Source: Aminobacter carboxidus (GTDB lineage: Bacteria; Pseudomonadota; Alphaproteobacteria; Rhizobiales; Rhizobiaceae). From it: a stretch of 64,000 nt of DNA. The notes under the pieces are model-generated. The model did not search any database, had not been told where the DNA came from, and worked only from the letters and a program-made list of their open reading frames with translations. The DNA lies in contig NZ_JACZEP010000012.1 in NCBI RefSeq assembly GCF_014863355.1, positions 1-64,000 of the forward strand, written 5' to 3'. The position numbers and the translations under genes are program-made. Position 1 is the stretch's first letter, and each line of letters begins with the position of its first letter. This document shows, piece by piece, positions 1 through 64,000 of the stretch.

Positions 1-20
1 GCCTCTGGCCTGCCAGAGGC
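1..20. other. perfect hairpin at window edge
   Basis: The first 20 bases form two 8-base arms (gcctctgg and ccagaggc) around a 4-base loop. There is no clear T run on either side. It may be a terminator stem of a gene beyond the left edge; its role cannot be settled from the window. Confidence 0.4.
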
Positions 21-82
21 GGTGCCAAGGAGCGCGACTGGGCAAATGCTGCGAGAATTCCCGCGCGGCGATTGTTGTTCAG

Positions 83-117
83 AAAAACGCAAAGGCGTGG
101 AGAACCTCTCCACGCCT
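83..117 (-). terminator. Rho-independent terminator of the peptide ABC transporter operon
   Basis: Ten-base arms (aggcgtggag at 93-102 and ctccacgcct at 108-117) enclose a 5-base loop. Read on the minus strand the stem is followed by TGCGTTTTTC, a T-rich tract. It lies about 70 bases downstream of the stop codon of the fused ATPase gene (stop at 188-190), where the minus-strand operon 6533-188 should end. Confidence 0.7.
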
Positions 118-187
118 CACCGTTCAAACTTCCATCGTCAGTAGCCCTGAAGCGTCAGCCCAAAGCCTTCTAACGTCACCCCGCCCC

Positions 188-2323
188 TCACACCTCCGGA
201 GTGATGTCGTGCGCGCCAGGTACGGCACCCTTGCCCATGCTGATGACCGGCTCCATGGCGTCGAAGACGCTGGGCGGCAGGTGGCACTTGATCTGGTGGC
301 CGTTGCCCATCTCGCGCACCGGCGGCACCTGTGTTTCGCAGAGATTGCCCGATACCTGGCTCTTGTAGCGGCAGCGCGTCTGGAACGGACAGCCCGACGG
401 CGGGTTCATCGCCGAGGGAATGTCGCCTTCGAGCACGATGTGTTTTTTCACGACGCTCGTGTCGGCGATCGGGATCGCCGACAGCAGTGCTTCCGTATAC
501 GGGTGATAGGGCGGAGAAAAAATCTGGTCGGTGGAGCCCTGCTCGACGATGTGGCCGAGATACATGACCACCACGCGGTCGGCGATGTAGCGCACCACAG
601 ACAGATCGTGGCTGATGAACAGCATCGTCGTCTTCGACTTGCGCTGGATGTCCATCAAAAGCTCGGTGACAGCCGCCTGAACGGAGACGTCGAGTGCTGA
701 CACCGGCTCGTCCGCCACCACAACCTTGGCCTCGCCGGCAAAGGCACGGGCAACGCCGATGCGCTGCTTTTGCCCGCCCGAGAGCTGGCGCGGCATGCGG
801 TCGGCGAAAGCGCGTGGCAGCTTGACGAGATCGAGCAGTTCCAGCATGCGCTGCTTGCGGTCGTCGACAGTCTTGCCGATCTTGAACCTTTCCAGCGTGC
901 GGATGATCTGCGAGCCGACCGAATGGCTGGGATTGAGCGTGTCGAACGGGTTCTGGAACACCATCTGGATCGCCGACACGGTCGCGACGTCACGGTCTTC
1001 GATGCCGGTCGACTGGATTTCTTTGTTGCCGAGCAGCACCTTGCCTGAGCTTGCCGTTTCGAGGCCGAGCAGCACCTTGGCCAATGTCGACTTGCCGCAA
1101 CCGCTTTCGCCGACGATGGCGACGGTCTCGGACTCGCGTGCCTCGAAGCTGATCGTCTCGTTGGCCTTGACGACCCGGCCCTCGCTCGAGCCGAAGACCT
1201 CGTTGCCGCCGACGCGATAATATTTCCTGAGGTCCTCGATCCGGAGCACCGGCGCGCCCGGCTTGACCGGCTCGTGCTTCTTTTCGGCACCCGGCGGCAT
1301 CGCCGCCCAGTCGATCTCGTTGAACCGCACGCAGCGGCTGAAATGGCCGTCATGCCCAGTGACCGGGATCATCGGGATCTCGTCGGCGTTGCACAGGCCC
1401 TCGACGAAGTGGTGGCAGCGCGGACCGAAATTGCAGCCCTTGGGACGCTGGTGCGGCAGCGGCAGCTGGCCGGGAATGGCGACCAGCGGGCGCGAGTTCT
1501 TGTCAGCGCCCGGCAGCGGGATCGATCGGAACAGCCCCTGTGTGTAGGGGTGGCGCATGCGGTCAAAGACGTCCTTGATCGAGCCGGTCTCCACCGCCTC
1601 GCCCGAATACATCACCGTGATGCGATCGCAGGTCTCGAGGATCAGGCCGAGATTGTGCGACACGAAGATCATCGATGTGCCGAACTGCTTACCGAGCCCT
1701 TTGACCAGTTGGACGATGCCGGCCTCGACGGTGACGTCGAGCGCGGTCGTCGGCTCGTCGAGCAGAAGCAGCGCAGGTTTTGACAACAGCGCCATGGCGA
1801 TGACGATGCGCTGCTGCTGGCCACCGGAGAGCTGGTGCGGGAACGAGCGCATCATGCGCTCGGGGTCGGGCAGCTTGACGGCGCGCACCGTTTCAAGCGC
1901 GCGATTGTAGGCCTCCTCCTTCGACACCTTGTCGTGGATCATCGGCACTTCCATTAGCTGCTGGCCGACTTTCATTGCAGGGTTCAAGCTGGCCATCGGC
2001 TCCTGGTAGATCATCGCGATCTTGTTGCCGCGGATAGAGCGCAGCTCCTCGTCGGACATGTCGCCCATGTCCTTGCCCTGGAACCTGATGCGGCCACCGA
2101 CGATCTTTCCGATGTTGGAGAGGTCGCGCATGATGCCGAGCGACACCGTCGACTTGCCGCAACCGCTCTCACCGACGATGCCCATCGCCTCGCCGGGCAT
2201 GACGGTGCAGGAAAAATCCATGACGGCAGGGATTTCGCCGCGGCGTGTAAAAAAGGAGATGGAGAGGTTTTCGATCTCGAGGATCGGTTCTTGGGCGGTG
2301 GCGTTTCTCACGGCTTCGTTCAT
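188..2323 (-). CDS. peptide-type ABC transporter, fused double ATPase (DppD-DppF-like)
   Basis: This 711-residue protein has two complete ABC ATPase halves, each with a Walker A motif GESGCGKST, an LSGGQ-type signature (LSGGQQQR and LSGGQKQR) and a Walker B motif ending in DEP. Each half is followed by the Cys-rich oligopeptide-transporter C-terminal region (GCNFGPRCHH and GCPFQTRCRY). It should energise import through the two permeases encoded upstream. The start chosen (MNEAVRNATAQ) has an AGGAGA ribosome-binding site; an upstream in-frame start would add 24 low-complexity residues from the neighbouring repeat. It is the last gene of the minus-strand operon. The family is certain; the substrate (peptide, opine, sugar or metal chelate) is not. 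Confidence 0.93.
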   Translation of the reverse strand: MNEAVRNATAQEPILEIENLSISFFTRRGEIPAVMDFSCTVMPGEAMGIVGESGCGKSTVSLGIMRDLSNIGKIVGGRIRFQGKDMGDMSDEELRSIRGNKIAMIYQEPMASLNPAMKVGQQLMEVPMIHDKVSKEEAYNRALETVRAVKLPDPERMMRSFPHQLSGGQQQRIVIAMALLSKPALLLLDEPTTALDVTVEAGIVQLVKGLGKQFGTSMIFVSHNLGLILETCDRITVMYSGEAVETGSIKDVFDRMRHPYTQGLFRSIPLPGADKNSRPLVAIPGQLPLPHQRPKGCNFGPRCHHFVEGLCNADEIPMIPVTGHDGHFSRCVRFNEIDWAAMPPGAEKKHEPVKPGAPVLRIEDLRKYYRVGGNEVFGSSEGRVVKANETISFEARESETVAIVGESGCGKSTLAKVLLGLETASSGKVLLGNKEIQSTGIEDRDVATVSAIQMVFQNPFDTLNPSHSVGSQIIRTLERFKIGKTVDDRKQRMLELLDLVKLPRAFADRMPRQLSGGQKQRIGVARAFAGEAKVVVADEPVSALDVSVQAAVTELLMDIQRKSKTTMLFISHDLSVVRYIADRVVVMYLGHIVEQGSTDQIFSPPYHPYTEALLSAIPIADTSVVKKHIVLEGDIPSAMNPPSGCPFQTRCRYKSQVSGNLCETQVPPVREMGNGHQIKCHLPPSVFDAMEPVISMGKGAVPGAHDITPEV

Positions 2324-2361
2324 CGACGTCTCTCCTGGTGGAGGTGCCTTGTCACAGGATG

Positions 2362-2540
2362 GTCGACCCCCACTGCGCCTCGCTGCGCGAGGCACCTCTC
2401 CCCCGTTCGACGGGGAAGAGGAAAGGGATCTCGTCCTGCACGGTTTGAATTGGTGTCGGAGGCAAGGCGTTGCGGCCGCCCCTTCCTCTCCCTCGTCGAG
2501 CGGGGGAGAGGTGGCCCAAAGGGCCGGAGTGGGGGGCGAC
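2362..2540. repeat. RIME-like intergenic mosaic repeat with two palindromes
   Basis: The element is bounded by an imperfect inverted repeat (gtcgacccccact at 2362-2374 and agtggggggcgac at 2528-2540). Inside are two GC-rich palindromes built on cctctccccc...ggggaagagg and cctctccctc...gggggagagg. It lies between the dppC-like and ATPase genes of one operon. This design matches the rhizobial RIME class of short non-coding repeats, but the sequence is clearly diverged from the two copies at 18733 and 31450. Confidence 0.65.
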
Positions 2541-2554
2541 CGAACATCAAGCGC

Positions 2555-3712
2555 TCAGTCCTTCATCGATTGTTCGCGCAACGCATCGGCAAGGAGGTTA
2601 AGGCCGAGCACGAAGGACATCAGCGCAAAAGTCGGCGGCAGTGCCGGGTGGATGAACGAGCGCAGCAGGCGGCTGGCGTCCTTGATTGCGGTACCCCAGT
2701 CGGGGCTTTCGGGCGCGAGGCCGAGGCCGAAATAACCGAGCGTGCCGAGCAGGATGGTGGTGTAGCCGATGCGCAGGCAGGCATCGACGATAAGCGGTCC
2801 ACGCGCGTTGGGCAGGATCTCCCACAGCATGATGTACCAGGGCGTCTCACCGCGGGTCTGGGCGGCGGCGACGTAGTCGCGCGTCTTGATGTCCATGGTC
2901 AGGCCACGCACGATGCGGAACACGCCAGGGCTGGATGCGAAGACCACGGCAACGAAGATGTTGAGCTGGTTGGGCTCGATCGAGACGATACCGAACGGAT
3001 CGGCGTTGAAGACGAGGCCGGCATAGATCCAGCCGCCGAACACCAGCGTGATGCCGAGCAGCAGATAGAGACGGTCGGGCCGGTCCTTGAAGCGGGTGTA
3101 AAACAGCACCGAGAAGAAGATAATTGGGAACAGGAAGAACAACCCGGCCAGCGCATAGGGGATGGGCGTGTCCATGATCCCAGGCGTGACCAGCAGGTAA
3201 AACAGCAGGATGACAGGGAAGGCCAAGACGAGATTGGCCAGGAATGACAGCACGGAGTCGACGCGGCCGCCATAATAGCCGGCGGGCAGGCCGAGCGTGA
3301 TGCCGACCATCAGCGCGAACATCGTGGCGGCCGGTGCGATGATCAGCACGATCTGGCTGCCATAGACCATGCGCGAGAAGACGTCGCGCGCCAGCTTGTC
3401 GCCGCCGAAGAGGTAGGTTAGCCCGGATGCCGGCTCGACAGCGCCGGGCAGCGCATCCTTCATCACAGCAATCTGGCTGAGCGGGTCGAATGGCGCGACC
3501 TTGGCTGCGAAGATCGCCGTGAACAGCCAGAAGAAGCAGATCGCCACGCCTGATATGCCGACACCGGAATCGAAGAGCTGGCCGTAGAGACCGAGATGCT
3601 TGCGGAAGTTGAAGCTCGCGACCAGGACAATGGCCATAGCCAGCCACACCGGCCAGAACCGGGCAAGCACGCCGAGGAAGACCTGGAAACCGCCGATATA
3701 TTCGATCTGCAT
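2555..3712 (-). CDS. peptide-type ABC transporter permease (DppC-like)
   Basis: A 385-residue integral membrane protein of the binding-protein-dependent transport family. The N terminus carries one membrane segment (FWPVWLAMAIVLVASF) and a DppC-type leader. The EAA loop that contacts the ATPase is visible near the C-terminal third (YVAAAQTRGETPWYIMLWEILPN). Compared with typical DppC (about 300 residues) it has an additional roughly 80-residue hydrophobic insertion around residues 170-250, including FLFPIIFFSVLFYTRF. It follows the DppB-like gene by 12 bases, and both should form the membrane channel used by the binding protein at 4878-6533. Confidence 0.92.
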   Translation of the reverse strand: MQIEYIGGFQVFLGVLARFWPVWLAMAIVLVASFNFRKHLGLYGQLFDSGVGISGVAICFFWLFTAIFAAKVAPFDPLSQIAVMKDALPGAVEPASGLTYLFGGDKLARDVFSRMVYGSQIVLIIAPAATMFALMVGITLGLPAGYYGGRVDSVLSFLANLVLAFPVILLFYLLVTPGIMDTPIPYALAGLFFLFPIIFFSVLFYTRFKDRPDRLYLLLGITLVFGGWIYAGLVFNADPFGIVSIEPNQLNIFVAVVFASSPGVFRIVRGLTMDIKTRDYVAAAQTRGETPWYIMLWEILPNARGPLIVDACLRIGYTTILLGTLGYFGLGLAPESPDWGTAIKDASRLLRSFIHPALPPTFALMSFVLGLNLLADALREQSMKD

Positions 3713-3724
3713 GCGGCCGTCTCC

Positions 3725-4762
3725 CTATTGAACGCGGATGCGAGGATTGAGATAGGCGTAGCCGACATCGGAGATCAGCTGGGTGACCAGAACGACGAAG
3801 ACCGAGACCAGCGAGCAGCCGAGCAGAAGGTCGATGTCGTTATTCCCGGCCGCTTCGACCAGTGTGAAGCCGAAACCCTGGTAGCGGAACATAGTCTCGA
3901 CGATGACGACGCCGGTGAGCAGCCAGGGGAACTGCAGCATGATGACGGTGAACGGCGCGATCAGCGCGTTGCGCAGCGCATGCTTGACCACCACGTTGCC
4001 GAAGGAAAGCCCCTTGAGCCGAGCGGTGCGGATATATTGCTGGGTCATCACCTCGACCATCGAGGCGCGGGTCATGCGGGCGATGTAGCCGATGCCATAG
4101 ATCGCCATAGTCATCACAGGCAGGGTGAAATTGTAGAAGGTGATGCCCTGCGAGGTGGCGCTCGCCGCCGAGCCGTTGAACCAGCCCAGCCATGAGGCGA
4201 AAATGACGGTGAAGATGACGCCGGAGACATATTCGGGCGTCGCCGTGGTGGCGATCGAGGCCACCGACAGCGTGCGGTCGGTGCGCGATCCCTCGCGCAT
4301 GCCGGCGAAGATGCCGATCAACAACGCGATCGGCACCATCGTCACCATCACCCAAAACATCAGGATGCCGGTGGCGCCGAGTGCCGGAAACAGCTTTGAC
4401 GCAACCGTGGTCTTGAATTTGGTCGAGCAGCCGAAATCGCCCTGCAGCACGCCGGAGAATTGCGGCACTGCAGGCTCGTTGCAGAAGGAGAAGCGCGGCA
4501 CGGCCTGGCCGGTAGCCGGGTCGACATTGGGCTGCTTCGGCATCACGCCGAGCCACTGGCCGTAGCGGACGAAGAAATTCTGCCGATAGCCGTTGCGCTG
4601 CAGCCAGCTTTCCAGTTGCTCGGTGGTCGAGCGCATCTCTGTCTGGCTGATCGCCAGCTTCTTCAGATTCGGATCGAGGTTGATCAGGAAAAAGACGACG
4701 AGCGTCAGGCAGAGCATCGTCAGCCCGATGACCCCGAGGCGCTTGAGGATGAATGAAAGCAC
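3725..4762 (-). CDS. peptide-type ABC transporter permease (DppB-like)
   Basis: A 345-residue permease with the DppB layout: a first membrane segment (VIGLTMLCLTLVVFFLINLDP), a periplasmic loop of about 100 residues, then five more segments. The EAA loop is YIRTARLKGLSFGNVVVKHALRNALI. The start is GTG, preceded by AGGGGG. The periplasmic loop contains two cysteines (FCNEP and FGCST) that could pair. The gene sits between the binding-protein gene (114-base gap holding a stable hairpin) and the DppC-like gene. Confidence 0.93.
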   Translation of the reverse strand: MLSFILKRLGVIGLTMLCLTLVVFFLINLDPNLKKLAISQTEMRSTTEQLESWLQRNGYRQNFFVRYGQWLGVMPKQPNVDPATGQAVPRFSFCNEPAVPQFSGVLQGDFGCSTKFKTTVASKLFPALGATGILMFWVMVTMVPIALLIGIFAGMREGSRTDRTLSVASIATTATPEYVSGVIFTVIFASWLGWFNGSAASATSQGITFYNFTLPVMTMAIYGIGYIARMTRASMVEVMTQQYIRTARLKGLSFGNVVVKHALRNALIAPFTVIMLQFPWLLTGVVIVETMFRYQGFGFTLVEAAGNNDIDLLLGCSLVSVFVVLVTQLISDVGYAYLNPRIRVQ

Positions 4763-4836
4763 TGTCGCCCCCTGCCTGTTGGGTTGGGCTTCGTATCAGG
4801 TGGCCCCGGAATGACCGGGACTGCCTGGCGAACAGT

Positions 4837-4861
4837 GGGAGGGACGGTGAACGTCCCTCCC
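4837..4861 (-). terminator. intercistronic hairpin after the binding-protein gene
   Basis: Ten-base arms gggagggacg (4837-4846) and cgtccctccc (4852-4861) enclose a 5-base loop, 16 bases after the stop of the binding-protein gene. No T tract follows on the minus strand, so it is more likely an mRNA-stabilising or partial attenuation element that keeps binding-protein levels above permease levels. This is a common arrangement in such operons. Confidence 0.5.
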
Positions 4862-4877
4862 CTCAACAGTGGACGGC

Positions 4878-6533
4878 TTACGCCTGCTTGTCGAGCCAGA
4901 CCTTGTAGAAGTCGTGCTCATTGGTCGGATGCATGCCGTGGTTCATCACATACTTGGCGGAGTGGTTGAACAGCGACCGCCAGTAGGACTGGATCAGGAT
5001 GCCGGAGTCCTGAAGGATCTGCTCGAGATCCTTCATCAGCAACTTGCGCTTCTCGACATCGGGCTGCGCCGTAGCTTCGGTCAGCTTCTTGTCGAAGTCC
5101 GGATTGGAGAACGCGCTTTCGTTCCAGGCTTCGCCTGATTTGTAGCCGAGCACCAGAATCTGCACGCCCAGCGGGCGCATGTTCCAGGTGGTCATCGAGA
5201 ACGGATACTTGGTCCAGTCGTTCCAGAAGGTCGAGCCCGGAAGCACGGTACGCTTGACCTTGATGCCGGCCTCGCGGATCTGTGCGGCAATGGCGTCGCC
5301 GGTGTTCTTGTGCCAATCCTCGTCGGTGGTAATCAGGTCATGCTCGAAGTCGGCGTGGCCCGATTCCTCCATCAGCTTCTTGGCGCCGGCGGCATCGCGC
5401 GCTTTCTTCGGCAGCTCGACATATTCCGGATGGATTGGCGCCACGTGGTGGTTTTCCGCCACCGAACCGCGACCGCCATAACCGAGCTGCAGCACGGTCG
5501 CGTTGTCGACCGCCATCTGCATGGCGTTGCGAACCTTCTGGTTCTCGTAGGGTTTGTTGTTGACGTTGAAGCGCGCAACGATGGTCGCGGCAGTCACGAC
5601 TTCCGACTTCACCAGGCCGAGACCGTCGAGAATGTCGACATAGTCGGCCACGGTCTCGTAGTTGGTGTCGACTTCGCCGGCTTCGAAGGCGTTGACCGCA
5701 GCGGACGGATCGGGACCGTAGTCGATGAACTCGATGCCATCGAGATAGGCTTCGCCACCCCACCACTTGCCGTTTTCGCGCCGCTTGAGCACGGCCTTGG
5801 AGCCGACATCGTAGGAAACCAGCTCGAAAGGCCCGGTGCCGATCGGATGGCTGACCAGGTTGGAGCCGTTCTTCTCAAAGTCGCGGTGGACGATGATACC
5901 CGGATAGTCCGACACGCCGGGAATGAAGGTGATGTCGGGTGCGGGGAACTTGATGGCGATGGTGTAGTCGTCGACCTTGGTGATGGCGCCTTCTTTGGCC
6001 TTCTTCGTCGCCGGATCGACAAGCGCACCCATGCGGGCGGCCATCGAATTGCCTTCAGCTGCACTGTCGCACCAGCGCAGCAGGTTGAACATCACGTCGT
6101 CGGCGTTGAATTCGTCGCCGTTGTTCCAGGTCGCGCCTTTGCGAACATTCAGCTTGTATTCGGTCGCGTCGTCGTTGATTTCCCAGCTCTCGAGCAGCGC
6201 CGGCTCGAAGGTGAAGGTGCGGGTGTACTTGACCAGCGGTTCGAGGAACTGGCGCGTGACGTTGGCCATTTCCGGCCAGTCATAGCTGCGCGGATCCTTC
6301 TGATCCTTCACGAACATCGAAACGCGGATGACACCGCCCTTCTTGGGCTCCTGCGCCATGGCTTCGGTCGGCGCGACCAGCCCCAGCATGCCGTAGGCCA
6401 TTGCCGTCGTGGCACCGAAAGCGCTCGCCAGGGCCAGAAACTCGCGACGGTCCATCTCGCCGGACCCAGCACTTTTCGCCAGCTCACGAATGTGGCCGGG
6501 AACAAGATCAGAATTGCTCTTGTAGAATGTCAT
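4878..6533 (-). CDS. extracellular solute-binding protein, family 5 (peptide-type), Tat-exported
   Basis: A 551-residue periplasmic binding protein of the SBP_bac_5 family. The N terminus has an extended region, then a twin-arginine signal (DRREFLAL, arginines 29-30) and a hydrophobic stretch ending at [10 protein letters not shown], so export is predicted through Tat. The family features follow: [21 protein letters not shown], a FNADDVMFN segment and the [11 protein letters not shown] motif. The start [10 protein letters not shown] has a GGGAGA ribosome-binding site; an upstream in-frame start lacks support. It is the first gene of the operon and should define its substrate. The substrate is not readable from sequence. 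Confidence 0.93.
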
Positions 6534-6553
6534 TTCCGTCTCCCATTGAAGCT

Positions 6554-6563
6554 GTAACGTTAC
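6554..6563. promoter_or_regulatory. 10-base palindrome, candidate operator of the peptide transporter operon
   Basis: GTAACGTTAC is a perfect palindrome with a central CG, about 20 bases upstream of the binding-protein start codon and just ahead of its ribosome-binding site. A central-CG palindrome in this place is typical of LacI-family operators. No regulator gene lies beside it, so the assignment is tentative. Confidence 0.3.
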
Positions 6564-6806
6564 CATTTCGCATCCGATTGCCGTTGTCAAAACGGTCGGA
6601 TGTCATCGTTCCCATAGGTAAGTTTGCAATTTTGGGAGGTGGGCAGTTCGCGTGATAGCGACAGAGTTGGCGCAAAAATGGTAGTGCGCAGCGGATTCGT
6701 CGGAATCTTCGCCCCAAGCTAATATGCCGGGTTCCGACAACCTACGGCAGTGCCACGACACTTCGGCTGATATGTCAGTGCAAGGGTTACTGCAGCGGCA
6801 GTCCGC

Positions 6807-9800
6807 TCAATATTCTTTCTCGTAGAAGATACCGCCCTTGGCCTCGCCGGCGTCGGTGGCCTGGCCGCGCAGCTTGATGCCGCGGCCGACATTCAGGTCG
6901 ATCGTCGCCTTGCCCGAGCCCGGCTGGTCGCCGGCCTCGATCGACAGATAGGTTCGGTCGTTCAGATACTTGCCGACGGCAACTGAGGTGTCGCCCTGCT
7001 CGTTGGTCTTGATGTCGATATCATCGACGCCGAGCGTCGCACGCAGGCTCGACAAAAGCGACGTCGAGCCACCTATACCTGCCATCTGGGCGGCGGCGTC
7101 GGCGAGCTGGGCGATCTGGAGCGGCGACAGGTTGGACATCGAACGGCCGAAGATCAGCCGCGCCAGCACTTCGTCCTCAGGCAGCGCCGGCACCGAGGAA
7201 AAGGCGAATTTCGGATTGTTGGCTTCGCCCGTGATGCCGATGGTGACGGTAGCGTCGCCGGCGGTCGTCTCGGCGGCGAAGTTGATCGTCGGCACCAGCG
7301 AGCCGGAGAAGCCGACCGAGCCTGAGGTGAAGTTGAGCCGCTTGCCGAGAATGGACAGGCGGCCACGGCGCAGCGTGAACTCGCCGACGGCCTGCGGCGA
7401 CGCGGACGATCCCGACAGACGCAGCGAGCCGCCAAGCTCGGCGTCGAGGCCGCGGCCCTGGACGAAGATCTGGTTGGGCGCATTGATGGTAACGTCGAGC
7501 ATCAGCGCGCCGCTGCCGCCACTTGCTTTTGCCGGCGGGCGCATAGCCTCCTGCTGGGCGACAACCGCCTTGGGCGCGTTCTTGTGCTTGACGTCGACGG
7601 CAGTCAGTGCGCCGGGGAATTTCTCCGGGATGCTGATGACAGTGCGTGCAAGGTTGATCGTTCCCGACAGCACCGGCGCCGAAACCAGCGGCCCCTTGAT
7701 GGCGATGTCGCCGCCGAGATTTGCGGTGACCACGCGGCCGTCAGTGTAGCGGCCGTCGGTCAGCTTGATGGCGATGTCGGCCGGGAAGCCCAGGGCCGCG
7801 TTGGTACCGACGGTACCGCTAGCGGTGAGCTGGCCACCCGTCGACAGCGAACCTGTCAGGCGGTTGATGCGGGCAACGCCGGCAGCGATGCCGACGTCGA
7901 GATTGATGTCGTTGATGGCAATGCCCGACTGGGCAATCAACAGCCGCGCGCCGGAGGCGCGGATGCTGCCGCCGATGACCGGCGACGTGGCGGGTCCGCG
8001 AACCTGGACGTTGACGTCAGCCGAGCCGGTCAGCGCCATGCCCTGGGCGGCAAGCGTGCGGCCGAGGAACTGGAATGGCACAGGCCCGGAGAAATTGAGG
8101 TCGAGCGCAACCGGCGCATTGGTGACGACAGTGCCACCACCTTTCAGCGCCAGACCAGCGCCGTCGCCGATGGTCGACTGGAAGGTGAGCCTGCCGCCGG
8201 CAAAGGTGCCGGTCGAGCCGATGTTCATCGCACCGAAGCCGGCACCTGTGGTCTGCGAGGTCGCAGCTCCCGCGACCTTGAGGTCGTAGCTGACGGTCGG
8301 GTTGGCGGCGGCGCCCGACACCTTGACGGTGCCGGAAATGGAGCCGGCGGCACCGAGACCTGGCGCAAAGGAGTTGGCGAGCGAAGCCGGCACATTGGCC
8401 AGCGTGGCGTTGAGATTGAGCGCCGAGCCGGCGGTGCCAGCCACTGTCGCCGTGCCACCGCCGAGGTTGAGTGTCAGCCGGTCGAGCGTCGTCGTGCCGC
8501 CAGCGATCGAAACGGTCGTCGGACGCGCAATGGCGGCCTTGATGCCGCGCATCACGGCTTCGCCCGAGGCGAGTTCGATCGTCGTGGTGCCGCCTGCCAG
8601 CTTGACGCGGCCTGCAGCCTTGGCCGGGATTTCGGCGACGGTGGCGCCACCGGAGAAACCGGTCCATTCGCCGTCGCGCTTGAGGTCGACATCAATGCCG
8701 GAAATGACCGTCTTGCCCGAGGTTACCGACCTGGCTTTGATCGTGCCCGAGATCGCCGGCGCCTTGAGATAGTTGAGGATTTCGGCGTTGATCGAGACGT
8801 CGCTGGCCGAGAGATCGCCACGCTTGAGCGAAGCAGTGCCAACCGCGACGCTCGCCTGCGGGACGTCGCCGCTGCGGGTGAAGTTGATCTTGCCGCGCAG
8901 GTCGCCTTCGGCCTTTTCGAGCGCGAGGGCTGCGAGCGGGCCGATATCGGGCATGTCGATGGTGACGGTGCCAAGCGGGGCGAAATCCTGGTCGAGGATC
9001 AGGTCGCCGGAAAGCTTGTTTTCACCGAGCGACAACGACAGGCCCTTGATCTCGCGCCTGCCGTCGGCGGTGGCGAGCACCGCGCTGCCCTGAAGCGGCT
9101 GACCGGCGACGTTGCCCGAAAGCGCGACATTGGCGGCCGGGTTGGCCGGGTCGATCTTGCCTGATGCCTTCAGGCTGAGCCCGGTGATCTCGCGCGCCGC
9201 CGCCTCGATGCGGTCGCTGGTGACGGTCAGCGAGATGTCAGGCGCAGTGCGCGCGCCCTTGGCGGTCAGCGCGAAGTCGACCGAACCCTTGGCATCCTTG
9301 GAAAGCAACGAGATGTCGGCGAATGAGCCCTTGAGGTCCGCATCGACATCGGTGCCCTTCATGCGCGCCGTGCCGCTGGCGGTCAGAGCGCCCGAGGTGA
9401 ACTCGATCGCATTGGCGGCAAAGCTGCCCTCGGCGTCGCGGCTGGCGGTGGCGGAAAACTGCGTGCGCTCGGCGAGCGCGATGCGGACACCTGCAGGCAG
9501 CGCACTGGAGGCGACATCGGCCTTGACACCAAGTTCAAGCGACAAGTCGGCCAGGTTGAGCTTGGCGTTCAGCGAACCGTTGAGCGTGTCGCTGCGGATC
9601 GTGCCCTCGTCGACGACGACCTGATCCTTGCCGATGGAACCCGCCATGTCGACCGCGACGCGGCCGGCGACCAGCGGCGCGAGCGTCGCGACGTCGGTCT
9701 TGAGTCCGGCAACACCCAGCTTGATCGACAGCGGGCCGCTGCGGTTGGCAATGTCGAAGCCTTCGGAATGAGCCGATGCCGCGATGTCGCGTAGCTCGGT

Positions 9801-10976
9801 GTTGCCGGCGATGACCGACACCAGCGAGGCGCTGAAATCGACCGCAGGCACCTTGCCGTCGCCGAAGGCGCGCAGGCTGGCGGCATTGATGGCAACGGTG
9901 ACCGGCTGGGCATCGCTGCCGAGGCTCAACACGATCGGCCCTTCATTTGCCGTGACGTCGAGCGACAGGTCAGCAGCGCCTTCCGGGTTGAGCGAACCGG
10001 CGGCGTTGGCGGTGAGCGCGCTGCTGGCGACGGTGGCGCGCTCGATGTCGAGGCCGCCCGTGGTCGTGCGCGTACCAGCGACGTCGAAAGTGGTGTTGCC
10101 GGCGAGCAGCGGCTTGAGCGCCGCGGGCAGGAAATCCTCAAACGCACCCTCGCCCTTGGCCGAAATGACGTTGCCATTGTCGGTCAGCTGATGGGTGCCG
10201 GAAATGCGGGTGACGACCTTGCCGTCGACGGCAAAAGTGCCGTTGCCGTTCCAGTTGGCGGCAGGCCCCTCGCCCGACACGACCAGTTCGACCGCCGGTT
10301 GGTTGGGAAGTTTCAAGATGTTGGCGATGATGCCGCCAGCAGGTTCGGCGGCGCGGATGTTGAGCGCGATGCGGTTGTCGGCCGGCGCGAAAGCGATGTC
10401 GGCGTCGACGACGCCCTGCTTGCCGTCGCTGCGCGAGATGTTGAGCTTGGTCTCGATGCCGAGCGGCGAACGGTCGGCGCGGACCATGCCCTTGGCGGCA
10501 AGCTCGGCGATGCCGGTGCCGGCCAGCGCTTCGCCGAGCGCGATCTCGGGCAGCTCTATCGCCTTGATGTCGATGGAAACCGGCAGTGAAAGGCCGCCGC
10601 TGCTTTCCTTCTTGGTGCCGCCCTGCGGCAGGCGAGCGACTTCGATGCGGTCGGCGGCGATCCGGTCGGCGCGGAAGGTGCGCGACAAAAGCGCCAGCGG
10701 CGACCAGTCGACAGCAACGCCACGCAGCGCAAGCCATGCACCCTGGCTGTCTTCGATCACCACATTGTCGAGCCGGAGATTGCCCGACCAGATGCCGCTC
10801 AGCCCGCTCAGCCTGATCTTCTGGTCGGGCGTCGAGGCGACGCTCGAGATCAGCCCGGCAAGGTTTTCGCGACCCTTGGCGGTCAGCGTGAAAACGGCGG
10901 TGGCGCCGATGACGAAGGCCAGCACGACGAGAACCGCGATGCGGAGGATGCGCAGGATTTTCTTCAGCATAACCAT
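6807..10976 (-). CDS. tamB: translocation and assembly module inner-membrane component TamB
   Basis: A 1389-residue protein with an N-terminal membrane anchor (ILRIAVLVVLAFVIGATAVF), a very long repetitive beta-rich middle of the AsmA-like type, and the C-terminal TamB/DUF490 domain (for example LPEDEVLARLIFGRSMSNLSP at about residue 1260). Proteins of this type bridge the periplasm as a long hydrophobic groove. With TamA they assist outer-membrane protein insertion and are implicated in phospholipid transport. The gene starts 5 bases after the tamA stop, has no strong ribosome-binding site of its own, and so is probably translated by coupling. The length and the neighbouring tamA make the identification secure. 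Confidence 0.95.
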   Translation of the reverse strand: MVMLKKILRILRIAVLVVLAFVIGATAVFTLTAKGRENLAGLISSVASTPDQKIRLSGLSGIWSGNLRLDNVVIEDSQGAWLALRGVAVDWSPLALLSRTFRADRIAADRIEVARLPQGGTKKESSGGLSLPVSIDIKAIELPEIALGEALAGTGIAELAAKGMVRADRSPLGIETKLNISRSDGKQGVVDADIAFAPADNRIALNIRAAEPAGGIIANILKLPNQPAVELVVSGEGPAANWNGNGTFAVDGKVVTRISGTHQLTDNGNVISAKGEGAFEDFLPAALKPLLAGNTTFDVAGTRTTTGGLDIERATVASSALTANAAGSLNPEGAADLSLDVTANEGPIVLSLGSDAQPVTVAINAASLRAFGDGKVPAVDFSASLVSVIAGNTELRDIAASAHSEGFDIANRSGPLSIKLGVAGLKTDVATLAPLVAGRVAVDMAGSIGKDQVVVDEGTIRSDTLNGSLNAKLNLADLSLELGVKADVASSALPAGVRIALAERTQFSATASRDAEGSFAANAIEFTSGALTASGTARMKGTDVDADLKGSFADISLLSKDAKGSVDFALTAKGARTAPDISLTVTSDRIEAAAREITGLSLKASGKIDPANPAANVALSGNVAGQPLQGSAVLATADGRREIKGLSLSLGENKLSGDLILDQDFAPLGTVTIDMPDIGPLAALALEKAEGDLRGKINFTRSGDVPQASVAVGTASLKRGDLSASDVSINAEILNYLKAPAISGTIKARSVTSGKTVISGIDVDLKRDGEWTGFSGGATVAEIPAKAAGRVKLAGGTTTIELASGEAVMRGIKAAIARPTTVSIAGGTTTLDRLTLNLGGGTATVAGTAGSALNLNATLANVPASLANSFAPGLGAAGSISGTVKVSGAAANPTVSYDLKVAGAATSQTTGAGFGAMNIGSTGTFAGGRLTFQSTIGDGAGLALKGGGTVVTNAPVALDLNFSGPVPFQFLGRTLAAQGMALTGSADVNVQVRGPATSPVIGGSIRASGARLLIAQSGIAINDINLDVGIAAGVARINRLTGSLSTGGQLTASGTVGTNAALGFPADIAIKLTDGRYTDGRVVTANLGGDIAIKGPLVSAPVLSGTINLARTVISIPEKFPGALTAVDVKHKNAPKAVVAQQEAMRPPAKASGGSGALMLDVTINAPNQIFVQGRGLDAELGGSLRLSGSSASPQAVGEFTLRRGRLSILGKRLNFTSGSVGFSGSLVPTINFAAETTAGDATVTIGITGEANNPKFAFSSVPALPEDEVLARLIFGRSMSNLSPLQIAQLADAAAQMAGIGGSTSLLSSLRATLGVDDIDIKTNEQGDTSVAVGKYLNDRTYLSIEAGDQPGSGKATIDLNVGRGIKLRGQATDAGEAKGGIFYEKEY

Positions 10977-10981
10977 CGCGG

Positions 10982-12916
10982 TCAGAATGCCTGGCCGACG
11001 CCGGCGTAGAAGCCATAGCTGGGGTCGCCCGGCCCCGGATTGAGCGGCACGGCGACGTCGACGCGCAGCGGGCCGAACGGCGTGAGATAGCGGACGCCGA
11101 TGCCGGCACCGACCTTGACGGTGCCGAAATCGGGGAACTGCTTGGCCGAGACGGTGCCGGCGTCGACGAACGGAACGATGCCAAACTTGTCGTTGACTGC
11201 GTAGCGAATCTCGAGCGAGGTTTCGGCATAGGACAGGCCGCCTGTCGGCTTGCCGTTTATCTCGGGGCCAATGCCCTGATAGGCATAGCCGCGTACCGAG
11301 CCGCCGCCGCCGGAGTAGAAGCGCCGGTCGGCCGGCACGTCGTCGAGGCCGGCGCCGAGGATCGAGCCCATGGCGACGCGGCCGGCGAGAACGAACCGGT
11401 TCTGGTCGCCGAGGCCGTAATAGGCCGAGCCCTCGCCCTTGAGCTTGACGAAGGCGTTGCCGTTCAACGCGTCATAGGTCGGCTCGACATAGGCGAGCGC
11501 CCTGAAGCCGCGCGTCGGGTTGAGCTTGTCGTCGCGGTTGTCGAAGGCGTATTGCAGCGGCGTCGAGACCAGCAGGTAGCGCTTGCCCTCCGGGTTGAGT
11601 GCGTCCTCAATGTCGGAGTAGTCAACGGCGAGCGAGGCCGAGACGGTCTGCTGCCGGTCCAGCTCGTAGGAAATGCCGGCATTGCCCTTGACCGAGAAGA
11701 TGTCATAGGCGTCGGGGTGCTCGAACGACACCTTGGCGTTGGCAAAGAACTTCGAGGCCGGCCCGATGACGCCGGGCTTCTCGAACATGACGCTGGCATT
11801 GTAGTTGAGCTTGCCAAGCTCGGTGGTATCGCTGATGCGGCCGATCGAGCCGCCAATGCGCAGCTTTTCGGCACGTCCGAACAGGTTGCGGTGGCCCCAG
11901 TAGCCTTCGACGCCCGCGCCTTCGGTATTGGAGAAAGTGGCGCCGGCACCGAAATAGCGCATCTTGCGCTCGCTGACGCGGACATCCATCGGGATATTGC
12001 CGGTCGGATCGAGCGCCAGCGCCTCGTTGATCGAGACCGAGCTGAACACTTCGAGCGCCAGAAGGCGGTTGCGCGCCTCCTCGATCTCCTTGGGCGAGTA
12101 TTTCCGGCCGGGCTCGAGCCCGGTCATGTAGACGGTGAAATCGCGGTCCACCGCCTCGGTGCCTTCGACCGTCGTTTCGCCATAACCGGCGATCGGGCCG
12201 GCGGCGACGTCGAGGGTGACGTCGAGCGTGGTGGTGGCATGGTCGGCGACGATGGTGCGGCTGGTCACCTTGGCGAGCGGCCTGCCCTCTTCCTTGAGCG
12301 CGCGTACGATGCCGGCCTCGGCCTTGAGGATGGCGTCGGAGGCGGCATTGCCACCAGCTATCAGGCCGAAATCGGCGCCCCTGATGTTGGCGGCATCGCC
12401 CTTGAGCACGACATCGCCAAGCGTGAACATCGAGCCCGGCTGGACCGTGACCGTGACAGGGACCGGCTGCGGTCCGTCGAAGACGGCGTCAGGCGCCAGA
12501 TCGTCGAGATTCTTGCCGGCGATGGAAATGTTGACGACACCATCATAGTGCGCCTTGGAAAACAGCGCGGCGACGAGGCGCTCGCGGTCGTTGCGCGCCT
12601 TGGCGAGCAGGCCGAGCGAGCCTGATACCGGCCGCTCCTCCTCGCCTTTCAGCAACGAGGCGTTTTCGATCGCTTCCTTCAGGTCGTCGTCCAACGTGTC
12701 GACCTCGAAGGTGACGGCATAGTCGAGCGGGTCGACGACGTCGGCGTCGTCTTCCTTCGACGAGCCCCACAGCTTGATTCCGAAGATCTCGAAGGCGGCG
12801 GCGCGCTGGGTTTCCACGGCCAGGATGCTGGAAGACAACAGCATTGCAACCGCCGCGCGCGGAAGCGCACGGGCGATCGTTGGTCTGTCGAATCCACGCA
12901 AACGCCGCACAAACAT
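10982..12916 (-). CDS. tamA: outer-membrane translocation and assembly module protein TamA
   Basis: A 644-residue Omp85-family protein. After a signal sequence (AVAMLLSSSILAVETQRAAAFE) come three POTRA domains (about residues 40-300) and a 16-strand barrel domain (about 310-644) that ends in phenylalanine (GVGQAF), as required by the assembly machinery. The barrel has the loop motif SVRGYAYQGIGP (about residue 555), matching the VRGY element of the family. The segment EIFGIKLWGSS after the signal is typical of alphaproteobacterial TamA. ATG at 12916 is preferred over an adjacent TTG. It pairs with the inner-membrane partner TamB, encoded directly downstream. Confidence 0.95.
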   Translation of the reverse strand: MFVRRLRGFDRPTIARALPRAAVAMLLSSSILAVETQRAAAFEIFGIKLWGSSKEDDADVVDPLDYAVTFEVDTLDDDLKEAIENASLLKGEEERPVSGSLGLLAKARNDRERLVAALFSKAHYDGVVNISIAGKNLDDLAPDAVFDGPQPVPVTVTVQPGSMFTLGDVVLKGDAANIRGADFGLIAGGNAASDAILKAEAGIVRALKEEGRPLAKVTSRTIVADHATTTLDVTLDVAAGPIAGYGETTVEGTEAVDRDFTVYMTGLEPGRKYSPKEIEEARNRLLALEVFSSVSINEALALDPTGNIPMDVRVSERKMRYFGAGATFSNTEGAGVEGYWGHRNLFGRAEKLRIGGSIGRISDTTELGKLNYNASVMFEKPGVIGPASKFFANAKVSFEHPDAYDIFSVKGNAGISYELDRQQTVSASLAVDYSDIEDALNPEGKRYLLVSTPLQYAFDNRDDKLNPTRGFRALAYVEPTYDALNGNAFVKLKGEGSAYYGLGDQNRFVLAGRVAMGSILGAGLDDVPADRRFYSGGGGSVRGYAYQGIGPEINGKPTGGLSYAETSLEIRYAVNDKFGIVPFVDAGTVSAKQFPDFGTVKVGAGIGVRYLTPFGPLRVDVAVPLNPGPGDPSYGFYAGVGQAF

Positions 12917-13134
12917 CAAGCCAAGGTAACTCCCAATCCTAAAATTGGAATGAAGTTTCTGGCATTTCGTAAAGCAGCCACATTCGATATGTCAGAATTC
13001 ATTGGGCAAATGAGCGACAGCCGGGCCAGGGATTCGGGTGTTGTCATCGGAGCGATCCGCATGGTCGGGCAATATCACGCACAGCGTCCAAGACAAGTAT
13101 TAACGTGCCGGGCGGGGCCTGGGCGGCTGCAGTA

Positions 13135-13161
13135 TTGACTGGACTGTGGCAAGCTTAACAT
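13135..13161 (+). promoter_or_regulatory. candidate promoter of the alpha-2-macroglobulin gene
   Basis: TTGACT (13135-13140) and TAACAT (13156-13161) are separated by 15 bases, about 40 bases upstream of the start codon at 13203. The boxes are good but the spacer is short, so this is a tentative call. The 286-base gap 12917-13202 separates divergent tamA and the alpha-2-macroglobulin gene and otherwise shows nothing recognisable. Confidence 0.35.
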
Positions 13162-13202
13162 GTCGTCTTGAGCGACGATCAGGGTGGTGGAGGGATTTGA
13201 CG

Positions 13203-16200
13203 ATGCGTGCGGTGCGGGCTTTTCCGGTATTCGTTCTTCTCGTTCTGGCCACGGCATTGGGGCTGGCCAACACATTCGGGGCGGCGGCGGTCGAAGCCCG
13301 GCGCGTCGTGACCACCGAAAACTCGGATTATTTCGGTTTCGACCTGCGTTCGGAGCAGAATGTCAGCCTCGACCAGTGCCAGACGTCGTGTATGGGCGAC
13401 CAGTCCTGCCGCGCCTTCACCTACAACACCAAGGCGAAATGGTGCTTCCTCAAATCCGATTTCGCTCTGATGAAGCCGTTCACCGGTGCTATTGCCGGCA
13501 AGGTCGTGCCGGTCAGCGGTGAAACAGACATCGGCGCGCCGGCGGAACTCACGTTCTTCCCGGCCTCGATGGTCGACGAAGCTCGCCAGTTCCGCAGCGG
13601 TTTGACCACCAACACCGTGGTCGACCCGGCATTTGGTCTCGCCGCGCTGATCGACGCAGGCGAGCAGGCGCTCTTGGCCGGCGACGGGCGCACAGCGATG
13701 CAGAAATTCCGCGCCGCAACGATCATCCTGCCCGACGACGCTGCGATCTGGACGCGCCTCGCCAGCGCCACGGCGACCGTGCCGCCGATCAACGGTGAAG
13801 AAACCGCCTCCTTGCAGCGCGACACGACGTCCACCGCCTACAACGCCTATTTGCTGTCGCGCTCGGCCAGCGGCCGCGCCGAGACGCTTTCGCTTTTGGC
13901 GCGCGGTCTAGACAAGCGCGACATGTTCCGCGCCTCGCTGCAGGCCTATGAGGCGAGCTTGGCGCTCGACAATTCAGCCGCAGTCCGCGCCGAATACGAA
14001 GACCTGAAGGCGCGGAAAGGCTTCCGCGTCGTCGAGCACACCATCGACGCCGACACCACCTCGCCACGCGTCTGCGCACAGTTCTCCGAAGCGCTGGTCA
14101 AATCAGGTGTCGACTATGCGCCATTCGTTACCGTCGACGACGCCGCCCCCAAGAGCGTGGAGGCCAAGGACCAGCAGATCTGCGTCGAAGGCCTGCAGCA
14201 TGGCCAGCATTACCGCGTGACCTTCCGTTCCGGCCTGCCGGCAGCGCTCGGCGAGGTGCTGGAGGCGCCCGTCGTTCTCTCGGTCTATGTCCAGGATCGC
14301 GGTCAGTCGGCCCGCTTCACCGGCGACAGCTTCGTTTTGCCCTCGACCGCCCGCCGCGGCATCCCTGTTGTCACCGTCAACATGGAAGCCGCCGACATGA
14401 AGCTCTACCGCATCGGCGACCGCTCGCTGGCGCAACTTCTGTCCGGCTATCAGTTCCTGCGCCAGCTCGATGGCTATGACCTGTCCAGCATTGCCGACCA
14501 GATGGGCGAGCCGGTCTGGGAAGGCCAGTTGGCGATCACCAACGAACTCAACAAGGAAGTAACGACCTCCTTCCCGGTCGACGAGGCGCTGCCCAACCGC
14601 AAGCCAGGCGTCTATGTGCTGACCGCCCAGCCGGTCGACGACAAGAGCGACACCTGGACGACCAAGGCGACGCAATGGTTCGTCGTCTCCGACATCGGCC
14701 TGTCGACCTACACCGGCCAGGACGGACTCAATGTGTTCGCACGTTCGCTCGCCTCGGCCAGGCCGATCGCCGACGCGGAGCTGACGCTGCTTGCCCGCAA
14801 CAACGAGATCCTTGGTACCGGCAAGACCGACGCCGAGGGTCGCGCCACCTTCAATCCGGGCCTGACCCGCGGCAATGGCGGCCTGGCGCCGGCAGTGCTG
14901 ATGGCCAGGCAGGGCGACGCCGACTTCGTCTTCCTCGACATGACCCGCGCCGGCTTTGACCTGTCCGACCGTGGCGTCACCGGCCGCGCTGCTCCCGGTG
15001 CACTGGACGTCTATGCCTGGACCGAGCGCGGCATCTACCGTGTCGGCGAAACCGTGCATGCGGCAGCGCTTGCACGCGACGACACCGCCAAGGGGGTCGA
15101 CAACCTGCCGCTGACCTTCATCTTCACCCGTCCCGACGGCGTCGAGGACCGGCGCGTCGTCAGCCAGGGCGGCAATGCAGGCGGCCATAGCGTCGACCTG
15201 CCGCTGTCCAACGCTGCGATGCGTGGCACCTGGACGCTTGCTATCCACACCGATCCCAAGCAGCCGGCGGTGTCGAGCCAGATGTTTCTGGTCGAGGATT
15301 TCGTGCCTGACCGCATCGAGTTCACGTTGACCTCCGACCGCAACGAGATCGCGGCGGGCGAGACAGTGGAAGCCACGGTAGACGGCCGCTTCCTCTACGG
15401 CGCACCGGCCGCGGGCCTGGCGCTCGAAGGCGAGCTGACGTTGTCGACCAAGCGCCAGTGGGACAGCTTCAAGGGCTATTATTTCGGCCTCGCCGACGAA
15501 CAGGAAGGCGAAGCCACCCGCATTCCGCTGACCGACATGCCCGTCGTCGGAGATGACGGCAAGGCAACCTTCCCCGTGTCGGTCGACCAGTTGCCGTCGA
15601 CGACGAGGCTGGTCAACGCCGCGCTGACGGTGCGCATGCGCGAAACCGGTGGCCGCGCCGTCGAGGAAAAGCTCGACATCGGCATTCGCCCGCAGGCGAC
15701 GATGATCGGCATCCGTCCCGACTTCTCAGGCGAGGAAGTGCCGCAGGGCGGCACCGCCAAGTTCAGCCTGATCGCCGCCGAACCCGGCGGCAAGCGCACA
15801 GATCTCAAGGGCTTGCAGTGGTCGCTGGTCAAGGTCGAGCGGAACTACCAGTGGTACCGCTCCGGCAATTCGTGGAACTACGAGCCGGTGACCTTCACCA
15901 AGTTGGTCGCCACGGGCCAGGTCGACCTCGCAGCAGACAGCGAAGCCACAGTATCGCTGCCCGTCGACTGGGGTCGTTACCGCCTCGAAGTCGAGACAGC
16001 AGATCCGGCCGGACCGGCAACCAGCTACGAATTCGACGCCGGCTGGTATGTCTCGGCAACCTCGACCGAGACGCCCGACGGCCTCGAAGTCGCGCTCGAC
16101 AAGGAAACCTACAAATCAGGCGAAGTGGCCAAACTCCAGGTTTCGCCGCGTTTCGCCGGTGAGCTTCTGGTCACCGTCGGCGCTGAAAAGCTGCTCAAGA

Positions 16201-18686
16201 CCATTACGGCGAGCATCCCCGAGGGCGGTGCCACCGTCGACATCCCGGTCGGCGACGACTGGGGTGCTGGCGCCTATGTGACTGCGACGCTCTATCGCCC
16301 CGGCGAAGCGCAGGAATCGCGCATGCCGGCCCGTGCCATCGGCCTGAAATGGCTTTCGGTCGATCCGGCCGACAGGAAACTCACCGTAGCACTGGCGCTG
16401 CCCGAGAAGACCGAGCCGCGCAAGGCCCTGTCGGTCCCGGTTTCGGTGACCGGGGCTGCGGCAGGCGACAAGGCCTATGTCACTGTCGCCGCCGTCGACG
16501 TCGGCATCCTCAACCTGACCAACTACAAGGTGCCGGATCCCGAGGGCTGGTATTTCGGCCAGCGCATGCTTGGGCTTGAACTGCGCGACCTCTATGGCCG
16601 CCTGATCGACGGCTCGCTGGGTGCAATGGGCAGGCTGCGCACCGGCGGCGATGGCGCGGCACTGACCTCGCAGGGCAGCCCGCCCAAGGAAAAGTTGGTC
16701 GCCTTCTTCTCCGGCATCGTCGAGCTCGACGCCGACGGCGAGACGACTGTCGATTTCGACATCCCGCAGTTCAATGGCACGGTGCGGGTGATGAGCGTCG
16801 CCTGGACCAAAAATGCTGTCGGCCACGCCACCGGCGACGTGATCGTGCGCGATCCGATCGTGCTGACGGCAGGCATGCCGCGCTTCATGGCGCCGGGTGA
16901 CTTCGCCGAGATGACGCTCGACATCACCAACACCGACGCCCCGGCCGGTGACTACAGCTTTGCCGTGGCAACGACCGGCGACCTGTCCACCGGCGACGCC
17001 GCTCTGCCACAGGAGCTGACGCTGGAACCGGGCAAGCGGCAGACGATCAGGATCCCGCTGATGCCTCTCACTGCAGGCACCGCCGGGCTCACCATCAAGC
17101 TCGCCAATGCCGACGGCCTCGAAGTCGAGCAGGAACTGTCGATGCCGGTTCGGCCTGGGCAGCTGCCTGTCACCACGCGCATGGTGGTTGACCTCAAGCC
17201 GAATGCCTCGCTGCGCATCGACAAGGAACTGCTGGCCGCAAGCCTGCTCGACGACGCCCATGTCAGCGTCGGCGTGTCGCTGGCGTCCGCCTTCGACGTG
17301 CCATCGCTTTTGATGACGCTCGACCGCTACCCCTATGGCTGCGCCGAGCAGACGACAAGCCGGGCGCTGCCCTTGCTCTACGTCAGCGAGCTCAGCGCCG
17401 AGAACGGCATGGCCGAAGATCCTGCGTTGCGCGAGCGCATCCAGGGCGCGATCTACCGCGTGCTCAACTACCAGGCCTCCTCGGGCAGCTTCGGCCTGTG
17501 GGGTCCGGGTTCGGGCGACCTGTGGCTCGACGCCTATGTCACCGACTTCCTGACCAGGGCGCGCGAAAAGAGCTTCGACGTGCCGCAGCAGGCGATGATG
17601 CAGGCGCTCAACAACTTGCAGAACGCCATCGGCTACGACGTCGATGTCGAGGATCGCGGCTCGGAGATCGCCTATGCGCTCTACGTGCTGGCGCGCAACA
17701 AGAAGGCCTCGGTCGGCGACCTGCGCTACTTCGCCGACACCAAGCTGGAAGCCTTCTCCAGCGCCATGGCCGTGGCCCAGCTCGGCGCGAGCCTGGCGCT
17801 TTACGGCGACGCCCAGCGCTCGGAAAACCTGTTTGGTGCTGCCCTGCAGATCGCCAGGACGACGACCGAACACGACTGGTATCGCTCGGACTACGGCTCG
17901 CGCCTGCGCGACGGCGCTGCCATGCTGGCGCTTGCCGCCGAAAGCAAGCCATTGCCTTCGGTGGTGCCGGAACTGGTCAAGATGGTGGCGGCGGATCGCG
18001 CCAAGGCACGCTGGACCAGCACCCAGGACGACGCCTGGATGCTGCTTGCGGCGCGCGCGCTGAAAGCCGGCAACGAAGCGATCGCCCTCGACGTCAACGG
18101 CACGGCTCACACCGGCGCTTTTTCCGAACGCGTCGACGGGGCTGAACTTTTGACCAACCCGATCGTCATCGCCAACACCGGCAAGGACGACCTGCAGGCT
18201 GTGGTGACGACGGTAGCCGCCCCGGTGCAGCCGCTGCCCGCCGGCGGCGACGGCTTCACCATCGAGCGCACCTACTACCGGCTCGACGGCAGCGAGGCCA
18301 ACGTCACCGAGGTCAAGCAGAATGAACGCTTCGTCGTCGTGCTCAAGATCAGCGAGCTCAACGACTGGCCTTCGCGCGTGGTGGTGGCCGACATGCTGCC
18401 GGCCGGCTTCGAGATCGACAATCCGGGGTTGGTCAACAGCGCCAATCTGTCGAACTTCTCCTGGCTGGAACAGACGGAAGCCGCCCATCTCGAGTTTCGC
18501 AACGACCGCTTCATCGCCGCCATGAACAGCGGCGAAGGTGCCGACCAGGAATTCACGCTCGCCTATGTCGTGCGCGCAGTGACGCCCGGCACCTACGCGC
18601 ATCCGGCGGCAAACGTCGAGGACATGTACCGTCCGCAATATTCTGCCCGCACGGCGACCGGTATGATGGAGGTGAAGGCGGAATAA
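13203..18686 (+). CDS. alpha-2-macroglobulin family protein with N-terminal PAN domain
   Basis: An 1827-residue secreted protein. A signal peptide (residues 1-31) precedes a Cys-rich PAN/apple domain (about 38-105, with cysteines in LDQCQTSCMGDQSCRAF and WCFLK), then the long series of macroglobulin domains. The thioester motif GCAEQ is intact (Cys1380, Gln1383), so the protein can in principle trap proteases covalently. No lipobox cysteine is seen at the signal cleavage site, unlike E. coli YfhM, so it is probably soluble in the periplasm. Start MRAVRAFPV has a GGAGGG site. It is followed by pbpC, the usual partner; the pair is thought to protect the envelope from foreign proteases and repair peptidoglycan. 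Confidence 0.95.
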   Translation: MRAVRAFPVFVLLVLATALGLANTFGAAAVEARRVVTTENSDYFGFDLRSEQNVSLDQCQTSCMGDQSCRAFTYNTKAKWCFLKSDFALMKPFTGAIAGKVVPVSGETDIGAPAELTFFPASMVDEARQFRSGLTTNTVVDPAFGLAALIDAGEQALLAGDGRTAMQKFRAATIILPDDAAIWTRLASATATVPPINGEETASLQRDTTSTAYNAYLLSRSASGRAETLSLLARGLDKRDMFRASLQAYEASLALDNSAAVRAEYEDLKARKGFRVVEHTIDADTTSPRVCAQFSEALVKSGVDYAPFVTVDDAAPKSVEAKDQQICVEGLQHGQHYRVTFRSGLPAALGEVLEAPVVLSVYVQDRGQSARFTGDSFVLPSTARRGIPVVTVNMEAADMKLYRIGDRSLAQLLSGYQFLRQLDGYDLSSIADQMGEPVWEGQLAITNELNKEVTTSFPVDEALPNRKPGVYVLTAQPVDDKSDTWTTKATQWFVVSDIGLSTYTGQDGLNVFARSLASARPIADAELTLLARNNEILGTGKTDAEGRATFNPGLTRGNGGLAPAVLMARQGDADFVFLDMTRAGFDLSDRGVTGRAAPGALDVYAWTERGIYRVGETVHAAALARDDTAKGVDNLPLTFIFTRPDGVEDRRVVSQGGNAGGHSVDLPLSNAAMRGTWTLAIHTDPKQPAVSSQMFLVEDFVPDRIEFTLTSDRNEIAAGETVEATVDGRFLYGAPAAGLALEGELTLSTKRQWDSFKGYYFGLADEQEGEATRIPLTDMPVVGDDGKATFPVSVDQLPSTTRLVNAALTVRMRETGGRAVEEKLDIGIRPQATMIGIRPDFSGEEVPQGGTAKFSLIAAEPGGKRTDLKGLQWSLVKVERNYQWYRSGNSWNYEPVTFTKLVATGQVDLAADSEATVSLPVDWGRYRLEVETADPAGPATSYEFDAGWYVSATSTETPDGLEVALDKETYKSGEVAKLQVSPRFAGELLVTVGAEKLLKTITASIPEGGATVDIPVGDDWGAGAYVTATLYRPGEAQESRMPARAIGLKWLSVDPADRKLTVALALPEKTEPRKALSVPVSVTGAAAGDKAYVTVAAVDVGILNLTNYKVPDPEGWYFGQRMLGLELRDLYGRLIDGSLGAMGRLRTGGDGAALTSQGSPPKEKLVAFFSGIVELDADGETTVDFDIPQFNGTVRVMSVAWTKNAVGHATGDVIVRDPIVLTAGMPRFMAPGDFAEMTLDITNTDAPAGDYSFAVATTGDLSTGDAALPQELTLEPGKRQTIRIPLMPLTAGTAGLTIKLANADGLEVEQELSMPVRPGQLPVTTRMVVDLKPNASLRIDKELLAASLLDDAHVSVGVSLASAFDVPSLLMTLDRYPYGCAEQTTSRALPLLYVSELSAENGMAEDPALRERIQGAIYRVLNYQASSGSFGLWGPGSGDLWLDAYVTDFLTRAREKSFDVPQQAMMQALNNLQNAIGYDVDVEDRGSEIAYALYVLARNKKASVGDLRYFADTKLEAFSSAMAVAQLGASLALYGDAQRSENLFGAALQIARTTTEHDWYRSDYGSRLRDGAAMLALAAESKPLPSVVPELVKMVAADRAKARWTSTQDDAWMLLAARALKAGNEAIALDVNGTAHTGAFSERVDGAELLTNPIVIANTGKDDLQAVVTTVAAPVQPLPAGGDGFTIERTYYRLDGSEANVTEVKQNERFVVVLKISELNDWPSRVVVADMLPAGFEIDNPGLVNSANLSNFSWLEQTEAAHLEFRNDRFIAAMNSGEGADQEFTLAYVVRAVTPGTYAHPAANVEDMYRPQYSARTATGMMEVKAE

Positions 18687-18732
18687 GATGTCTGCTTTCA
18701 GTCCAGCATCGACTTCGGCGGTACGGTTCGCG

Positions 18733-18847
18733 CTGCCCCTCATCCGCCTGCCGGCACCTTCTCCCCGTGAACGGGGAGAAGGAACAAGCGGCAACGCTGA
18801 CGCCCCCCTCGCCCCCTTTACGGGGAGAGGGTAAGGGTGAGGGGCAG
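18733..18847. repeat. RIME-like two-palindrome intergenic repeat
   Basis: A 115-base element bounded by ctgcccctca and its complement tgaggggcag. It contains two palindromes. The first (18757-18782) has arms ccttctcccc and ggggagaagg around gtgaac; the second has ctcgcccc and ggggagag arms. Size and architecture match RIME1 elements described in Rhizobium. It fills most of the gap between the alpha-2-macroglobulin gene and pbpC, and its right end reaches to five bases before the pbpC ATG. Confidence 0.75.
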
Positions 18848-18851
18848 AGCA

Positions 18852-20948
18852 ATGCTCTCGGCAAAAACCACGCGCAGGATCATCCTCTGGGCAACAGGCG
18901 CTGCCAGCCTGACCGCCCTCGCCGTCGGTGGCATGTTCGCGCTCGACCGCGCCTTTCCGCCTCCACTGCCTGAAAAACTGACCGTCTCCACCGAGGTGCT
19001 CGACCGCGACGGGCAGCTGCTGCGCGCCTATGCGACACCTTCGGGCCATTGGCGGCTCAGCGTCGGGCTCGACCAGGTCGACCCGCAGTTGGTGAAGATG
19101 CTGGTCGCTTATGAAGACAAGCGCTTCTGGGACCATGACGGCGTCGATATGCTGGCGCTGGGGCGTGCCGCCCAGCAATTCGTCACCAACGGCCGGATCG
19201 TCTCGGGCGGCTCGACGCTGTCGATGCAGCTGGCGCGCCTGATCGAACCGCGCACCGAGCGCAGCTTCACGTCCAAGCTTCGGCAACTGGCCCGCGCCGT
19301 CCAGATCGAGCGGCGGCTGTCAAAGCAAGACATCCTCGAGCGCTACTTGACGCTTGCCCCTTACGGCGGCAACCTCGAAGGCGCGCGCGCCGCCTCGCTC
19401 GCCTATTTCGGCAAGGAGCCGAAGCGGCTGACGGTTTCGGAAGCGGCCCTTCTGGTCGCGCTGCCGCAGCTGCCCGAGCGGCGCCGGCCCGACCGCAATC
19501 CCGCCAACGCGCAGGCCGCGCGCGATCGCGTGCTTGGCCGCATGGTGACGGCGGGCCTGCTGAACGAAACAGAGGCCGCACGGGCGGCACTCGACGACGT
19601 CGCCTCAATCCGCCTTGCGCTGCCAACACTTGCGCCGCATGCCTCCGACACCGCGCTGCGCAGCCAGCCCGGGCTCGTCAGCCACCAGCTGACCTTGCGC
19701 AAGAGCGTGCAGAAAGGGCTGGAAGCGGTGGCGCGCGAAGCCGCCACCCGGCTTGGCCCCAGGATTTCGGTCGCCATGGTTCTGGCCGATGCGATGACGG
19801 GCGAAATCCTCGGCGAAGTCGGCTCGGCCAGTTACCTCGACGCGTCCCGGTCGGGCTGGATCGACATGACAAGAACCGTGCGCTCGCCCGGCTCGACCTT
19901 GAAACCGTTCATCTACGGCCTCGCCTTCGAGCAGGGGCTGGTGGCGCAGGAAACGATGATCGAGGACCGCCCGGCCGATTTCGGCGGCTACCGGCCCAAG
20001 AATTTCGACATGAGCTACCAGGGCGACGTGTCGGTGCGCCAGGCGCTGCAGCTGTCGCTCAACGTGCCGGCAATCCGCCTGCTCGACGCGGTCGGGCCGC
20101 AGCGGCTTACCGCGCGCTTCCGCCAGGGCGGCGTTGTCCCGCAACTGCCTGCGAATGAAGTGCCCGGCCTTGCCATCGGCCTGGGCGGCGTCGGCGTGAC
20201 CCTGCGCGACCTCGTCCAGCTCTACACCGGACTTGCCAATGGCGGCCGCGCCAAGGCCCTCCGCGATGGAGCGGAGCCAGCCACGCCTGCCCCGCTCGCC
20301 AATGGCACGATCCTGGAGGAACAGGCCACCTGGCAGATCGCCGATATCCTGTCGGGCGTGAAGCCGCCCGAGGGCGCGGCCAAGCGCGCCATCGCCTACA
20401 AGACCGGCACCTCCTACGGCTACCGCGACGCCTGGTCGATCGGCTATGATGGCCGCTACGTGCTCGGCGTCTGGGCCGGGCGGCCGGATGCCGGCGCGGT
20501 GCCCGGCCTGTCGGGTTATGTCTCGGCAGCACCCATCCTGTTCGAGGCCTTTGCCCGCTCCGGACTGCCGTCGATGCCGCTGCCGCGCCCGCCCGCCGGA
20601 TCGCTGCGCACCGCCCGTGCCGACCTGCCGGTGACGCTGGAGCGCTTTTCGACCGCAAGCGAACTGCCGACGGTGGCGGCTGCCATCACCGAACCGGCGC
20701 CGCAGATCGTCTTCCCGCCCGACGGCGCCCGCGTCGAACTGGGCGCATCGTCGGCCGCCGCCTCGCCGCTGGTGCTCAAGCTGCAAGGCGGCCGCGCGCC
20801 GTTCCGCTGGCTCGCCAACGGCAAACCACTGAACGCCCTCGCCCGCCGCCGGGAGGCGACCTGGCAGCCCGACGGCACCGGCTTTTCGACGCTGACTGTG
20901 ATCGACGCGGCGGGACGCGCGGCGAGCGTCAGGGTGTTCGTGGAGTAG
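18852..20948 (+). CDS. pbpC: penicillin-binding protein 1C
   Basis: A 698-residue bifunctional peptidoglycan synthase. A membrane anchor lies at about residues 8-28. The GT51 glycosyltransferase domain has its catalytic glutamate at about residue 88 (YEDKRFWDHDG). The transpeptidase domain has all three signatures: STLK with Ser348, SLN at 402-404 and KTGTS starting at Lys517. A C-terminal BiPBP_C beta domain (about 610-698) is present, as expected for PBP1C. The ATG at 18852 is preferred over an upstream GTG inside the RIME-like repeat. A diverged copy of its 3' end lies about 0.6 kb downstream. It is co-directional with the alpha-2-macroglobulin gene, the common pairing. Confidence 0.95.
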   Translation: MLSAKTTRRIILWATGAASLTALAVGGMFALDRAFPPPLPEKLTVSTEVLDRDGQLLRAYATPSGHWRLSVGLDQVDPQLVKMLVAYEDKRFWDHDGVDMLALGRAAQQFVTNGRIVSGGSTLSMQLARLIEPRTERSFTSKLRQLARAVQIERRLSKQDILERYLTLAPYGGNLEGARAASLAYFGKEPKRLTVSEAALLVALPQLPERRRPDRNPANAQAARDRVLGRMVTAGLLNETEAARAALDDVASIRLALPTLAPHASDTALRSQPGLVSHQLTLRKSVQKGLEAVAREAATRLGPRISVAMVLADAMTGEILGEVGSASYLDASRSGWIDMTRTVRSPGSTLKPFIYGLAFEQGLVAQETMIEDRPADFGGYRPKNFDMSYQGDVSVRQALQLSLNVPAIRLLDAVGPQRLTARFRQGGVVPQLPANEVPGLAIGLGGVGVTLRDLVQLYTGLANGGRAKALRDGAEPATPAPLANGTILEEQATWQIADILSGVKPPEGAAKRAIAYKTGTSYGYRDAWSIGYDGRYVLGVWAGRPDAGAVPGLSGYVSAAPILFEAFARSGLPSMPLPRPPAGSLRTARADLPVTLERFSTASELPTVAAAITEPAPQIVFPPDGARVELGASSAAASPLVLKLQGGRAPFRWLANGKPLNALARRREATWQPDGTGFSTLTVIDAAGRAASVRVFVE

Positions 20949-21089
20949 GAAGTCCCGCTTTCACACGGGCGCATGTCCCTTGATACCCGACATTTCCGTC
21001 TCCCAGCTTGTCCGTCTCCCAGCTTGCAACGAGCTGTAGCCTGCTGACACTGCCCTTATGACGAATCGCGCAGCGACCAAGGCCACTGG

Positions 21090-21494
21090 ATGATCACCCA
21101 CGCGGATATGTTTGCCCCGATCCTCGAAGCCGATCCAACCTTTGAAGGCACCTGGCGCGCGTTCTCCGACAAATGGCGCGACCAGCTGGAACCGCCGCTT
21201 TATCTGGCGCTGAACGCACTGGCCCGGCACCTCATCGCGCAACTGGCAGCGGGCAACACGGCCAGTTTCGACACCGTCTTCGAGGTGGTGGAGCGTTGGC
21301 ATGTCGAAGGCGACGACTATGTTCGCGAGGCGGCGACAGTCGGACTGCTCGAGGACCTGCAGGACATGAAACTGCACGCGTCCACCAATCCCACGGCTTT
21401 CCGCCCGTGGCTGCGCCAGGAAAGCCTGCTCTGGTGGCAAGGCGTCGAGGACTTCTGGGCCGGCCGGACAGCGCTCATCACCAAACGTGCTTGA
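21090..21494 (+). CDS. small acidic protein of unknown function (resembles DUF7674-type proteins)
   Basis: A 134-residue soluble protein, probably all-helical, with conserved-looking segments PPLYLALNALARHLIAQL and YVREAATVGLLEDLQD. It has no signal peptide or membrane segment. I associate the pattern with DUF7674-type hypothetical proteins, but only loosely. Codon use is like that of its neighbours. It lies between pbpC and a decayed copy of the pbpC 3' end, so it probably arrived with, or was bracketed by, a recombination event. No function is claimed. Confidence 0.75.
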   Translation: MITHADMFAPILEADPTFEGTWRAFSDKWRDQLEPPLYLALNALARHLIAQLAAGNTASFDTVFEVVERWHVEGDDYVREAATVGLLEDLQDMKLHASTNPTAFRPWLRQESLLWWQGVEDFWAGRTALITKRA

Positions 21495-21523
21495 TGCTGG
21501 AGCATTGCGCGGCGCCGCAATTC

Positions 21524-21639
21524 TGCGCCGTCGCGTCCCCGCGAGAAGACGTGGCAGCCCCGACAGTACCGGCTTCTCGACGCTGACCGTGATTGACACA
21601 GCAGGTCGCGCTGCGAATGTCAGGATGCTTGTGCAGTAA
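21524..21639 (+). pseudogene. remnant of a second pbpC 3' end
   Basis: The segment encodes, with one extra C after tggcag, the same peptide end as PbpC: residues like TGFSTLTVID and AGRAA, followed by a stop (TAA at 21637-21639). The real pbpC ends TGFSTLTVIDAAGRAASVRVFVE. Nucleotide identity over about 95 bases is high but with many synonymous differences, so this is a diverged homologue rather than a fresh duplication. No start or upstream domains remain. Confidence 0.8.
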
Positions 21640-21742
21640 GCGTCTTCGGCTGTGTTTGCTCGCATCAATGCTGGCCGACGCCGGTATCTGCCTTCACTTC
21701 AGTCTGGACCGGTTCTGACTTTGCCAGCGCAACGGCATAGAT

Positions 21743-21958
21743 TCCCGACACTCTCCGCTTGTTTCACTCGCTCACGAGGTCGGGAATGACGAATTGTGGA
21801 GAGCGCTTCCGCAAATCTCCAACTTCGGTGATTGGTGGAGGCGACGAATTGGACGGAACGCTTCCGTAAATCTCCAACTTCGGCGATTGGCGGGAACACC
21901 AAAGACGTTCGTCATTCCCGACCTCGTGAGCGAGTGAAACGAGCGGAGAGTGTCGGGA
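21743..21958. repeat. 50-bp inverted repeat enclosing two 55-bp tandem units
   Basis: The left arm (21743-21792, beginning tcccgacactctccgc) and the right arm (21909-21958, ending gcggagagtgtcggga) are complementary at 49 of 50 positions. Between them are two imperfect tandem units of 55 bases, starting gacgaattg at 21788 and 21843 and sharing cgcttccg, aaatctccaacttcgg and gattgg. There is no transposase. It resembles a non-autonomous mobile remnant or a large stem structure. Confidence 0.8.
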
Positions 21959-22183
21959 ACCCATGCCGTGACATCAACGAAGGGCGGCACGGAGCACAAA
22001 CCACGCTTCTGCAAGGGAAGCCGGTACCAGTCACCGCAGGCCAGAGCAACCGCCCCCTTGCCGCGCCCTGCATCTCCCCTAGCTGTCATCGTTCGCGGCG
22101 AACGTTTCAATCGCGCCGGCTACGCAGGTATTTTTGAGCGAGCAAAAAAAATTCCGGCGGCCTGGCACTTCGCACGAAATTTG

Positions 22184-22247
22184 CCCATGCGGGGCAAAAT
22201 ACGGAACATTCGGCGCATCTAATTTCTACCAGTTCGATAGAGTAGAA
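22184..22247 (+). promoter_or_regulatory. promoter-proximal dyads of the sulfate transport operon
   Basis: Two dyads lie ahead of sbp. TTTGCCC and GGGCAAA flank a 5-base centre near 22184-22202. TTCTAC (22224-22229) and GTAGAA (22242-22247) are separated by 12 bases. The second ends 22 bases before the sbp start codon. Either may be an operator for a sulfur regulator; no known consensus was matched. Confidence 0.3.
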
Positions 22248-22269
22248 CCATATTCGAACGGAGGCGGAA

Positions 22270-23298
22270 ATGACCACTTCACGCAGAACCATTCTGCTCT
22301 CGGCGCTGCTGGCCAGCGCGGTTCAACTCGGTGGCCTGGGCTTCGCCCATGCCGACACCACGCTCCTCAACGTCTCCTATGACCCAACGCGCGAGCTCTA
22401 CAAGGACTACAACGAGGCCTTCGCCAAGCACTGGCAGGCCGAGAGCGGCGAGACGGTGACGATCCAGCAGTCGCATGGTGGATCCGGCAAGCAGGCCCGC
22501 GCAGTGATCGACGGTCTCGACGCCGACGTGGTCACACTGGCGCTCGAAAGCGATATCAACGCGATCGTCGAGAAGTCGCAGAAGATCAATCCCGACTGGC
22601 GCTCGAAGCTGCCCAACAACGCCTCGCCCTACACCTCGACGATCATCTTTTTGGTGCGCAAGGGCAATCCCAAGGGCATCAATGACTGGGGCGACCTGAT
22701 CAAGGACGGCGTCCAGGTGATCACGCCTAACCCGAAGACATCGGGCGGCGCGCGCTGGAACTACCTCGCCGCCTGGGCCTGGGCAAACGGCCAGTTCGGC
22801 CGCGACGAGACCAAGATCAAGGAATTCGTCGGCAACCTCTACGCCCATGTGCCGATCCTCGACACCGGCGCGCGCGGCTCGACGGTGACTTTTGCCGAGC
22901 GTGAACAGGGCGACGTCCTGCTCGCCTGGGAAAACGAGGCCTATCTCGCGCTCGACGAGTTCGGCGCCGACAAGTTCGACATCGTCTTCCCGCCGCAATC
23001 GATCCTGGCCGAGCCGCCGGTCGCGGTCGTCGACGCCAATGTCGATGCCAAGGGCACCCGCAAGGTCGCCGAAGCCTATCTCAACTACCTCTATTCGGCG
23101 GAGGGCCAGACCATCGCCGCCAAGCACCACTACCGTCCTTCCAAGCCCGAGCTGGTTCCGGCCGCCGACCTGCAGAAGCAGCGCGAACTGAAACTTGTTT
23201 CTATCGACGATCCGATTTTCGGCGGATGGAAGAAAGCACAACCCTATCACTTCGGAGATGGTGGTATATTCGACCAGATCTACAAGCCGGCCCAGTAA
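22270..23298 (+). CDS. sbp: sulfate ABC transporter substrate-binding protein
   Basis: A 342-residue periplasmic protein with a cleavable signal ([24 protein letters not shown]) and the family hallmark [17 protein letters not shown] at the mature N terminus. The sulfate-contacting segments [12 protein letters not shown] and [13 protein letters not shown] are intact. It binds sulfate (possibly thiosulfate) in the periplasm and delivers it to CysT/CysW. A strong ribosome-binding site (GGAGG) precedes the ATG. It is the first gene of the sbp-cysT-cysW-cysA operon. Whether the strict name should be sbp or cysP cannot be settled by reading; the motif set looks closer to Sbp. Confidence 0.94.
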
Positions 23299-23320
23299 GC
23301 CAAGGTAAGACCAGGACGAT

Positions 23321-24172
23321 ATGACCACAGCACCCGCCAAGGCGGGGTGGCGGTTCAGACAGCCGAGCGTCATTCCGGGTTTCGGATTGACGCTCGGCTT
23401 CTCGCTTGCCTACCTCACGCTCATCATCCTCATCCCGCTTTCGGGGCTCGTCTGGCGTTCGGCGTCGCTGGGATGGAGCGATTTCTTCGCCATCGCCACC
23501 GACCGCCGCACGGTCAAGGCGCTGGAAATCAGCTTCGGCACGGCCTTTATCGCCGCCGCCATCAACGTCGTGTTCGGCACCATCGTTGCCTGGGTTCTGG
23601 TGCGCTACCGCTTCCCCGGCCGCCGCGTCATCGACGCGATGGTCGACCTGCCTTTCGCGCTGCCAACGGCAGTGGCAGGTATCGCGCTGACCACGCTCTA
23701 TTCGCCGAAAGGCTGGATGGGTGCGCTTTTGGCGCCGCTCGGCATCAAGGTCGCCTACACCCCGCTCGGCATCGTCATCGCGCTCGTCTTCATCGGCCTG
23801 CCCTTCGTCGTGCGCACGGTGCAGCCGATCATCGAGGAGATCGACAAGGAGGTCGAAGAGGCCGCGGCCACGCTTGGTGCCAACCGCTTCCAGACCATCT
23901 TCCTCGTGCTGTTTCCGGGCCTGGCGCCGGCCGTTGTGACAGGCTTCGCGCTCGCCTTCGCGCGCGGCGTCGGCGAATACGGCTCGGTCATCTTCATTGC
24001 CGGCAACCTACCTTATGTGTCGGAAATCGCGCCGCTTTTGATCGTCATCCGGCTCGAGGAATACGACTACGCCGCGGCAACCGCGATCGCCACGATCATG
24101 CTGGCGCTGTCGTTCCTGATGCTGCTCGTCATCAACCTCATCCAGTCGCGGACCCGCAAACGTTATGGCTGA
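23321..24172 (+). CDS. cysT: sulfate ABC transporter permease CysT
   Basis: A 283-residue inner-membrane permease with six predicted membrane segments. The start motif [27 protein letters not shown] and the EAA loop ([27 protein letters not shown]) are typical of CysT/CysU. It pairs with CysW to form the sulfate channel. It begins 22 bases after sbp and its last 8 bases overlap the start of cysW, showing coupled translation. Confidence 0.95.
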
Positions 24173-25049
24173 TCCCGAGCTTTACCCCGCCGACATCCAT
24201 CACGAGCACGCCTCGCTTGCGGTGACCGAGCGGCCGCTGGCGCGCGCCGCACTGATGGCTCTCGCCTTTGGCTTCCTCGCCATCTTCCTGCTGCTGCCGC
24301 TGGTGGTGGTGTTCGAACAGGCGTTTTCGCGCGGCATCGGCGCCTTCTTCGAAGCCATCAACGAACACGACACGCTGGCGGCGATCAGGCTGACGCTTTT
24401 GGTAGCGGTCATCTCGGTGCCGCTCAATCTGGTGTTCGGCGTCGCCGCCGCCTGGGCCATCGCCAAGTTCGAGTTCAAGGGCAAGGCCTTCCTGATCACG
24501 CTGATCGACCTGCCGTTTTCGGTGTCGCCTGTCATATCGGGCCTGGTCTATGTGCTGCTGTTTGGAACTGCGAGCCTGCTCGGCCCCTGGCTCAAGCTGC
24601 ACGGCATCGTCATCCTGTTTGCGGTGCCCGGCATCGTGCTGGCGACTGTCTTCGTCACCTTCCCCTTCGTCGCGCGCGAACTGATCCCGCTGATGCAGGA
24701 ACAGGGCACGGGCGATGAGGAAGCGGCGTTGTCGCTCGGCGCCAATGGCTGGCAGACCTTCTGGCATGTGACGCTGCCCAACATCAAATGGGGCCTGCTT
24801 TATGGCGTGCTGTTGTGCAACGCCCGCGCCATGGGTGAGTTCGGCGCGGTGTCGGTGGTCTCGGGCCACATCAGGGGCCTGACCAACACCATGCCGCTGC
24901 ATGTCGAGATTCTCTACAACGAATACAATGCCGTCGGCGCCTTTGCCGTGGCGTCCGTGCTCGCCGGCTTAGCCCTGGTGACGCTTGTGCTGAAAACCCT
25001 TCTCGAGCTCCGCTATGGCGCCGAGATCGCCGCCACGCGCGGACACTGA
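24165..25049 (+). CDS. cysW: sulfate ABC transporter permease CysW
   Basis: A 294-residue permease, partner of CysT. It shows six membrane segments, an EAA loop ([30 protein letters not shown]) and the CysW-type motif [32 protein letters not shown]. The start overlaps the cysT stop by 8 bases. The N terminus carries a histidine-bearing cytoplasmic stretch ([10 protein letters not shown]) before the first segment. Confidence 0.95.
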
Positions 25050-25062
25050 CAGAGGTCGACTG

Positions 25063-26112
25063 ATGGAAGTTCGCGTTTCCAATGTGCGCAAGGAATTCGA
25101 CCGGTTTCCGGCGCTGCGCGACGTCTCGCTCGACATCAGGTCGGGCGAGCTGATCGCGCTGCTCGGCCCCTCGGGCTCGGGCAAGACCACGCTGTTGCGG
25201 CTAATCGCCGGGCTCGAACGGCCGACCCGCGGCACCATCTTCTTCGGCGACGAGGATGCGTCAAACCGCACGATCCAGGAACGCAATGTCGGCTTCGTGT
25301 TCCAGCATTACGCTCTGTTCCGCCACATGACTGTCGCCGACAATATCGGCTTCGGCCTCAAGGTGCGGCCATCGGCCAAGCGGCCGACCAAGGCCGAAAT
25401 CCGCCGCCGCGCCTCCGAACTGCTCGACCTCGTCCAGCTTTCCGGGTTGGAAAAGCGCTATCCGGCCCAACTTTCGGGCGGCCAGCGCCAACGCGTCGCG
25501 CTAGCGCGCGCCATGGCGATCGAACCCAAGGTGCTGCTGCTCGACGAGCCGTTCGGCGCGCTCGACGCCCAGGTGCGGCGCGAACTCAGGCGCTGGCTGC
25601 GCGAGATCCACGACGCCACGGGCCACACCACGATCTTCGTTACCCACGACCAGGAAGAAGCGCTCGAGCTCGCGGACCGTGTGGTGGTGATGAGCCAGGG
25701 CCGCATCGAGCAGATCGGCACCGCCGACGAGGTCTACGACACGCCCAACTCGCCCTTCGTCTATGGTTTCATCGGCGAGTCGAGCTCGCTACCGGTCAAG
25801 GTCGAGGACGGCCAGGTCTGGATATCCGACCGGCCGATTGGGCTTACCGCGCCCGAACTCCCCGATGGCGAGGCAACGCTGTACTTCCGCCCGCACGACA
25901 TCGAGTTGCTCGACGAGTGCAACGGCTGCATTGCCGGCACGGTGGCGGCAAGCCGGCGCGTGGCTGGCACCCGCCGGGTCGAACTGGAAATCGGCGGTGG
26001 CCGCGAGCGGATCGAGATCGAGCTCCCCGTCGGCCACCCCGCCGCCCAGAAAAGCCGGGTGGCGTTCAGGCCGAAGCGCTGGAAGGTGTTTCCGAAACCC
26101 GTCGAGGGCTGA
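25063..26112 (+). CDS. cysA: sulfate/thiosulfate ABC transporter ATPase CysA
   Basis: A 349-residue ATPase with Walker A (GPSGSGKTT), Q-loop ([18 protein letters not shown]), signature LSGGQRQR and Walker B ending [11 protein letters not shown]. The C-terminal TOBE-type domain (residues about 240-349) is typical of CysA. ATG at 25063 ([12 protein letters not shown]) matches the family start; an in-frame upstream start inside cysW would add 16 residues. It completes the sulfate importer and couples ATP hydrolysis to transport. Confidence 0.95.
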
Positions 26113-26237
26113 GCACTCGGGGCTGCGACTTGCACGTTTCGGCCCGCCCGTTGGAAAGAAATTCGAGGTGTCGCCGCCTGACGCCGACACCTCACTGAAA
26201 CTTCCGTTTTTAGGCGGGAGCAAAGAGCCCCATCAGG

Positions 26238-26531
26238 TCAGTCCATGATGTAGACGACCTTGCGGGTCTGCGGGTCGATAAGGACAGTACGGCCGTCCAT
26301 CACGACATACTGATACTTGTTGTCAGCAAGTGCGCCTGGCTTCAGAATGTCGGGAATGATAGCCCCAAGGACCAATTCAAAGTTGGATGGACGTTCAACG
26401 ACCACTGGATTGGTCTTGACATATTCCCGGACGACAACTTGTTCTTCGGGAGTTACGACCACAGTCTGGGCAACTGCGAATGTGGTGCCGGCGAGCAAGA
26501 TGGTTACAGCAAGTGTGCTTCGGAACGTCAT
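26238..26531 (-). CDS. DUF1236 family periplasmic protein
   Basis: A 97-residue protein with a signal peptide (TLAVTILLAGTTFAVAQ) and the DUF1236 pattern: EQVVVREYVKTNPV, a proline-containing middle, YVVMDGRTVLIDPQTRKVVYIMD at the end. The family is common and often multi-copy in Hyphomicrobiales; its role is unknown. It has an excellent ribosome-binding site (GAGGAGGT) and stands about 105 bases downstream of aapM on the same strand, in the place where an aapP gene might have been expected. Confidence 0.88.
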   Translation of the reverse strand: MTFRSTLAVTILLAGTTFAVAQTVVVTPEEQVVVREYVKTNPVVVERPSNFELVLGAIIPDILKPGALADNKYQYVVMDGRTVLIDPQTRKVVYIMD

Positions 26532-26636
26532 ATCACTAACCTCCTCGGTTGATGGTTTAACAACCGGTGGGGAGCGAAACGGTTCCGTGCCTGGTGCGGC
26601 AGTCGGCTATTCAGTCACGCTTTGGCGGCGCAGCCC

Positions 26637-27731
26637 CTACCGATGCGACGTATTAAAATGCCTCTCCAGAAACCGGCTGTAGCCCCCCATCAGCGCGCTG
26701 AACACGAAGTAGACGGCGGCCGCGAAGACATAGCCTTCGAGCACGGCGATGCCTTGCCAGTCTGGGTCGCGCAGCGCGGTGCGGACCGTGTCGAGGAAAT
26801 CGAGCAGGCCGATGATGGTCACCAAAGTGGTGTCCTGGAAAAACGCGATGAACAGGCCGACGAGCGCCGGGATGACCTTCTTCAGCGCCTGCGGCAGCAC
26901 GATCTTAGACATCACCTGCCAGTAATGCAGGCCAAGCGCCCGGCCGGCCTCGAACTGGCCTGACGGCACGTCCTGCAAGCCGCCGCGCACGATCTCGGCT
27001 ATGTAGGCGGCGGCAAACAGGATGATCGCCACTTGCGCGCGCAAAAGCTTGTCGATGGTGACGCCGTCGGGCATGAACAGCGGCAGCATGACGGCGGCCA
27101 TGAACAGGATGCTGATCAGCGGCACGCCGCGCACCAGCTCGATGAGGCCGACACCCAGCACGCGGATCGCCGGCAGGTGCGAGGCACGCGCGAGCGCCAG
27201 GCCGATGCCAAGCGGCAGGGCGAAGGCCAGGCCGACGAAGGACAGCATGAACGACAGCGGCAGGCCACCCCATTTCGACGTCGGCACCTCGGTCAGGCCA
27301 AAGACGCCGCCGGCCATCAGAACGTAGAGCACGGGCAAGATAACGATCGCCCAGGCGATCAGCAGGCCCCTGCCCCAGACGCGCGGGATCATCGACACAC
27401 AACAGCCACCGAGGAACAGGCAAAGGGCTGCAAGCGGGCGCCATTGCTCCTCGAACGGGTAGAAGCCGAACAGCATGTAGCGCAGCTTGTCGGCGAGAAA
27501 CGGCCAGCAGGCGCCGGTGCTCTGCTTGCAGGCATCGGCGCCGCCGTCGAAGACGGCGTTCAGGAACAGCCAGCCCAGCGCCAGCTTGGCCAAGAGCAGG
27601 ATGAGTGCGCCGCAGACGAGCGTTACGAACGCATTGCCCGGCGTGCCGAAATAGGCGCTGCGCCACTCAGAGCGCCGCGCCGGGCGGGCGACGGCGTTCA
27701 TGGCGGCGGGAAGGATCTGGGTATCGCTCAT
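26637..27731 (-). CDS. aapM: general L-amino acid ABC transporter permease AapM
   Basis: A 364-residue permease of the histidine/glutamate subfamily. The long N-terminal part with extra membrane segments and the periplasmic FDGGADACKQSTGACWPFLADK loop is characteristic of AapM. The EAA loop is EAGRALGLHYWQVMSKIVLPQALKKVIPALVG. It starts one base after the aapQ stop. With AapQ it forms the channel for polar and branched amino acids fed by AapJ. No ATPase gene follows. Confidence 0.93.
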   Translation of the reverse strand: MSDTQILPAAMNAVARPARRSEWRSAYFGTPGNAFVTLVCGALILLLAKLALGWLFLNAVFDGGADACKQSTGACWPFLADKLRYMLFGFYPFEEQWRPLAALCLFLGGCCVSMIPRVWGRGLLIAWAIVILPVLYVLMAGGVFGLTEVPTSKWGGLPLSFMLSFVGLAFALPLGIGLALARASHLPAIRVLGVGLIELVRGVPLISILFMAAVMLPLFMPDGVTIDKLLRAQVAIILFAAAYIAEIVRGGLQDVPSGQFEAGRALGLHYWQVMSKIVLPQALKKVIPALVGLFIAFFQDTTLVTIIGLLDFLDTVRTALRDPDWQGIAVLEGYVFAAAVYFVFSALMGGYSRFLERHFNTSHR

Positions 27732-27732
27732 C

Positions 27733-28881
27733 TCAGCGCGCTTTCAGCGCGACGCGCGCATTGTACCAGTTCATGAACAGCGAGATCGCCACCGACAGGC
27801 CGAGATAGATGCCCATGAAGATGGTGATGGTCTCCATCGCCTGGCCGGTCTGGTTCATGATGGTGTTGGAGACCATCACCAGGTCGGGATAGCCGATGGC
27901 AATCGCCAGCGAGCTGTTCTTGAACACGGTGAGATAGGTGTTGGTCAAAGGCGGGATGATGACCCTGAGCGCCTGTGGCAATACGACGAGCCTCAGCGTG
28001 CGTGAGCGTGGCAGGCCGAGCGCCTGCGCCGCTTCCCACTGGCCCTTGCTGACCGCCTGAATGCCGGCGCGGACGATTTCGGCGACGCTGGCCGACAGGT
28101 TGAGCATCAGCCCGACCAGCAGTGCCACGAACTCCGGTCGAATCTGCAGCCCGCCGGTGAGGCGGAAGCGCCCGGCCTCCGGCGCGCTCCACGACAGCGA
28201 AACCGCACCACTGGCCCAGACGGCGAGCACCGGCAGCACAAGCAGAACGAGGGCGGCGATCCAGCCGGCATTGGCCTTGCCGCTTTGGATGCGCCGGCGC
28301 TGGCTGACAGCGCGCACGACAAGGGCTGCCGCGATGCCGAGCACAAGCGCTGCAAGGGTCAGGCAGAAGCCGCTCTGCCATTCGAGCGCTGGCATGGCCA
28401 GGCCGCTGTTGGAGAGGAAGAAGCCGGGAAACAGCTGGATCGCCTGACGAACCGGGGGAAACACCAGGATGATCAGGAAATACCACAGAAACAGATAGAG
28501 CAGCAGCGGCACGTTACGCAGCACTTCGACATAGGCAAGCATCAGCCGGCTGAGCAGCGGGTTTGTCGACATGCGGCCGATGCCGACGAGGACGCCGATG
28601 ATGGTACCGAACAGTGCTGCCAGGAACGACACCTTGATGGTGTTGATCAGGCCAACGAGGATGGCGCGGGCGACTGTGTCGGTCGGCCCGTAGGCGATAG
28701 AGCTTTCGCTGATGGCGATGCCGGCCTGCCTCGACAGGAAGTCGAAGCCGGTGGCAATATCCTGCTTGGCAAGGTTGGCGCTCGCGGTGGCATACATCGC
28801 CCAGGCGGCGAGCAGCACCAGCGAAATGGCGATGAATTGGTAGAAGACCGCGCGAAACCGCGTGTCGTTCAAAAACAGCAT
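27733..28881 (-). CDS. aapQ: general L-amino acid ABC transporter permease AapQ
   Basis: A 382-residue permease with the AapQ layout: an N-terminal periplasmic loop (NLAKQDIATGFDFLSRQAGIAISESSIAY), a large central insertion, and an EAA loop EAAQALGLPRSRTLRLVVLPQALRVIIPPL. The ribosome-binding site is weak (start ATG at 28881). A stable hairpin with a T run lies between aapJ and this gene, suggesting reduced expression relative to the binding protein. It is followed directly by aapM. Confidence 0.93.
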   Translation of the reverse strand: MLFLNDTRFRAVFYQFIAISLVLLAAWAMYATASANLAKQDIATGFDFLSRQAGIAISESSIAYGPTDTVARAILVGLINTIKVSFLAALFGTIIGVLVGIGRMSTNPLLSRLMLAYVEVLRNVPLLLYLFLWYFLIILVFPPVRQAIQLFPGFFLSNSGLAMPALEWQSGFCLTLAALVLGIAAALVVRAVSQRRRIQSGKANAGWIAALVLLVLPVLAVWASGAVSLSWSAPEAGRFRLTGGLQIRPEFVALLVGLMLNLSASVAEIVRAGIQAVSKGQWEAAQALGLPRSRTLRLVVLPQALRVIIPPLTNTYLTVFKNSSLAIAIGYPDLVMVSNTIMNQTGQAMETITIFMGIYLGLSVAISLFMNWYNARVALKAR

Positions 28882-28906
28882 GGGCGCGCCGATATCATGG
28901 AGACCA

Positions 28907-28942
28907 AGAAAAAGGTCCGCGCCTGATAGCGGCGCGGACCTT
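28907..28942 (-). terminator. attenuator between aapJ and aapQ
   Basis: Perfect 12-base arms (aaggtccgcgcc at 28912-28923 and ggcgcggacctt at 28931-28942) enclose a 7-base loop. On the minus strand the stem is followed by TTTCTTGG. It begins 9 bases after the aapJ stop codon. This is an intrinsic terminator shape that is probably partly read through, so that binding protein is made in excess of permeases. Confidence 0.75.
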
Positions 28943-28950
28943 GAGGTTTG

Positions 28951-29973
28951 CTAGCGGACCGGCGGCGCGTAGAGCAGGCCCCCGGCGTTCCACTGCGTGT
29001 TGGGCCCGCGCGTCATGCCGAGCTTGGTCTTTTCGCCGAGATTGCGGTCGAACACCTCGGCGTAGTTACCGACGCTCTTGACGATGTTGTAGCCCCACTT
29101 GTTGTCGAGACCGAGCATCTTGCCGAGCTCGTCGGCACCGCCCAGCATGCGCTGGATCTCGGGGTCCTCGCTCTTGGCCATCTCGTCGACATTGGCCTGG
29201 GTGATGCCCTTCTCCTCGGCCGCCATCAGCATGTAGACCGACCACGAAACGATGTCGCGCCAGTTGGAATCGTTCTGGCGCACGGCGGGCGCCAGCGGCT
29301 CCTTGGAGATGGTTTCGGGCAGCAGCACATAGTCGTCTGGGTTGTTGGCGACCGCGCGGATCGAGGCGAGGTCGGAACGGTCGGACGAGATCGCCTCGCA
29401 GCGGCCGGAATAGAAGGCGGCGCGGTTCTCGTCGGGGCTTTCGAAGACCACCAGCTCGAACTTGCCGCCGACGGTGCGGAAGAAGTCGGTCAGGTTCTGC
29501 GAGGTGGTGGTTCCAGGCAAGGTGCAGATCGCGGCGTCCGTCAGTTCCTTGGCGGAAGCTACGCCGAGCGACTTGGGCACCAGCAGGCCCTGGCCGTCAT
29601 AAAACACGGTCGGACCAAAATCGATGCCGAGCGACGTCTCGCGCGAAAAAGTCGCCGTCGTCTGGCGCGACAAAACGTCGATCTCGCCCGATTGCAACGC
29701 CTGGAAGCGCGTGTTGATGTTGGTCAGCACGAAGTCGACCTTTTCGGGGTCACCGAACACGGCAGCCGCGATCGAGCGGCAGATGTCGGCGTCGAAACCC
29801 TGCATACGGCCCTTGTCGTCAGCCGCCGCGAAGCCCGGCGTGCTGAGCGAGACGCCGCAGATCAGCTTGCCGCGCGCCTTGACGGTTTCGAGCGTGGTAG
29901 CGGACTGTGCCGCGGTTGCCCCCACCATGAGTGCTGCCGTTGCGGCGCAGAGCGCCAGGAATTTACGTTTCAT
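28951..29973 (-). CDS. aapJ: general L-amino acid ABC transporter substrate-binding protein AapJ
   Basis: A 340-residue periplasmic binding protein. The signal peptide (KFLALCAATAALMVGATAAQSA) is followed by TTLETVKARGKLICGVSLSTPGFAAADDKG, the usual AapJ start, and the ligand segments GFDADICRSIAAAVF and YSGRCEAISSDRSDL. It is expected to bind a broad range of L-amino acids. ATG at 29973 has a GGGAGG site; an earlier in-frame start is unlikely. It is the first gene of aapJ-aapQ-aapM, and two GntR-like sites lie upstream. Confidence 0.94.
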   Translation of the reverse strand: MKRKFLALCAATAALMVGATAAQSATTLETVKARGKLICGVSLSTPGFAAADDKGRMQGFDADICRSIAAAVFGDPEKVDFVLTNINTRFQALQSGEIDVLSRQTTATFSRETSLGIDFGPTVFYDGQGLLVPKSLGVASAKELTDAAICTLPGTTTSQNLTDFFRTVGGKFELVVFESPDENRAAFYSGRCEAISSDRSDLASIRAVANNPDDYVLLPETISKEPLAPAVRQNDSNWRDIVSWSVYMLMAAEEKGITQANVDEMAKSEDPEIQRMLGGADELGKMLGLDNKWGYNIVKSVGNYAEVFDRNLGEKTKLGMTRGPNTQWNAGGLLYAPPVR

Positions 29974-30069
29974 GCTTACCCTCCCTTTGATGTGACCGCA
30001 GGCCGCCATGCCAAATCTCCCCCGGCACGGGGACAGCCCCGATCTGTCGCGGGGCTATGTATGCATAGA

Positions 30070-30113
30070 TTGTGTACGATTTGGAAGCCGGATGTTGTGC
30101 GATATGTATACAA
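30070..30113. promoter_or_regulatory. paired GntR-type half-palindromes upstream of aapJ
   Basis: TTGTGTACGA (30070-30079) and ATGTATACAA (30104-30113) both fit the tNGTnnACNa pattern used by FadR/FCD-type GntR regulators. They are 34 bases apart, about 100-140 bases upstream of the aapJ start. The second is an almost perfect palindrome. No GntR gene is in the window, so the regulator would be encoded elsewhere. Confidence 0.4.
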
Positions 30114-30234
30114 TTATTCAAGGGTGTGAATAAAGCTTGGCGCACGCTCGCGACAACGTCGACCGAGGCGCATACAGAGGACGCCCCGCCTGCCCAGCAG
30201 AGCGCCGTATGTTCCGATTATCTGAAAGCAGCGG

Positions 30235-31422
30235 CTATAGCTTCGTCCACGCCGCGTTCTTCTTCGACGAGCGTACGCAGGCTTCGACGAAAGCAACACC
30301 TTCTACGCCGTCCTGAACGGTCGGATAGATCACATCCTTGGCCGGCTTGCCGCCTTTCTTGCGCGCCGCGCGGATGGCTCTGGCGGCTTCCTGGTAGATG
30401 TTGGCAAAGCCTTCGAGATAGCCTTCGGGGTGGCCCGAGGGCACGCGCGTGACGCGCGCCGCGGCAGGCCCTGCGCCGACGCCGCCGCGGGTGATCAGCT
30501 GCTTGGGCTGGCCGAAAGGCGTGTACCAGAGATAGTTCGGATCGGCCTGCACCCATTCGATGCCGCCCTTGGAGCCATAGACGCGCAGCTTGAGCCCGTT
30601 CTCATGACCAGGTGCCACCTGGCTTGCCCAGATCATGCCCTTCGCCCCACCCTTGAAGCGCAGCATGACGTTGACGTTGTCGTCGAGCAGGCGACCGGGC
30701 ACGAAGGCGTCGAGATCGGCCGACAGCGAGTCGAGCTCGAGGTCGGTGACGAAACGGGCGAGATTGTAGGCGTGCGTGCCGATGTCGCCGGTGGCACCGC
30801 CGACGCCCGACTGTTTCGGATCGGCGCGCCAGGAGGCCTGCTTCTGGCCGGTCGCGGCGAGGTTCTCGGTCAGCCAATCCTGCGGGTATTCGGCCTGGAC
30901 GACCCTGATGTCGCCGAGCTGTCCCTTAGCGACCATCTCGCGTGCCTGCCGGATCATCGGATAGCCGGTATAGTTGTGGGTGAGCACGAAGACCTTGCCG
31001 GTCTTCTCGACGAGTAGGGCGAGCTTTTTCGCCTCGGCAAGCGTCGCCGTAAGCGGCTTGTCGCAGATGACGTGAATGCCAGCCTCGAGGAAGGCCTTGG
31101 CAGCGGGGAAATGGACGTTGTTGGGCGTGACGATGGCGACCGCCTCGATGCCATCGGGACGTTTCGCCTCGGCCTTCGCCATCTCGACATATGAGGTGTA
31201 GCTGCGCTCCGGGTCGAGGCCGATGTCGGCGGCCGAAGCTTTCGCCCGCTCCGGATTGGACGACAGCGCGCCGGCAACGAGCTGGAAATCGCCGTCCATG
31301 CGCGCCGCGATGCGATGCACGCCGCCGATGAAGGCGCCCTGCCCGCCACCGACCATGCCGTAGCGGATTGGGCCGTAGCGGATCGGGCCGCTGCCCGCCT
31401 CGGATTTCGATGCACCGACCAT
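30235..31422 (-). CDS. Gfo/Idh/MocA family oxidoreductase
   Basis: A 395-residue NAD(P)-dependent sugar or inositol dehydrogenase. The Rossmann start is GMVGGGQGAFIGGVHR (about residue 22) and the family motif CDKPLT (residues about 120) supplies the catalytic lysine. TGDIGTHAYNLARFV gives the catalytic Asp/His region. Its N terminus carries a tandem duplication (GPIRYGPIRYG), visible as a repeated 15-base unit, absent from most relatives. The ribosome-binding site is AGGGAGGA. It lies downstream of the TIM-barrel isomerase gene with a RIME-like repeat between; such pairs often act on keto-sugars, but the substrate is unknown. Confidence 0.92.
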   Translation of the reverse strand: MVGASKSEAGSGPIRYGPIRYGMVGGGQGAFIGGVHRIAARMDGDFQLVAGALSSNPERAKASAADIGLDPERSYTSYVEMAKAEAKRPDGIEAVAIVTPNNVHFPAAKAFLEAGIHVICDKPLTATLAEAKKLALLVEKTGKVFVLTHNYTGYPMIRQAREMVAKGQLGDIRVVQAEYPQDWLTENLAATGQKQASWRADPKQSGVGGATGDIGTHAYNLARFVTDLELDSLSADLDAFVPGRLLDDNVNVMLRFKGGAKGMIWASQVAPGHENGLKLRVYGSKGGIEWVQADPNYLWYTPFGQPKQLITRGGVGAGPAAARVTRVPSGHPEGYLEGFANIYQEAARAIRAARKKGGKPAKDVIYPTVQDGVEGVAFVEACVRSSKKNAAWTKL

Positions 31423-31449
31423 TTTTGTCCTCCCTTGGTAAGTTGGCGC

Positions 31450-31575
31450 CGCCCCTCATCTCCCTTCCGGGACCTTCTCCCCGTGAACGGGGAGAAGGAG
31501 GCTGACCGCAACGGCTCCGCTCGCCCCTTCTCCCCGCCTGCGGGGAGAAGGTCCCGGCAGGGGGATGAGGGGCAG
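31450..31575. repeat. RIME-like two-palindrome intergenic repeat
   Basis: This copy shares with the one at 18733 the outer gcccctcat...atgaggggc ends and an identical 26-base palindrome (31473-31498, arms ccttctcccc and ggggagaagg). The second palindrome has arms ccttctcccc and ggggagaagg around gcctgc. It fills the gap between two co-directional minus-strand genes. Confidence 0.78.
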
Positions 31576-31583
31576 CGCTGTGT

Positions 31584-32639
31584 TCAAATCCCCATCATCG
31601 TCCGCAGCATCGCACGATCGCTCGTTCCGCCGGCAAAGTCGTCAAAAGCCTTGTCGGTGACGCGGATGATGTGGCTTTCGATGAACGGCGCACCTTCGGC
31701 AGCGCCGTCCTCAGGATGCTTGAGGCAGCATTCCCATTCCAGCACCGCCCAGCTGTCGTAGCCATATTGGGCGAGCTTGGAGAAGATGCCGGTGAAATCG
31801 ACCTGTCCGTCGCCGAGCGAGCGGAAGCGGCCGGCACGGCCGAGCCAGCTTTGATAGCCTGAGTAAACGCCCTGGCGGCCGTCGGGATTGAACTCGGCGT
31901 CCTTGACGTGAAACGCCTTGATGCGCTCGTGGTAGATGTCAATGAAGGCGAGATAGTCGAGCTGCTGTAGCAGGAAATGCGACGGATCGTAGTTGATGTT
32001 GCAGCGCTTGTGGCCACCGACTGCGTCGAGGAACATCTCGAAGGTGACGCCATCGAAGGCGTCCTCGCCCGGATGCAGCTCGAAGCAGAGGTCGACGCCG
32101 GCCTCGTCATAGGCGTCCAGGATTGGTGTCCAGCGTTTGCCGAGCTCGACGAAGGCCTCCTCGATCAGCCCCGCAGGCCGCTGCGGCCACGGGTAGAGAT
32201 AGGGGAACGCCAGCGCGCCGGTGAAGGAGACGCAGGCCGTCAGCCCGAGATTCTGCGATGCCTTGGCGCCGAGCTTCATCTGCTCGACTGCCCATTGCTG
32301 GCGCGCCTTGGGATTGCCGTGGACCGCAGCAGGCGCAAATCCGTCGAACTGCGCGTCATAGGCGGGATGCACCGCTACCAGTTGGCCCTGCAGATGGGTG
32401 GATAGCTCGGTGATCTCGACACCCGCATCAGCGCAGATGCCCTTGATCTCATCGCAATAGGTTTTCGACGTCGCCGCCTTGTGCAGGTCGAACAGTCTGG
32501 CGTCGGGCGTCGGGATCTGCACTCCCTTGTAGCCGAGCCCTCCGACCCATGATGTAATCGATTTCAGTGAATTGAACGGAGCCGTATCACCCGCAAACTG
32601 GGCGAGGAAGATCGCAGGACCTTTCATTGTCGATGGCAT
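31584..32639 (-). CDS. sugar phosphate isomerase/epimerase family protein (xylose-isomerase-like TIM barrel)
   Basis: A 351-residue TIM-barrel protein of the AP endonuclease family 2 / xylose isomerase-like group. Metal-binding and barrel motifs are visible: FELHPGEDAFDG, INYDPSHFLLQQLDY, IKAFHVKDAEF and AVLEWECCLKHPEDG. These supply the Glu, Asp, His and Glu ligands expected for an isomerase or epimerase. Start MPSTMKGPAIF has GAGGAG upstream. It is probably co-transcribed with the Gfo/Idh/MocA oxidoreductase and may act with it in catabolism of an unusual sugar or cyclitol. Confidence 0.9.
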   Translation of the reverse strand: MPSTMKGPAIFLAQFAGDTAPFNSLKSITSWVGGLGYKGVQIPTPDARLFDLHKAATSKTYCDEIKGICADAGVEITELSTHLQGQLVAVHPAYDAQFDGFAPAAVHGNPKARQQWAVEQMKLGAKASQNLGLTACVSFTGALAFPYLYPWPQRPAGLIEEAFVELGKRWTPILDAYDEAGVDLCFELHPGEDAFDGVTFEMFLDAVGGHKRCNINYDPSHFLLQQLDYLAFIDIYHERIKAFHVKDAEFNPDGRQGVYSGYQSWLGRAGRFRSLGDGQVDFTGIFSKLAQYGYDSWAVLEWECCLKHPEDGAAEGAPFIESHIIRVTDKAFDDFAGGTSDRAMLRTMMGI

Positions 32640-32732
32640 GGCAAACTCCTCGTCCGATTCCGGCCTGCAACGTTGTAGACCAGATGACCATTAATCTGGG
32701 CGGCTCCGCAAGGGGGCCAGCAAACAGCCGAC

Positions 32733-32975
32733 TTACTGGGCCTCGACGCGGCGATAGATGGCAGTGAGGGGTTACGCAAGAAACGACCGCTTTCGAACAA
32801 TTCGCCTGAGCAGCGCCCAATCGCCGAAGTTGTGATGGCGCTTGGGGATATCGTTGACCTCGCACTCGCTGTAGTCGCGACCGGCCTCGAACTTGGCGGC
32901 GAGGATCAGCACCCGGTCGGCTGCCTTGGCCGGCCATCGGGTGACGATGCCGTCGTCGGTGATAAGGGCGGTCAT
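32733..32975 (-). pseudogene. DUF2087 domain protein, broken by two compensating frameshifts
   Basis: The first frame reads a clear DUF2087 domain (RWPAKAADRVLILAAKFE, YSECEVNDI, FGDWALLRR) from ATG 32975, then drifts and stops at 32772-32774. Reading the family consensus through the break shows a 2-base loss after CTGCTCAGGCG (the middle frame then gives ELFESGRFLRNP) and a 1-base loss in the CCCC run near 32769. The original frame resumes as PLTAIYRRVEAQ and stops at 32733-32735. As written, a 67-residue truncated protein would be made. It starts 3 bases after the amidase stop. Confidence 0.75.
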
Positions 32976-32978
32976 GGC

Positions 32979-34274
32979 CTATCCTTTCAGCAACGCCTCG
33001 ACCGCCAGGCCGGCCGACAGCAGGCGCCGGTCATGGCCATGGCGTGCCATCAGCATCAGGCCGGATGGCAGTGTGGTTTCAGGCATCGGCAGCGACAGGG
33101 CGCAGAGGTCGAACTGGTTGGCGACCTGGGTGTTGCGCAACAACAACCCTTCGATACGGTTGGCATGCGCGCCGTCGGCCAAGAGTTCTGATATCGGCTG
33201 GGCCATGACGGGCGTCGTCGCCAGCACGACGAGATCATGGGCCGACAGCCGCGCGTCCATGGCGGCGGCGAGTTCGGCACGGCGGTTCATCGTCCTGATG
33301 TAGCTGACCGCCGGCACCTGCATGGCGCGGCCGAGCGCGCCGCTGACATTGGGATCGACAGGCGCAGACGTGCCATTGGCCAGCCAGTCGGCGTGGATCG
33401 AAGCACCCTCTATCGCCGCGATCGTGCCGGTCCTTGTCGCGGTGCGAAAATCGGCCAGCAGGTCGTCGATCTGGCAGTCGCCGATCATGGCGCCGGCTGC
33501 TGCGAGCTCGTGCAGCGCGCGCTCGAAGCCTGCAGCCATGCCTGGTGCCATGTCGTCGAGCAGGCGGCCACGCGGCACGGCGATGCGCAGGCCGGCAAGT
33601 GGCAAGGGCTGCAAGGAAAAATGCTCCTTGCCTGATATGACCGCATCAGTGGCGATACATTGCGCGACTGTTTTGGCGAGCGGACCGATCGAATCGAGCG
33701 ACGGCGACAAGGGGAACGCGCCGTCGAGCGGAATGCGCCGCGCTGTCGGCTTGAATCCCACGACACCGTTCAGGGCGGCAGGCACCCTGACAGAGCCGCC
33801 GGTATCAGAACCGATCGATATGTCTGAGCTGCCTTCGGCGGCTGAAACACCGGCGCCCGACGAGGAGCCGCCGGGGATCAGCCTCGGGTCGGCAGCGTTG
33901 CCAGGCGTGCCGTAGTGCGGATTGATGCCGAGCGCGGTGAAGGCAAACTCGGTCATGTGGGTCTTGCCGATGATGACAGCGCCGGCGCGGCGCAGGCGTT
34001 TGACCACCAGCGCGTCGTCCCGCGCCGGCTCAGCGTCGCGGCGCATCACCGAACCGGCCAGCGTCGGCTCGCCAGTGACGTCGAACAGATCCTTGATCGA
34101 GACAATGGCACCGTCAAGCGGCCCGAGCGTTAGCCCTGCCCGGCGACGCGCATCGCTGGCGTCGGCCGCGGCCCGCGCGGTCTCGCCATAGAGCTTGGCG
34201 AACACCCGTTCGTCGCCGGCGCGCGTCGTAAGTCGCGCCAGGATCGTCTCCAGCCTGTCTCTTGTCGCGGTCAT
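32979..34274 (-). CDS. amidase (amidase signature family)
   Basis: A 431-residue hydrolase with the Ser-cisSer-Lys triad: Lys61 (SIKDLFD), Ser137 (PGGSSSG) and Ser161 (DTGGSVR), spaced as in the family. These enzymes cleave amide bonds of diverse small molecules; they also include the GatA subunit, but the lack of gatB/gatC neighbours argues against that. ATG at 34274 has GGGAG upstream; longer readings run into the divergent promoter region. A DUF2087 pseudogene follows directly. Confidence 0.92.
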   Translation of the reverse strand: MTATRDRLETILARLTTRAGDERVFAKLYGETARAAADASDARRRAGLTLGPLDGAIVSIKDLFDVTGEPTLAGSVMRRDAEPARDDALVVKRLRRAGAVIIGKTHMTEFAFTALGINPHYGTPGNAADPRLIPGGSSSGAGVSAAEGSSDISIGSDTGGSVRVPAALNGVVGFKPTARRIPLDGAFPLSPSLDSIGPLAKTVAQCIATDAVISGKEHFSLQPLPLAGLRIAVPRGRLLDDMAPGMAAGFERALHELAAAGAMIGDCQIDDLLADFRTATRTGTIAAIEGASIHADWLANGTSAPVDPNVSGALGRAMQVPAVSYIRTMNRRAELAAAMDARLSAHDLVVLATTPVMAQPISELLADGAHANRIEGLLLRNTQVANQFDLCALSLPMPETTLPSGLMLMARHGHDRRLLSAGLAVEALLKG

Positions 34275-34417
34275 GCATGCTCCCGGAAATCCGTCGCGCC
34301 ACCTGAACCCTGACGCCCGTCGCGGCGACTCTGTTAACACGGCGTGGCCCGATGCTACACGGTTGCTGGCAGCTGCAAACATCTTACAGTTGCCATTCCA
34401 AGCTCCAGGAGCCGCCC

Positions 34418-35518
34418 ATGTCCGTCCATCTGTTTTCGCCAATTACTCTCGGCAAGCTCGACTTCCCCAACCGCATCGCGGTTGCGCCGATGTGCCAGTA
34501 TTCGGCCGACGACGGCTCGGCCACCGACTGGCACCTGCAGCACTGGATGAACCTAGCGATGTCCGGCGCCGGCATGATCACCGTCGAGATGACCGACGTC
34601 GAACGCCGCGGCCGTATCAGCCATGGTTGCATGGGGCTCTATTCCGATGCCAACGAAGCGGCGGCAAAGCGGGCGCTCGACGCGGCAAAGCGGGTGGCGA
34701 CGCCCGGTGCCAAGTTCGGCGTGCAGCTGGCGCACGCCGGCCGCAAGGCCTCCAATCACCGGCCATGGGAAGGCTCGGGCCCGCTCAAGCCGGAAGAGGA
34801 CGCATGGCCGGTGGTGTCATGCTCCGCCCTTGCCTATGCCGATGGCTGGCAGGTGCCGCATGCACTGAACGAGGACGAGATCGAGCAGATGATCGGCCAT
34901 TTTGTTCAGTCAGCGAAGCGGGCCGAGCGCGCCGGCTTCGACTTCATCGAGCTGCATTCGGCGCATGGCTACCTGCTGCACCAGTTCCTGTCACCACTAT
35001 CCAACCACCGTACCGACCGCTGGGGCGGCTCGCTGGAAAACCGCATGCGTTTTGCCATGGCGATCGCCCGCCGCGTCACTGATGCTGTGCCAAACCTGAT
35101 GCTCGGCGCCCGCATGTCATTGACCGACTGGGTCGACGGCGGCTTCACGCTCGAAGAGGCCATCGAAGTCGCCAGGTCCTATCGTGAGGCGGGCATCGCC
35201 TATATCTGCTGTTCCAGCGGCGGCAACTCGCCGCAGCAGAGCCTGCGCACCGGCCCGGGCTACCAGGTCCACCTTGCCGAGGCGGTGAAAAAGGCAACCG
35301 GCATTCCCGTCCGCGCCGTCGGCATGATCGACCAGCCTGTCCAGGCCGACACCATCATCCGTGAAGGCCAGGCCGACATGGTGGCGCTTGGCCGCGCACT
35401 GCTCGCCGATCCGCGCTGGCCGTGGCGCGCCGCAGCCAGGCTCGGCCACGATTTTTACGCAACGCCGCAGCTTGCCCGTTCGGCGGCGCTGATGAAACAA
35501 TGGGGATCGGCCGCCTGA
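34418..35518 (+). CDS. NADH:flavin oxidoreductase, old yellow enzyme family (YqjM/NamA-like)
   Basis: A 366-residue FMN-dependent ene-reductase. The start NRIAVAPMCQYSADDG has the cysteine typical of the YqjM subgroup. The HSAHGYLLHQFLSP and NRTDRWGGSLENR-type segments carry substrate and flavin contacts, and MVALGRALLADPRWP is the C-terminal phosphate loop. It should reduce activated C=C bonds of enones with NAD(P)H. ATG at 34418 is preceded by AGGAG; it diverges from the amidase gene across a 143-base gap. Confidence 0.93.
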   Translation: MSVHLFSPITLGKLDFPNRIAVAPMCQYSADDGSATDWHLQHWMNLAMSGAGMITVEMTDVERRGRISHGCMGLYSDANEAAAKRALDAAKRVATPGAKFGVQLAHAGRKASNHRPWEGSGPLKPEEDAWPVVSCSALAYADGWQVPHALNEDEIEQMIGHFVQSAKRAERAGFDFIELHSAHGYLLHQFLSPLSNHRTDRWGGSLENRMRFAMAIARRVTDAVPNLMLGARMSLTDWVDGGFTLEEAIEVARSYREAGIAYICCSSGGNSPQQSLRTGPGYQVHLAEAVKKATGIPVRAVGMIDQPVQADTIIREGQADMVALGRALLADPRWPWRAAARLGHDFYATPQLARSAALMKQWGSAA

Positions 35519-35635
35519 GTTCTCCGCCGACTGGCGCGCTGGCTTGACCGCGCTGGATCACGACACGGTGCTGCCGCTCTGGTGAATCACCAGCCGAGCG
35601 GTTAGGCAGCATTGGAAAGCATCGAGGGACTAGAG

Positions 35636-36694
35636 ATGAAGAAATCGGTCGAGACGATCCGGGGCGACAGCGAAGGCATCGCCTATGAATTGCCGCTCTA
35701 CCGCATTTCGGGCACCTCGCCCGATGCGCCTTCGGCCTATATCCAGGCAGCCCTGCACGGCGACGAACTGCCCGGAGTCGTTGCGATCGACGCGCTGATG
35801 CCGAAATTGCGCAAGGCCGAAAGCGAGGGCCGCGTGCGCGGCAACCTGACAATCGTTCCGCGCGCCAACCCGATCGGCGCCAACCAGCTGTTGTTCGGGG
35901 CGTCGCAGGGTCGCTTCGACCTCGGCACTCGCGTCAACTACAACCGCGATTTCCCGCTGCTCGACAGACCCGACGCTGCGCTGTTGCCGGGCGAAGAGGT
36001 GCCGATGTCGTCGGACAAGCGGCTGAAGGCGCGCCTGCTCAAGCTGTCGCTCGGCCACGACATCGTGCTGGACCTGCATTGCGACGACGAGGGCGTCGCC
36101 TATCTCTACGTGCCCGACGAGCTGTGGCCGGCGATGGCCGACTGCGCCGCCAACATGGGCGTCGATGCCGTCATCCTGTGGAGCGGCCAGTCGGGCTCGT
36201 CTTTCGACGAAGCCTCGCTGCATCCTTATCTCAAGATGCCGCGCAAGGAGGCACGTCTTGAAAGCCGCGTCGTCACCACCGTCGAGTATCGTGGCGTCTC
36301 GGATGTTTTTTCGACAGTAGCCGAAGCCGACGCCCAGGGGCTGTACCGGTTGTTGGTGGCGCGCGGCGTGATCGAAGACACTTGGGCCGAGACCAAAAAG
36401 ACCTTCGAGGGCGTGGTGGCGCCGATCGACCACATCGAGATGGTGCCTGCCCCGTGCGCCGGCGCCATCCTTTACCACGTCATGCCGGGCGAGACGGTCA
36501 AGGCCGGCTCCCACATCGCGACGATCGTCAAGACACCCGGCGAGGACGGCGGCCGGGTCGAGGTGCTGGCGCCGCAGGACGGCTACATCCTGACCCGCCG
36601 CTCGCACCGCGCCACGCGCGCCGGCGACGATCTCGTCAAGCTGGTCGGCGTCAGCCCCAGCAGCGACGCGCGATCAGGCGCGCTGGAGGCGTAG
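35636..36694 (+). CDS. succinylglutamate desuccinylase/aspartoacylase family hydrolase
   Basis: A 352-residue M14-type zinc hydrolase. Zinc ligands are expected in LHGDELPG (His and Glu, about residue 42-45) and LDLHCDDEG (His about residue 145). A C-terminal lipoyl-like beta domain (about 270-345) includes PCAGAILYHVMPGETVKAGSHIA. The family removes acyl groups from N-acyl amino acids or related amides. ATG at 35636 has GAGGGA upstream. It is not obviously in an operon, lying 117 bases after the ene-reductase gene. Confidence 0.88.
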   Translation: MKKSVETIRGDSEGIAYELPLYRISGTSPDAPSAYIQAALHGDELPGVVAIDALMPKLRKAESEGRVRGNLTIVPRANPIGANQLLFGASQGRFDLGTRVNYNRDFPLLDRPDAALLPGEEVPMSSDKRLKARLLKLSLGHDIVLDLHCDDEGVAYLYVPDELWPAMADCAANMGVDAVILWSGQSGSSFDEASLHPYLKMPRKEARLESRVVTTVEYRGVSDVFSTVAEADAQGLYRLLVARGVIEDTWAETKKTFEGVVAPIDHIEMVPAPCAGAILYHVMPGETVKAGSHIATIVKTPGEDGGRVEVLAPQDGYILTRRSHRATRAGDDLVKLVGVSPSSDARSGALEA

Positions 36695-36714
36695 GCCCGC
36701 CCGCCGGGGCGGGC
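36695..36714. terminator. bidirectional hairpin between convergent genes
   Basis: Eight-base arms gcccgccc and gggcgggc surround a 4-base loop directly after the stop codon of the aspartoacylase-like gene, facing the convergent DUF1801 gene. No T run is present, so termination strength is uncertain. Confidence 0.5.
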
Positions 36715-36724
36715 TTGGCGCATC

Positions 36725-37153
36725 TCAACTGCCCTTTGCCTTCTTCGGCGCACGCGCGGCCTTGACAGACATGTTCAGCGCCACGGCGGCGCCGATGAGC
36801 GCCTTCAACGCGTCCTCGTTGATCTTCTCGCCCTCGTGGATGTCGATGGCGCGGCGGGTGTTGCCGTCGAGGCTGGAGTTGAACAGGCCTGACGGATCTT
36901 CCAGCGACGCCCCCTTGGCGAAGGTCAGCTTGACCACGCTCTTGTAGGTCTCGCCGGTGCAGATGATGCCGGCGTGCTCCCAGACGGGAACGCCGCGCCA
37001 CTTCCACTCCTCGACCACCTCGGGCGCCGCCTGCTTGATCAGGGCGCGGACCCGAGCGAGTGTGTCGCCGCGCCAGTCGCCCAGTTCCCTGATCCGCGCA
37101 TCGATCTGTTGCGATGGCGTCGCGCCCGAGCCGCTGTTGCTGTCCATGGTCAT
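36725..37153 (-). CDS. DUF1801 domain-containing protein
   Basis: A 142-residue cytoplasmic protein with the DUF1801 pattern (ALIKQAAPEVVEEWKWRGVPVWEHAGIIC and VKLTFAKGASLEDPSGLFN). The domain belongs to the YdhG-like fold and has no settled activity. The end is lysine-rich (KAARAPKKAKGS), which could favour nucleic-acid contact. Two ATGs (37153 and 37147) are possible; the first has GAGGA close upstream. Confidence 0.85.
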   Translation of the reverse strand: MTMDSNSGSGATPSQQIDARIRELGDWRGDTLARVRALIKQAAPEVVEEWKWRGVPVWEHAGIICTGETYKSVVKLTFAKGASLEDPSGLFNSSLDGNTRRAIDIHEGEKINEDALKALIGAAVALNMSVKAARAPKKAKGS

Positions 37154-37244
37154 GTCCTCATTTCCATGATCGTCTTGGGCGAGCCGGGCGTCCGCCAACG
37201 CCGCGCCTCCCAAACTTCACCCGCCTTTAGGCGAGCCCGTAGCC

Positions 37245-38564
37245 TTATGCTCCATACACCAGCCGGTCCTGACGTGCCCTGAGCTCGGCGATCTTCGAGT
37301 TTGGCGCGACCGCTGCGTTGGCTGTGGTGATCAGCTCGCCCTTCCTGATCGGCGCGGTGACCGTGCCGCCCTGCAGCAGGCCGCACGGGATGGCTTTTGC
37401 CGCACGTGCTTCGCCCGTTGTCATGATCCAGGCGCGGTAGGTGTATTCGCCGATGGCATCGAGCGCATCGCCGGGGTTCAGGTCCTTCTTGGCGACGGCG
37501 CAGACATCGGCCACCGGTTTGGCCAGCGGCACCATGTCGGCCTTGCCGTAGAGAACCACACGGGCACAGGTCAGCGGCACCTCGAGCGAGGTCAAATGAT
37601 AGGGCCGGTGGAAGGTGAAATACGGACCATGGCCCATCTTCAGGTCTTCCATGCGCTCGCGGATGCGCGGATGCGACATGTCGGCGATGACAAAGACACC
37701 TGGCGCCACACCCTTGCCGATCGAATAGTCGACGACGCCGACCTTGGTCAAAACGCCGCCGTCCTTTTCGGGAACGAGAACCTTGTTGAGCTCCGGCAAG
37801 GTCGCTGCCGGACCGTGCATGCCGGCCTTGTCGGGCACCAGCCCCGTGGCGTTGGCGATCGCCGCCATCTCGACCATGGTCTTGGAGCCGTCGACGAACT
37901 CGACGAGCATGCGCACGTTCATGTTGCGGCGCTTGGCTTCCTCGGCATAGTCATGCGGCACCGCATCGATATTGAGCGGGTTGTTCTTGCCCTTGCCGGC
38001 GGCAACGATGGTGTGGCCCATCGCCGAGACAAACTCGATCAGCTCCATGCAGGACGACGGCTCATCGCCGGCGCCGAGCGAATAGGTCACGCCAAGCCTG
38101 TCGGCTTCCGACTTGAGATAAGCGCCGATGGTGACGTCGGCCTCGACATTCATCATCACCAGATGTTTGCCATGCTCCATGGCGCGCAGGCCGATCTCGG
38201 CACCGACGGCGGGCACACCCGTCGCATCGATGACGACGTCGATCAGGCCGCTGTTGAGGATCAGGTCGGCATCATTGGTGACGGCGATCTTGCCGGCCTC
38301 GATGGCTTCGTTCAGCGCCGAGCCGCTACCGACTTCGCGGGCATGGCCCTTCTCCTGGTAGGCAATGTCGACGGCGCGATGCGCGTTGGGCAAGTTGAGC
38401 TCGGAGATCGCGCCGACCTCGATGCCCGGCATATGCGCTACCCGCGCCACAATGTCGGTGCCCATCTCGCCAGAGCCGATCAGCCCGATGCGGATCGGCT
38501 TGCCCGACTTCTGCCGCTCCACGAGGTCCCGCGCCAAGCCGACTGGTGCGACGTTGATGGTCAT
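37245..38564 (-). CDS. NAD(P)-dependent oxidoreductase with SAF domain (homoserine-dehydrogenase-like)
   Basis: A 439-residue protein with a Rossmann start (IRIGLIGSGEMGTDIV, about residue 24), a central dehydrogenase part (GLIDVVIDATGVPAVGAEIGLRAM) and a C-terminal SAF-type domain (about residue 350 onward, KKDLNPGDALDAIGEYTYRAW). The layout is that of the group of oxidoreductases used in catabolism of short branched or acidic sugars. The exact substrate cannot be assigned. The start has GGGAGG upstream. It diverges from the beta-propeller gene across a 307-base gap. Confidence 0.87.
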   Translation of the reverse strand: MTINVAPVGLARDLVERQKSGKPIRIGLIGSGEMGTDIVARVAHMPGIEVGAISELNLPNAHRAVDIAYQEKGHAREVGSGSALNEAIEAGKIAVTNDADLILNSGLIDVVIDATGVPAVGAEIGLRAMEHGKHLVMMNVEADVTIGAYLKSEADRLGVTYSLGAGDEPSSCMELIEFVSAMGHTIVAAGKGKNNPLNIDAVPHDYAEEAKRRNMNVRMLVEFVDGSKTMVEMAAIANATGLVPDKAGMHGPAATLPELNKVLVPEKDGGVLTKVGVVDYSIGKGVAPGVFVIADMSHPRIRERMEDLKMGHGPYFTFHRPYHLTSLEVPLTCARVVLYGKADMVPLAKPVADVCAVAKKDLNPGDALDAIGEYTYRAWIMTTGEARAAKAIPCGLLQGGTVTAPIRKGELITTANAAVAPNSKIAELRARQDRLVYGA

Positions 38565-38871
38565 CCGATGGTTCCTCCCGAATACGCGAACGTAACTAGC
38601 CTAAAGCGCGACGGGTATTGAATTATGGCGCCCTGTCAACTCGAATGTCGGCCAGTGCCGTGGGCCGTTTTGTCAGTAGATCACTGAGATCGGCTGTTCG
38701 GTATCTGGCTTTGCCGATAACATGCACCGCAACAACGCCCGACAGTGCTGCACAGGCAGACGAGACGCCAAGACAAGGTGCACGACGGGCATGGGAAGTT
38801 GAGTTGTTTGAACAACTTGGCCGCCGGTCCAGATTCAATTTCTGAAGATCGGGCAGCGTGGGAGGAACACC
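38565..38871. other. 307-base divergent intergenic region with a 16-base dyad
   Basis: No gene is supported here. The notable item is AGTTGTT-TG-AACAACT at 38802-38817, a perfect 7+7 dyad 55 bases before the start codon at 38872, suited to a dimeric regulator such as a MarR or TetR type. No matching regulator gene is adjacent. Confidence 0.5.
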
Positions 38872-39954
38872 ATGGCTGAGAAAGTCCTTGTCTTGCTGGG
38901 CACCAAGAAAGGTGCCTTCATCGCCGAGAGCGATACGGCGCGGCGGAGCTGGAAGCTGCGCGGGCCATTCTGCGAGACATGGCCGATGAACCATGTCGTC
39001 GCCGACCAGGCGACAGGCACCATCTGGGGCGCCGGCGGCAATGAATGGTTCGGCCCCGCAGTGTGGAAATCGACCGATCTCGGTGAGACCTGGACGCATT
39101 CTTCTGAAGGGCTCGCTTATGCCGAGGGCGAGGAGCCGATCAAGGCGGTGTGGAGCCTCGCCAAGGGCAATGGCAGCCTCTATGCCGGCGTGCAGCCGGC
39201 GGGGCTGTTCCGCAGCGACGATGCCGGCCAGAGCTGGCAGCACATTGATGGCCTGCAGCAGCATCCGTCGCGGCCGCACTGGAATCCCGGCGGCGCCGGC
39301 CTCATCCTGCATTCGCTGGTGCTCGACCCCGATGACCACGACCGCATCTGGATCGGCATCTCGGCGGCCGGCGTGTTCTACACCGGCGATGGCGGTGCCA
39401 CCTGGGAGCCGCGCAACCTCGGCACCCGCGCCGATTTCATGCCCGAGGGCGAGAATTATCCCGAATTCGGCCAATGCGTGCACCATCTGGTCATGGCGCC
39501 CGGCATGCCCGACCGGCTCTACCAACAAAACCATTGCGGCATGTATCGCTCCGACGACGGCGGCAAGCGCTGGGTCAGCATCGAAAAGGGCCTGCCTTCG
39601 ACCTTCGGCTTTCCCGCCGCCGCCCATCCGCGCGACCCCGAAACGCTCTATCTGGTGCCGCTCAACGGCGACAGCGCCGGCCGCTACGTGCCGGACGCCA
39701 AGGCGGCAGTGTGGCGCACACGCGATGCCGGCCGCGAGTGGCAAGCGATGCGCAGCGGCCTGCCGCAGGAAAACGCCTATATCGGCGTGCTGCGCCAGGC
39801 GATGGCAACCGATCGGCTGGAGCCAGCGGGTGTCTATTTCGGCACCAGCTCAGGCGCACTGTTTGCCAGCGCCGACGAAGGCGAAAGCTGGATCAATGTC
39901 GCCCAGCATCTGCCGACAATCCTGTCGGTGGAAACGCTCGTCGTCGACGGCTGA
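38872..39954 (+). CDS. beta-propeller protein with BNR/sialidase-like repeats
   Basis: A 360-residue protein without a signal peptide, so cytoplasmic. It contains repeated Asp-box motifs of the BNR type (STDLGETWTH, SDDAGQSWQH, TGDGGATWEP, SDDGGKRWVS, TRDAGREWQA, SADEGESWIN), about six, which fit a six- to seven-bladed propeller. No sialidase arginine triad is apparent, so enzymatic activity is doubtful. Strong site GGAGG. It is followed after 14 bases by a MoaD/ThiS-like gene and the two are likely one operon. The function of the pair is unknown. Confidence 0.88.
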   Translation: MAEKVLVLLGTKKGAFIAESDTARRSWKLRGPFCETWPMNHVVADQATGTIWGAGGNEWFGPAVWKSTDLGETWTHSSEGLAYAEGEEPIKAVWSLAKGNGSLYAGVQPAGLFRSDDAGQSWQHIDGLQQHPSRPHWNPGGAGLILHSLVLDPDDHDRIWIGISAAGVFYTGDGGATWEPRNLGTRADFMPEGENYPEFGQCVHHLVMAPGMPDRLYQQNHCGMYRSDDGGKRWVSIEKGLPSTFGFPAAAHPRDPETLYLVPLNGDSAGRYVPDAKAAVWRTRDAGREWQAMRSGLPQENAYIGVLRQAMATDRLEPAGVYFGTSSGALFASADEGESWINVAQHLPTILSVETLVVDG

Positions 39955-39968
39955 CGGAACCGAGATCA

Positions 39969-40277
39969 ATGGACAACAGCCCTTCCCCGGAAAGCCGGCA
40001 AGCAACGCTGGCGACCGTGGTGGTGCGTCTGCCCGGAGTGCTGGTCGACCTGTTTCCCGGGGCGCAGCGCCAAGTCGAAGTTCCGGCCACGACTGTCCGC
40101 GACATGGTCGACGAGCTCGACAAACGCTGGCCCGGCATGCGCGATCGCATCTGTGACAGTCGCCCCGCCATCCGCAAGCACATGAACGTCTTCGTCGAAG
40201 GCGAGCGCGCCACGCTGAAGACGAAGCTGCGGCCAGGCGTCGAGGTCTTCGTCCTCACGGCGATCAGCGGCGGCTAG
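39969..40277 (+). CDS. MoaD/ThiS-like ubiquitin-fold protein with C-terminal Gly-Gly
   Basis: A 102-residue beta-grasp protein ending VFVLTAISGG. The last two glycines match the thiocarboxylated or adenylated terminus of sulfur carriers MoaD and ThiS. The fold pattern (VVVRLPGVLVDLF, TVRDMVDELDKRWPGM, HMNVFVEGERA, LRPGVEVFVLTAI) is complete. No MoaE, ThiG or E1-like gene is nearby, so it is probably not a molybdopterin or thiamine protein in this place. It is translated just after the beta-propeller gene and may modify, or be presented to, that protein. Confidence 0.87.
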   Translation: MDNSPSPESRQATLATVVVRLPGVLVDLFPGAQRQVEVPATTVRDMVDELDKRWPGMRDRICDSRPAIRKHMNVFVEGERATLKTKLRPGVEVFVLTAISGG

Positions 40278-40376
40278 TGCCTGTCCCGCATGAAGCCTGC
40301 AAGCTGTAAGCTCGGCCTTCCCTCCCGCAACTGTTGCGATAGTATGGACGGCAGGATTGGCTTTCGGGGAGCGGCT

Positions 40377-41033
40377 ATGATGCGACGCAAAAGTCTTCTG
40401 CTGGCACTGATGCTTGCGTTGGCGCCGGCAGCTCCACACGCGGCCGGCGCGCAGGAGCAGCGCATCGAAACGCTGCGCATGCGTCCCGGGGCGACGCAGA
40501 CAACGGTGCGCGGCATCGTCTTCGGCCGCATCAGCGCGTCCTATCGGCTCGAAGCCCGGGGCGGCCAGCGCATGAGCCTCAACCTCAACTCGCGCAACAC
40601 CTTCCTCTATTTCAACGTGCTCGACCCGCGCGGACGGACGATTGCGCGCGAGCAGACGCAATGGGACGGTCGCCTGCCCGTCTCCGGCGTCTACTCCATC
40701 CAGATCTACCTGGTCCGGGCCGAAGCACGGCGCAACCGGCCAGCGCCATTTTCGCTCGACGTCCGCATTGCCGGACGCGGCGACGGCCCCGGCCCGGCAC
40801 CCGATCCGGAGCCGGCGCCCGGCCCACGCTCCTGGCGCGTCGTCGGCGTTGCCACCGATGATGTGCTCAACCTCAGGGAAAACCCTTCACCGCGCGGCTT
40901 TGTCCTCGACGAAATCCCCTTCGACGCCACCGGCCTCAGGAATCTCGGCTGCCAGGACGACCGCAACTGGTGCAAGGTGCGTTATCGCGGCCAGGAAGGC
41001 TGGGTCAACGGCCGCTTCCTGCGCCCGGAATAG
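40377..41033 (+). CDS. secreted protein with bacterial SH3 domain
   Basis: A 218-residue protein with a signal peptide (RRKSLLLALMLALAPAAPHAAGA). Its N-terminal beta domain (about 25-130) contains RISASYRLEARGGQRMSLNL, in the style of inhibitor-like or lipocalin-free periplasmic domains. A proline-rich linker (GPGPAPDPEPAPGPR) follows, then an SH3-type domain (about 155-218, VLNLRENPSPRGFVLDEIP and WCKVRYRGQEGWVNGRFLRPE) with two cysteines that may pair. SH3 domains of this kind commonly bind cell wall or protein ligands. The start has GGGGAG upstream. Confidence 0.88.
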   Translation: MMRRKSLLLALMLALAPAAPHAAGAQEQRIETLRMRPGATQTTVRGIVFGRISASYRLEARGGQRMSLNLNSRNTFLYFNVLDPRGRTIAREQTQWDGRLPVSGVYSIQIYLVRAEARRNRPAPFSLDVRIAGRGDGPGPAPDPEPAPGPRSWRVVGVATDDVLNLRENPSPRGFVLDEIPFDATGLRNLGCQDDRNWCKVRYRGQEGWVNGRFLRPE

Positions 41034-41086
41034 GTTCAGGCGCCGCCGGGCAACACAGATGCGCCGGCGGTGGCATCAGTTCCTTC

Positions 41087-42091
41087 TCAGATTTCCGGCA
41101 CCGCATCGACCAGTAGCGGGCCGCTGTGCAGGTAGCGCGTCGTCTTGCGCTTGGAAGCGATGTCGGTCCACACGCGACCAACCTGCTCGGCGGTCAATCC
41201 CGCAGCACGGCCAACCTCTTCCGCCGAAATGCCATTGTTCAGCCCATAGAGGCAAAGGTCCATGCGGTCGTAGGGCAAGGAGAAATAAAATTCCTCCTGC
41301 GTCTGCTGCAGCGAATAGGTGTCGGTGGTCGGCGGGCGCCGGCGGATCTCCTCGGGCACGCCAAGATGCGCGGCCAGCTGGTAGACCTGCGACTTGTAGA
41401 GATGGGCGATCGGCTTGACGTCGGCGGCACCATCGCCGTTCTTGACGAAGAAGCCCTGGTCGTATTCGAGCCGGTTCGGCGTGCCGATGACGGCATAGTT
41501 GAGCCGGTCGGCGTGAAAATACTCGACCTGCTTGCGGGTGCGCTGCTTCATGTTGGTGGCGGCAACGATGCCGAGATAGACATGCGGCGGCATGCGCAGC
41601 TTGGTCTGCTTGCCCTCGGGATCCTGCACCACCAGCGACGAGATGTTATAGCCGCCCTCATTGGTCAGCGCGTTGGCGATGACGATCTTGCAAGCCCAAC
41701 CAGCGCCGTATTCGGGCACGAGTTCGCGGATGAAGGCGTCGCGACGCTCGTAGCAGCCCATCGCCTCGAGCGTCGGGCCGATATTCTCAACGACAGCCGA
41801 TATGCCGAAGGTTTCGGCGACGAGCCGTCCAAGACGCAGGCTTTCGGGGTCGGAATCGTCCTCCGGCATGAACAGCGCAAAGACGTTCTTGGCGCCAACT
41901 GCCCGTACAGCCAATGCCGCGCTCACGCTTGAATCGACGCCGCCCGAAAGGCCGAGCACGAGGCCGCGCCGGCGCAGCGTGCCTGTCAGCTGGCTGCGCA
42001 GGGCAGCAGCGATCCTCGCCGCTTCGGCCTCCGGATCGATGGTCAGCGTCGCTGTCCCGAAACTGCCGGTCTGGGCCAGTGGCATGTTCAT
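41087..42091 (-). CDS. nadE: NAD+ synthetase-like ATP pyrophosphatase (ammonia-dependent NadE type)
   Basis: A 334-residue N-type ATP pyrophosphatase with the P-loop SGGVDSS (residues 49-55) and NAD-synthetase segments MKQRTRKQVEYFHADRLNYAVIGTPNR, KNGDGAADVKPIAHLYKSQVYQLAAHLGVPEEI and PTTDTYSLQQTQEEFYF. No glutaminase domain is present, so it would use free ammonia or an ammonia channel partner. It overlaps the AMP-ligase stop by 4 bases and is the last gene of an operon starting with an AsnB-type amidotransferase. It could be a housekeeping enzyme or a paralogue amidating an intermediate in this cluster; context favours the latter. Confidence 0.85.
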   Translation of the reverse strand: MNMPLAQTGSFGTATLTIDPEAEAARIAAALRSQLTGTLRRRGLVLGLSGGVDSSVSAALAVRAVGAKNVFALFMPEDDSDPESLRLGRLVAETFGISAVVENIGPTLEAMGCYERRDAFIRELVPEYGAGWACKIVIANALTNEGGYNISSLVVQDPEGKQTKLRMPPHVYLGIVAATNMKQRTRKQVEYFHADRLNYAVIGTPNRLEYDQGFFVKNGDGAADVKPIAHLYKSQVYQLAAHLGVPEEIRRRPPTTDTYSLQQTQEEFYFSLPYDRMDLCLYGLNNGISAEEVGRAAGLTAEQVGRVWTDIASKRKTTRYLHSGPLLVDAVPEI

Positions 42092-43623
42092 TGCGTCGGC
42101 TCCATGGATTCGGCGGCCAGACGCCGGCTGACCTTGCCGGTGTCGGTCCTGGGCAATTCGGATCGGAACTCGATGATCTTCGGCACCATGAAATCCTCGA
42201 GATTGGCCTGGCAGTGGCGCAGGATTTCACGCTGGCTGAGGTTGGGATCGGACAGCACGATCAGCGCGCCGATGGCATGGCCGAGGATGGGATCGGGCAC
42301 GCCGATCACCACCGCCTCGGCAACGCCGGGACAGGCATGCAGTACCGCCTCGACCTCCTTCGGCGCGACCTTTTCGCCGCGCGTCTTGATGATGTCGTCT
42401 TTGCGCCCGACGAAGTAGAGAAAACCCTCGGCGTCGCGGCGGAACAGGTCGCCGGTGTAGAGCAGCTTTTCCCAAGGGTTGAAGCCCGGGCGCAGCATGC
42501 GGTTGGTCGCCTCCGCGTTCTCCCAGTAGCCCTGCATGACGTGGGGCCCGCGAATGACCAGCTCGCCCGGCGTGTCGGGCGGCACCGGTTGGCCGTAGTC
42601 GTCGACAACGAAGGCCTCGGTGTTGGGGATTGCGATGCCGACTGAGCCGGGACGCCGGTCCAGTTCCGCCGGCGGCAAATAGGTGCAGCGCTTGCACTCG
42701 GTCAGGCCATACATGGAATAGAGGCGGACACCAGTGAACAGCTCGCGCAACCTGGCAATATGCGCCGGCGGCAGGGCGGCCGCGGTATTGGTGACGTAGC
42801 GCAGGCTGGGCAGGAAGCCCGGCTTGATGTCGCGCATCTGCAGGATCAGCGCCGCCATGGTCGGGACCAGCGGGAAACCTGTGACGTTCTCGGTGCGGAT
42901 GACGTCGAAAATCGCCTGCGGGAAGGAGAACGACTTTTCGAGCACCAGTGTCGCACCCATTTTGACCGACATGATCAGTTGGTAGAGGCCATAGTCGAAG
43001 GCCAACGGCAGGACGTTGAGGATGATGTCGTCTGATGTGTTCTCGAGATAGGTGGTGATCGAGCCGGCCGCTGCCTCGATGTTGCGATGGGTCATCATCA
43101 CGCCCTTGGGCCGGCCGGTCGAGCCCGAGGTGTAGATCAGCATGGCAAGGTCGACATCGATGCCGCCATGACGGGGCGGCTCGGCGCTGCCTTGCAGGCA
43201 TTCTTCGAACGAGACGGCACCTTCAGGCGCCTTGCCGCCGGCGGCCGTCGACACGACGACCAACTCGCTGCCATCGCCGGCCTCGGTGACCACAGGCAGC
43301 AGCCGGGCCTGGGTTAGCACGGCGCGCGCGCGGCAGTTGCCGATGATGAAGTCGAGCTTGTCGGCCTTGGTCGACGGATTGATCGGGCTGAAGACGGCAC
43401 CGGCCTTGGCGATGGCGAACACCGACACCGCGGCTTCCCAGCAATTGTCCATGAAGACCAGCACGCGGTCGCCACGGCCGACGCCGAGATCGGCGAGCGC
43501 TGCCGCCAGCCGGTCCGACATGCGGTCGAGCTCGGCATAGGTAAGGCGCACGTCGCGGGCAATCAGCGCGGTCTTGTCGCCCCGCGACCGTGCACTGTCG
43601 CGTAAGAATTGCTCCAGTCGCAT
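42088..43623 (-). CDS. AMP-forming acyl-CoA/acyl-ACP ligase
   Basis: A 511-residue adenylating enzyme of the ANL superfamily. The core motifs are intact: LIYTSGSTGRPKGVMM (residues 163-177), YGLTECKR, YTGDLF, GRKDDIIKTRGEKVAPKEVE and the C-terminal catalytic lysine in PRTDTGKVSRR. It should activate a carboxylic acid and load it on the acyl carrier protein encoded 19 bases upstream. The start has GGGAGGGGG. Related ligases are found in exopolysaccharide loci with AsnB-type amidotransferases. The acyl substrate is not readable. Confidence 0.92.
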   Translation of the reverse strand: MRLEQFLRDSARSRGDKTALIARDVRLTYAELDRMSDRLAAALADLGVGRGDRVLVFMDNCWEAAVSVFAIAKAGAVFSPINPSTKADKLDFIIGNCRARAVLTQARLLPVVTEAGDGSELVVVSTAAGGKAPEGAVSFEECLQGSAEPPRHGGIDVDLAMLIYTSGSTGRPKGVMMTHRNIEAAAGSITTYLENTSDDIILNVLPLAFDYGLYQLIMSVKMGATLVLEKSFSFPQAIFDVIRTENVTGFPLVPTMAALILQMRDIKPGFLPSLRYVTNTAAALPPAHIARLRELFTGVRLYSMYGLTECKRCTYLPPAELDRRPGSVGIAIPNTEAFVVDDYGQPVPPDTPGELVIRGPHVMQGYWENAEATNRMLRPGFNPWEKLLYTGDLFRRDAEGFLYFVGRKDDIIKTRGEKVAPKEVEAVLHACPGVAEAVVIGVPDPILGHAIGALIVLSDPNLSQREILRHCQANLEDFMVPKIIEFRSELPRTDTGKVSRRLAAESMEPTQ

Positions 43624-43642
43624 TGCCCCCTCCCGGACGCCT

Positions 43643-43927
43643 TCAGGCGGCGCCAGCTGCCTGTTTGATCGGCTGCGCCGCCTGCTTGGCCTCGATGAAG
43701 GCGGCGATCCGCACCAAAGAGTCGAGATTGGCCGGAACGATGTCGGAATCCGCCATTTCGAGCCCGAACTGGTCCTCGATATAGGTCACCAGCTCGAGCA
43801 CCCCCGTAGAGTCGATCACCCCGCTTTCGATCAGCGAAACGTCGTCGGCGAGCGCATAGGACGTGTCCCCGAACAGGAAGTTGTCGATGATGAAGGCTTT
43901 GACTGTGTCTTTGACCTGCTGCGTCAT
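43643..43927 (-). CDS. acyl carrier protein
   Basis: A 94-residue phosphopantetheine carrier. The attachment serine is Ser40 in SGVIDSTGVLELV. Helix II (STGVLELVTYIEDQFGLEM) and the overall size fit ACPs. The Ala/Gln-rich C-terminal tail (KQAAQPIKQAAGAA) is longer than usual. ATG at 43927 has AAAGGAG upstream. It stands between the AsnB-type gene (22-base gap) and the AMP ligase, so it is most likely the carrier for that ligase rather than the fatty-acid synthase ACP. Confidence 0.93.
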   Translation of the reverse strand: MTQQVKDTVKAFIIDNFLFGDTSYALADDVSLIESGVIDSTGVLELVTYIEDQFGLEMADSDIVPANLDSLVRIAAFIEAKQAAQPIKQAAGAA

Positions 43928-43949
43928 GCTCTCTCCTTTTGCTCCATCG

Positions 43950-45893
43950 TCAGGCAGCCTCGGTGACATCGGACCTGGATCCGGCGAATGACCGGTTCCA
44001 CAGCTGCGTCGACAGGATGCCGACGAAGGCAGCGTTGTCCCGGAAGCCCGATACCGCTTGCTGCCGGCACTTTTCGGTCAGCTTCCTTACCGTTGAAACG
44101 TCGAAGAATCCTGAATCGGTGATCGCTTCGGAACTCATCGCCTCGCGCAACCACACCGGCTCGCTGGCTCCGACGAAGGATTGCGAATCCGGGGCGCGGT
44201 AGGGCTGCTTTGTCCGGCTGCTGATCGAAGGCGGCAACAAGTCCTTGGTCGCCTCGCGCAAAATGTGCTTTTCGACCAGCCCCTTGAGCTTCAAGCCGGG
44301 CGGCAGCCGGCTGGCAAACTCTACAAGGCGGTGGTCGAGGAACGGGAAGCGCCCCTCGATGCCATGCGCCATCGCCATGCGGTCGCCCTGGCTCGACAGG
44401 ATGTAGCCCGGCAGCAAGAAGCGGCTTTCGAGATATTGCGCCTGGTGCAACGGGTGCCAGCGCGCGAAACGTTCGGGTAGCCGGGACGCGAGCTCGGCGG
44501 CTGCATCGTAGGATGCGAGCTTGGCGCGCAGGTCCGCTGAAAAGAACAGCTTGGCTGCTGCGGTGTTGCGCATACGCGGGCGGTGCGAATAGAGCGGATC
44601 GTCGAGGCTGTCCTTGCCGGCGCCGAAGAAGGCGGCGAGATAGGCCGCAGACTGCTTCTGCAGGCCTGGCAGGTAGGGATAGAGCTTGCGGAACAGATGC
44701 GGCCGGCTGGTCGAACCGGGCTGGCGGTCGCAGAAGCGCCGCACCAGCGTTTCCTTGAAGATGTCGTAGCCGGCGAACACCTCGTCGGCCCCCTCGCCCG
44801 TCAGCACCACCTTGATGCCCTTGGCGCGGACGAGCCCGGAGAGCTGGTAGAGCGGCGCCGGCGCCGTACGGATGACCGGGCGCTCGGTGGCGTTGATCAC
44901 CTCTGGAAAGATCGAAGCGATGTCGCCGGGGCCGACATTTACCGCGCTGTGGTGCGATCCGATGGCGAGCGCCATTTCTTCCTGGAACTCGCTTTCGTCA
45001 TGCTCGGCGCTATCGAAGGTCACCGAAAAAGTGCGCAGCCCGCCGGCGGCCATCGGCGCTGCCAGTGCCGAGACGATGGAGGAATCGAGGCCGCCCGACA
45101 AATAGGAGCCGACGGTCACGTCGGCGCGCATGCGGATGCGGGTCGCATCGGTCAAAAGTGCCCTCAGTTCCTCCGCCGCTTGCACTTCATCGCGCGGCGC
45201 CCGGCCGGCTTCGGCATCGGGGAAATCGAGCTGCCAGTAGGGACGCGTGACGAATCCGCCTTTGTCGGCGATCATGATGTGTGCGGGTTCGAGCTCGTAG
45301 ACGTTCTTGAAGGCGGTGCGCGGCGCGATCGGCGCCCAGATCGTGAATATCTGGTCGAGCGCGATCTCGTCGAGCTCGGCAACGAAACCCGGCACCTTGG
45401 CAAACGCCTTGACCTCGGAGGCAAAATACAAGGTGCCGCGCACGTGCGTGTAGAACAGCGGCCGCACCCCCATCCGGTCGCGGGCCAGGAACATGCGCTG
45501 GCGTGACGCGTCCCAGATGGCAAAGGCGAAGTCGCCATTCATCACGTCGACGCAATCGGGGCCCATCTCCTCATAGAGATGCAGGATAACCTCGGTATCG
45601 CTTCCGGTACGGAACCGGCGGCCACGCGCCTTCAGTTCGTCGCGCAGCTCGACATAGTTGAAAATCTCGCCGTTGAAGGCGATGTGAAGGTCGCCCGAGG
45701 CGCTGGCCATCGGCTGCTGGCCGTCGCCAAGCCCGACGACCGACAGGCGTGCATGGCCAAGGCCGGCCGACGGACAGACGAATACGCCCTGCTCGTCGGG
45801 GCCCCTGTGGGCGATGTTGCCTGTCATGCGCTGCAGCAGCTTTTCAGCCGCCGCTGGCTCGACATCTCCGAGATACCCGACAAATCCACACAT
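43950..45893 (-). CDS. asnB: asparagine-synthetase-type glutamine amidotransferase (AsnB family)
   Basis: A 647-residue class-II amidotransferase. The N-terminal glutaminase domain begins with catalytic Cys2 (MCGFVGYLGD) and has RGPDEQG and NGEIFNY motifs. The synthetase domain carries SGGLDSS (residues 266-272). Its length and the neighbouring ACP and ligase resemble amidotransferases of exopolysaccharide clusters rather than housekeeping AsnB. It would amidate an acyl or sugar acid substrate with glutamine. It is the first gene of the operon; the ribosome-binding site is weak. Confidence 0.9.
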   Translation of the reverse strand: MCGFVGYLGDVEPAAAEKLLQRMTGNIAHRGPDEQGVFVCPSAGLGHARLSVVGLGDGQQPMASASGDLHIAFNGEIFNYVELRDELKARGRRFRTGSDTEVILHLYEEMGPDCVDVMNGDFAFAIWDASRQRMFLARDRMGVRPLFYTHVRGTLYFASEVKAFAKVPGFVAELDEIALDQIFTIWAPIAPRTAFKNVYELEPAHIMIADKGGFVTRPYWQLDFPDAEAGRAPRDEVQAAEELRALLTDATRIRMRADVTVGSYLSGGLDSSIVSALAAPMAAGGLRTFSVTFDSAEHDESEFQEEMALAIGSHHSAVNVGPGDIASIFPEVINATERPVIRTAPAPLYQLSGLVRAKGIKVVLTGEGADEVFAGYDIFKETLVRRFCDRQPGSTSRPHLFRKLYPYLPGLQKQSAAYLAAFFGAGKDSLDDPLYSHRPRMRNTAAAKLFFSADLRAKLASYDAAAELASRLPERFARWHPLHQAQYLESRFLLPGYILSSQGDRMAMAHGIEGRFPFLDHRLVEFASRLPPGLKLKGLVEKHILREATKDLLPPSISSRTKQPYRAPDSQSFVGASEPVWLREAMSSEAITDSGFFDVSTVRKLTEKCRQQAVSGFRDNAAFVGILSTQLWNRSFAGSRSDVTEAA

Positions 45894-46057
45894 ACGCAGG
45901 GACTCTGTTCCGCCAGTGCGACGAGCGCACGTGTTTAGCGCAGGTTAACCAATGCTAGGAAAGCACACTTCCGATATCAAAACACATCACAAAGCCGATA
46001 GTCTCGGTTTCGCGACCGGAGATACGGTAGTAGATATTGATAGAAGGTTCTTTGTGT

Positions 46058-46081
46058 CATGACTTGTATGAACAAGTCATG
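46058..46081. promoter_or_regulatory. 24-base operator-like dyad in the divergent promoter region
   Basis: CATGACTTG and CAAGTCATG are perfect 9-base arms around TATGAA. It lies in the 284-base gap between divergent asnB and the methyltransferase gene, about 97 bases upstream of the latter's start. Arm spacing fits a dimeric helix-turn-helix regulator. It could control both directions. The region is AT-rich compared with its surroundings. Confidence 0.5.
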
Positions 46082-46177
46082 TTGATGACAATGATGCCTG
46101 ACAAAAGCATTGATCGGTTGACGATCCGGGGCGCTAGGGTTGTCATGGGCAGGGTTTAGGACTTGGCGAGGGCAACA

Positions 46178-46867
46178 ATGCATATCGTTGAGAACAACGG
46201 CGGCAAGTCGGGAATTGCGCTGCACAAATTCATGGACATCGAGCTCGAACTGGGGCCCGACGTGCTCGTGCCGCGCGAGGAAACCGAAATTCTCGGTCGT
46301 GCCGCGATCGGCCTCCTCGGTGGCCGCGATCCTGGCATCAAGGTGATCGACATGTGCTGCGGCTCCGGCAATCTCGGCCTGGCGATCGCCGGCAAGGTGC
46401 CGGGCGCGCGGGTGTGGAGCGCCGACCTGACCGACAGCACTGTGGCCACCGCCCGCCGCAATGCCGACCGCCTCGGCGTGGCGGACCGGGTGACCATCGC
46501 CCAGGGCGACCTGTTCGGCGCGTTCGAAGGGCTCGATCTTGCCGGTTCGATGGACCTGGTCGTCTGCAATCCACCCTACATTTCGTCGGCGCGCCTCGAG
46601 GGCGACCGCAGCGAGTTGCTTGAGTCCGAGCCGAGGGAAGCCTTCGACGGCGGCCCCTATGGCCTCTCCATCCACCAGCGGCTGATCCGCGACGCCGCGG
46701 CGTTCCTGAAGCCGGGCGGATGGCTGGCCTTTGAATTCGGCGAGGGCCAGGACCGCCAGGTCGCCGCGCTGCTTGCCCGCGCCCGCGCTTATGCGCCGGT
46801 CGAATTCGTCGCCGACGCCGCCAAGACACCGCGCGTGGCCATCGCCCGCAAACTCGACCCCGCGTGA
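46178..46867 (+). CDS. PrmC/HemK-like class I SAM-dependent methyltransferase
   Basis: A 229-residue methyltransferase. It has the SAM site DMCCGSGNLGLAIA (residues 58-71), the acidic loop SADLTDS and the NPPY motif (131-134) of enzymes that methylate planar amide or amine nitrogens. VLVPREETEIL (29-39) is the PrmC-specific PRxET motif. It lacks the N-terminal helical domain of true release-factor methyltransferase PrmC. ATG at 46178 has GAGGG upstream. It diverges from the amidotransferase/ACP/ligase operon, so it may N-methylate an amide made by that pathway. This is inference. Confidence 0.88.
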   Translation: MHIVENNGGKSGIALHKFMDIELELGPDVLVPREETEILGRAAIGLLGGRDPGIKVIDMCCGSGNLGLAIAGKVPGARVWSADLTDSTVATARRNADRLGVADRVTIAQGDLFGAFEGLDLAGSMDLVVCNPPYISSARLEGDRSELLESEPREAFDGGPYGLSIHQRLIRDAAAFLKPGGWLAFEFGEGQDRQVAALLARARAYAPVEFVADAAKTPRVAIARKLDPA

Positions 46868-46945
46868 CCGGAGTTCGAACTTCACCCTTCCTAGATGTTT
46901 CCCGCCTAAGCCATTGCTGCCGTGAAATGACCGAGGCTTCGCCCG

Positions 46946-48061
46946 ATGCCTGAAATTCGTCCATTGCAGGCCGCCGATCTCGCGGTCGTCGCTGACATGT
47001 TCCAGCGTGTGCTGCGCAAACGGCGCACACCCACGCCCGCGTCCCTGCCCGGCTACCTCCAGCGGCTCTATCTCGACTCCACCGACGGTACGGCCGGATC
47101 GCCGTCGCTTGTCCATGTCGCCGACGATGGCCGCATATCGGGCTTCATCGGTGTCACTTCACTGCCCATGCGTTTCAACGACAAGAAGCTGAACGCCTCG
47201 ATATGCGGCTCGCTGATGGTCGACGAGGACCAGCGCAACGACCTTTCCGGCGCAAGGCTGCTCAAGGCATTTCTTGCTGGCCCGCAGGATCTGTCGTTCA
47301 GCGAGACGGCGAGCGACGTCACCGCCAGCATGTGGACGACGTTGCGCGGCTCGATCCTGCCGGATTACAGCCTCGACTGGATCAAGGTGTTCAGGCCGGT
47401 CGCCTTCGCTGTTGCCGGCGCCAAGCAGCGCATGCCCATCGCACGCCTTGGAGCTCCAGTGGCCCGCGCCGTCGATGCCTGCCTCGGCCTTCGCCGCAGC
47501 GGCGAGTTTTCACGCTGGTTCGGCGCCGGCGACGCGACGGCATCGCAAGGTCGCTACACGGTTTCGGACATCGACGCCGACGGCTTCGCCGGACAGCTCG
47601 ACAAGTTCACTTCGCGCCTGGCGGTTCACCCTGCGTGGGACGAGAAATCGCTGTCTCGCATCATGTCGGATGCCTCGGCCAAGAAGGATTTTGGCGACAT
47701 CTTCCGCTGTACCGTGGCGGCGCGCACCGGCGCGATCATCGGGGCCTTCATCTACTTTGGCCGGCCTGGCGACATCGGCCACGTCCTGCAGGTTCTGGCC
47801 CTGCCCGGCCAGGCTGGTGCAGTGATCGATTGCCTGATCAACCATGCCGCCGGCGCAGGCCTCGCCGGCATCAGAGGCAGAACCCAGCCGGCACTGCTGG
47901 AAGCGATGCTCGGCCGGCGGATCATCTTCATCAACGTCAACTCGACGGTCGTGCATTCCCGTGATCCAGAACTCGTTCGCCAGTTCCAGGCCGGCAACGG
48001 TTTCTTCAACGGGCTCGTTGGCGAGCATTGGAGCCGGATCTTCGGCGACCACTTCGACTGA
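46946..48061 (+). CDS. GNAT-like acyltransferase family protein
   Basis: A 371-residue protein with an N-terminal GNAT-type domain (MPEIRPLQAADLAVVADMFQRVL, then SGFIGVTSLPMRF and SICGSLMVDEDQR), and a second similar half (about 200-371) including ARTGAIIGAFIYFGRPGDIGHVLQVLALPGQ. It looks like a tandem or split GNAT protein. It follows the methyltransferase gene by 78 bases and is probably co-transcribed. A role in acylating a sugar or amine in the neighbouring locus is plausible but unproven. Confidence 0.8.
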   Translation: MPEIRPLQAADLAVVADMFQRVLRKRRTPTPASLPGYLQRLYLDSTDGTAGSPSLVHVADDGRISGFIGVTSLPMRFNDKKLNASICGSLMVDEDQRNDLSGARLLKAFLAGPQDLSFSETASDVTASMWTTLRGSILPDYSLDWIKVFRPVAFAVAGAKQRMPIARLGAPVARAVDACLGLRRSGEFSRWFGAGDATASQGRYTVSDIDADGFAGQLDKFTSRLAVHPAWDEKSLSRIMSDASAKKDFGDIFRCTVAARTGAIIGAFIYFGRPGDIGHVLQVLALPGQAGAVIDCLINHAAGAGLAGIRGRTQPALLEAMLGRRIIFINVNSTVVHSRDPELVRQFQAGNGFFNGLVGEHWSRIFGDHFD

Positions 48062-48082
48062 CGGCTGGGCTGTCGGGCCGGA

Positions 48083-50500
48083 CTAGAACGCGTAGGACAG
48101 GACGTCGCCCGCCTGGCTGCTCATCGGCCCAAAGCGGCAGGCGTTAGGCACCGACTTCTCCGCGCAGTAGCGATTGACGGCACGCGTTGTCGTGCCGCTC
48201 AATACGCCGGTGACCGGTCCCTTGTAGAAACCCGCCTGCTTGAGCTGCTGCTGCGCCAGGTAGATGTAGCCATTCGGATGGGTGGTTCGCATCATCCGAA
48301 CCAGCGACTGGCGCTGCTCGACGGAGAGTTCTGGAATGCGCGCGGCGATCGACTGATAGTCCTGGCGGCCGGAGCCTGCGGCAGCAAACAGCATTTCCTC
48401 GACAAGGCGGTCGCCACGCGACAGCCACGGCGACACGCCGGCGATCAACTGTTCGGCACGTTTCGGATCGGCCTTGATGAAGGTCGTGCGGCCGTAGCGG
48501 CGACCATCGCGATAATAACTGATCAGGTGGCGGGCTGCGGCGATATTGCCGCTGCCAGCAGCCTGTTCGAGCAGCGCCACAGCAGCCTTGGCGTCGCGCT
48601 TGGTGCCCATGCCGTAGAGCATTGCGTCGGCCAGCGGAATAACGGCGTCGTCCAACCCGGTCGCTTGGGCCTGGCGCAGGGCAGCGACCCCATCGGCCGG
48701 CTTGCCGGCATTGCGCAGCAGGCTCTCCGACAGCGCCGACCCCAGAATGAGCAAGCCATAGGGATCGCCTGCCTCTGCCGCCTGGCGATAGTAGCCGGCC
48801 GCCTTCTTGCCGTTACTCTGCAACAGCTTGCCTTCGCGATAAAGGTCACCGAGCCTGATCAATCCTTGCGTCCGTCCGAGCGACGCTGCCTCGGCGTATT
48901 CGCGCATTGCCGCCTGGATGTCAGGCGGGCCGGCGTCGCCCCGGCTGAGCAAGTCGCCCATCACGACATGCGCCTCGGCTTCGCCGCTCGCGGTCGCAGC
49001 CTTCACCATGGCGCGGCCGGCTGCGACATTTTGTGATGTACCTTGGCCGCGCGCCAGCATGGCGCCGGCGCGGACGGCCCCGATGACATCGCCGAGCCCG
49101 GCAGCCTGGCGGTAGTAGTCGAGTGCTTTCGCCAGATCCACGGCAACGGTCATGCCGTCGCTGTAGAAGTCGCCCAGGCGTACCAGCGCCTCGGCCTCGT
49201 TCAGGCTCGCGGCACGCTCATAGGCAGCGAGCGCCGCATCGCCGTCGACATCGCCCGACTCGGGTTCGCGCAAGAGGTCGCCAAGGCTGATCAGTGCCTG
49301 CGGATTGCCGGCATCGGCAAACCGCCGGACGATGTCGCGCCCGCCCGAAACGTCGCGCAAGGTGCCCAACCCATGCGCAGTCATCTCGCCTGCCCGCAAA
49401 GCGGCGCGCGTGTTGCCCGATTCGGCGGCGCGCTTGTAGTAGCCAAGGCCAGTGCCGGCATCGGTCGCCACCGGCGACTGCATCATGCCGCTGTAGACGT
49501 CGCCCAGGAACGTCAGCGCTTCTGCGTCGCCGGCATCGGCAAGGCCCTTGATCAAGGCCAGCCCGCCATCGACGTCCTGGCGGGTGCCCTGGCCACGGAA
49601 CGTCAGTTCGGCGACGCGCAGCTTGCCGAAGGATTGTCCCTGCTCCGCGGCCTTCTGGTAGAATTCGAAGGCTTTGGCATAGTCGGGCTTGCCGGCGCGG
49701 CCGCTGCCGTAGAGATCGGCAAGCCGCAGCAAGGCATCGGCATGCCCGAGGGCGGCGGCCTTGGCATAAGCGGTTTCCGCCTGCTCAGTGTCGGGCGCAC
49801 CGGCATCGGCGTCGTTCATCAGGTCGCCGAGCAATACGAGCGCATGCATGTTGCCGCGATCGGCCAGCGACCGAATCTGCGTCAGCCCCGCCTCCCTATC
49901 CCTGGCGATGCCCTGCCCGCGTGCCAGCATCTCGCCGCTGCGCAGGATGCCGGTTTCGTTGCCGACCGCGGCGGCACGGCGGTAATAGTCGTAGGCGCGC
50001 GGCAGGTCGAGCGGGATCGCCCGGCTGTCGACATGACTGTAGAGACCGCCTAGCGAAGCAAGTGCTGCTCCATCGCCGGCGGACGCCACCTCCTCGATGG
50101 CCGACAGACCCGCGCTGATGTCCCGCTCGGTGCCTTCGCCAAGCACGCGCATTTCGCCGACGCGGAGCCGGGCAGCGGCGCTGCCGGCGTCCGCCGCCTG
50201 ACGGTAGTAGTCGAACGCCTTCGCCGGATCGCGATTGGCATTGCCGGCGTTGCTGTAGAGATCGCCGAGCCGCAGCAGCGCATCGGCGTTGACGGCGCGC
50301 TCAGTGGCGGCTCCGCCGGATATCGCTGGTGGGCCGGCCTCGGGAGCGGTTTCCGCCGACATGGCTGTGCCCGCCGAAACTGCGGCGAACACTGTCATCA
50401 ACACCACCTGGCAGATACGCGACAATTCCCACTCCCTGATAGGGCCAACTCCCAGACCAGCGTCGGGCGAGCGACGCCGGTGCCATTCAGTTTTGAACAT
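48083..50500 (-). CDS. large Sel1-repeat protein with C-terminal peptidoglycan-binding-like domain
   Basis: An 805-residue exported protein. A signal-like hydrophobic stretch (ICQVVLMTVFAAVSAGTAMSA) follows an unusually long 30-residue N-terminal extension. Sel1 helical repeats occupy about residues 70-680. They alternate in two flavours: LGDLY...YYRQAA units and GEM...RGQGT units, with five of the latter (the third reads VAELTFRGQGT). The end (YIYLAQQQLKQAGFYKGPVTGVLSGTTTRAVNRYC, near residue 735) resembles a PG_binding_1 domain. The start overlaps the upstream Sel1 gene by 14 bases. Such proteins (AlgK-like) often scaffold polysaccharide export machinery. Confidence 0.85.
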   Translation of the reverse strand: MFKTEWHRRRSPDAGLGVGPIREWELSRICQVVLMTVFAAVSAGTAMSAETAPEAGPPAISGGAATERAVNADALLRLGDLYSNAGNANRDPAKAFDYYRQAADAGSAAARLRVGEMRVLGEGTERDISAGLSAIEEVASAGDGAALASLGGLYSHVDSRAIPLDLPRAYDYYRRAAAVGNETGILRSGEMLARGQGIARDREAGLTQIRSLADRGNMHALVLLGDLMNDADAGAPDTEQAETAYAKAAALGHADALLRLADLYGSGRAGKPDYAKAFEFYQKAAEQGQSFGKLRVAELTFRGQGTRQDVDGGLALIKGLADAGDAEALTFLGDVYSGMMQSPVATDAGTGLGYYKRAAESGNTRAALRAGEMTAHGLGTLRDVSGGRDIVRRFADAGNPQALISLGDLLREPESGDVDGDAALAAYERAASLNEAEALVRLGDFYSDGMTVAVDLAKALDYYRQAAGLGDVIGAVRAGAMLARGQGTSQNVAAGRAMVKAATASGEAEAHVVMGDLLSRGDAGPPDIQAAMREYAEAASLGRTQGLIRLGDLYREGKLLQSNGKKAAGYYRQAAEAGDPYGLLILGSALSESLLRNAGKPADGVAALRQAQATGLDDAVIPLADAMLYGMGTKRDAKAAVALLEQAAGSGNIAAARHLISYYRDGRRYGRTTFIKADPKRAEQLIAGVSPWLSRGDRLVEEMLFAAAGSGRQDYQSIAARIPELSVEQRQSLVRMMRTTHPNGYIYLAQQQLKQAGFYKGPVTGVLSGTTTRAVNRYCAEKSVPNACRFGPMSSQAGDVLSYAF

Positions 50501-52670
50501 CTCGCGCTGCAGCCGCCGGATTCTCCGCGTCGACCGCTTTCAGATAATATTCGGCTGCCTTGCCACCGTCGGCTGGAACGCCCTTGCCGTCGCGATAGAG
50601 GTCGCCGAGCCTGAGCAAGGCATCGGCGCGCCCCTGGCGGGCGGCATTCTCATAGGCAGCGACTGCGGCATCACCGTCGACCGGTCCTAGCGCACCTGAC
50701 AGGTGAAGATCGCCTAACACGACATAGGCGTAAGGATCGCCGCCGAGCCCGACCTGCTTGACCAGTTCGAGCCCGGCAACGATGTCCTGACGCGTGCCTT
50801 CGCCCCGCGCGGTCATCTCGCCCTGGCGCAGCTTGCCGGTCTCGTCGCCGGCCATACCGGCCCGCCGGTAATAATCGAACGCCTTGGCAGGATCGGCCGG
50901 TATCGTCCCACCGAGCCGATAGATGTCGCCGATCCGCACCAGCGCGTCCAGGCGACCCAGTGCCGCCGCCCTCTCGTAGGCCAGCACGGCCCCCGACGCG
51001 TCGACCTTGCCGGTCGAGCCGTCGCCCGTCAGAGCTGCCAACGACATCAGCGCATCGCTGTTGCCGGCGTCCGCGACCGCCTTGACCATCTGCAGGCCGC
51101 CAGCGACGTCCCTGGGCGTACCTTGGCCGCGTACCATCATCTCGCCGGCATGTACCGCGCCCATCGCGCTGCCAGCTTCGGCGGATTTTCTGTAGTAACC
51201 GAAGGCCGTAGCCGCATTGGCCGGCAACAGGCCGCCAATGCCGCGCTGGTAGAGCCCGCCGAGCAGGTTCATAGCGTCGGCATCGCCCGCGTCGGCGAGC
51301 GAATTCATCTGCGCCAAACCCGCGACGACGTTGCGATCGGTGCCCTGCCCGAGAACCGTCATTTCGCCGACGCGCAACTTGCCGGTCAAGTTGCCGGCCT
51401 GCGAAGCCCTGACATAGTAGGCGAAAGCCTTGGGCGGATCGGAGGCGATCGCGCCGTTGCGGCTATAGAGGTCGCCGAGCCTGACCAGCGCATCGCTGTG
51501 ACCCAGCGAAGCCGCCTTTTCATAGGATGTGACGGCGGCAGCAATATCGACGGGGGCGACAGCCGCATCGCTGAGCAGGTCGCCGAGCGCGATCAGTGCG
51601 AAGGTGTCGCCACGGTCGGCAAGGCCGGTCAGCATCGTCCGCCCGGCCTGATAAGATTGGCTGGTGCCGCGCCCGCGCGCCAGCATCTCGCCGGTGCGCA
51701 GGAGGCCGGTCTCGTCGCCGCTGTCGGCGGCACGGCGGAAATAGCCGAAGGCCTTGCCGAGATCGATGGCGATGACGCCGCCATCGGCGCGGCTGTAGAG
51801 CGAGCCGAGCAGAACCAGCCCGGCAGGGTTGCGCGTGCGCGCCACCACTTCCTCGATCATCGCAAGCCCAGCAGCGACGTCCTGCGTTGCCCCCTGCCCA
51901 ATGGCGATCATCTCGCCGACACGCAGCTTGCCGGCGTCATAGCTCAGCGCTGCGGCCTTGCGGTAAAAGCCGAGCGCCTTTTCCGGCTCCATCGCGACCA
52001 TGCCCTGACCACCGGGGCGGTACAGGTCGCCAAGCAGCACCAGCGCCTCGGGATTGCCGGCATCGGCGAGCGCGCCGATCATGGCGAGGCCCTTGCCGGT
52101 GTCGCGGGCAACGCCTTGGCCGCGCGCCAGCATTTCGCCGACACGCAGCTTGCCATTGGGGTTGCCGGCTTTGGCGGCCTGGTCGTAGAACAGATAGGCA
52201 CGCTTCGGGTCGGCGGCGACGACCCTGCCTTCGCGATACAGGTCGCCAAGCCGCATCAAGGCTTCCGAACTGCCCATGCTCGCCGCCCGCAGGTAAAGCT
52301 CGGATGCCGCGTACGGGTCAGCCGGTGCGTCCTTGACGACGCCGATCAGGTCCGACGGCGAGATGACCGCGTAGATGGCGGCAGGCCGGCCCGGATTGTC
52401 GAGGCCGCGATAATAAGCAAGTGCCGCTTCGGCTGCCGCAGCCGTCGTCTTGCCGTCGCGGTAGAGGTCGCCCAGCGCGATGTACGACGCCGCAAGTGCC
52501 TGCATGAAGCCGTCGCGGGCGTCTACCTTGGATTTGGTGGCCTGGATGGCATGGGGTCCGGCAGGTGACGCCAGGCCCAGCGCCGGCGAGGTTGGAGCCT
52601 GTCCGGCGGGACTGGCTTCAGCTATTCCCGACACAACAACGCTGGCAACCAACAACCAGCCGATACGCAT
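50487..52670 (-). CDS. large Sel1-repeat protein, paralogue of the downstream gene
   Basis: A 727-residue exported protein with signal peptide MRIGWLLVASVVVSGIAEA. Nearly the whole mature part is Sel1 repeats arranged as alternating LGDLY and GEM units, with six GEM...RGxGT units visible (for example VGEMLARGQGVARD and AGEMMVRGQGTPRD). It has no C-terminal peptidoglycan-binding-like domain. ATG at 52670 has GGGAGC upstream. A 14-base palindrome (GCATCCAAGGATGC, 52696-52709) lies just before it. It overlaps its paralogue by 14 bases; the two arose by duplication and are probably one translational unit. Confidence 0.86.
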   Translation of the reverse strand: MRIGWLLVASVVVSGIAEASPAGQAPTSPALGLASPAGPHAIQATKSKVDARDGFMQALAASYIALGDLYRDGKTTAAAAEAALAYYRGLDNPGRPAAIYAVISPSDLIGVVKDAPADPYAASELYLRAASMGSSEALMRLGDLYREGRVVAADPKRAYLFYDQAAKAGNPNGKLRVGEMLARGQGVARDTGKGLAMIGALADAGNPEALVLLGDLYRPGGQGMVAMEPEKALGFYRKAAALSYDAGKLRVGEMIAIGQGATQDVAAGLAMIEEVVARTRNPAGLVLLGSLYSRADGGVIAIDLGKAFGYFRRAADSGDETGLLRTGEMLARGRGTSQSYQAGRTMLTGLADRGDTFALIALGDLLSDAAVAPVDIAAAVTSYEKAASLGHSDALVRLGDLYSRNGAIASDPPKAFAYYVRASQAGNLTGKLRVGEMTVLGQGTDRNVVAGLAQMNSLADAGDADAMNLLGGLYQRGIGGLLPANAATAFGYYRKSAEAGSAMGAVHAGEMMVRGQGTPRDVAGGLQMVKAVADAGNSDALMSLAALTGDGSTGKVDASGAVLAYERAAALGRLDALVRIGDIYRLGGTIPADPAKAFDYYRRAGMAGDETGKLRQGEMTARGEGTRQDIVAGLELVKQVGLGGDPYAYVVLGDLHLSGALGPVDGDAAVAAYENAARQGRADALLRLGDLYRDGKGVPADGGKAAEYYLKAVDAENPAAAARDVQN

Positions 52671-52835
52671 GGGCCCAAGCTCCCAACAGCGGACTGCATC
52701 CAAGGATGCGCCGCAGCTAATATGAAACAGTCATTGCATTTATCCGGCAAGAGCATTCTTCAACTGAGGCGTTCACGAAGCCGTATCCTCGGCAGTACCC
52801 GTCCGCTTCTTCATCCGTAAACTTCGGCGCGCCCA

Positions 52836-54728
52836 TCACTTGATCCATTCGCCCATCCCGATCCCCGGATCATTCGGCGCAAAGACGCTCGCATCGCCTG
52901 TGGCGCGGACCAGACGGAACCGCGCCGAGCCGCGCAGGGCCTTCTCGATCGCGTCGAGCGAGCCCTTCGGCATCACGCCGAGATCGTCGACATAAGCCTT
53001 CTGGCTGCGCGTGATGATGATGAAGGCAGAGCCTGCCGGCACCGCTCGCAACCAGTCCCCCAACTCCGCCGCCGGATCGGCGAGAACCGCTGAAATGGAC
53101 TGCTTGCTCTCGTTGGAGATCGGCACGTAAGTGAAGTTCTCGTAGTTCATGAACTGCTCGGGATAGTTCGGGGCGCCCTCGACAAGGACCGACCCGGCCG
53201 GCGCGTTGCGGTAGAGCCATTCGGACGCCTGCACTTCGGCTTGCGAGAAGGTGTACTGACGGTCCTTGCCATTGTTGGCGAGAACGAAGGCGACCGAGAG
53301 CACGGCACCGAACGCACCGATCCCAAACCGCGCGATGGCGTCGCGCTGGGTGCCGGACCACGGGAAGAAAAGTGCCGCCGCAAAGAAGGCCAAAAACGGC
53401 AGCGCGAACAAAAAGACGCGGAAAACGATCTCGCCGCCATAGGAGGTGGCGACGATCATGAATGCGGGTGCCAGCGTCAGCACGATGGCCGGCCCGTCGC
53501 GATATCCCGCGACAAGCCTGCGCATGCCGCCCAAGACGGCTGCCAAAGCGACCGCACCGGTCAGCGCTCGCGACGCCCAGGACACCACCACCTGCCCCTC
53601 GCTGACGATGGAAGTGTCGACCAGACGCTCGCTGATCTCGTTGGTGTCGCCGAAGCGCTGGACCAGTTCGGGCAGGACCGACGCCATGTAGCCGTCGGCG
53701 TAGAACAGCAGCCATACCACTTCGACGAGGCCGGCAAAGACGACGTAGCCGAGGCTCAACTGGCCGATGACCCACAGACCGCCAAGGCCCATGAGCACGA
53801 CGATCGGCGTCAGCGGATGCGTCGCGGTGATCATCACGATCAACGCCATGGCCGCCAGCGAGGCGGCGACACGCACATATGGCGGGACGGCCAGCTTGAC
53901 CGGCGGCTGGCCGCGCGAGACGAAAGCGAAGTAGCGACCGCAAATCCTGTCAAGGCCGCGCCCCTTGGGGTCGGCCCAGGGGTGCGAGATACTGAGCGGG
54001 CCGAGGCAAAGCGCGATCAGCATGAGGTAAAACAGGAAGGCAACGCCCTGCGGCGAAAAGTAATCCTGGCCGATCCAGTTGCCGATGACGAACAGCCACA
54101 CCCCGCCCCAGACCAACCGGGGATCAGCGGTGAAGCGGCGATAGATCTGCGGCAGCACCAGCACATAGAGAAGGTTGATCGCAGGCGGCGAAAAGCGTGC
54201 GATATCAGCCAGCTGGATCGGTTTGATGTCGAACAGGTTGGCGATCGCAGCGCTGACGACGAACAGGCCGGGCCAATTGGCGTAGGCGGCAAGGAACGGC
54301 GCCTTGGGGTCGATCTGGCCGTGCCGCTGGACATAATCGACGACACCGACATGCTTCCAGGCCCAAGCGTAACGCAATTCGTCGTAGACGATCGCCGGCG
54401 TGCCGTGCAGCAAAAGCACCAGCATGACGATCATCAGCAGCGGCATGCGGGTCTCGCAGACCCCGCGCTTCAGGCTGAAGGCAAAACCGATGCCGACGGC
54501 GGCATAGGCCACCCAGACGATGCCGGGCAGGACCGAAATCAGACCGTAGTCATCGACGCCGGCTGGATCGGTGATGAAAAGGACGACCAGCCACAGGGCA
54601 AAGGCCAGGCAAAGGCAGGTCAGCGAAAGGCCGGACGACACTGTCGAGGCGCGGCCGGCTTTGGCCAAAGGCGGCAACCGCAGCGCCGGCGACAACGCAA
54701 GACTGGCTTCCCTCGTCATCACATTCAT
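52836..54728 (-). CDS. multi-spanning membrane protein, probable polysaccharide polymerase or GT-C glycosyltransferase
   Basis: A 630-residue protein with about 12 membrane segments (first: TCLCLAFALWLVVLFIT near residue 35) and a C-terminal soluble domain of about 110 residues (GSVLVEGAPNYPEQFMNYENF... to MGEWIK), probably periplasmic. The layout fits a GT-C glycosyltransferase or Wzy-type polymerase of an exopolysaccharide pathway; no single diagnostic motif decides this. ATG at 54728 has GGAGG and overlaps the flippase-kinase stop by 4 bases (ATGA). It is therefore coupled to that gene. Confidence 0.82.
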   Translation of the reverse strand: MNVMTREASLALSPALRLPPLAKAGRASTVSSGLSLTCLCLAFALWLVVLFITDPAGVDDYGLISVLPGIVWVAYAAVGIGFAFSLKRGVCETRMPLLMIVMLVLLLHGTPAIVYDELRYAWAWKHVGVVDYVQRHGQIDPKAPFLAAYANWPGLFVVSAAIANLFDIKPIQLADIARFSPPAINLLYVLVLPQIYRRFTADPRLVWGGVWLFVIGNWIGQDYFSPQGVAFLFYLMLIALCLGPLSISHPWADPKGRGLDRICGRYFAFVSRGQPPVKLAVPPYVRVAASLAAMALIVMITATHPLTPIVVLMGLGGLWVIGQLSLGYVVFAGLVEVVWLLFYADGYMASVLPELVQRFGDTNEISERLVDTSIVSEGQVVVSWASRALTGAVALAAVLGGMRRLVAGYRDGPAIVLTLAPAFMIVATSYGGEIVFRVFLFALPFLAFFAAALFFPWSGTQRDAIARFGIGAFGAVLSVAFVLANNGKDRQYTFSQAEVQASEWLYRNAPAGSVLVEGAPNYPEQFMNYENFTYVPISNESKQSISAVLADPAAELGDWLRAVPAGSAFIIITRSQKAYVDDLGVMPKGSLDAIEKALRGSARFRLVRATGDASVFAPNDPGIGMGEWIK

Positions 54729-57211
54729 ATCGCGCCTCCATCGGTGGAGACGATCCTGAGAACACGATCGACGTTCGAAGCAATCCAAAGCCGGCCGACA
54801 CTTGCATGCACAGGGCTCCGCACCCACCCGCTGACCTGATGCAACCAGACGAGGCCGACCATGGCACGGACCGCTGCGCCATCGCCACTCCAGTCATCTT
54901 TCGCATCCGACCCGATGCCAAGCCATTGCCGTTCGTCGTCGCGCCATTGCGACGTCCACAGCAGATCGGCAACGACCGCGCCGAGTGGCTCGGAGCTCAC
55001 CATCATGCGCGCGGCAATCGCCAGCACGCAGCCGTCGAAGCCCCTTGGCGCGTTGGATCGCGCATTGCCCCATTCGAGCAGGCAGGCAAGCCGGACCGCG
55101 TCACCCTCCCCGGCAGCGAAGTTGATGTTTTGCGGCAGCAGGTCGCCGTGGCACCAGCCGAGGCGCACCTGCCGGCCAATCCAGTAGCGGCGCTGCTGGG
55201 CAACGAACCGTTCGATTGCCCGTCGCCGTGTCGCAGCCAGCATCGTCGATCCACCGAGACTTGAGAGCTTGGCCGCCGGGCGCTCGACCCATTCGTGGAA
55301 CCAGACGCCGTCGATGACGCGCGTGGCCGATGTCTGGCCGTGCAACGTGGCTACGGCGTGCGCTGCCGCTTCGAGAGCCGCCTGGCGTTCGGAGGCGCCG
55401 CGCAGCAGCACCCGCCCGTCCGTCCCGGGCGCTATGGTCTCGATGCAGTCGACGGCGCCGTCGAGCCGGGTGACGGCCAGCCTTGTCGGCAGCATCGGCC
55501 ACAATGCCGTGAGACGCGGATCGGCCCGCAGCAGGTCGAGATTGTCGATCAGGCGTTCGAGATAGGCGGCAGCGACCGGATCGCGCGAACTGCGCAGAAC
55601 GGCATATGTACCTTGCGACCGAACCGGCTCGTGCCTCGCGCTGTCGTCCAGCACCGGCTCACCGAGATAGACAATTTCTGTTCCTTCAGGTCCGTGTTCG
55701 GACCTTAGCGCGTGCCAGCCCGAGGCGGCGGAACTTCCCGTCATCGCCAGGAGCGGCCGGAGCTCGGCGTCATCAGGAACTGATACCCCCTGCCTGCGGC
55801 CGAAGGGCAGAAACTGGACCGAAAGCGACTTCAACGAAGCGGCGACCGCAAGACCCCAGTCATGCATGCTGTGGCGACGGCTGGTGACAAGGGCGAGCAC
55901 ACCGACACCAAGTGTCACCACCAGCATCGCCAGCAGCCAGGCATGCGCCATGCCGATCGGCCCTTCGCTGCGCACAAGCAGGGCGCCGGCGCCGAGCGCG
56001 ATGATGAGCATGGCGAATTCGGCGGCCGCCACCGAACGCATCCAGCCCTTGGTGCGGGCGATCGACAGATAGATGGACAGGACCGCGGAGACGACGCTGG
56101 CAAGCGTAAACACGCGCAGGATCGAAGCACCTTCGGTGGCATAGGCGGCACCGAACACCGACATGATCGGATGAGCGAACACCAGCATCAGTGCGACCAG
56201 ACCGAGCAGCGGCAGCACCGACATGACCGCCGCGTCCGCCGCCAGCGAGCGCAGCCGGCCGGCGTCGCTTGCGCCTTCTGCCAGCAGCGAAAGGCCCATC
56301 GAACTGCCGACATAATAGAGCGAGGTGAAGATCGTCCAGGCAACGAAGAAGCTGGCGCTCTCGGCGGCGCCGACGAGGTTGAGCACGACCAGCGGTGTCG
56401 CCGTCCAGGCCACCATCATCGACACCGAGCCGATATAGTCCCAGCCAAAGAAGCGCGCCATGGCACGGCGGTCGATCAGATGGGCATGCCCTGATACAGC
56501 CTGGGTGCTTGGAACAAGGCGTTTGAATATCAACAGGTTGACGGCGACAACGAAGACCAGAACAGGTGCTGTCCACGACAGCGCGATGGCTTCCCATCCG
56601 AACCCGGCGAGTGCCAGCGGGATGAGCATGGCGATCTTGACGATCTGGTAGATGGTCTTAGAGACCGGCACCCAGATGGACTGGCGCAAGCCCGACAGCG
56701 CGCTGTCCTGCAGCGCAAACACCGACCAGACCGCGACGGTAGCCACGAACCACAAGATGACGCCCACACTCTCCGTCAGCACGTCCAGCTTGGGCATGAA
56801 AGCGCCGACGACCAGCAGGAAGACGCCGGCAACGACGACCGAAGCGATGACGGATGTGGCATAGGCAAACAGGATCAGCCGGCCCGCGCGCCCGCCGACC
56901 GTCGGCACGAAGCGGACCAGCAGGTTACCGAAATTGAGCTGGGCCGCGTTGGACAGGTTGACGATGGTGGCGGTGATCGCACCGCCAAGGCCTATCGCCT
57001 CCTGCGAACAGTAGCGCGCGGCGAGGAACCAGAACGCCAGCCCCAGAACGGCACTGAGGCCGCTGTTGGCGATCAGCGCATAGCCGTTTCGCATCAGCGA
57101 CGACCCCATCATCGCCGATGGAATGAGTGACCTCCAGCCACCACCACGCCTTCCACCCGCCCGTGCCGCCGCAGGCTCATGGTGCCGCAGGGTGGGCGGG
57201 TGTGCCGTCAT
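54725..57211 (-). CDS. fusion of polysaccharide flippase (Wzx/MATE-like) with APH-type kinase domain
   Basis: An 828-residue protein in two parts. Residues about 30-450 form 12-14 membrane segments of the polysaccharide flippase/MOP superfamily (SGLSAVLGLAFWFLAARYCS at the start). Residues about 490-828 are soluble and carry the aminoglycoside-phosphotransferase-like catalytic loop WCHGDLLPQN (His688, Asp690, Asn695), then LLEWGNAR, in which the usual metal-binding Asp is Glu. The flippase would export lipid-linked repeat units; the kinase could phosphorylate a sugar. It overlaps the GH16 gene start-to-stop by 4 bases and the next gene likewise. The fusion is unusual in my knowledge of these loci. 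Confidence 0.87.
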   Translation of the reverse strand: MTAHPPTLRHHEPAAARAGGRRGGGWRSLIPSAMMGSSLMRNGYALIANSGLSAVLGLAFWFLAARYCSQEAIGLGGAITATIVNLSNAAQLNFGNLLVRFVPTVGGRAGRLILFAYATSVIASVVVAGVFLLVVGAFMPKLDVLTESVGVILWFVATVAVWSVFALQDSALSGLRQSIWVPVSKTIYQIVKIAMLIPLALAGFGWEAIALSWTAPVLVFVVAVNLLIFKRLVPSTQAVSGHAHLIDRRAMARFFGWDYIGSVSMMVAWTATPLVVLNLVGAAESASFFVAWTIFTSLYYVGSSMGLSLLAEGASDAGRLRSLAADAAVMSVLPLLGLVALMLVFAHPIMSVFGAAYATEGASILRVFTLASVVSAVLSIYLSIARTKGWMRSVAAAEFAMLIIALGAGALLVRSEGPIGMAHAWLLAMLVVTLGVGVLALVTSRRHSMHDWGLAVAASLKSLSVQFLPFGRRQGVSVPDDAELRPLLAMTGSSAASGWHALRSEHGPEGTEIVYLGEPVLDDSARHEPVRSQGTYAVLRSSRDPVAAAYLERLIDNLDLLRADPRLTALWPMLPTRLAVTRLDGAVDCIETIAPGTDGRVLLRGASERQAALEAAAHAVATLHGQTSATRVIDGVWFHEWVERPAAKLSSLGGSTMLAATRRRAIERFVAQQRRYWIGRQVRLGWCHGDLLPQNINFAAGEGDAVRLACLLEWGNARSNAPRGFDGCVLAIAARMMVSSEPLGAVVADLLWTSQWRDDERQWLGIGSDAKDDWSGDGAAVRAMVGLVWLHQVSGWVRSPVHASVGRLWIASNVDRVLRIVSTDGGAI

Positions 57212-58044
57212 GGCCCGGCACGCCGCCAGACACGAACATAGTCGATCAGGAAATCGGCCGGGAATTTAGTCTTGGCGTCAGGCGAACCGGGCCAGTTGCC
57301 GCCGACGGCGAGGTTGATGAGCAGGTACATCGGTTCCTGCGAGATGCCCTCGGGCTTGGTGTAGCGCCACATCTCCTTGCCATCGAGATACCAGATGACG
57401 GCATCCTTGCTCCACTCCAGGCCATAGGCATGCCAGTCGGCGGAAAGGTCGGCCGTCTTGGCGTTCTTGCCTTCGCTCTTCCAGTCCTTCTTCTTGTCGA
57501 GATAGTGCAGGTGCATCTCGTAGACGTCGGGCGCATGGCCCAGCACTTCAAGGATGTCGATTTCCGGACGCGGCTCCTGCGTCGACGGCAACAGCCAGAT
57601 CGCCGGCCACAGCCCCTTGCCCTTCGGGATCTTGGCGCGGATTTCGAAATAGCCGTATCTGGTGGCGAAACGGTCTGCTTTGGCGCGCTCGAGATAATCG
57701 CGACCTGTCGTCACCATGCCAGACGTGTAGTCGAAGGTTCGCCCTTCATGGCCGGTCACCGTCTCCGGCCGCGCCGTCAGGCGCAAGACGCCATCGGCAA
57801 CGCTGACGTTGTCGGGCATGTACCATTGCAGTTCCTTGTTGGCGAGATTGGTACAGCCGCCCTTGTCCCACCAGTAGCAGCGGGTCCACTTGCTGCGGTC
57901 GAGCTTGGGCTGGTCGAACTCTTCGGTGAATATCCGTTCCCATTGCCCCTTGATCAGGGGAGGCTCCATACCTTGAGCCAAGGCGCTCGCATGCCCGAAC
58001 CACCAGGCGCCCGCCAGCGCCGCACCCCACAACCCCTTACCCAT
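57208..58044 (-). CDS. GH16 family glycosyl hydrolase (ExoK/ExsH-like endo-glycanase)
   Basis: A 278-residue secreted glycanase. After a signal peptide (WGAALAGAWWFGHASALAQ) the GH16 fold is clear: EEFDQPKLDRSKW, YGYFEIRAKIP, GLWPAIWLLP, and the catalytic EIDILE motif (Glu161, Asp163, Glu166). FQxLGH-type context (EVLGHAPDVYEMHLHY) follows. The family depolymerises beta-1,3/1,4 glucans or succinoglycan and, in exopolysaccharide loci, sets chain length. ATG at 58044 is chosen over TTG 58056. It overlaps the flippase-kinase gene by 4 bases, so the three genes 58044-52836 are coupled. Confidence 0.92.
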   Translation of the reverse strand: MGKGLWGAALAGAWWFGHASALAQGMEPPLIKGQWERIFTEEFDQPKLDRSKWTRCYWWDKGGCTNLANKELQWYMPDNVSVADGVLRLTARPETVTGHEGRTFDYTSGMVTTGRDYLERAKADRFATRYGYFEIRAKIPKGKGLWPAIWLLPSTQEPRPEIDILEVLGHAPDVYEMHLHYLDKKKDWKSEGKNAKTADLSADWHAYGLEWSKDAVIWYLDGKEMWRYTKPEGISQEPMYLLINLAVGGNWPGSPDAKTKFPADFLIDYVRVWRRAGP

Positions 58045-58513
58045 GCACCAACCCAATAGGCCTGATTACTCTGGCTCGTCGCTACACAGGATTGCCGGCC
58101 GTTGCCTGCGTGGTTCCGCAAAGTGGCGGTTCGCGCGCATTTGCCCGTTGCCCGGAAATCTGTCGCTTACGATCTGTTAACTAGGACGGTTGGCAGACGC
58201 CTCGTCAAGCTGTTTTGCCTACCTCGGTAAATGACACCGCGCATTCTGGGTCAAATCCAAGATCATGTTTTTGCATTTTGGACATGTCGACTTGGTTGTC
58301 GAAATAGCCGCCATCTGTCGGGAATGCTTTATTTATGCGGTCCAGACTTTGAATTGCAATGTTGGAGATAGTTCTCCATCACGGATTAATAACAAAATTG
58401 TGATAAACAATATCTTTATGGCAGTGCGGTAACCATTTCGGAACAAACAGAAATTCGAAAAGCAACGCCACGACACCAAAGGTAGTGATATCTCACAAAA
58501 CCTGCGACATTAG
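58045..58513. promoter_or_regulatory. 469-base divergent promoter region, AT-rich in the middle
   Basis: No gene is supported. The part 58370-58430 is markedly AT-rich (attaataacaaaattg, then gataaacaat at 58402-58411). The same ten bases occur at 61641-61650 ahead of the glycosyltransferases. AT-rich tracts of this kind are the usual targets of Ros/MucR-type regulators of rhizobial exopolysaccharide genes; this is inference. Confidence 0.5.
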
Positions 58514-59641
58514 GTGGAAAGCGGGAGGTTTCGGACGGACACCGATCCGACAGATTTCGGGGCACTACAGGACGCGCAAGCCACAGCACGCGCGCCAGCG
58601 GGCTTCGTCGTGCAAAGCCCAGCACCCCGCGACCTCTGGCACCGCCTCATGCTAGCCGATCCCGAAGCCCTGCCCTACCAGTCGCCGGCCTGGCTCGACA
58701 GCCTGTGCGCGCTTGGCAAGTACCAGGACGCCAGCCGTGCCTACCGCTTTCCCGGCGGACACCACTATGTGCTGCCGATGGTACGCAACAGGCGCCTGCC
58801 AGCCAGGTTGTCCATTGCCGAGTCGATGCCTTATGCGTGGGGTCGTGGCGGCGTGCTCTCGTCGCTCGCACCGAAGGTCGAGCATCTGCGCGCCATTTTC
58901 GAAGACCTGAGCGGACTGCCCTATCTCAGGATCTCGGTCCGGCCAAATCCGCGCCATGCCCATCTTTGGGCCGCGGCTGCACCTGACCACGTCACTTCAG
59001 TGCCTGGCCTCGCCCACATCCTCGACCTCGACGGCGGTTTCGACGCGGTCTGGTCGACGCGCTTCAAAAAGACGACGCGGACCCGGGTACGCAAGGCCGA
59101 GCGCAGCGGCATCGTCGTCGAGCGCGATACCACCGGCAAGCTGGTGCCGGTTTTCTACCAGCTGCTGCGCACATCCTTCGACCGCTGGGCCGACAAGCAG
59201 CACGAACCCAGGATGCTCGCGCATCTGCGTGGCCGTAGGCGCGATCCGATCGCCAAATTCAGTTCGATAGCGAGGCATTTCGGCGACGCCTGCCGCATCT
59301 GGGTCGCCTGGGTCGACGGCAAGCCGGCGGCAGCCGCCTTCGTGCTGCAATATGGCAATGTCAACGACGCACGCGGGGCGATCGACCGCCAGGCGCTTGG
59401 CAGTTCAGGCGCCAACGACCTGATCCAGAAACTTGCCATAGAAGAGGCCTGCCACAGCGGCTGCCGCTACTATCACTTCGGCGAAACCGGCGCCTCGACG
59501 TCGCTCGCGCACTACAAGCAGCGCTTTGGCGCGACCCCGCACGCCCATGCCGAATACTTCCTGGAGAAGCTGCCGATCACAGCCGTCGACGCCCGCGTGC
59601 GACACGCGGCGAAATGGACCATTGGCTTCAAGGATAGCTGA
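58514..59641 (+). CDS. FemAB/GNAT-like acyltransferase family protein
   Basis: A 375-residue protein of the FemAB/BioF2-like acetyltransferase group, with the second GNAT fold in KPAAAAFVLQYGNVNDARGAID and the DLIQKLAIEEACHSGCRYYHFGETGAS segment near residue 315. Proteins of this type are frequent in exopolysaccharide clusters, including PEP-CTERM/exosortase-associated ones, where they modify sugars. The start is uncertain: GTG 58514 is used, with only weak SD-like bases; a GGGAGG at 58523 has no start codon behind it. Confidence 0.82.
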   Translation: MESGRFRTDTDPTDFGALQDAQATARAPAGFVVQSPAPRDLWHRLMLADPEALPYQSPAWLDSLCALGKYQDASRAYRFPGGHHYVLPMVRNRRLPARLSIAESMPYAWGRGGVLSSLAPKVEHLRAIFEDLSGLPYLRISVRPNPRHAHLWAAAAPDHVTSVPGLAHILDLDGGFDAVWSTRFKKTTRTRVRKAERSGIVVERDTTGKLVPVFYQLLRTSFDRWADKQHEPRMLAHLRGRRRDPIAKFSSIARHFGDACRIWVAWVDGKPAAAAFVLQYGNVNDARGAIDRQALGSSGANDLIQKLAIEEACHSGCRYYHFGETGASTSLAHYKQRFGATPHAHAEYFLEKLPITAVDARVRHAAKWTIGFKDS

Positions 59642-59649
59642 GCCGGCGT

Positions 59650-60819
59650 TCAGCCAGGGAACGCCAGAAGCAGCATTCTTTGTGCGATCAGGTAGAAAGC
59701 TGCGGCAAGCAGCAGCACCGGAACAACTTCCAGCCAGAGCGGCCAACGCGAACGGCCCGGACGCAAGCTGGCGACCGAAACCTGCCTGATCGCCAGCGCC
59801 GCGATCGCAGATGCCGCTGCAACGAGCCCGGTCCGGTAGGTGCCGGCCGCCTCGTCGGAGCGGACTTGCCCTTCTTCGAGTTCGGCGCGCAGTTGCAACT
59901 GCCCGCCAGCGTCCACGGCATCCGGCAGCCGCAACCTAGCCGCCTTGACCGAGGGGTGAGCGAGCAGAGCCTCGCGGAAACGGTCGAGCGCCTCGGGATC
60001 GTAGGGATCGCCCTGCGTGAAGGGCTGCAGACGGTTGAGTTCCTCTTCCTTGAGGCCGACAAGGCCGCTGTAGGTGACCGCGCCAAATGTCGCTGGCGAG
60101 CCCGGATCGACAACGATCCGGACCCTCGCCAGCGCCTGCCCCGGGATCGGCGACAGCTGGCGATCCGTGACATGGACAAACGGAAAAGATGCCGTGCGGA
60201 GCCGCCACAGGACCTCGTCCTCGAGCGTTGCCAGCAGGTCGCCGCGCGCCGGTCTGCCCGCGGCCTCCATCATCTGCCGTGAAACGTCATCGCGAACCGC
60301 ATCGGTGGCAACGCCGTCGAGACCGTCGACTTCGACCATGCCGACGCGAAAAAGCGGCCCAGGCAGCGGCTTGAGGATGACCTTTTCAGGAGCGCCTGCC
60401 TCCACAGTGGACGCCGACATCTCGACCCGCGCCTCGAGATAGCCCTGGCCGCGCATCAGTTCTTCCAGCCGCAGCCGCTCGGCTTCGACGACGGGCTGCC
60501 ATCCTTGCGCCTTCCCCTCGGCGGCACGCTCAAGCTCGGTAGTATTCAGCGCCGCGCGCAACACGCCGTCGAGTGTGGCGTTTGAAGTCGTCGTCTCGAT
60601 TTCAATCACGGGAAAGTCGGCGGCAAAGCCCGAACCGACGAACAGCGACAGCATCGCCGCGCAAGCCAATGTCACGACAATGGCCGGCAAGAAACATGCG
60701 CTTCGCTGGGCGTCTCGCGTTCTCACCCGTTTTTCATACACCGCAATCGCGGGGACTGGAAATAGCCCTGGCCGACTCCGTACAGACGGCAGTTGCAAGC
60801 GTAGCTGCTGCGACAGCAT
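59650..60819 (-). CDS. POTRA-repeat protein without a beta-barrel, C-terminal membrane segments
   Basis: A 389-residue protein. A hydrophobic stretch at residues about 44-64 (FLPAIVVTLACAAMLSLFVGSGFA) is a signal or anchor. The body (about 68-320) has at least two POTRA-like repeats, such as ELMRGQGYLEARVEMS and FGAVTYSGLVGLKEEELNRLQPFTQGDPYDPEALDRFREALLAHPSV, as in Omp85 proteins. Instead of a barrel it ends with two membrane segments (TGLVAAASAIAALAIRQVSV and WLEVVPVLLLAAAFYLIAQ). The start could also lie at a downstream GTG. Its place in a polysaccharide locus suggests an envelope scaffold. Confidence 0.8.
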   Translation of the reverse strand: MLSQQLRLQLPSVRSRPGLFPVPAIAVYEKRVRTRDAQRSACFLPAIVVTLACAAMLSLFVGSGFAADFPVIEIETTTSNATLDGVLRAALNTTELERAAEGKAQGWQPVVEAERLRLEELMRGQGYLEARVEMSASTVEAGAPEKVILKPLPGPLFRVGMVEVDGLDGVATDAVRDDVSRQMMEAAGRPARGDLLATLEDEVLWRLRTASFPFVHVTDRQLSPIPGQALARVRIVVDPGSPATFGAVTYSGLVGLKEEELNRLQPFTQGDPYDPEALDRFREALLAHPSVKAARLRLPDAVDAGGQLQLRAELEEGQVRSDEAAGTYRTGLVAAASAIAALAIRQVSVASLRPGRSRWPLWLEVVPVLLLAAAFYLIAQRMLLLAFPG

Positions 60820-60852
60820 GAGCAGATCGCCTCGCAGCCGTGCAGATCGCGT

Positions 60853-61320
60853 CTATTTCTTGCCGGGATCGTCCTCGGATCCGGAGGAGGTTTCGGCTTC
60901 GTCATTGCCGATCGTGCCAATAACGAGCGATCCGCCGAGAGGCCGGCGCCGCTGCCGCGTATGGGCCACGACCTTGTCCATCTCCGCCTTGATTACGGCC
61001 AATACGGCCAGCGCCTCGTCCTCGCTACGCTTCAACTCCGGATCAGGCGTGCCGGATGCGGCTTCGGCGGCAGCCCGCGCATTACGTACGGCAAAATAGT
61101 CCTTGTAAGCCGCATCCCACCTGGTCGTCAGGACAACCCAGTCGTCGAAAGCATCGGGGGCAAGAGGAGTTTCGGGTCGCTGTGGGCTGGGCAAAATGAA
61201 ACCTCGAACAATCGGGCGCACGGAACATGTCACAGGCGCTGTGTCCGAACGCCGCTGATCGTGCTGGTGGCCCCCGCCTCCTGATTTGGGCAACCTAACA
61301 TGAACACCCCCAGCCGTCAT
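60853..61320 (-). CDS. hypothetical protein, probably helical
   Basis: A 155-residue open frame with a helical central part (WDAAYKDYFAVRNARAAAEAASG, AVLAVIKAEMDKVVAHTRQRR) and an acidic, serine-rich C terminus (EAETSSGSEDDPGKK). No family is recognised. The start is uncertain, because the first 35 residues are low-complexity and the ribosome-binding site is poor; the true start may be further in. It lies 33 bases before the POTRA-type gene on the same strand and may be co-transcribed. Confidence 0.55.
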   Translation of the reverse strand: MTAGGVHVRLPKSGGGGHQHDQRRSDTAPVTCSVRPIVRGFILPSPQRPETPLAPDAFDDWVVLTTRWDAAYKDYFAVRNARAAAEAASGTPDPELKRSEDEALAVLAVIKAEMDKVVAHTRQRRRPLGGSLVIGTIGNDEAETSSGSEDDPGKK

Positions 61321-61937
61321 TCATGCAGAGGCCTTATCTGCACACTTGCTAACAAACATCTGCATTGATGTTGCCCATGAGCCGCACCTTTCGAACGCGC
61401 CTCCGGAGCAGCAAAACTCCGCGTTTTCAACCTGATCACAATGTTGCGACTGGCTGGTGCGTTACGCCGCAAGGTGCAACCAGCACGGGCTTCGATCAGG
61501 TTTCGTGCCCGGCACGCCGGAGTTAGCCGAGGTTTCGAGTCAAAAGAATTAATATTAAAGCTCAACCTAATATGGTGGGCATCAATTGATGTATGCCCCA
61601 TGCCGGGCAATGTCCAAGGCTGATTGCCTAGTTTAATTTAGATAAACAATTATTTATCTGATAGAAGTCATCAATCCAACAGGTTCATACAAATCCACAT
61701 CTATGAATCAGCACTAATGGCGAACCTACTACATGCAGATACTACATATGGTTTACAACAAGTAAATGCATGGTATAGTTCTGATCGGCGAGTGGGGCTA
61801 ACAAGACACTTGCGTCCAGATTTTATTCGGAAACAACCTTCCTGCGAAGTTGTGTTCGGCAGGCTGCTGTTTTGCGTCCGGTGTGTTTGGTTCGCGTAGT
61901 CATTGGGTGCCGCCACCTTTGGGTTGGAGTAACCATA
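61321..61937. other. 617-base non-coding region with AT-rich dyads
   Basis: No gene is supported. The stretch 61540-61850 is AT-rich. It contains a 12-base palindrome CATCAATTGATG (61580-61591) and a dyad AGATAAA-CAATTA-TTTATCT (61640-61659). A 60-residue open frame at 61717-61899 has no ribosome-binding site and no resemblance to a protein family. The region most likely holds the promoter and operators of the glycosyltransferase genes. Confidence 0.55.
61640..61659. promoter_or_regulatory. AT-rich operator-like dyad ahead of glycosyltransferases
   Basis: Perfect 7-base arms AGATAAA and TTTATCT flank CAATTA. It is about 280 bases upstream of the first glycosyltransferase start. Its core GATAAACAAT recurs at 58402 near the GH16/FemAB divergent promoter, suggesting a shared regulator. 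Confidence 0.4.
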
Positions 61938-62744
61938 ATGACGGCGGCAGCATTCCCGCATCGGCCTGCTATGGAAATTTTCAAACTGGCAGGAATGCCC
62001 GTCGGCGGAACACCACGCATATCGGTCGTGGTTCCCGCCAAGAACGAGGCCAAGAACCTTCCACACGTCCTTCCCCATATTCCTGCGTGGGTGGATGAAG
62101 TCATCCTCGTCGACGGCAATTCGACGGACGACACGATCGCGGTCGCCAGATCGTTGTTGCCCGACATCGTCGTGCTGCAGCAGGACAGGCGCGGCAAGGG
62201 TGCGGCCCTGCGCACCGGCTTCAATGCCGCCAGGGGTGACATCATCATCACCCTCGACGCCGACGGCTCGGCCGATCCGGGCGAGATCCCCGCTTTTGTC
62301 GGCGCGCTGCTGGCGGGTGCCGATTTCGTCAAGGGCTCACGCTTCATGCAGGGCGGCAACACCACCGACATGGAATGGTATCGCAGGCTCGGCAACTGGG
62401 GATTGCTGACGCTCGTGCGCATTCGCTTCGGCGGCAAGTTCACCGACCTTTGCTACGGCTACAACGCGTTTTGGCGCGACGTGCTGCCTTATCTCAACAT
62501 CGAGGACGCGACAGGTTTCGAAATCGAGACCGAAATGAACGTCCAGGCGCTGCGCGCCAACCTCAACGTGTTCGAGGTGGCCAGCAAGGAGTTCCCGCGC
62601 ATCCATGGCGTCAGCAACTTGCGCACCATCCCCGACGGCTGGCGGGTGTTGAAGACGATCGTTCGCCTCGGCGTCTCCCGCCCGGCACGGCCGGCGGTAC
62701 CCGCCCGCAACGCAACCGGACAACAACACCAACCCAGCGTCTAG
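61938..62744 (+). CDS. family 2 glycosyltransferase (DPM1/DPG-synthase-like)
   Basis: A 268-residue GT-A fold enzyme. It has ISVVVPAKNEAKNLP, the nucleotide-sugar motif VDGNSTDDTIAVA and the metal-binding DADGSADP; RGKGAALRTGFNAARGD is the acceptor-side loop of the dolichyl/undecaprenyl phosphate sugar synthase group. So a polyprenyl-phosphate sugar donor synthase is possible. It lacks C-terminal membrane segments. ATG at 61938 has GGAG at good spacing. It heads a plus-strand glycosyltransferase operon. Confidence 0.92.
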   Translation: MTAAAFPHRPAMEIFKLAGMPVGGTPRISVVVPAKNEAKNLPHVLPHIPAWVDEVILVDGNSTDDTIAVARSLLPDIVVLQQDRRGKGAALRTGFNAARGDIIITLDADGSADPGEIPAFVGALLAGADFVKGSRFMQGGNTTDMEWYRRLGNWGLLTLVRIRFGGKFTDLCYGYNAFWRDVLPYLNIEDATGFEIETEMNVQALRANLNVFEVASKEFPRIHGVSNLRTIPDGWRVLKTIVRLGVSRPARPAVPARNATGQQHQPSV

Positions 62745-62754
62745 GCGAGCGATC

Positions 62755-63699
62755 ATGACGGCGTCGGCGACTTCGGTATCGGTCATCATCTGCGCCTACG
62801 CCGACAACCGTCGCGAGCAGTTGCAGCGCGCCATCGCCTCGGTGGTCGCCCAGCGCACCAAGGCGGCCGAGATCATCGTGGTCATCGACCACAATATGCC
62901 GCTGTGGGCCTACTTCTTTGCCACCTATCCGGATGTGCTGGTCATCTGCAATGAAGGCACGCGCGGCCTGTCAGGCGCCCGCAACACCGGGGTCAGCCGG
63001 GCCAGTGGCGAAGTCCTGGCCTTCCTCGACGACGACGCTGTCGCAGCCCCCGACTGGCTCGAAAGGATGCTGCCGCATTATCGCAACCCGTCGGTCATCG
63101 GTCTCGGTGGCCGCGTCCTGCCGATGTGGCAGGTCGATCGTCCGCGCTGGTTTCCCGAAGAATTCCAGTGGGTGGTCGGCTGCAGCTATCGCGGCCAGCC
63201 CGAAAAAGTCGAGCCGGTGCGCAATCCCATCGGCTGCAACATGTCGTTCCGCCGCTTCATCTTCGATCTGACCGGGGGTTTCCGTGAAGGCATCGGCCGC
63301 ACTGCGGCCGATGCCGCCGGTTGCGAGGAAACGGAGCTGTGTATCCGCGCCCTGCAGGCCATTCCCGGCTCGCTCATCCTGTATGATCCGGCGATGAGCG
63401 TGCACCACCAGGTGACGGCCGAGCGTGCCGGCTGGCGCTATTTCCGCAAGCGTTGCCTTGCCGAAGGCCGCTCCAAGACCCAAGTTGTCGGTGCAGTGGG
63501 CGCGTTGGACGGATTGTCCAGCGAACAGCGCTACGTCATGCGCGTACTGCCGGCGGGCGTGCTGCGCGGGCTTGGTGATGCCGTGATCAAATTCGACATG
63601 TGGGGGCTGGCCCGCGCCGCCGGCATCTGTTTCGGGCTCGGCTACACGACGATGGGCTATGTCGGCGCCCGTCTGAGCCTCGCATGGAGGCATGCATGA
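62755..63699 (+). CDS. family 2 glycosyltransferase
   Basis: A 314-residue enzyme with SVIICAYADNRREQLQRAI at the start, GLSGARNTGVSRASGEVLAFLDDDA (the metal-binding DDD) and a C-terminal ED-like region (GCEETELCIRAL). It should transfer a sugar to a polysaccharide repeat unit. The end has hydrophobic residues (VIKFDMWGLARAAGICFGLGYTTMGYVGA) that may associate with the membrane. It follows the first glycosyltransferase by 10 bases and its stop overlaps the next gene's ATG. Confidence 0.93.
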   Translation: MTASATSVSVIICAYADNRREQLQRAIASVVAQRTKAAEIIVVIDHNMPLWAYFFATYPDVLVICNEGTRGLSGARNTGVSRASGEVLAFLDDDAVAAPDWLERMLPHYRNPSVIGLGGRVLPMWQVDRPRWFPEEFQWVVGCSYRGQPEKVEPVRNPIGCNMSFRRFIFDLTGGFREGIGRTAADAAGCEETELCIRALQAIPGSLILYDPAMSVHHQVTAERAGWRYFRKRCLAEGRSKTQVVGAVGALDGLSSEQRYVMRVLPAGVLRGLGDAVIKFDMWGLARAAGICFGLGYTTMGYVGARLSLAWRHA

Positions 63700-64000
63700 T
63701 CGCGCCCGAGTTTCACCCGATCAAGATTCTCGACGTCGACGTCTGCCGGCCGATGAGCGATGTGCCGATGGTCGACGCGGCGAGCGGTCAGCGCTATGGC
63801 GGTGTCTTTTGCCTCGTCCGCCGCCAAGGTCGTCCGGTGACGATCATGGAATTCGATTTCGACCAAGACGTGCTCACCACATTCGAATTGCGACGCCGCA
63901 TCTCCGAAAACCAGGCCGTGCAGGACAGCACATTCCAGCACGACGCGCCGCTGCCGAAGAAGGAAGGTCCATTCGCCAGCGTCGTCATCGCCACGCGTGA
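63696..64000 (+). CDS. probable glycosyltransferase, cut by the window edge
   Basis: From ATG 63696 (ATGATCGCG), overlapping the previous stop as ATGA, the frame stays open to the last base: 101 complete codons. The peptide reads MIAPEFHPIKILDVDVCRPM, then QRYGGVFCLVRRQGRPVTIMEFDFD, then PFASVVIATR at the edge. The last words are the opening strand of a GT-A family 2 transferase, preceded by an N-terminal domain of about 90 residues. A different frame starting 4 bases earlier (63692) is a shadow. The 3' part is missing. Confidence 0.82.
   Translation, partial: MIAPEFHPIKILDVDVCRPMSDVPMVDAASGQRYGGVFCLVRRQGRPVTIMEFDFDQDVLTTFELRRRISENQAVQDSTFQHDAPLPKKEGPFASVVIATR

Follow-up and report, generated by a model that had tools for sequence, protein, structure and literature searches.

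A conserved four-gene set from Aminobacter carboxidus as a candidate carrier-protein module for amide decoration of exopolysaccharide

Main finding

Four adjacent genes of Aminobacter carboxidus encode an AsnB-like amidotransferase, an acyl or aminoacyl carrier protein (ACP), an AMP-forming ligase and a NadE-like ATP pyrophosphatase. We hold with moderate confidence that they are the central genes of a carrier-protein module, which builds a small group bearing an amide and places it on an exopolysaccharide. The suggested link to polysaccharide is drawn from gene neighbourhoods, and the chemistry is what we infer for the encoded enzymes. If the reading is right, a module by which an exopolysaccharide acquires an amide group has been named, and it is present in a tractable laboratory organism, Sinorhizobium meliloti, where in strains 1021 and 2011 the set lies on pSymB near 1450.6 kb. 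To our knowledge, no mechanism has been worked out for glycan decoration by an adenylating ligase, a carrier and an amidotransferase.

Layout and inheritance of the set

In the window (the whole 64,000-nucleotide stretch of DNA that was analysed), the four genes lie in a tight row on the minus strand. The AsnB-like gene (43950..45893, 647 aa) is separated from the ACP gene (43643..43927, 94 aa) by 22 bases, which is followed after 19 bases by the ligase gene (42088..43623, 511 aa); the latter overlaps the NadE-like gene (41087..42091, 334 aa) by 4 bases. The first-pass annotation had described exactly this arrangement, and its gaps and overlap were reproduced to the base. Judged from the sequence, the catalytic motifs are intact in all four core proteins, including those it had listed (Cys2, SGGLDSS, Ser40, the ligase motifs and SGGVDSS). 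A promoter scan did no better than shuffled sequence (1 versus 1.0), and a terminator scan gave little excess (5 versus 3.6 in shuffles).

The set is inherited together. Among 151 genomes of the window's family, the NadE-like protein, this type of AsnB and this type of ligase occur in an identical 28 genomes and, at the orthologue level, in none of the other 123. Treating the genomes as independent, which is not the case, the probability that sets this large coincide by chance is 4e-31. Further, 73 loci were chosen by their NadE-like gene, and a gene was counted as present when tblastn with the window protein gave a piece of at least 34 bits. An ACP and a ligase lie near the NadE-like gene in all 73 loci, and an AsnB in 71, the full set being found in four gene orders. 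These loci, mostly from Rhizobiales and some of them close kin, hold 72 different NadE-like proteins, which cluster into 56 groups at 95% identity and into 45 groups at 90%, so that their counts are not independent events; a locus from a genome with no NadE-like gene of this family (L077, G042) served as a contrast outside the 73. In the two loci with no nearby AsnB, its orthologue lies on another contig beside polysaccharide genes. A lack of conserved co-occurrence had been named beforehand as what would overturn the grouping; the genome and locus counts show the opposite and reject a chance neighbourhood. The four genes are one unit of inheritance. As a separate observation, mirror-tree correlations of 0.80-0.95 mostly reflect common descent and carry no weight as evidence.

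The NadE-like protein

The NadE-like protein belongs to family NF002048/PRK00876 (530 bits on NF002048, cut-off 313), carries SGGVDSS at 49 and passes the NAD synthetase profiles TIGR00552 (146.9, cut-off 63.65) and PF02540 (167.6, cut-off 21). On the equivalog model PRK13980 it scores 171, below the cut-off of 255. It shares with NH3-dependent NadE the profile family, the PP-loop and core blocks alignable over roughly 19-112 and 170-314, and a motif alignment places an aromatic residue and an Asp at the nicotinate/ammonia site. It differs from NadE in about 54 extra residues, which fall between positions 110 and 179 in an alignment with NadE 2e18 and include invariant positions, and in Val216 (37/37), where the NadE sequences compared have Thr. 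Unlike that of NH3-dependent NadE, its gene has the ACP and ligase genes nearby at all 73 loci.

NCBIfam and the annotated plasmid records examined name the protein NAD(+) synthase. That it is a plain second NAD synthetase in a loosely grouped operon would fit this family name and the TIGR00552 score, but we regard such a reading as very improbable given the extra residues with their invariant positions and the constant company of ACP and ligase, and because another NadE-domain gene occurs in each of the 28 genomes that carry the set. In 25 of these the other gene encodes a glutamine-dependent NadE over its cut-off, and in three a long protein with an NAD_synthase domain; the window's own genome holds further NadE genes. 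The possibility raised with the original description, that the NadE-like gene is the sole NAD synthetase, is thereby rejected. The NadE-like member is thus an extra, altered paralogue. As its neighbourhood points to another role, the NAD(+) synthase label of the family probably misleads in many genomes, that of the model symbiont Sinorhizobium meliloti included. Methanosarcina acetivorans also has a protein of this family.

The AsnB-like protein, the ligase and the carrier protein

The AsnB-like protein scores 503.7 on TIGR01536 (cut-off 267.1) and has both the glutaminase Cys2 and the synthetase SGGLDSS motif (266). On the AsnB equivalog PRK09431 it reaches 337.1, below the cut-off of 499, so that this model sets it apart from the housekeeping enzyme. 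Profile searches found no glutaminase domain in the NadE-like protein, which could mean that the AsnB-like protein merely supplies ammonia to it as a glutaminase and that a single amide is made. This explanation appears improbable: the synthetase half of the AsnB-like protein retains its motifs and shows good conservation across 72 proteins, and a NadE of such length normally uses free ammonia, as a passage of PMC6946656 indicates and as is generally known. Further, two genomes carry the AsnB-like and NadE-like genes on separate contigs, although the proteins could still form a complex there.

The ligase (PF00501, 332 bits) carries the motifs YTSGSTGRPKG and TDTGK. Its best NCBIfam match is TIGR03098 (475.5, below the cut-off of 592.35), and its top matches among solved structures are adenylation domains of non-ribosomal peptide synthetases (NRPS); on TIGR01733 it scores 295.8, below 317.4. 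Of 74 ligases, 49 have D, 14 have G and 5 have T at the position aligned with the amino-group Asp of NRPS domains (A4 motif). Because this residue varies, an amino acid as substrate is insecure, and reading one from the motif was dropped. Arg312 is invariant (74/74). It was considered as a mark of the module and likewise dropped, since it is also found in two ligases of loci that lack the NadE-like gene (L128 and L129), one of them an XrtA ligase over its cut-off.

For the ACP, the ATG at 43927 is preceded by AAAGGAGAGAGC, which fits a ribosome-binding site, and this start places the pantetheine site (DSTG) at Ser40; the longest open reading frame opens upstream, at 43969. The match to PF00550 is 22.8 bits against a cut-off of 20.8, obtained with a reading that has three extra residues in front. 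Ser40 is strongly conserved in the alignment, which used 71 of 74 proteins, three ACPs being too short after extension. Among solved structures, peptidyl carrier proteins come nearest, with D-alanyl carrier proteins lower in the ranking, and the top NCBIfam match, below its cut-off, is an ornithine-lipid ACP.

Candidates for the later steps

The first-pass gene list was correct for the four core genes and missed two conserved plus-strand genes next to them. The first, at 46163..46867 (TTG at 46163 and ATG at 46178 are equally likely starts), encodes a PrmC/HemK-like methyltransferase. Relatives in the PrmC/HemK family act on glutamine, methylating its side-chain amide. The protein resembles them in its catalytic domain, where the NPPY motif is kept, and departs from them in lacking the first ~50 profile positions; the partial match to TIGR03534 (profile 53-252) scores 182.1, below the cut-off of 199.1. 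A full-length PrmC is encoded on another contig (C18) of the window's genome, and a housekeeping role as release-factor methyltransferase was rejected on that ground. Of the 73 loci, 43 gave a match to the PrmC-like protein, which in L081 (30%) was weak.

The second gene, at 46946..48061, encodes a GNAT-like protein of 371 aa, which is the probable transferase of the ACP-bound group. Its family assignment comes from weak matches to Acetyltransf_9, which 14 of 30 family members show, with E 0.00055 at best; the window protein misses the PF13527 cut-off of 25 with a score of 15.8, and a profile of the family found no relative among solved structures, the one match being at chance level (E 0.75). 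No kinship was found with the FemAB-like gene at 58514..59641. The GNAT-like gene lies near the set in 57 of 73 loci and occurs in 26 of the 28 set-bearing genomes, and in the other two a thioesterase gene directly follows the NadE-like gene. Thioesterase matches occur in eight loci, none of which has a GNAT-like match in the same stretch; four distant loci (L067-L070) gave a match to neither. An A-T-TE protein adjoins the set in three loci, and the one that was read (L074) lacks the FD motif that is usual in amino-acid domains. With these partners, the likely end of the pathway becomes transfer to a sugar and, in some lineages, N-methylation of an amide.

Polysaccharide genes around the set

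Several further genes of the locus lie at higher coordinates in the window: a membrane protein with many hydrophobic stretches and no Pfam match, by eye possibly a polymerase (52836..54827, minus strand); a membrane protein that by eye resembles a Wzx-type flippase and carries a C-terminal kinase-like domain (54725..57211, minus strand; PF01636 at residues 537-726); a family 16 glycoside hydrolase (57208..58056, minus strand; PF00722); the FemAB/Acetyltransf_6-type GNAT already mentioned (plus strand; PF13480); and two family 2 glycosyltransferases (61872..62744 and 62755..63699, both plus strand; PF00535 at 99.3 and 88 bits). Elsewhere, the split-off AsnB (2/73) directly precedes a Wzx-GNAT-Wzz-Wzy-deacetylase-glycosyltransferase run on its separate contig, and a Wzx of this Wzx-GNAT-Wzz-Wzy type lies within the fetched stretch of 22 of the 73 loci. 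In further lineages, whose loci were read singly, other polysaccharide genes adjoin the set. The exopolysaccharide tie first proposed for the window thus recurs in several lineages. The Sinorhizobium-type Wzx cluster was matched in one of 14 genomes searched, most of which had been picked as the cluster was unseen beside their set and two of which (G010, G011) lack the set. It had no match in the window's genome at E 1e-20 and was rejected as the cluster used there.

These neighbourhoods bear on two further explanations. In the first, the set makes a small free metabolite or an aminolipid, and the polysaccharide genes are mere neighbours. Three observations favour it: a thioesterase takes the place of the GNAT-like gene in some lineages, an ornithine-lipid model heads the ACP's sub-threshold matches, and one locus that was read (L087) has no glycosyltransferase or flippase among its listed neighbours. 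We nevertheless judge this explanation unlikely, as polysaccharide genes adjoin the set in several families and, in two genomes, the AsnB alone was kept with a polymer cluster. In the second, the repeat unit contains uronic acids that AsnB and the NadE-like enzyme convert to uronamides, and an acyl group is added separately by the ligase, ACP and GNAT-like protein. Uronamides of other polysaccharides are attributed to AsnB-like enzymes, and the separation of AsnB from ACP, ligase and NadE-like gene in the same two genomes agrees with such a division of labour. However, strict co-inheritance in 28 of 28 genomes is easier to explain by a single pathway, and the NadE-like gene keeps its ACP and ligase at all 73 loci; we therefore see the uronamide explanation as the minor, though not a negligible, possibility.

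A proposed pathway

Under our preferred reading of a single carrier-protein module, the ligase would activate a common small acid by adenylation and load it onto the pantetheine of ACP Ser40, an amino or dicarboxylic acid being the likeliest substrate. AsnB would convert a free carboxylate to a carboxamide with glutamine-derived ammonia. The NadE-like enzyme may use acyl-adenylate chemistry and ammonia to form a second amide, on either the carrier-bound group or the acceptor sugar. Moving the group off the carrier and onto an amino sugar would then fall to the GNAT-like protein (in some lineages to a thioesterase), and the PrmC-like enzyme, where present, may N-methylate the new carboxamide. 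More tentatively, and with rather less confidence than in the module itself, we suggest that a NadE-family enzyme was recruited as a dedicated partner of the carrier protein and ligase to amidate a carrier- or glycan-bound carboxylate. Together with AsnB, the GNAT-like protein or thioesterase and, in some lineages, the PrmC-like enzyme, it would constitute an undescribed route to carboxamide or N-methylcarboxamide substituents of exopolysaccharide.

Comparison with known systems

Stand-alone adenylating ligases with small carriers, and AsnB-like amidation of small acids, are familiar from DltA-DltC, butirosin BtrI/BtrJ and tetracycline OxyD-type steps. We know of none among these systems that pairs AsnB with a NadE-like enzyme, and of none that forms a polysaccharide module with this composition. 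In the open-licence literature no paper was recognised as treating this gene set; the part of PMC11340318 that was available treats a different pathway.

The nearest system in kind is the XrtA/PEP-CTERM (EpsH-type) polysaccharide set. It, too, has a ligase and an AsnB-like protein, and the best or near-best family matches of ours are the XrtA models. The exosortase-linked likeness pointed out at first reading also found a concrete counterpart, in that one distant copy (L068) adjoins a chain-length and a deacetylase gene of genuine XrtA type, both over their cut-offs. However, the set cannot be filed under XrtA. Its ligase falls short of the TIGR03098 cut-off, whereas the XrtA-type ligase of L128 scores 733.1, and its AsnB-like protein reaches 433.7 on TIGR03108 against a cut-off of 816.9 (358.9-441.0 in four distant copies). 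Further, a search of 20 genomes found the PLP decarboxylase TIGR03099 at the locus in none; it passes its cut-off in one of them, on another contig, and weaker matches elsewhere also lie away from the set. In place of an XrtA-type decarboxylase, the set has the NadE-like enzyme and the GNAT-like protein. If our reading holds, it would stand beside the XrtA loci as a second case in which ligase, carrier and amidotransferase chemistry decorates a glycan.

Conservation of the gene set

The operon, in a genome of 6.29 Mb, is formed by minus-strand genes for an AsnB-like protein (43950-45893), an acyl carrier protein (ACP, 43643-43927), an AMP-forming ligase (42088-43623) and a NadE-like protein (41087-42091). 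Rechecked on the window sequence, the spacing (gaps of 22 and 19 bases and an overlap of 4) and the motifs were as the first-pass annotation had stated. Beyond a gap of 269 bases, the plus strand carries a PrmC-like methyltransferase gene (46163-46867) followed by that of a GNAT-like protein of 371 residues (46946-48061).

The same annotation proposed checking whether the four families co-occur across genomes, and neighbourhood counts and matching genome sets show that they do. Among relatives from named genome contigs, AsnB, ACP and ligase adjoin the NadE-like gene in 28 of 28, with AsnB cut by the contig end at one locus (L016). The 73 loci examined in all, including 39 from further genomes and six plasmid records, form 45 groups when their NadE-like proteins are clustered at 90% identity; ACP and ligase are found in all 73, AsnB in 71, the GNAT-like gene in 57 and the PrmC-like gene in 43. 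The full set occurs in four orders: AsnB-ACP-Lig-NadE in the majority, NadE-AsnB-Lig-ACP in five loci, and AsnB-Lig-ACP-NadE and ACP-Lig-AsnB-NadE (Azospirillum) in one each. At L069, AsnB lies ~2.4 kb from the rest. As membership is kept through rearrangement, the four genes are a real functional unit. The two loci lacking AsnB in the stretch (L106 and L107, both of one genus) are explained by an AsnB orthologue of 69-70% identity on a separate contig of those genomes.

The strongest test of the set being one unit is phyletic agreement. The NadE-like family exceeds its cut-off in 28 of the 151 genomes of the window's family. An AsnB search (E 1e-100) returned these 28 (56-100% identity) and G041 (39%), and a ligase search the same 28 (52-100%) and G069 (40%), so that presence or absence of the three genes is concordant at the orthologue level in 151/151 genomes. 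Two other members of the window's genus were sampled, and the set is present in one and absent from the other; it is therefore gained or lost as a block. The nearest named relatives of the NadE-like protein are from Aminobacter (93-98%). In the phylum sample, 15 of 398 genomes, from seven families including the window's own, were positive for the NadE-like family; among 14 control genomes, one, the archaeon Methanosarcina acetivorans, has a protein over the NF002048 cut-off.

One genome (G059) has an intact set on contig C4 and a decaying second copy on another contig (L131:3839-9704), wherein AsnB and the NadE-like gene each match as separate pieces; as both copies give equal scores for the GNAT-like protein and the ligase, the duplication is either recent or due to the assembly. 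A second ligase, 59% identical, occurs in two set-bearing genomes (G028:C22:376807-378321, fetched as L132:9793-11514, and G127:C1:295525-297039); around that of G028 the other three genes are absent. The set is carried close to minCDE on a large plasmid in both S. meliloti and Rhizobium sp. ACO-34A (L083:17356-19279 and L087:7924-9767).

Transporters and unrelated enzymes lie left of the operon, and the genes immediately left (SH3, BNR, DRL) accompany the set in only 2/73 loci, both Aminobacter. At 38872-40277 (+), a BNR/Sortilin-like protein precedes a short frame resembling, by eye, a MoaD/ThiS-type protein. Two large tandem Sel1-repeat proteins (48083-52703, minus strand) stand beside the set in 4/73 loci, all Aminobacter. 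Elsewhere in the window, a TamB-like protein adjoins an Omp85/POTRA protein as a TamA-TamB-like pair (6807-12919, minus strand), with a penicillin-binding protein at 18837-20948.

The NadE-like protein

Although the NadE-like protein belongs to NF002048 (530 bits in the profile search), it is not the cell's NAD supply, because all 28 set-bearing genomes hold another NadE-domain gene, which disposes of a role as sole NAD synthetase. A glutamine-dependent NadE exceeds its cut-off in 25 of them, and the other three have a long NAD_synthase-domain protein (a frame of 699-724 residues); the window's genome holds a glutamine-dependent NadE of 563 residues and a third homologue. In alignment, a segment of 68 residues replaces one of 14 in the NadE structure 2e18, and W132, K135 and L153 within the extra stretch are invariant (37/37 each). 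PMC6946656 names Tyr525 (human) and Trp490 (M. tuberculosis) as holders of the nicotinate ring in NadE. By motif alignment, as read here, the NadE-like protein keeps an aromatic residue at that position and the Asp at the ammonia-path end. Attack of ammonia on an acyl-adenylate is thus likely to be retained, with a different acid.

Proposed loading and release of a carrier-bound acid

Among solved structures, the ligase best matches NRPS adenylation domains and the ACP best matches peptidyl carrier proteins, with D-alanyl carriers lower in the list. In NRPS adenylation domains, an Asp contacts the amino group of the substrate; the aligned ligase position is D in 49/74, G in 14/74 and T in 5/74. 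Arg312 is invariant (74/74) and is common also to two ligases from loci without a NadE-like gene (L128 and L129), that of L128 being an XrtA ligase over its cut-off. Given the variable Asp position and an Arg312 shared outside the set, the substrate may be an amino acid, and it may bear a second carboxylate. No special-acid biosynthesis gene was seen to recur near the set in the ORF lists, an uncounted impression that points to a common metabolite as the loaded acid.

Release of a carrier-bound thioester requires a transferase or a thioesterase. The GNAT-like protein, a candidate transferase, matches strongly (at least 288 bits) in 26 of the 28 set-bearing genomes; weaker matches of a paralogue type (148-256 bits) occur in four genomes that lack the set. 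In the two exceptions, G054 and G106, the NadE-like gene is directly followed by one for a thioesterase. Searches with two thioesterase queries matched eight loci (L071-L074, L099, L100, L109 and L112), and the GNAT-like gene was found in none of these stretches. The L074 thioesterase is the C-terminal tail of an adenylation-carrier-thioesterase protein (L074:10459-13251), and in the A4 region of that protein the usual FD motif is absent; those of L109 and L112 are judged to be the same tail by 63-64% identity. In all three loci, the gene for this protein adjoins the NadE-like gene or overlaps it slightly. Eight further loci lack the GNAT-like gene in the stretch. For L102-L104 it was found 1-8 kb outside; L084 has its own GNAT-family gene right after nadE, with a partial, profile-level match only to the window's family; and neither GNAT-like gene nor thioesterase was found in L067-L070.

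The PrmC-like protein retains NPPY and the catalytic half, lacks the first ~50 profile positions and scores under the cut-off; a full PrmC is encoded on contig C18 of the window's genome. PrmC acts on a glutamine side chain, whose amide it methylates; by analogy, a copy adjoining a set of amide-forming genes would suit N-methylation of the newly made carboxamide. As it occurs in just 43/73 loci, one of them weak (30% match), it is an accessory rather than a core member.

Link to polysaccharide genes and known relatives

The exopolysaccharide tie proposed in the first pass holds in several lineages and falls short in one locus. Right of the set, the window encodes a GH16 protein, a FemAB-type GNAT, two family 2 glycosyltransferases, a flippase-like membrane protein with a kinase-like tail and another membrane protein without Pfam match. 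In the L106 and L107 genomes, the separate AsnB is immediately upstream of Wzx, a GNAT paralogue, Wzz, Wzy, an HfsH-like deacetylase and a glycosyltransferase; in 22/73 loci, including those of Rhizobium, Sinorhizobium and Chelativorans, the fetched stretch that holds the complete set also encodes a Wzx of this kind. The distant copy L068 is preceded by two XrtA-type genes, one for chain length and one for a deacetylase, both over their cut-offs. Such adjacency is seen in several lineages, among the loci read individually. The neighbours listed for L087 include no glycosyltransferase or flippase, as might be expected if the product were a small metabolite, a reading that the polysaccharide neighbours elsewhere make rather improbable. 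On balance, we lean towards a module that makes an amide-bearing group and places it on an exopolysaccharide; all five steps of the proposed mechanism are inferred from enzyme families and are not results.

Two fusions were observed in this region: the membrane protein at 54725-57211 (-) unusually joins a Wzx-type-flippase-like part to a C-terminal phosphotransferase-like (APH) domain, and a family 2 glycosyltransferase-polysaccharide deacetylase fusion of 727 aa (L120:3601-5784, G000:C4 63600-65783) extends beyond the window end.

No recognisable description of the gene set was found in searches of an open-licence library, a weak absence as most subscription papers fall outside it. The nearest known relative in kind is the XrtA set of exopolysaccharide accessory genes. 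However, the window's ligase and AsnB fail the XrtA models and the XrtA decarboxylase is missing from the locus, and we therefore regard the set as a distinct variant. Carrier-protein-based decoration of exopolysaccharides is a known kind of system; this set would be a form of it in which the NadE-like enzyme is a constant partner.
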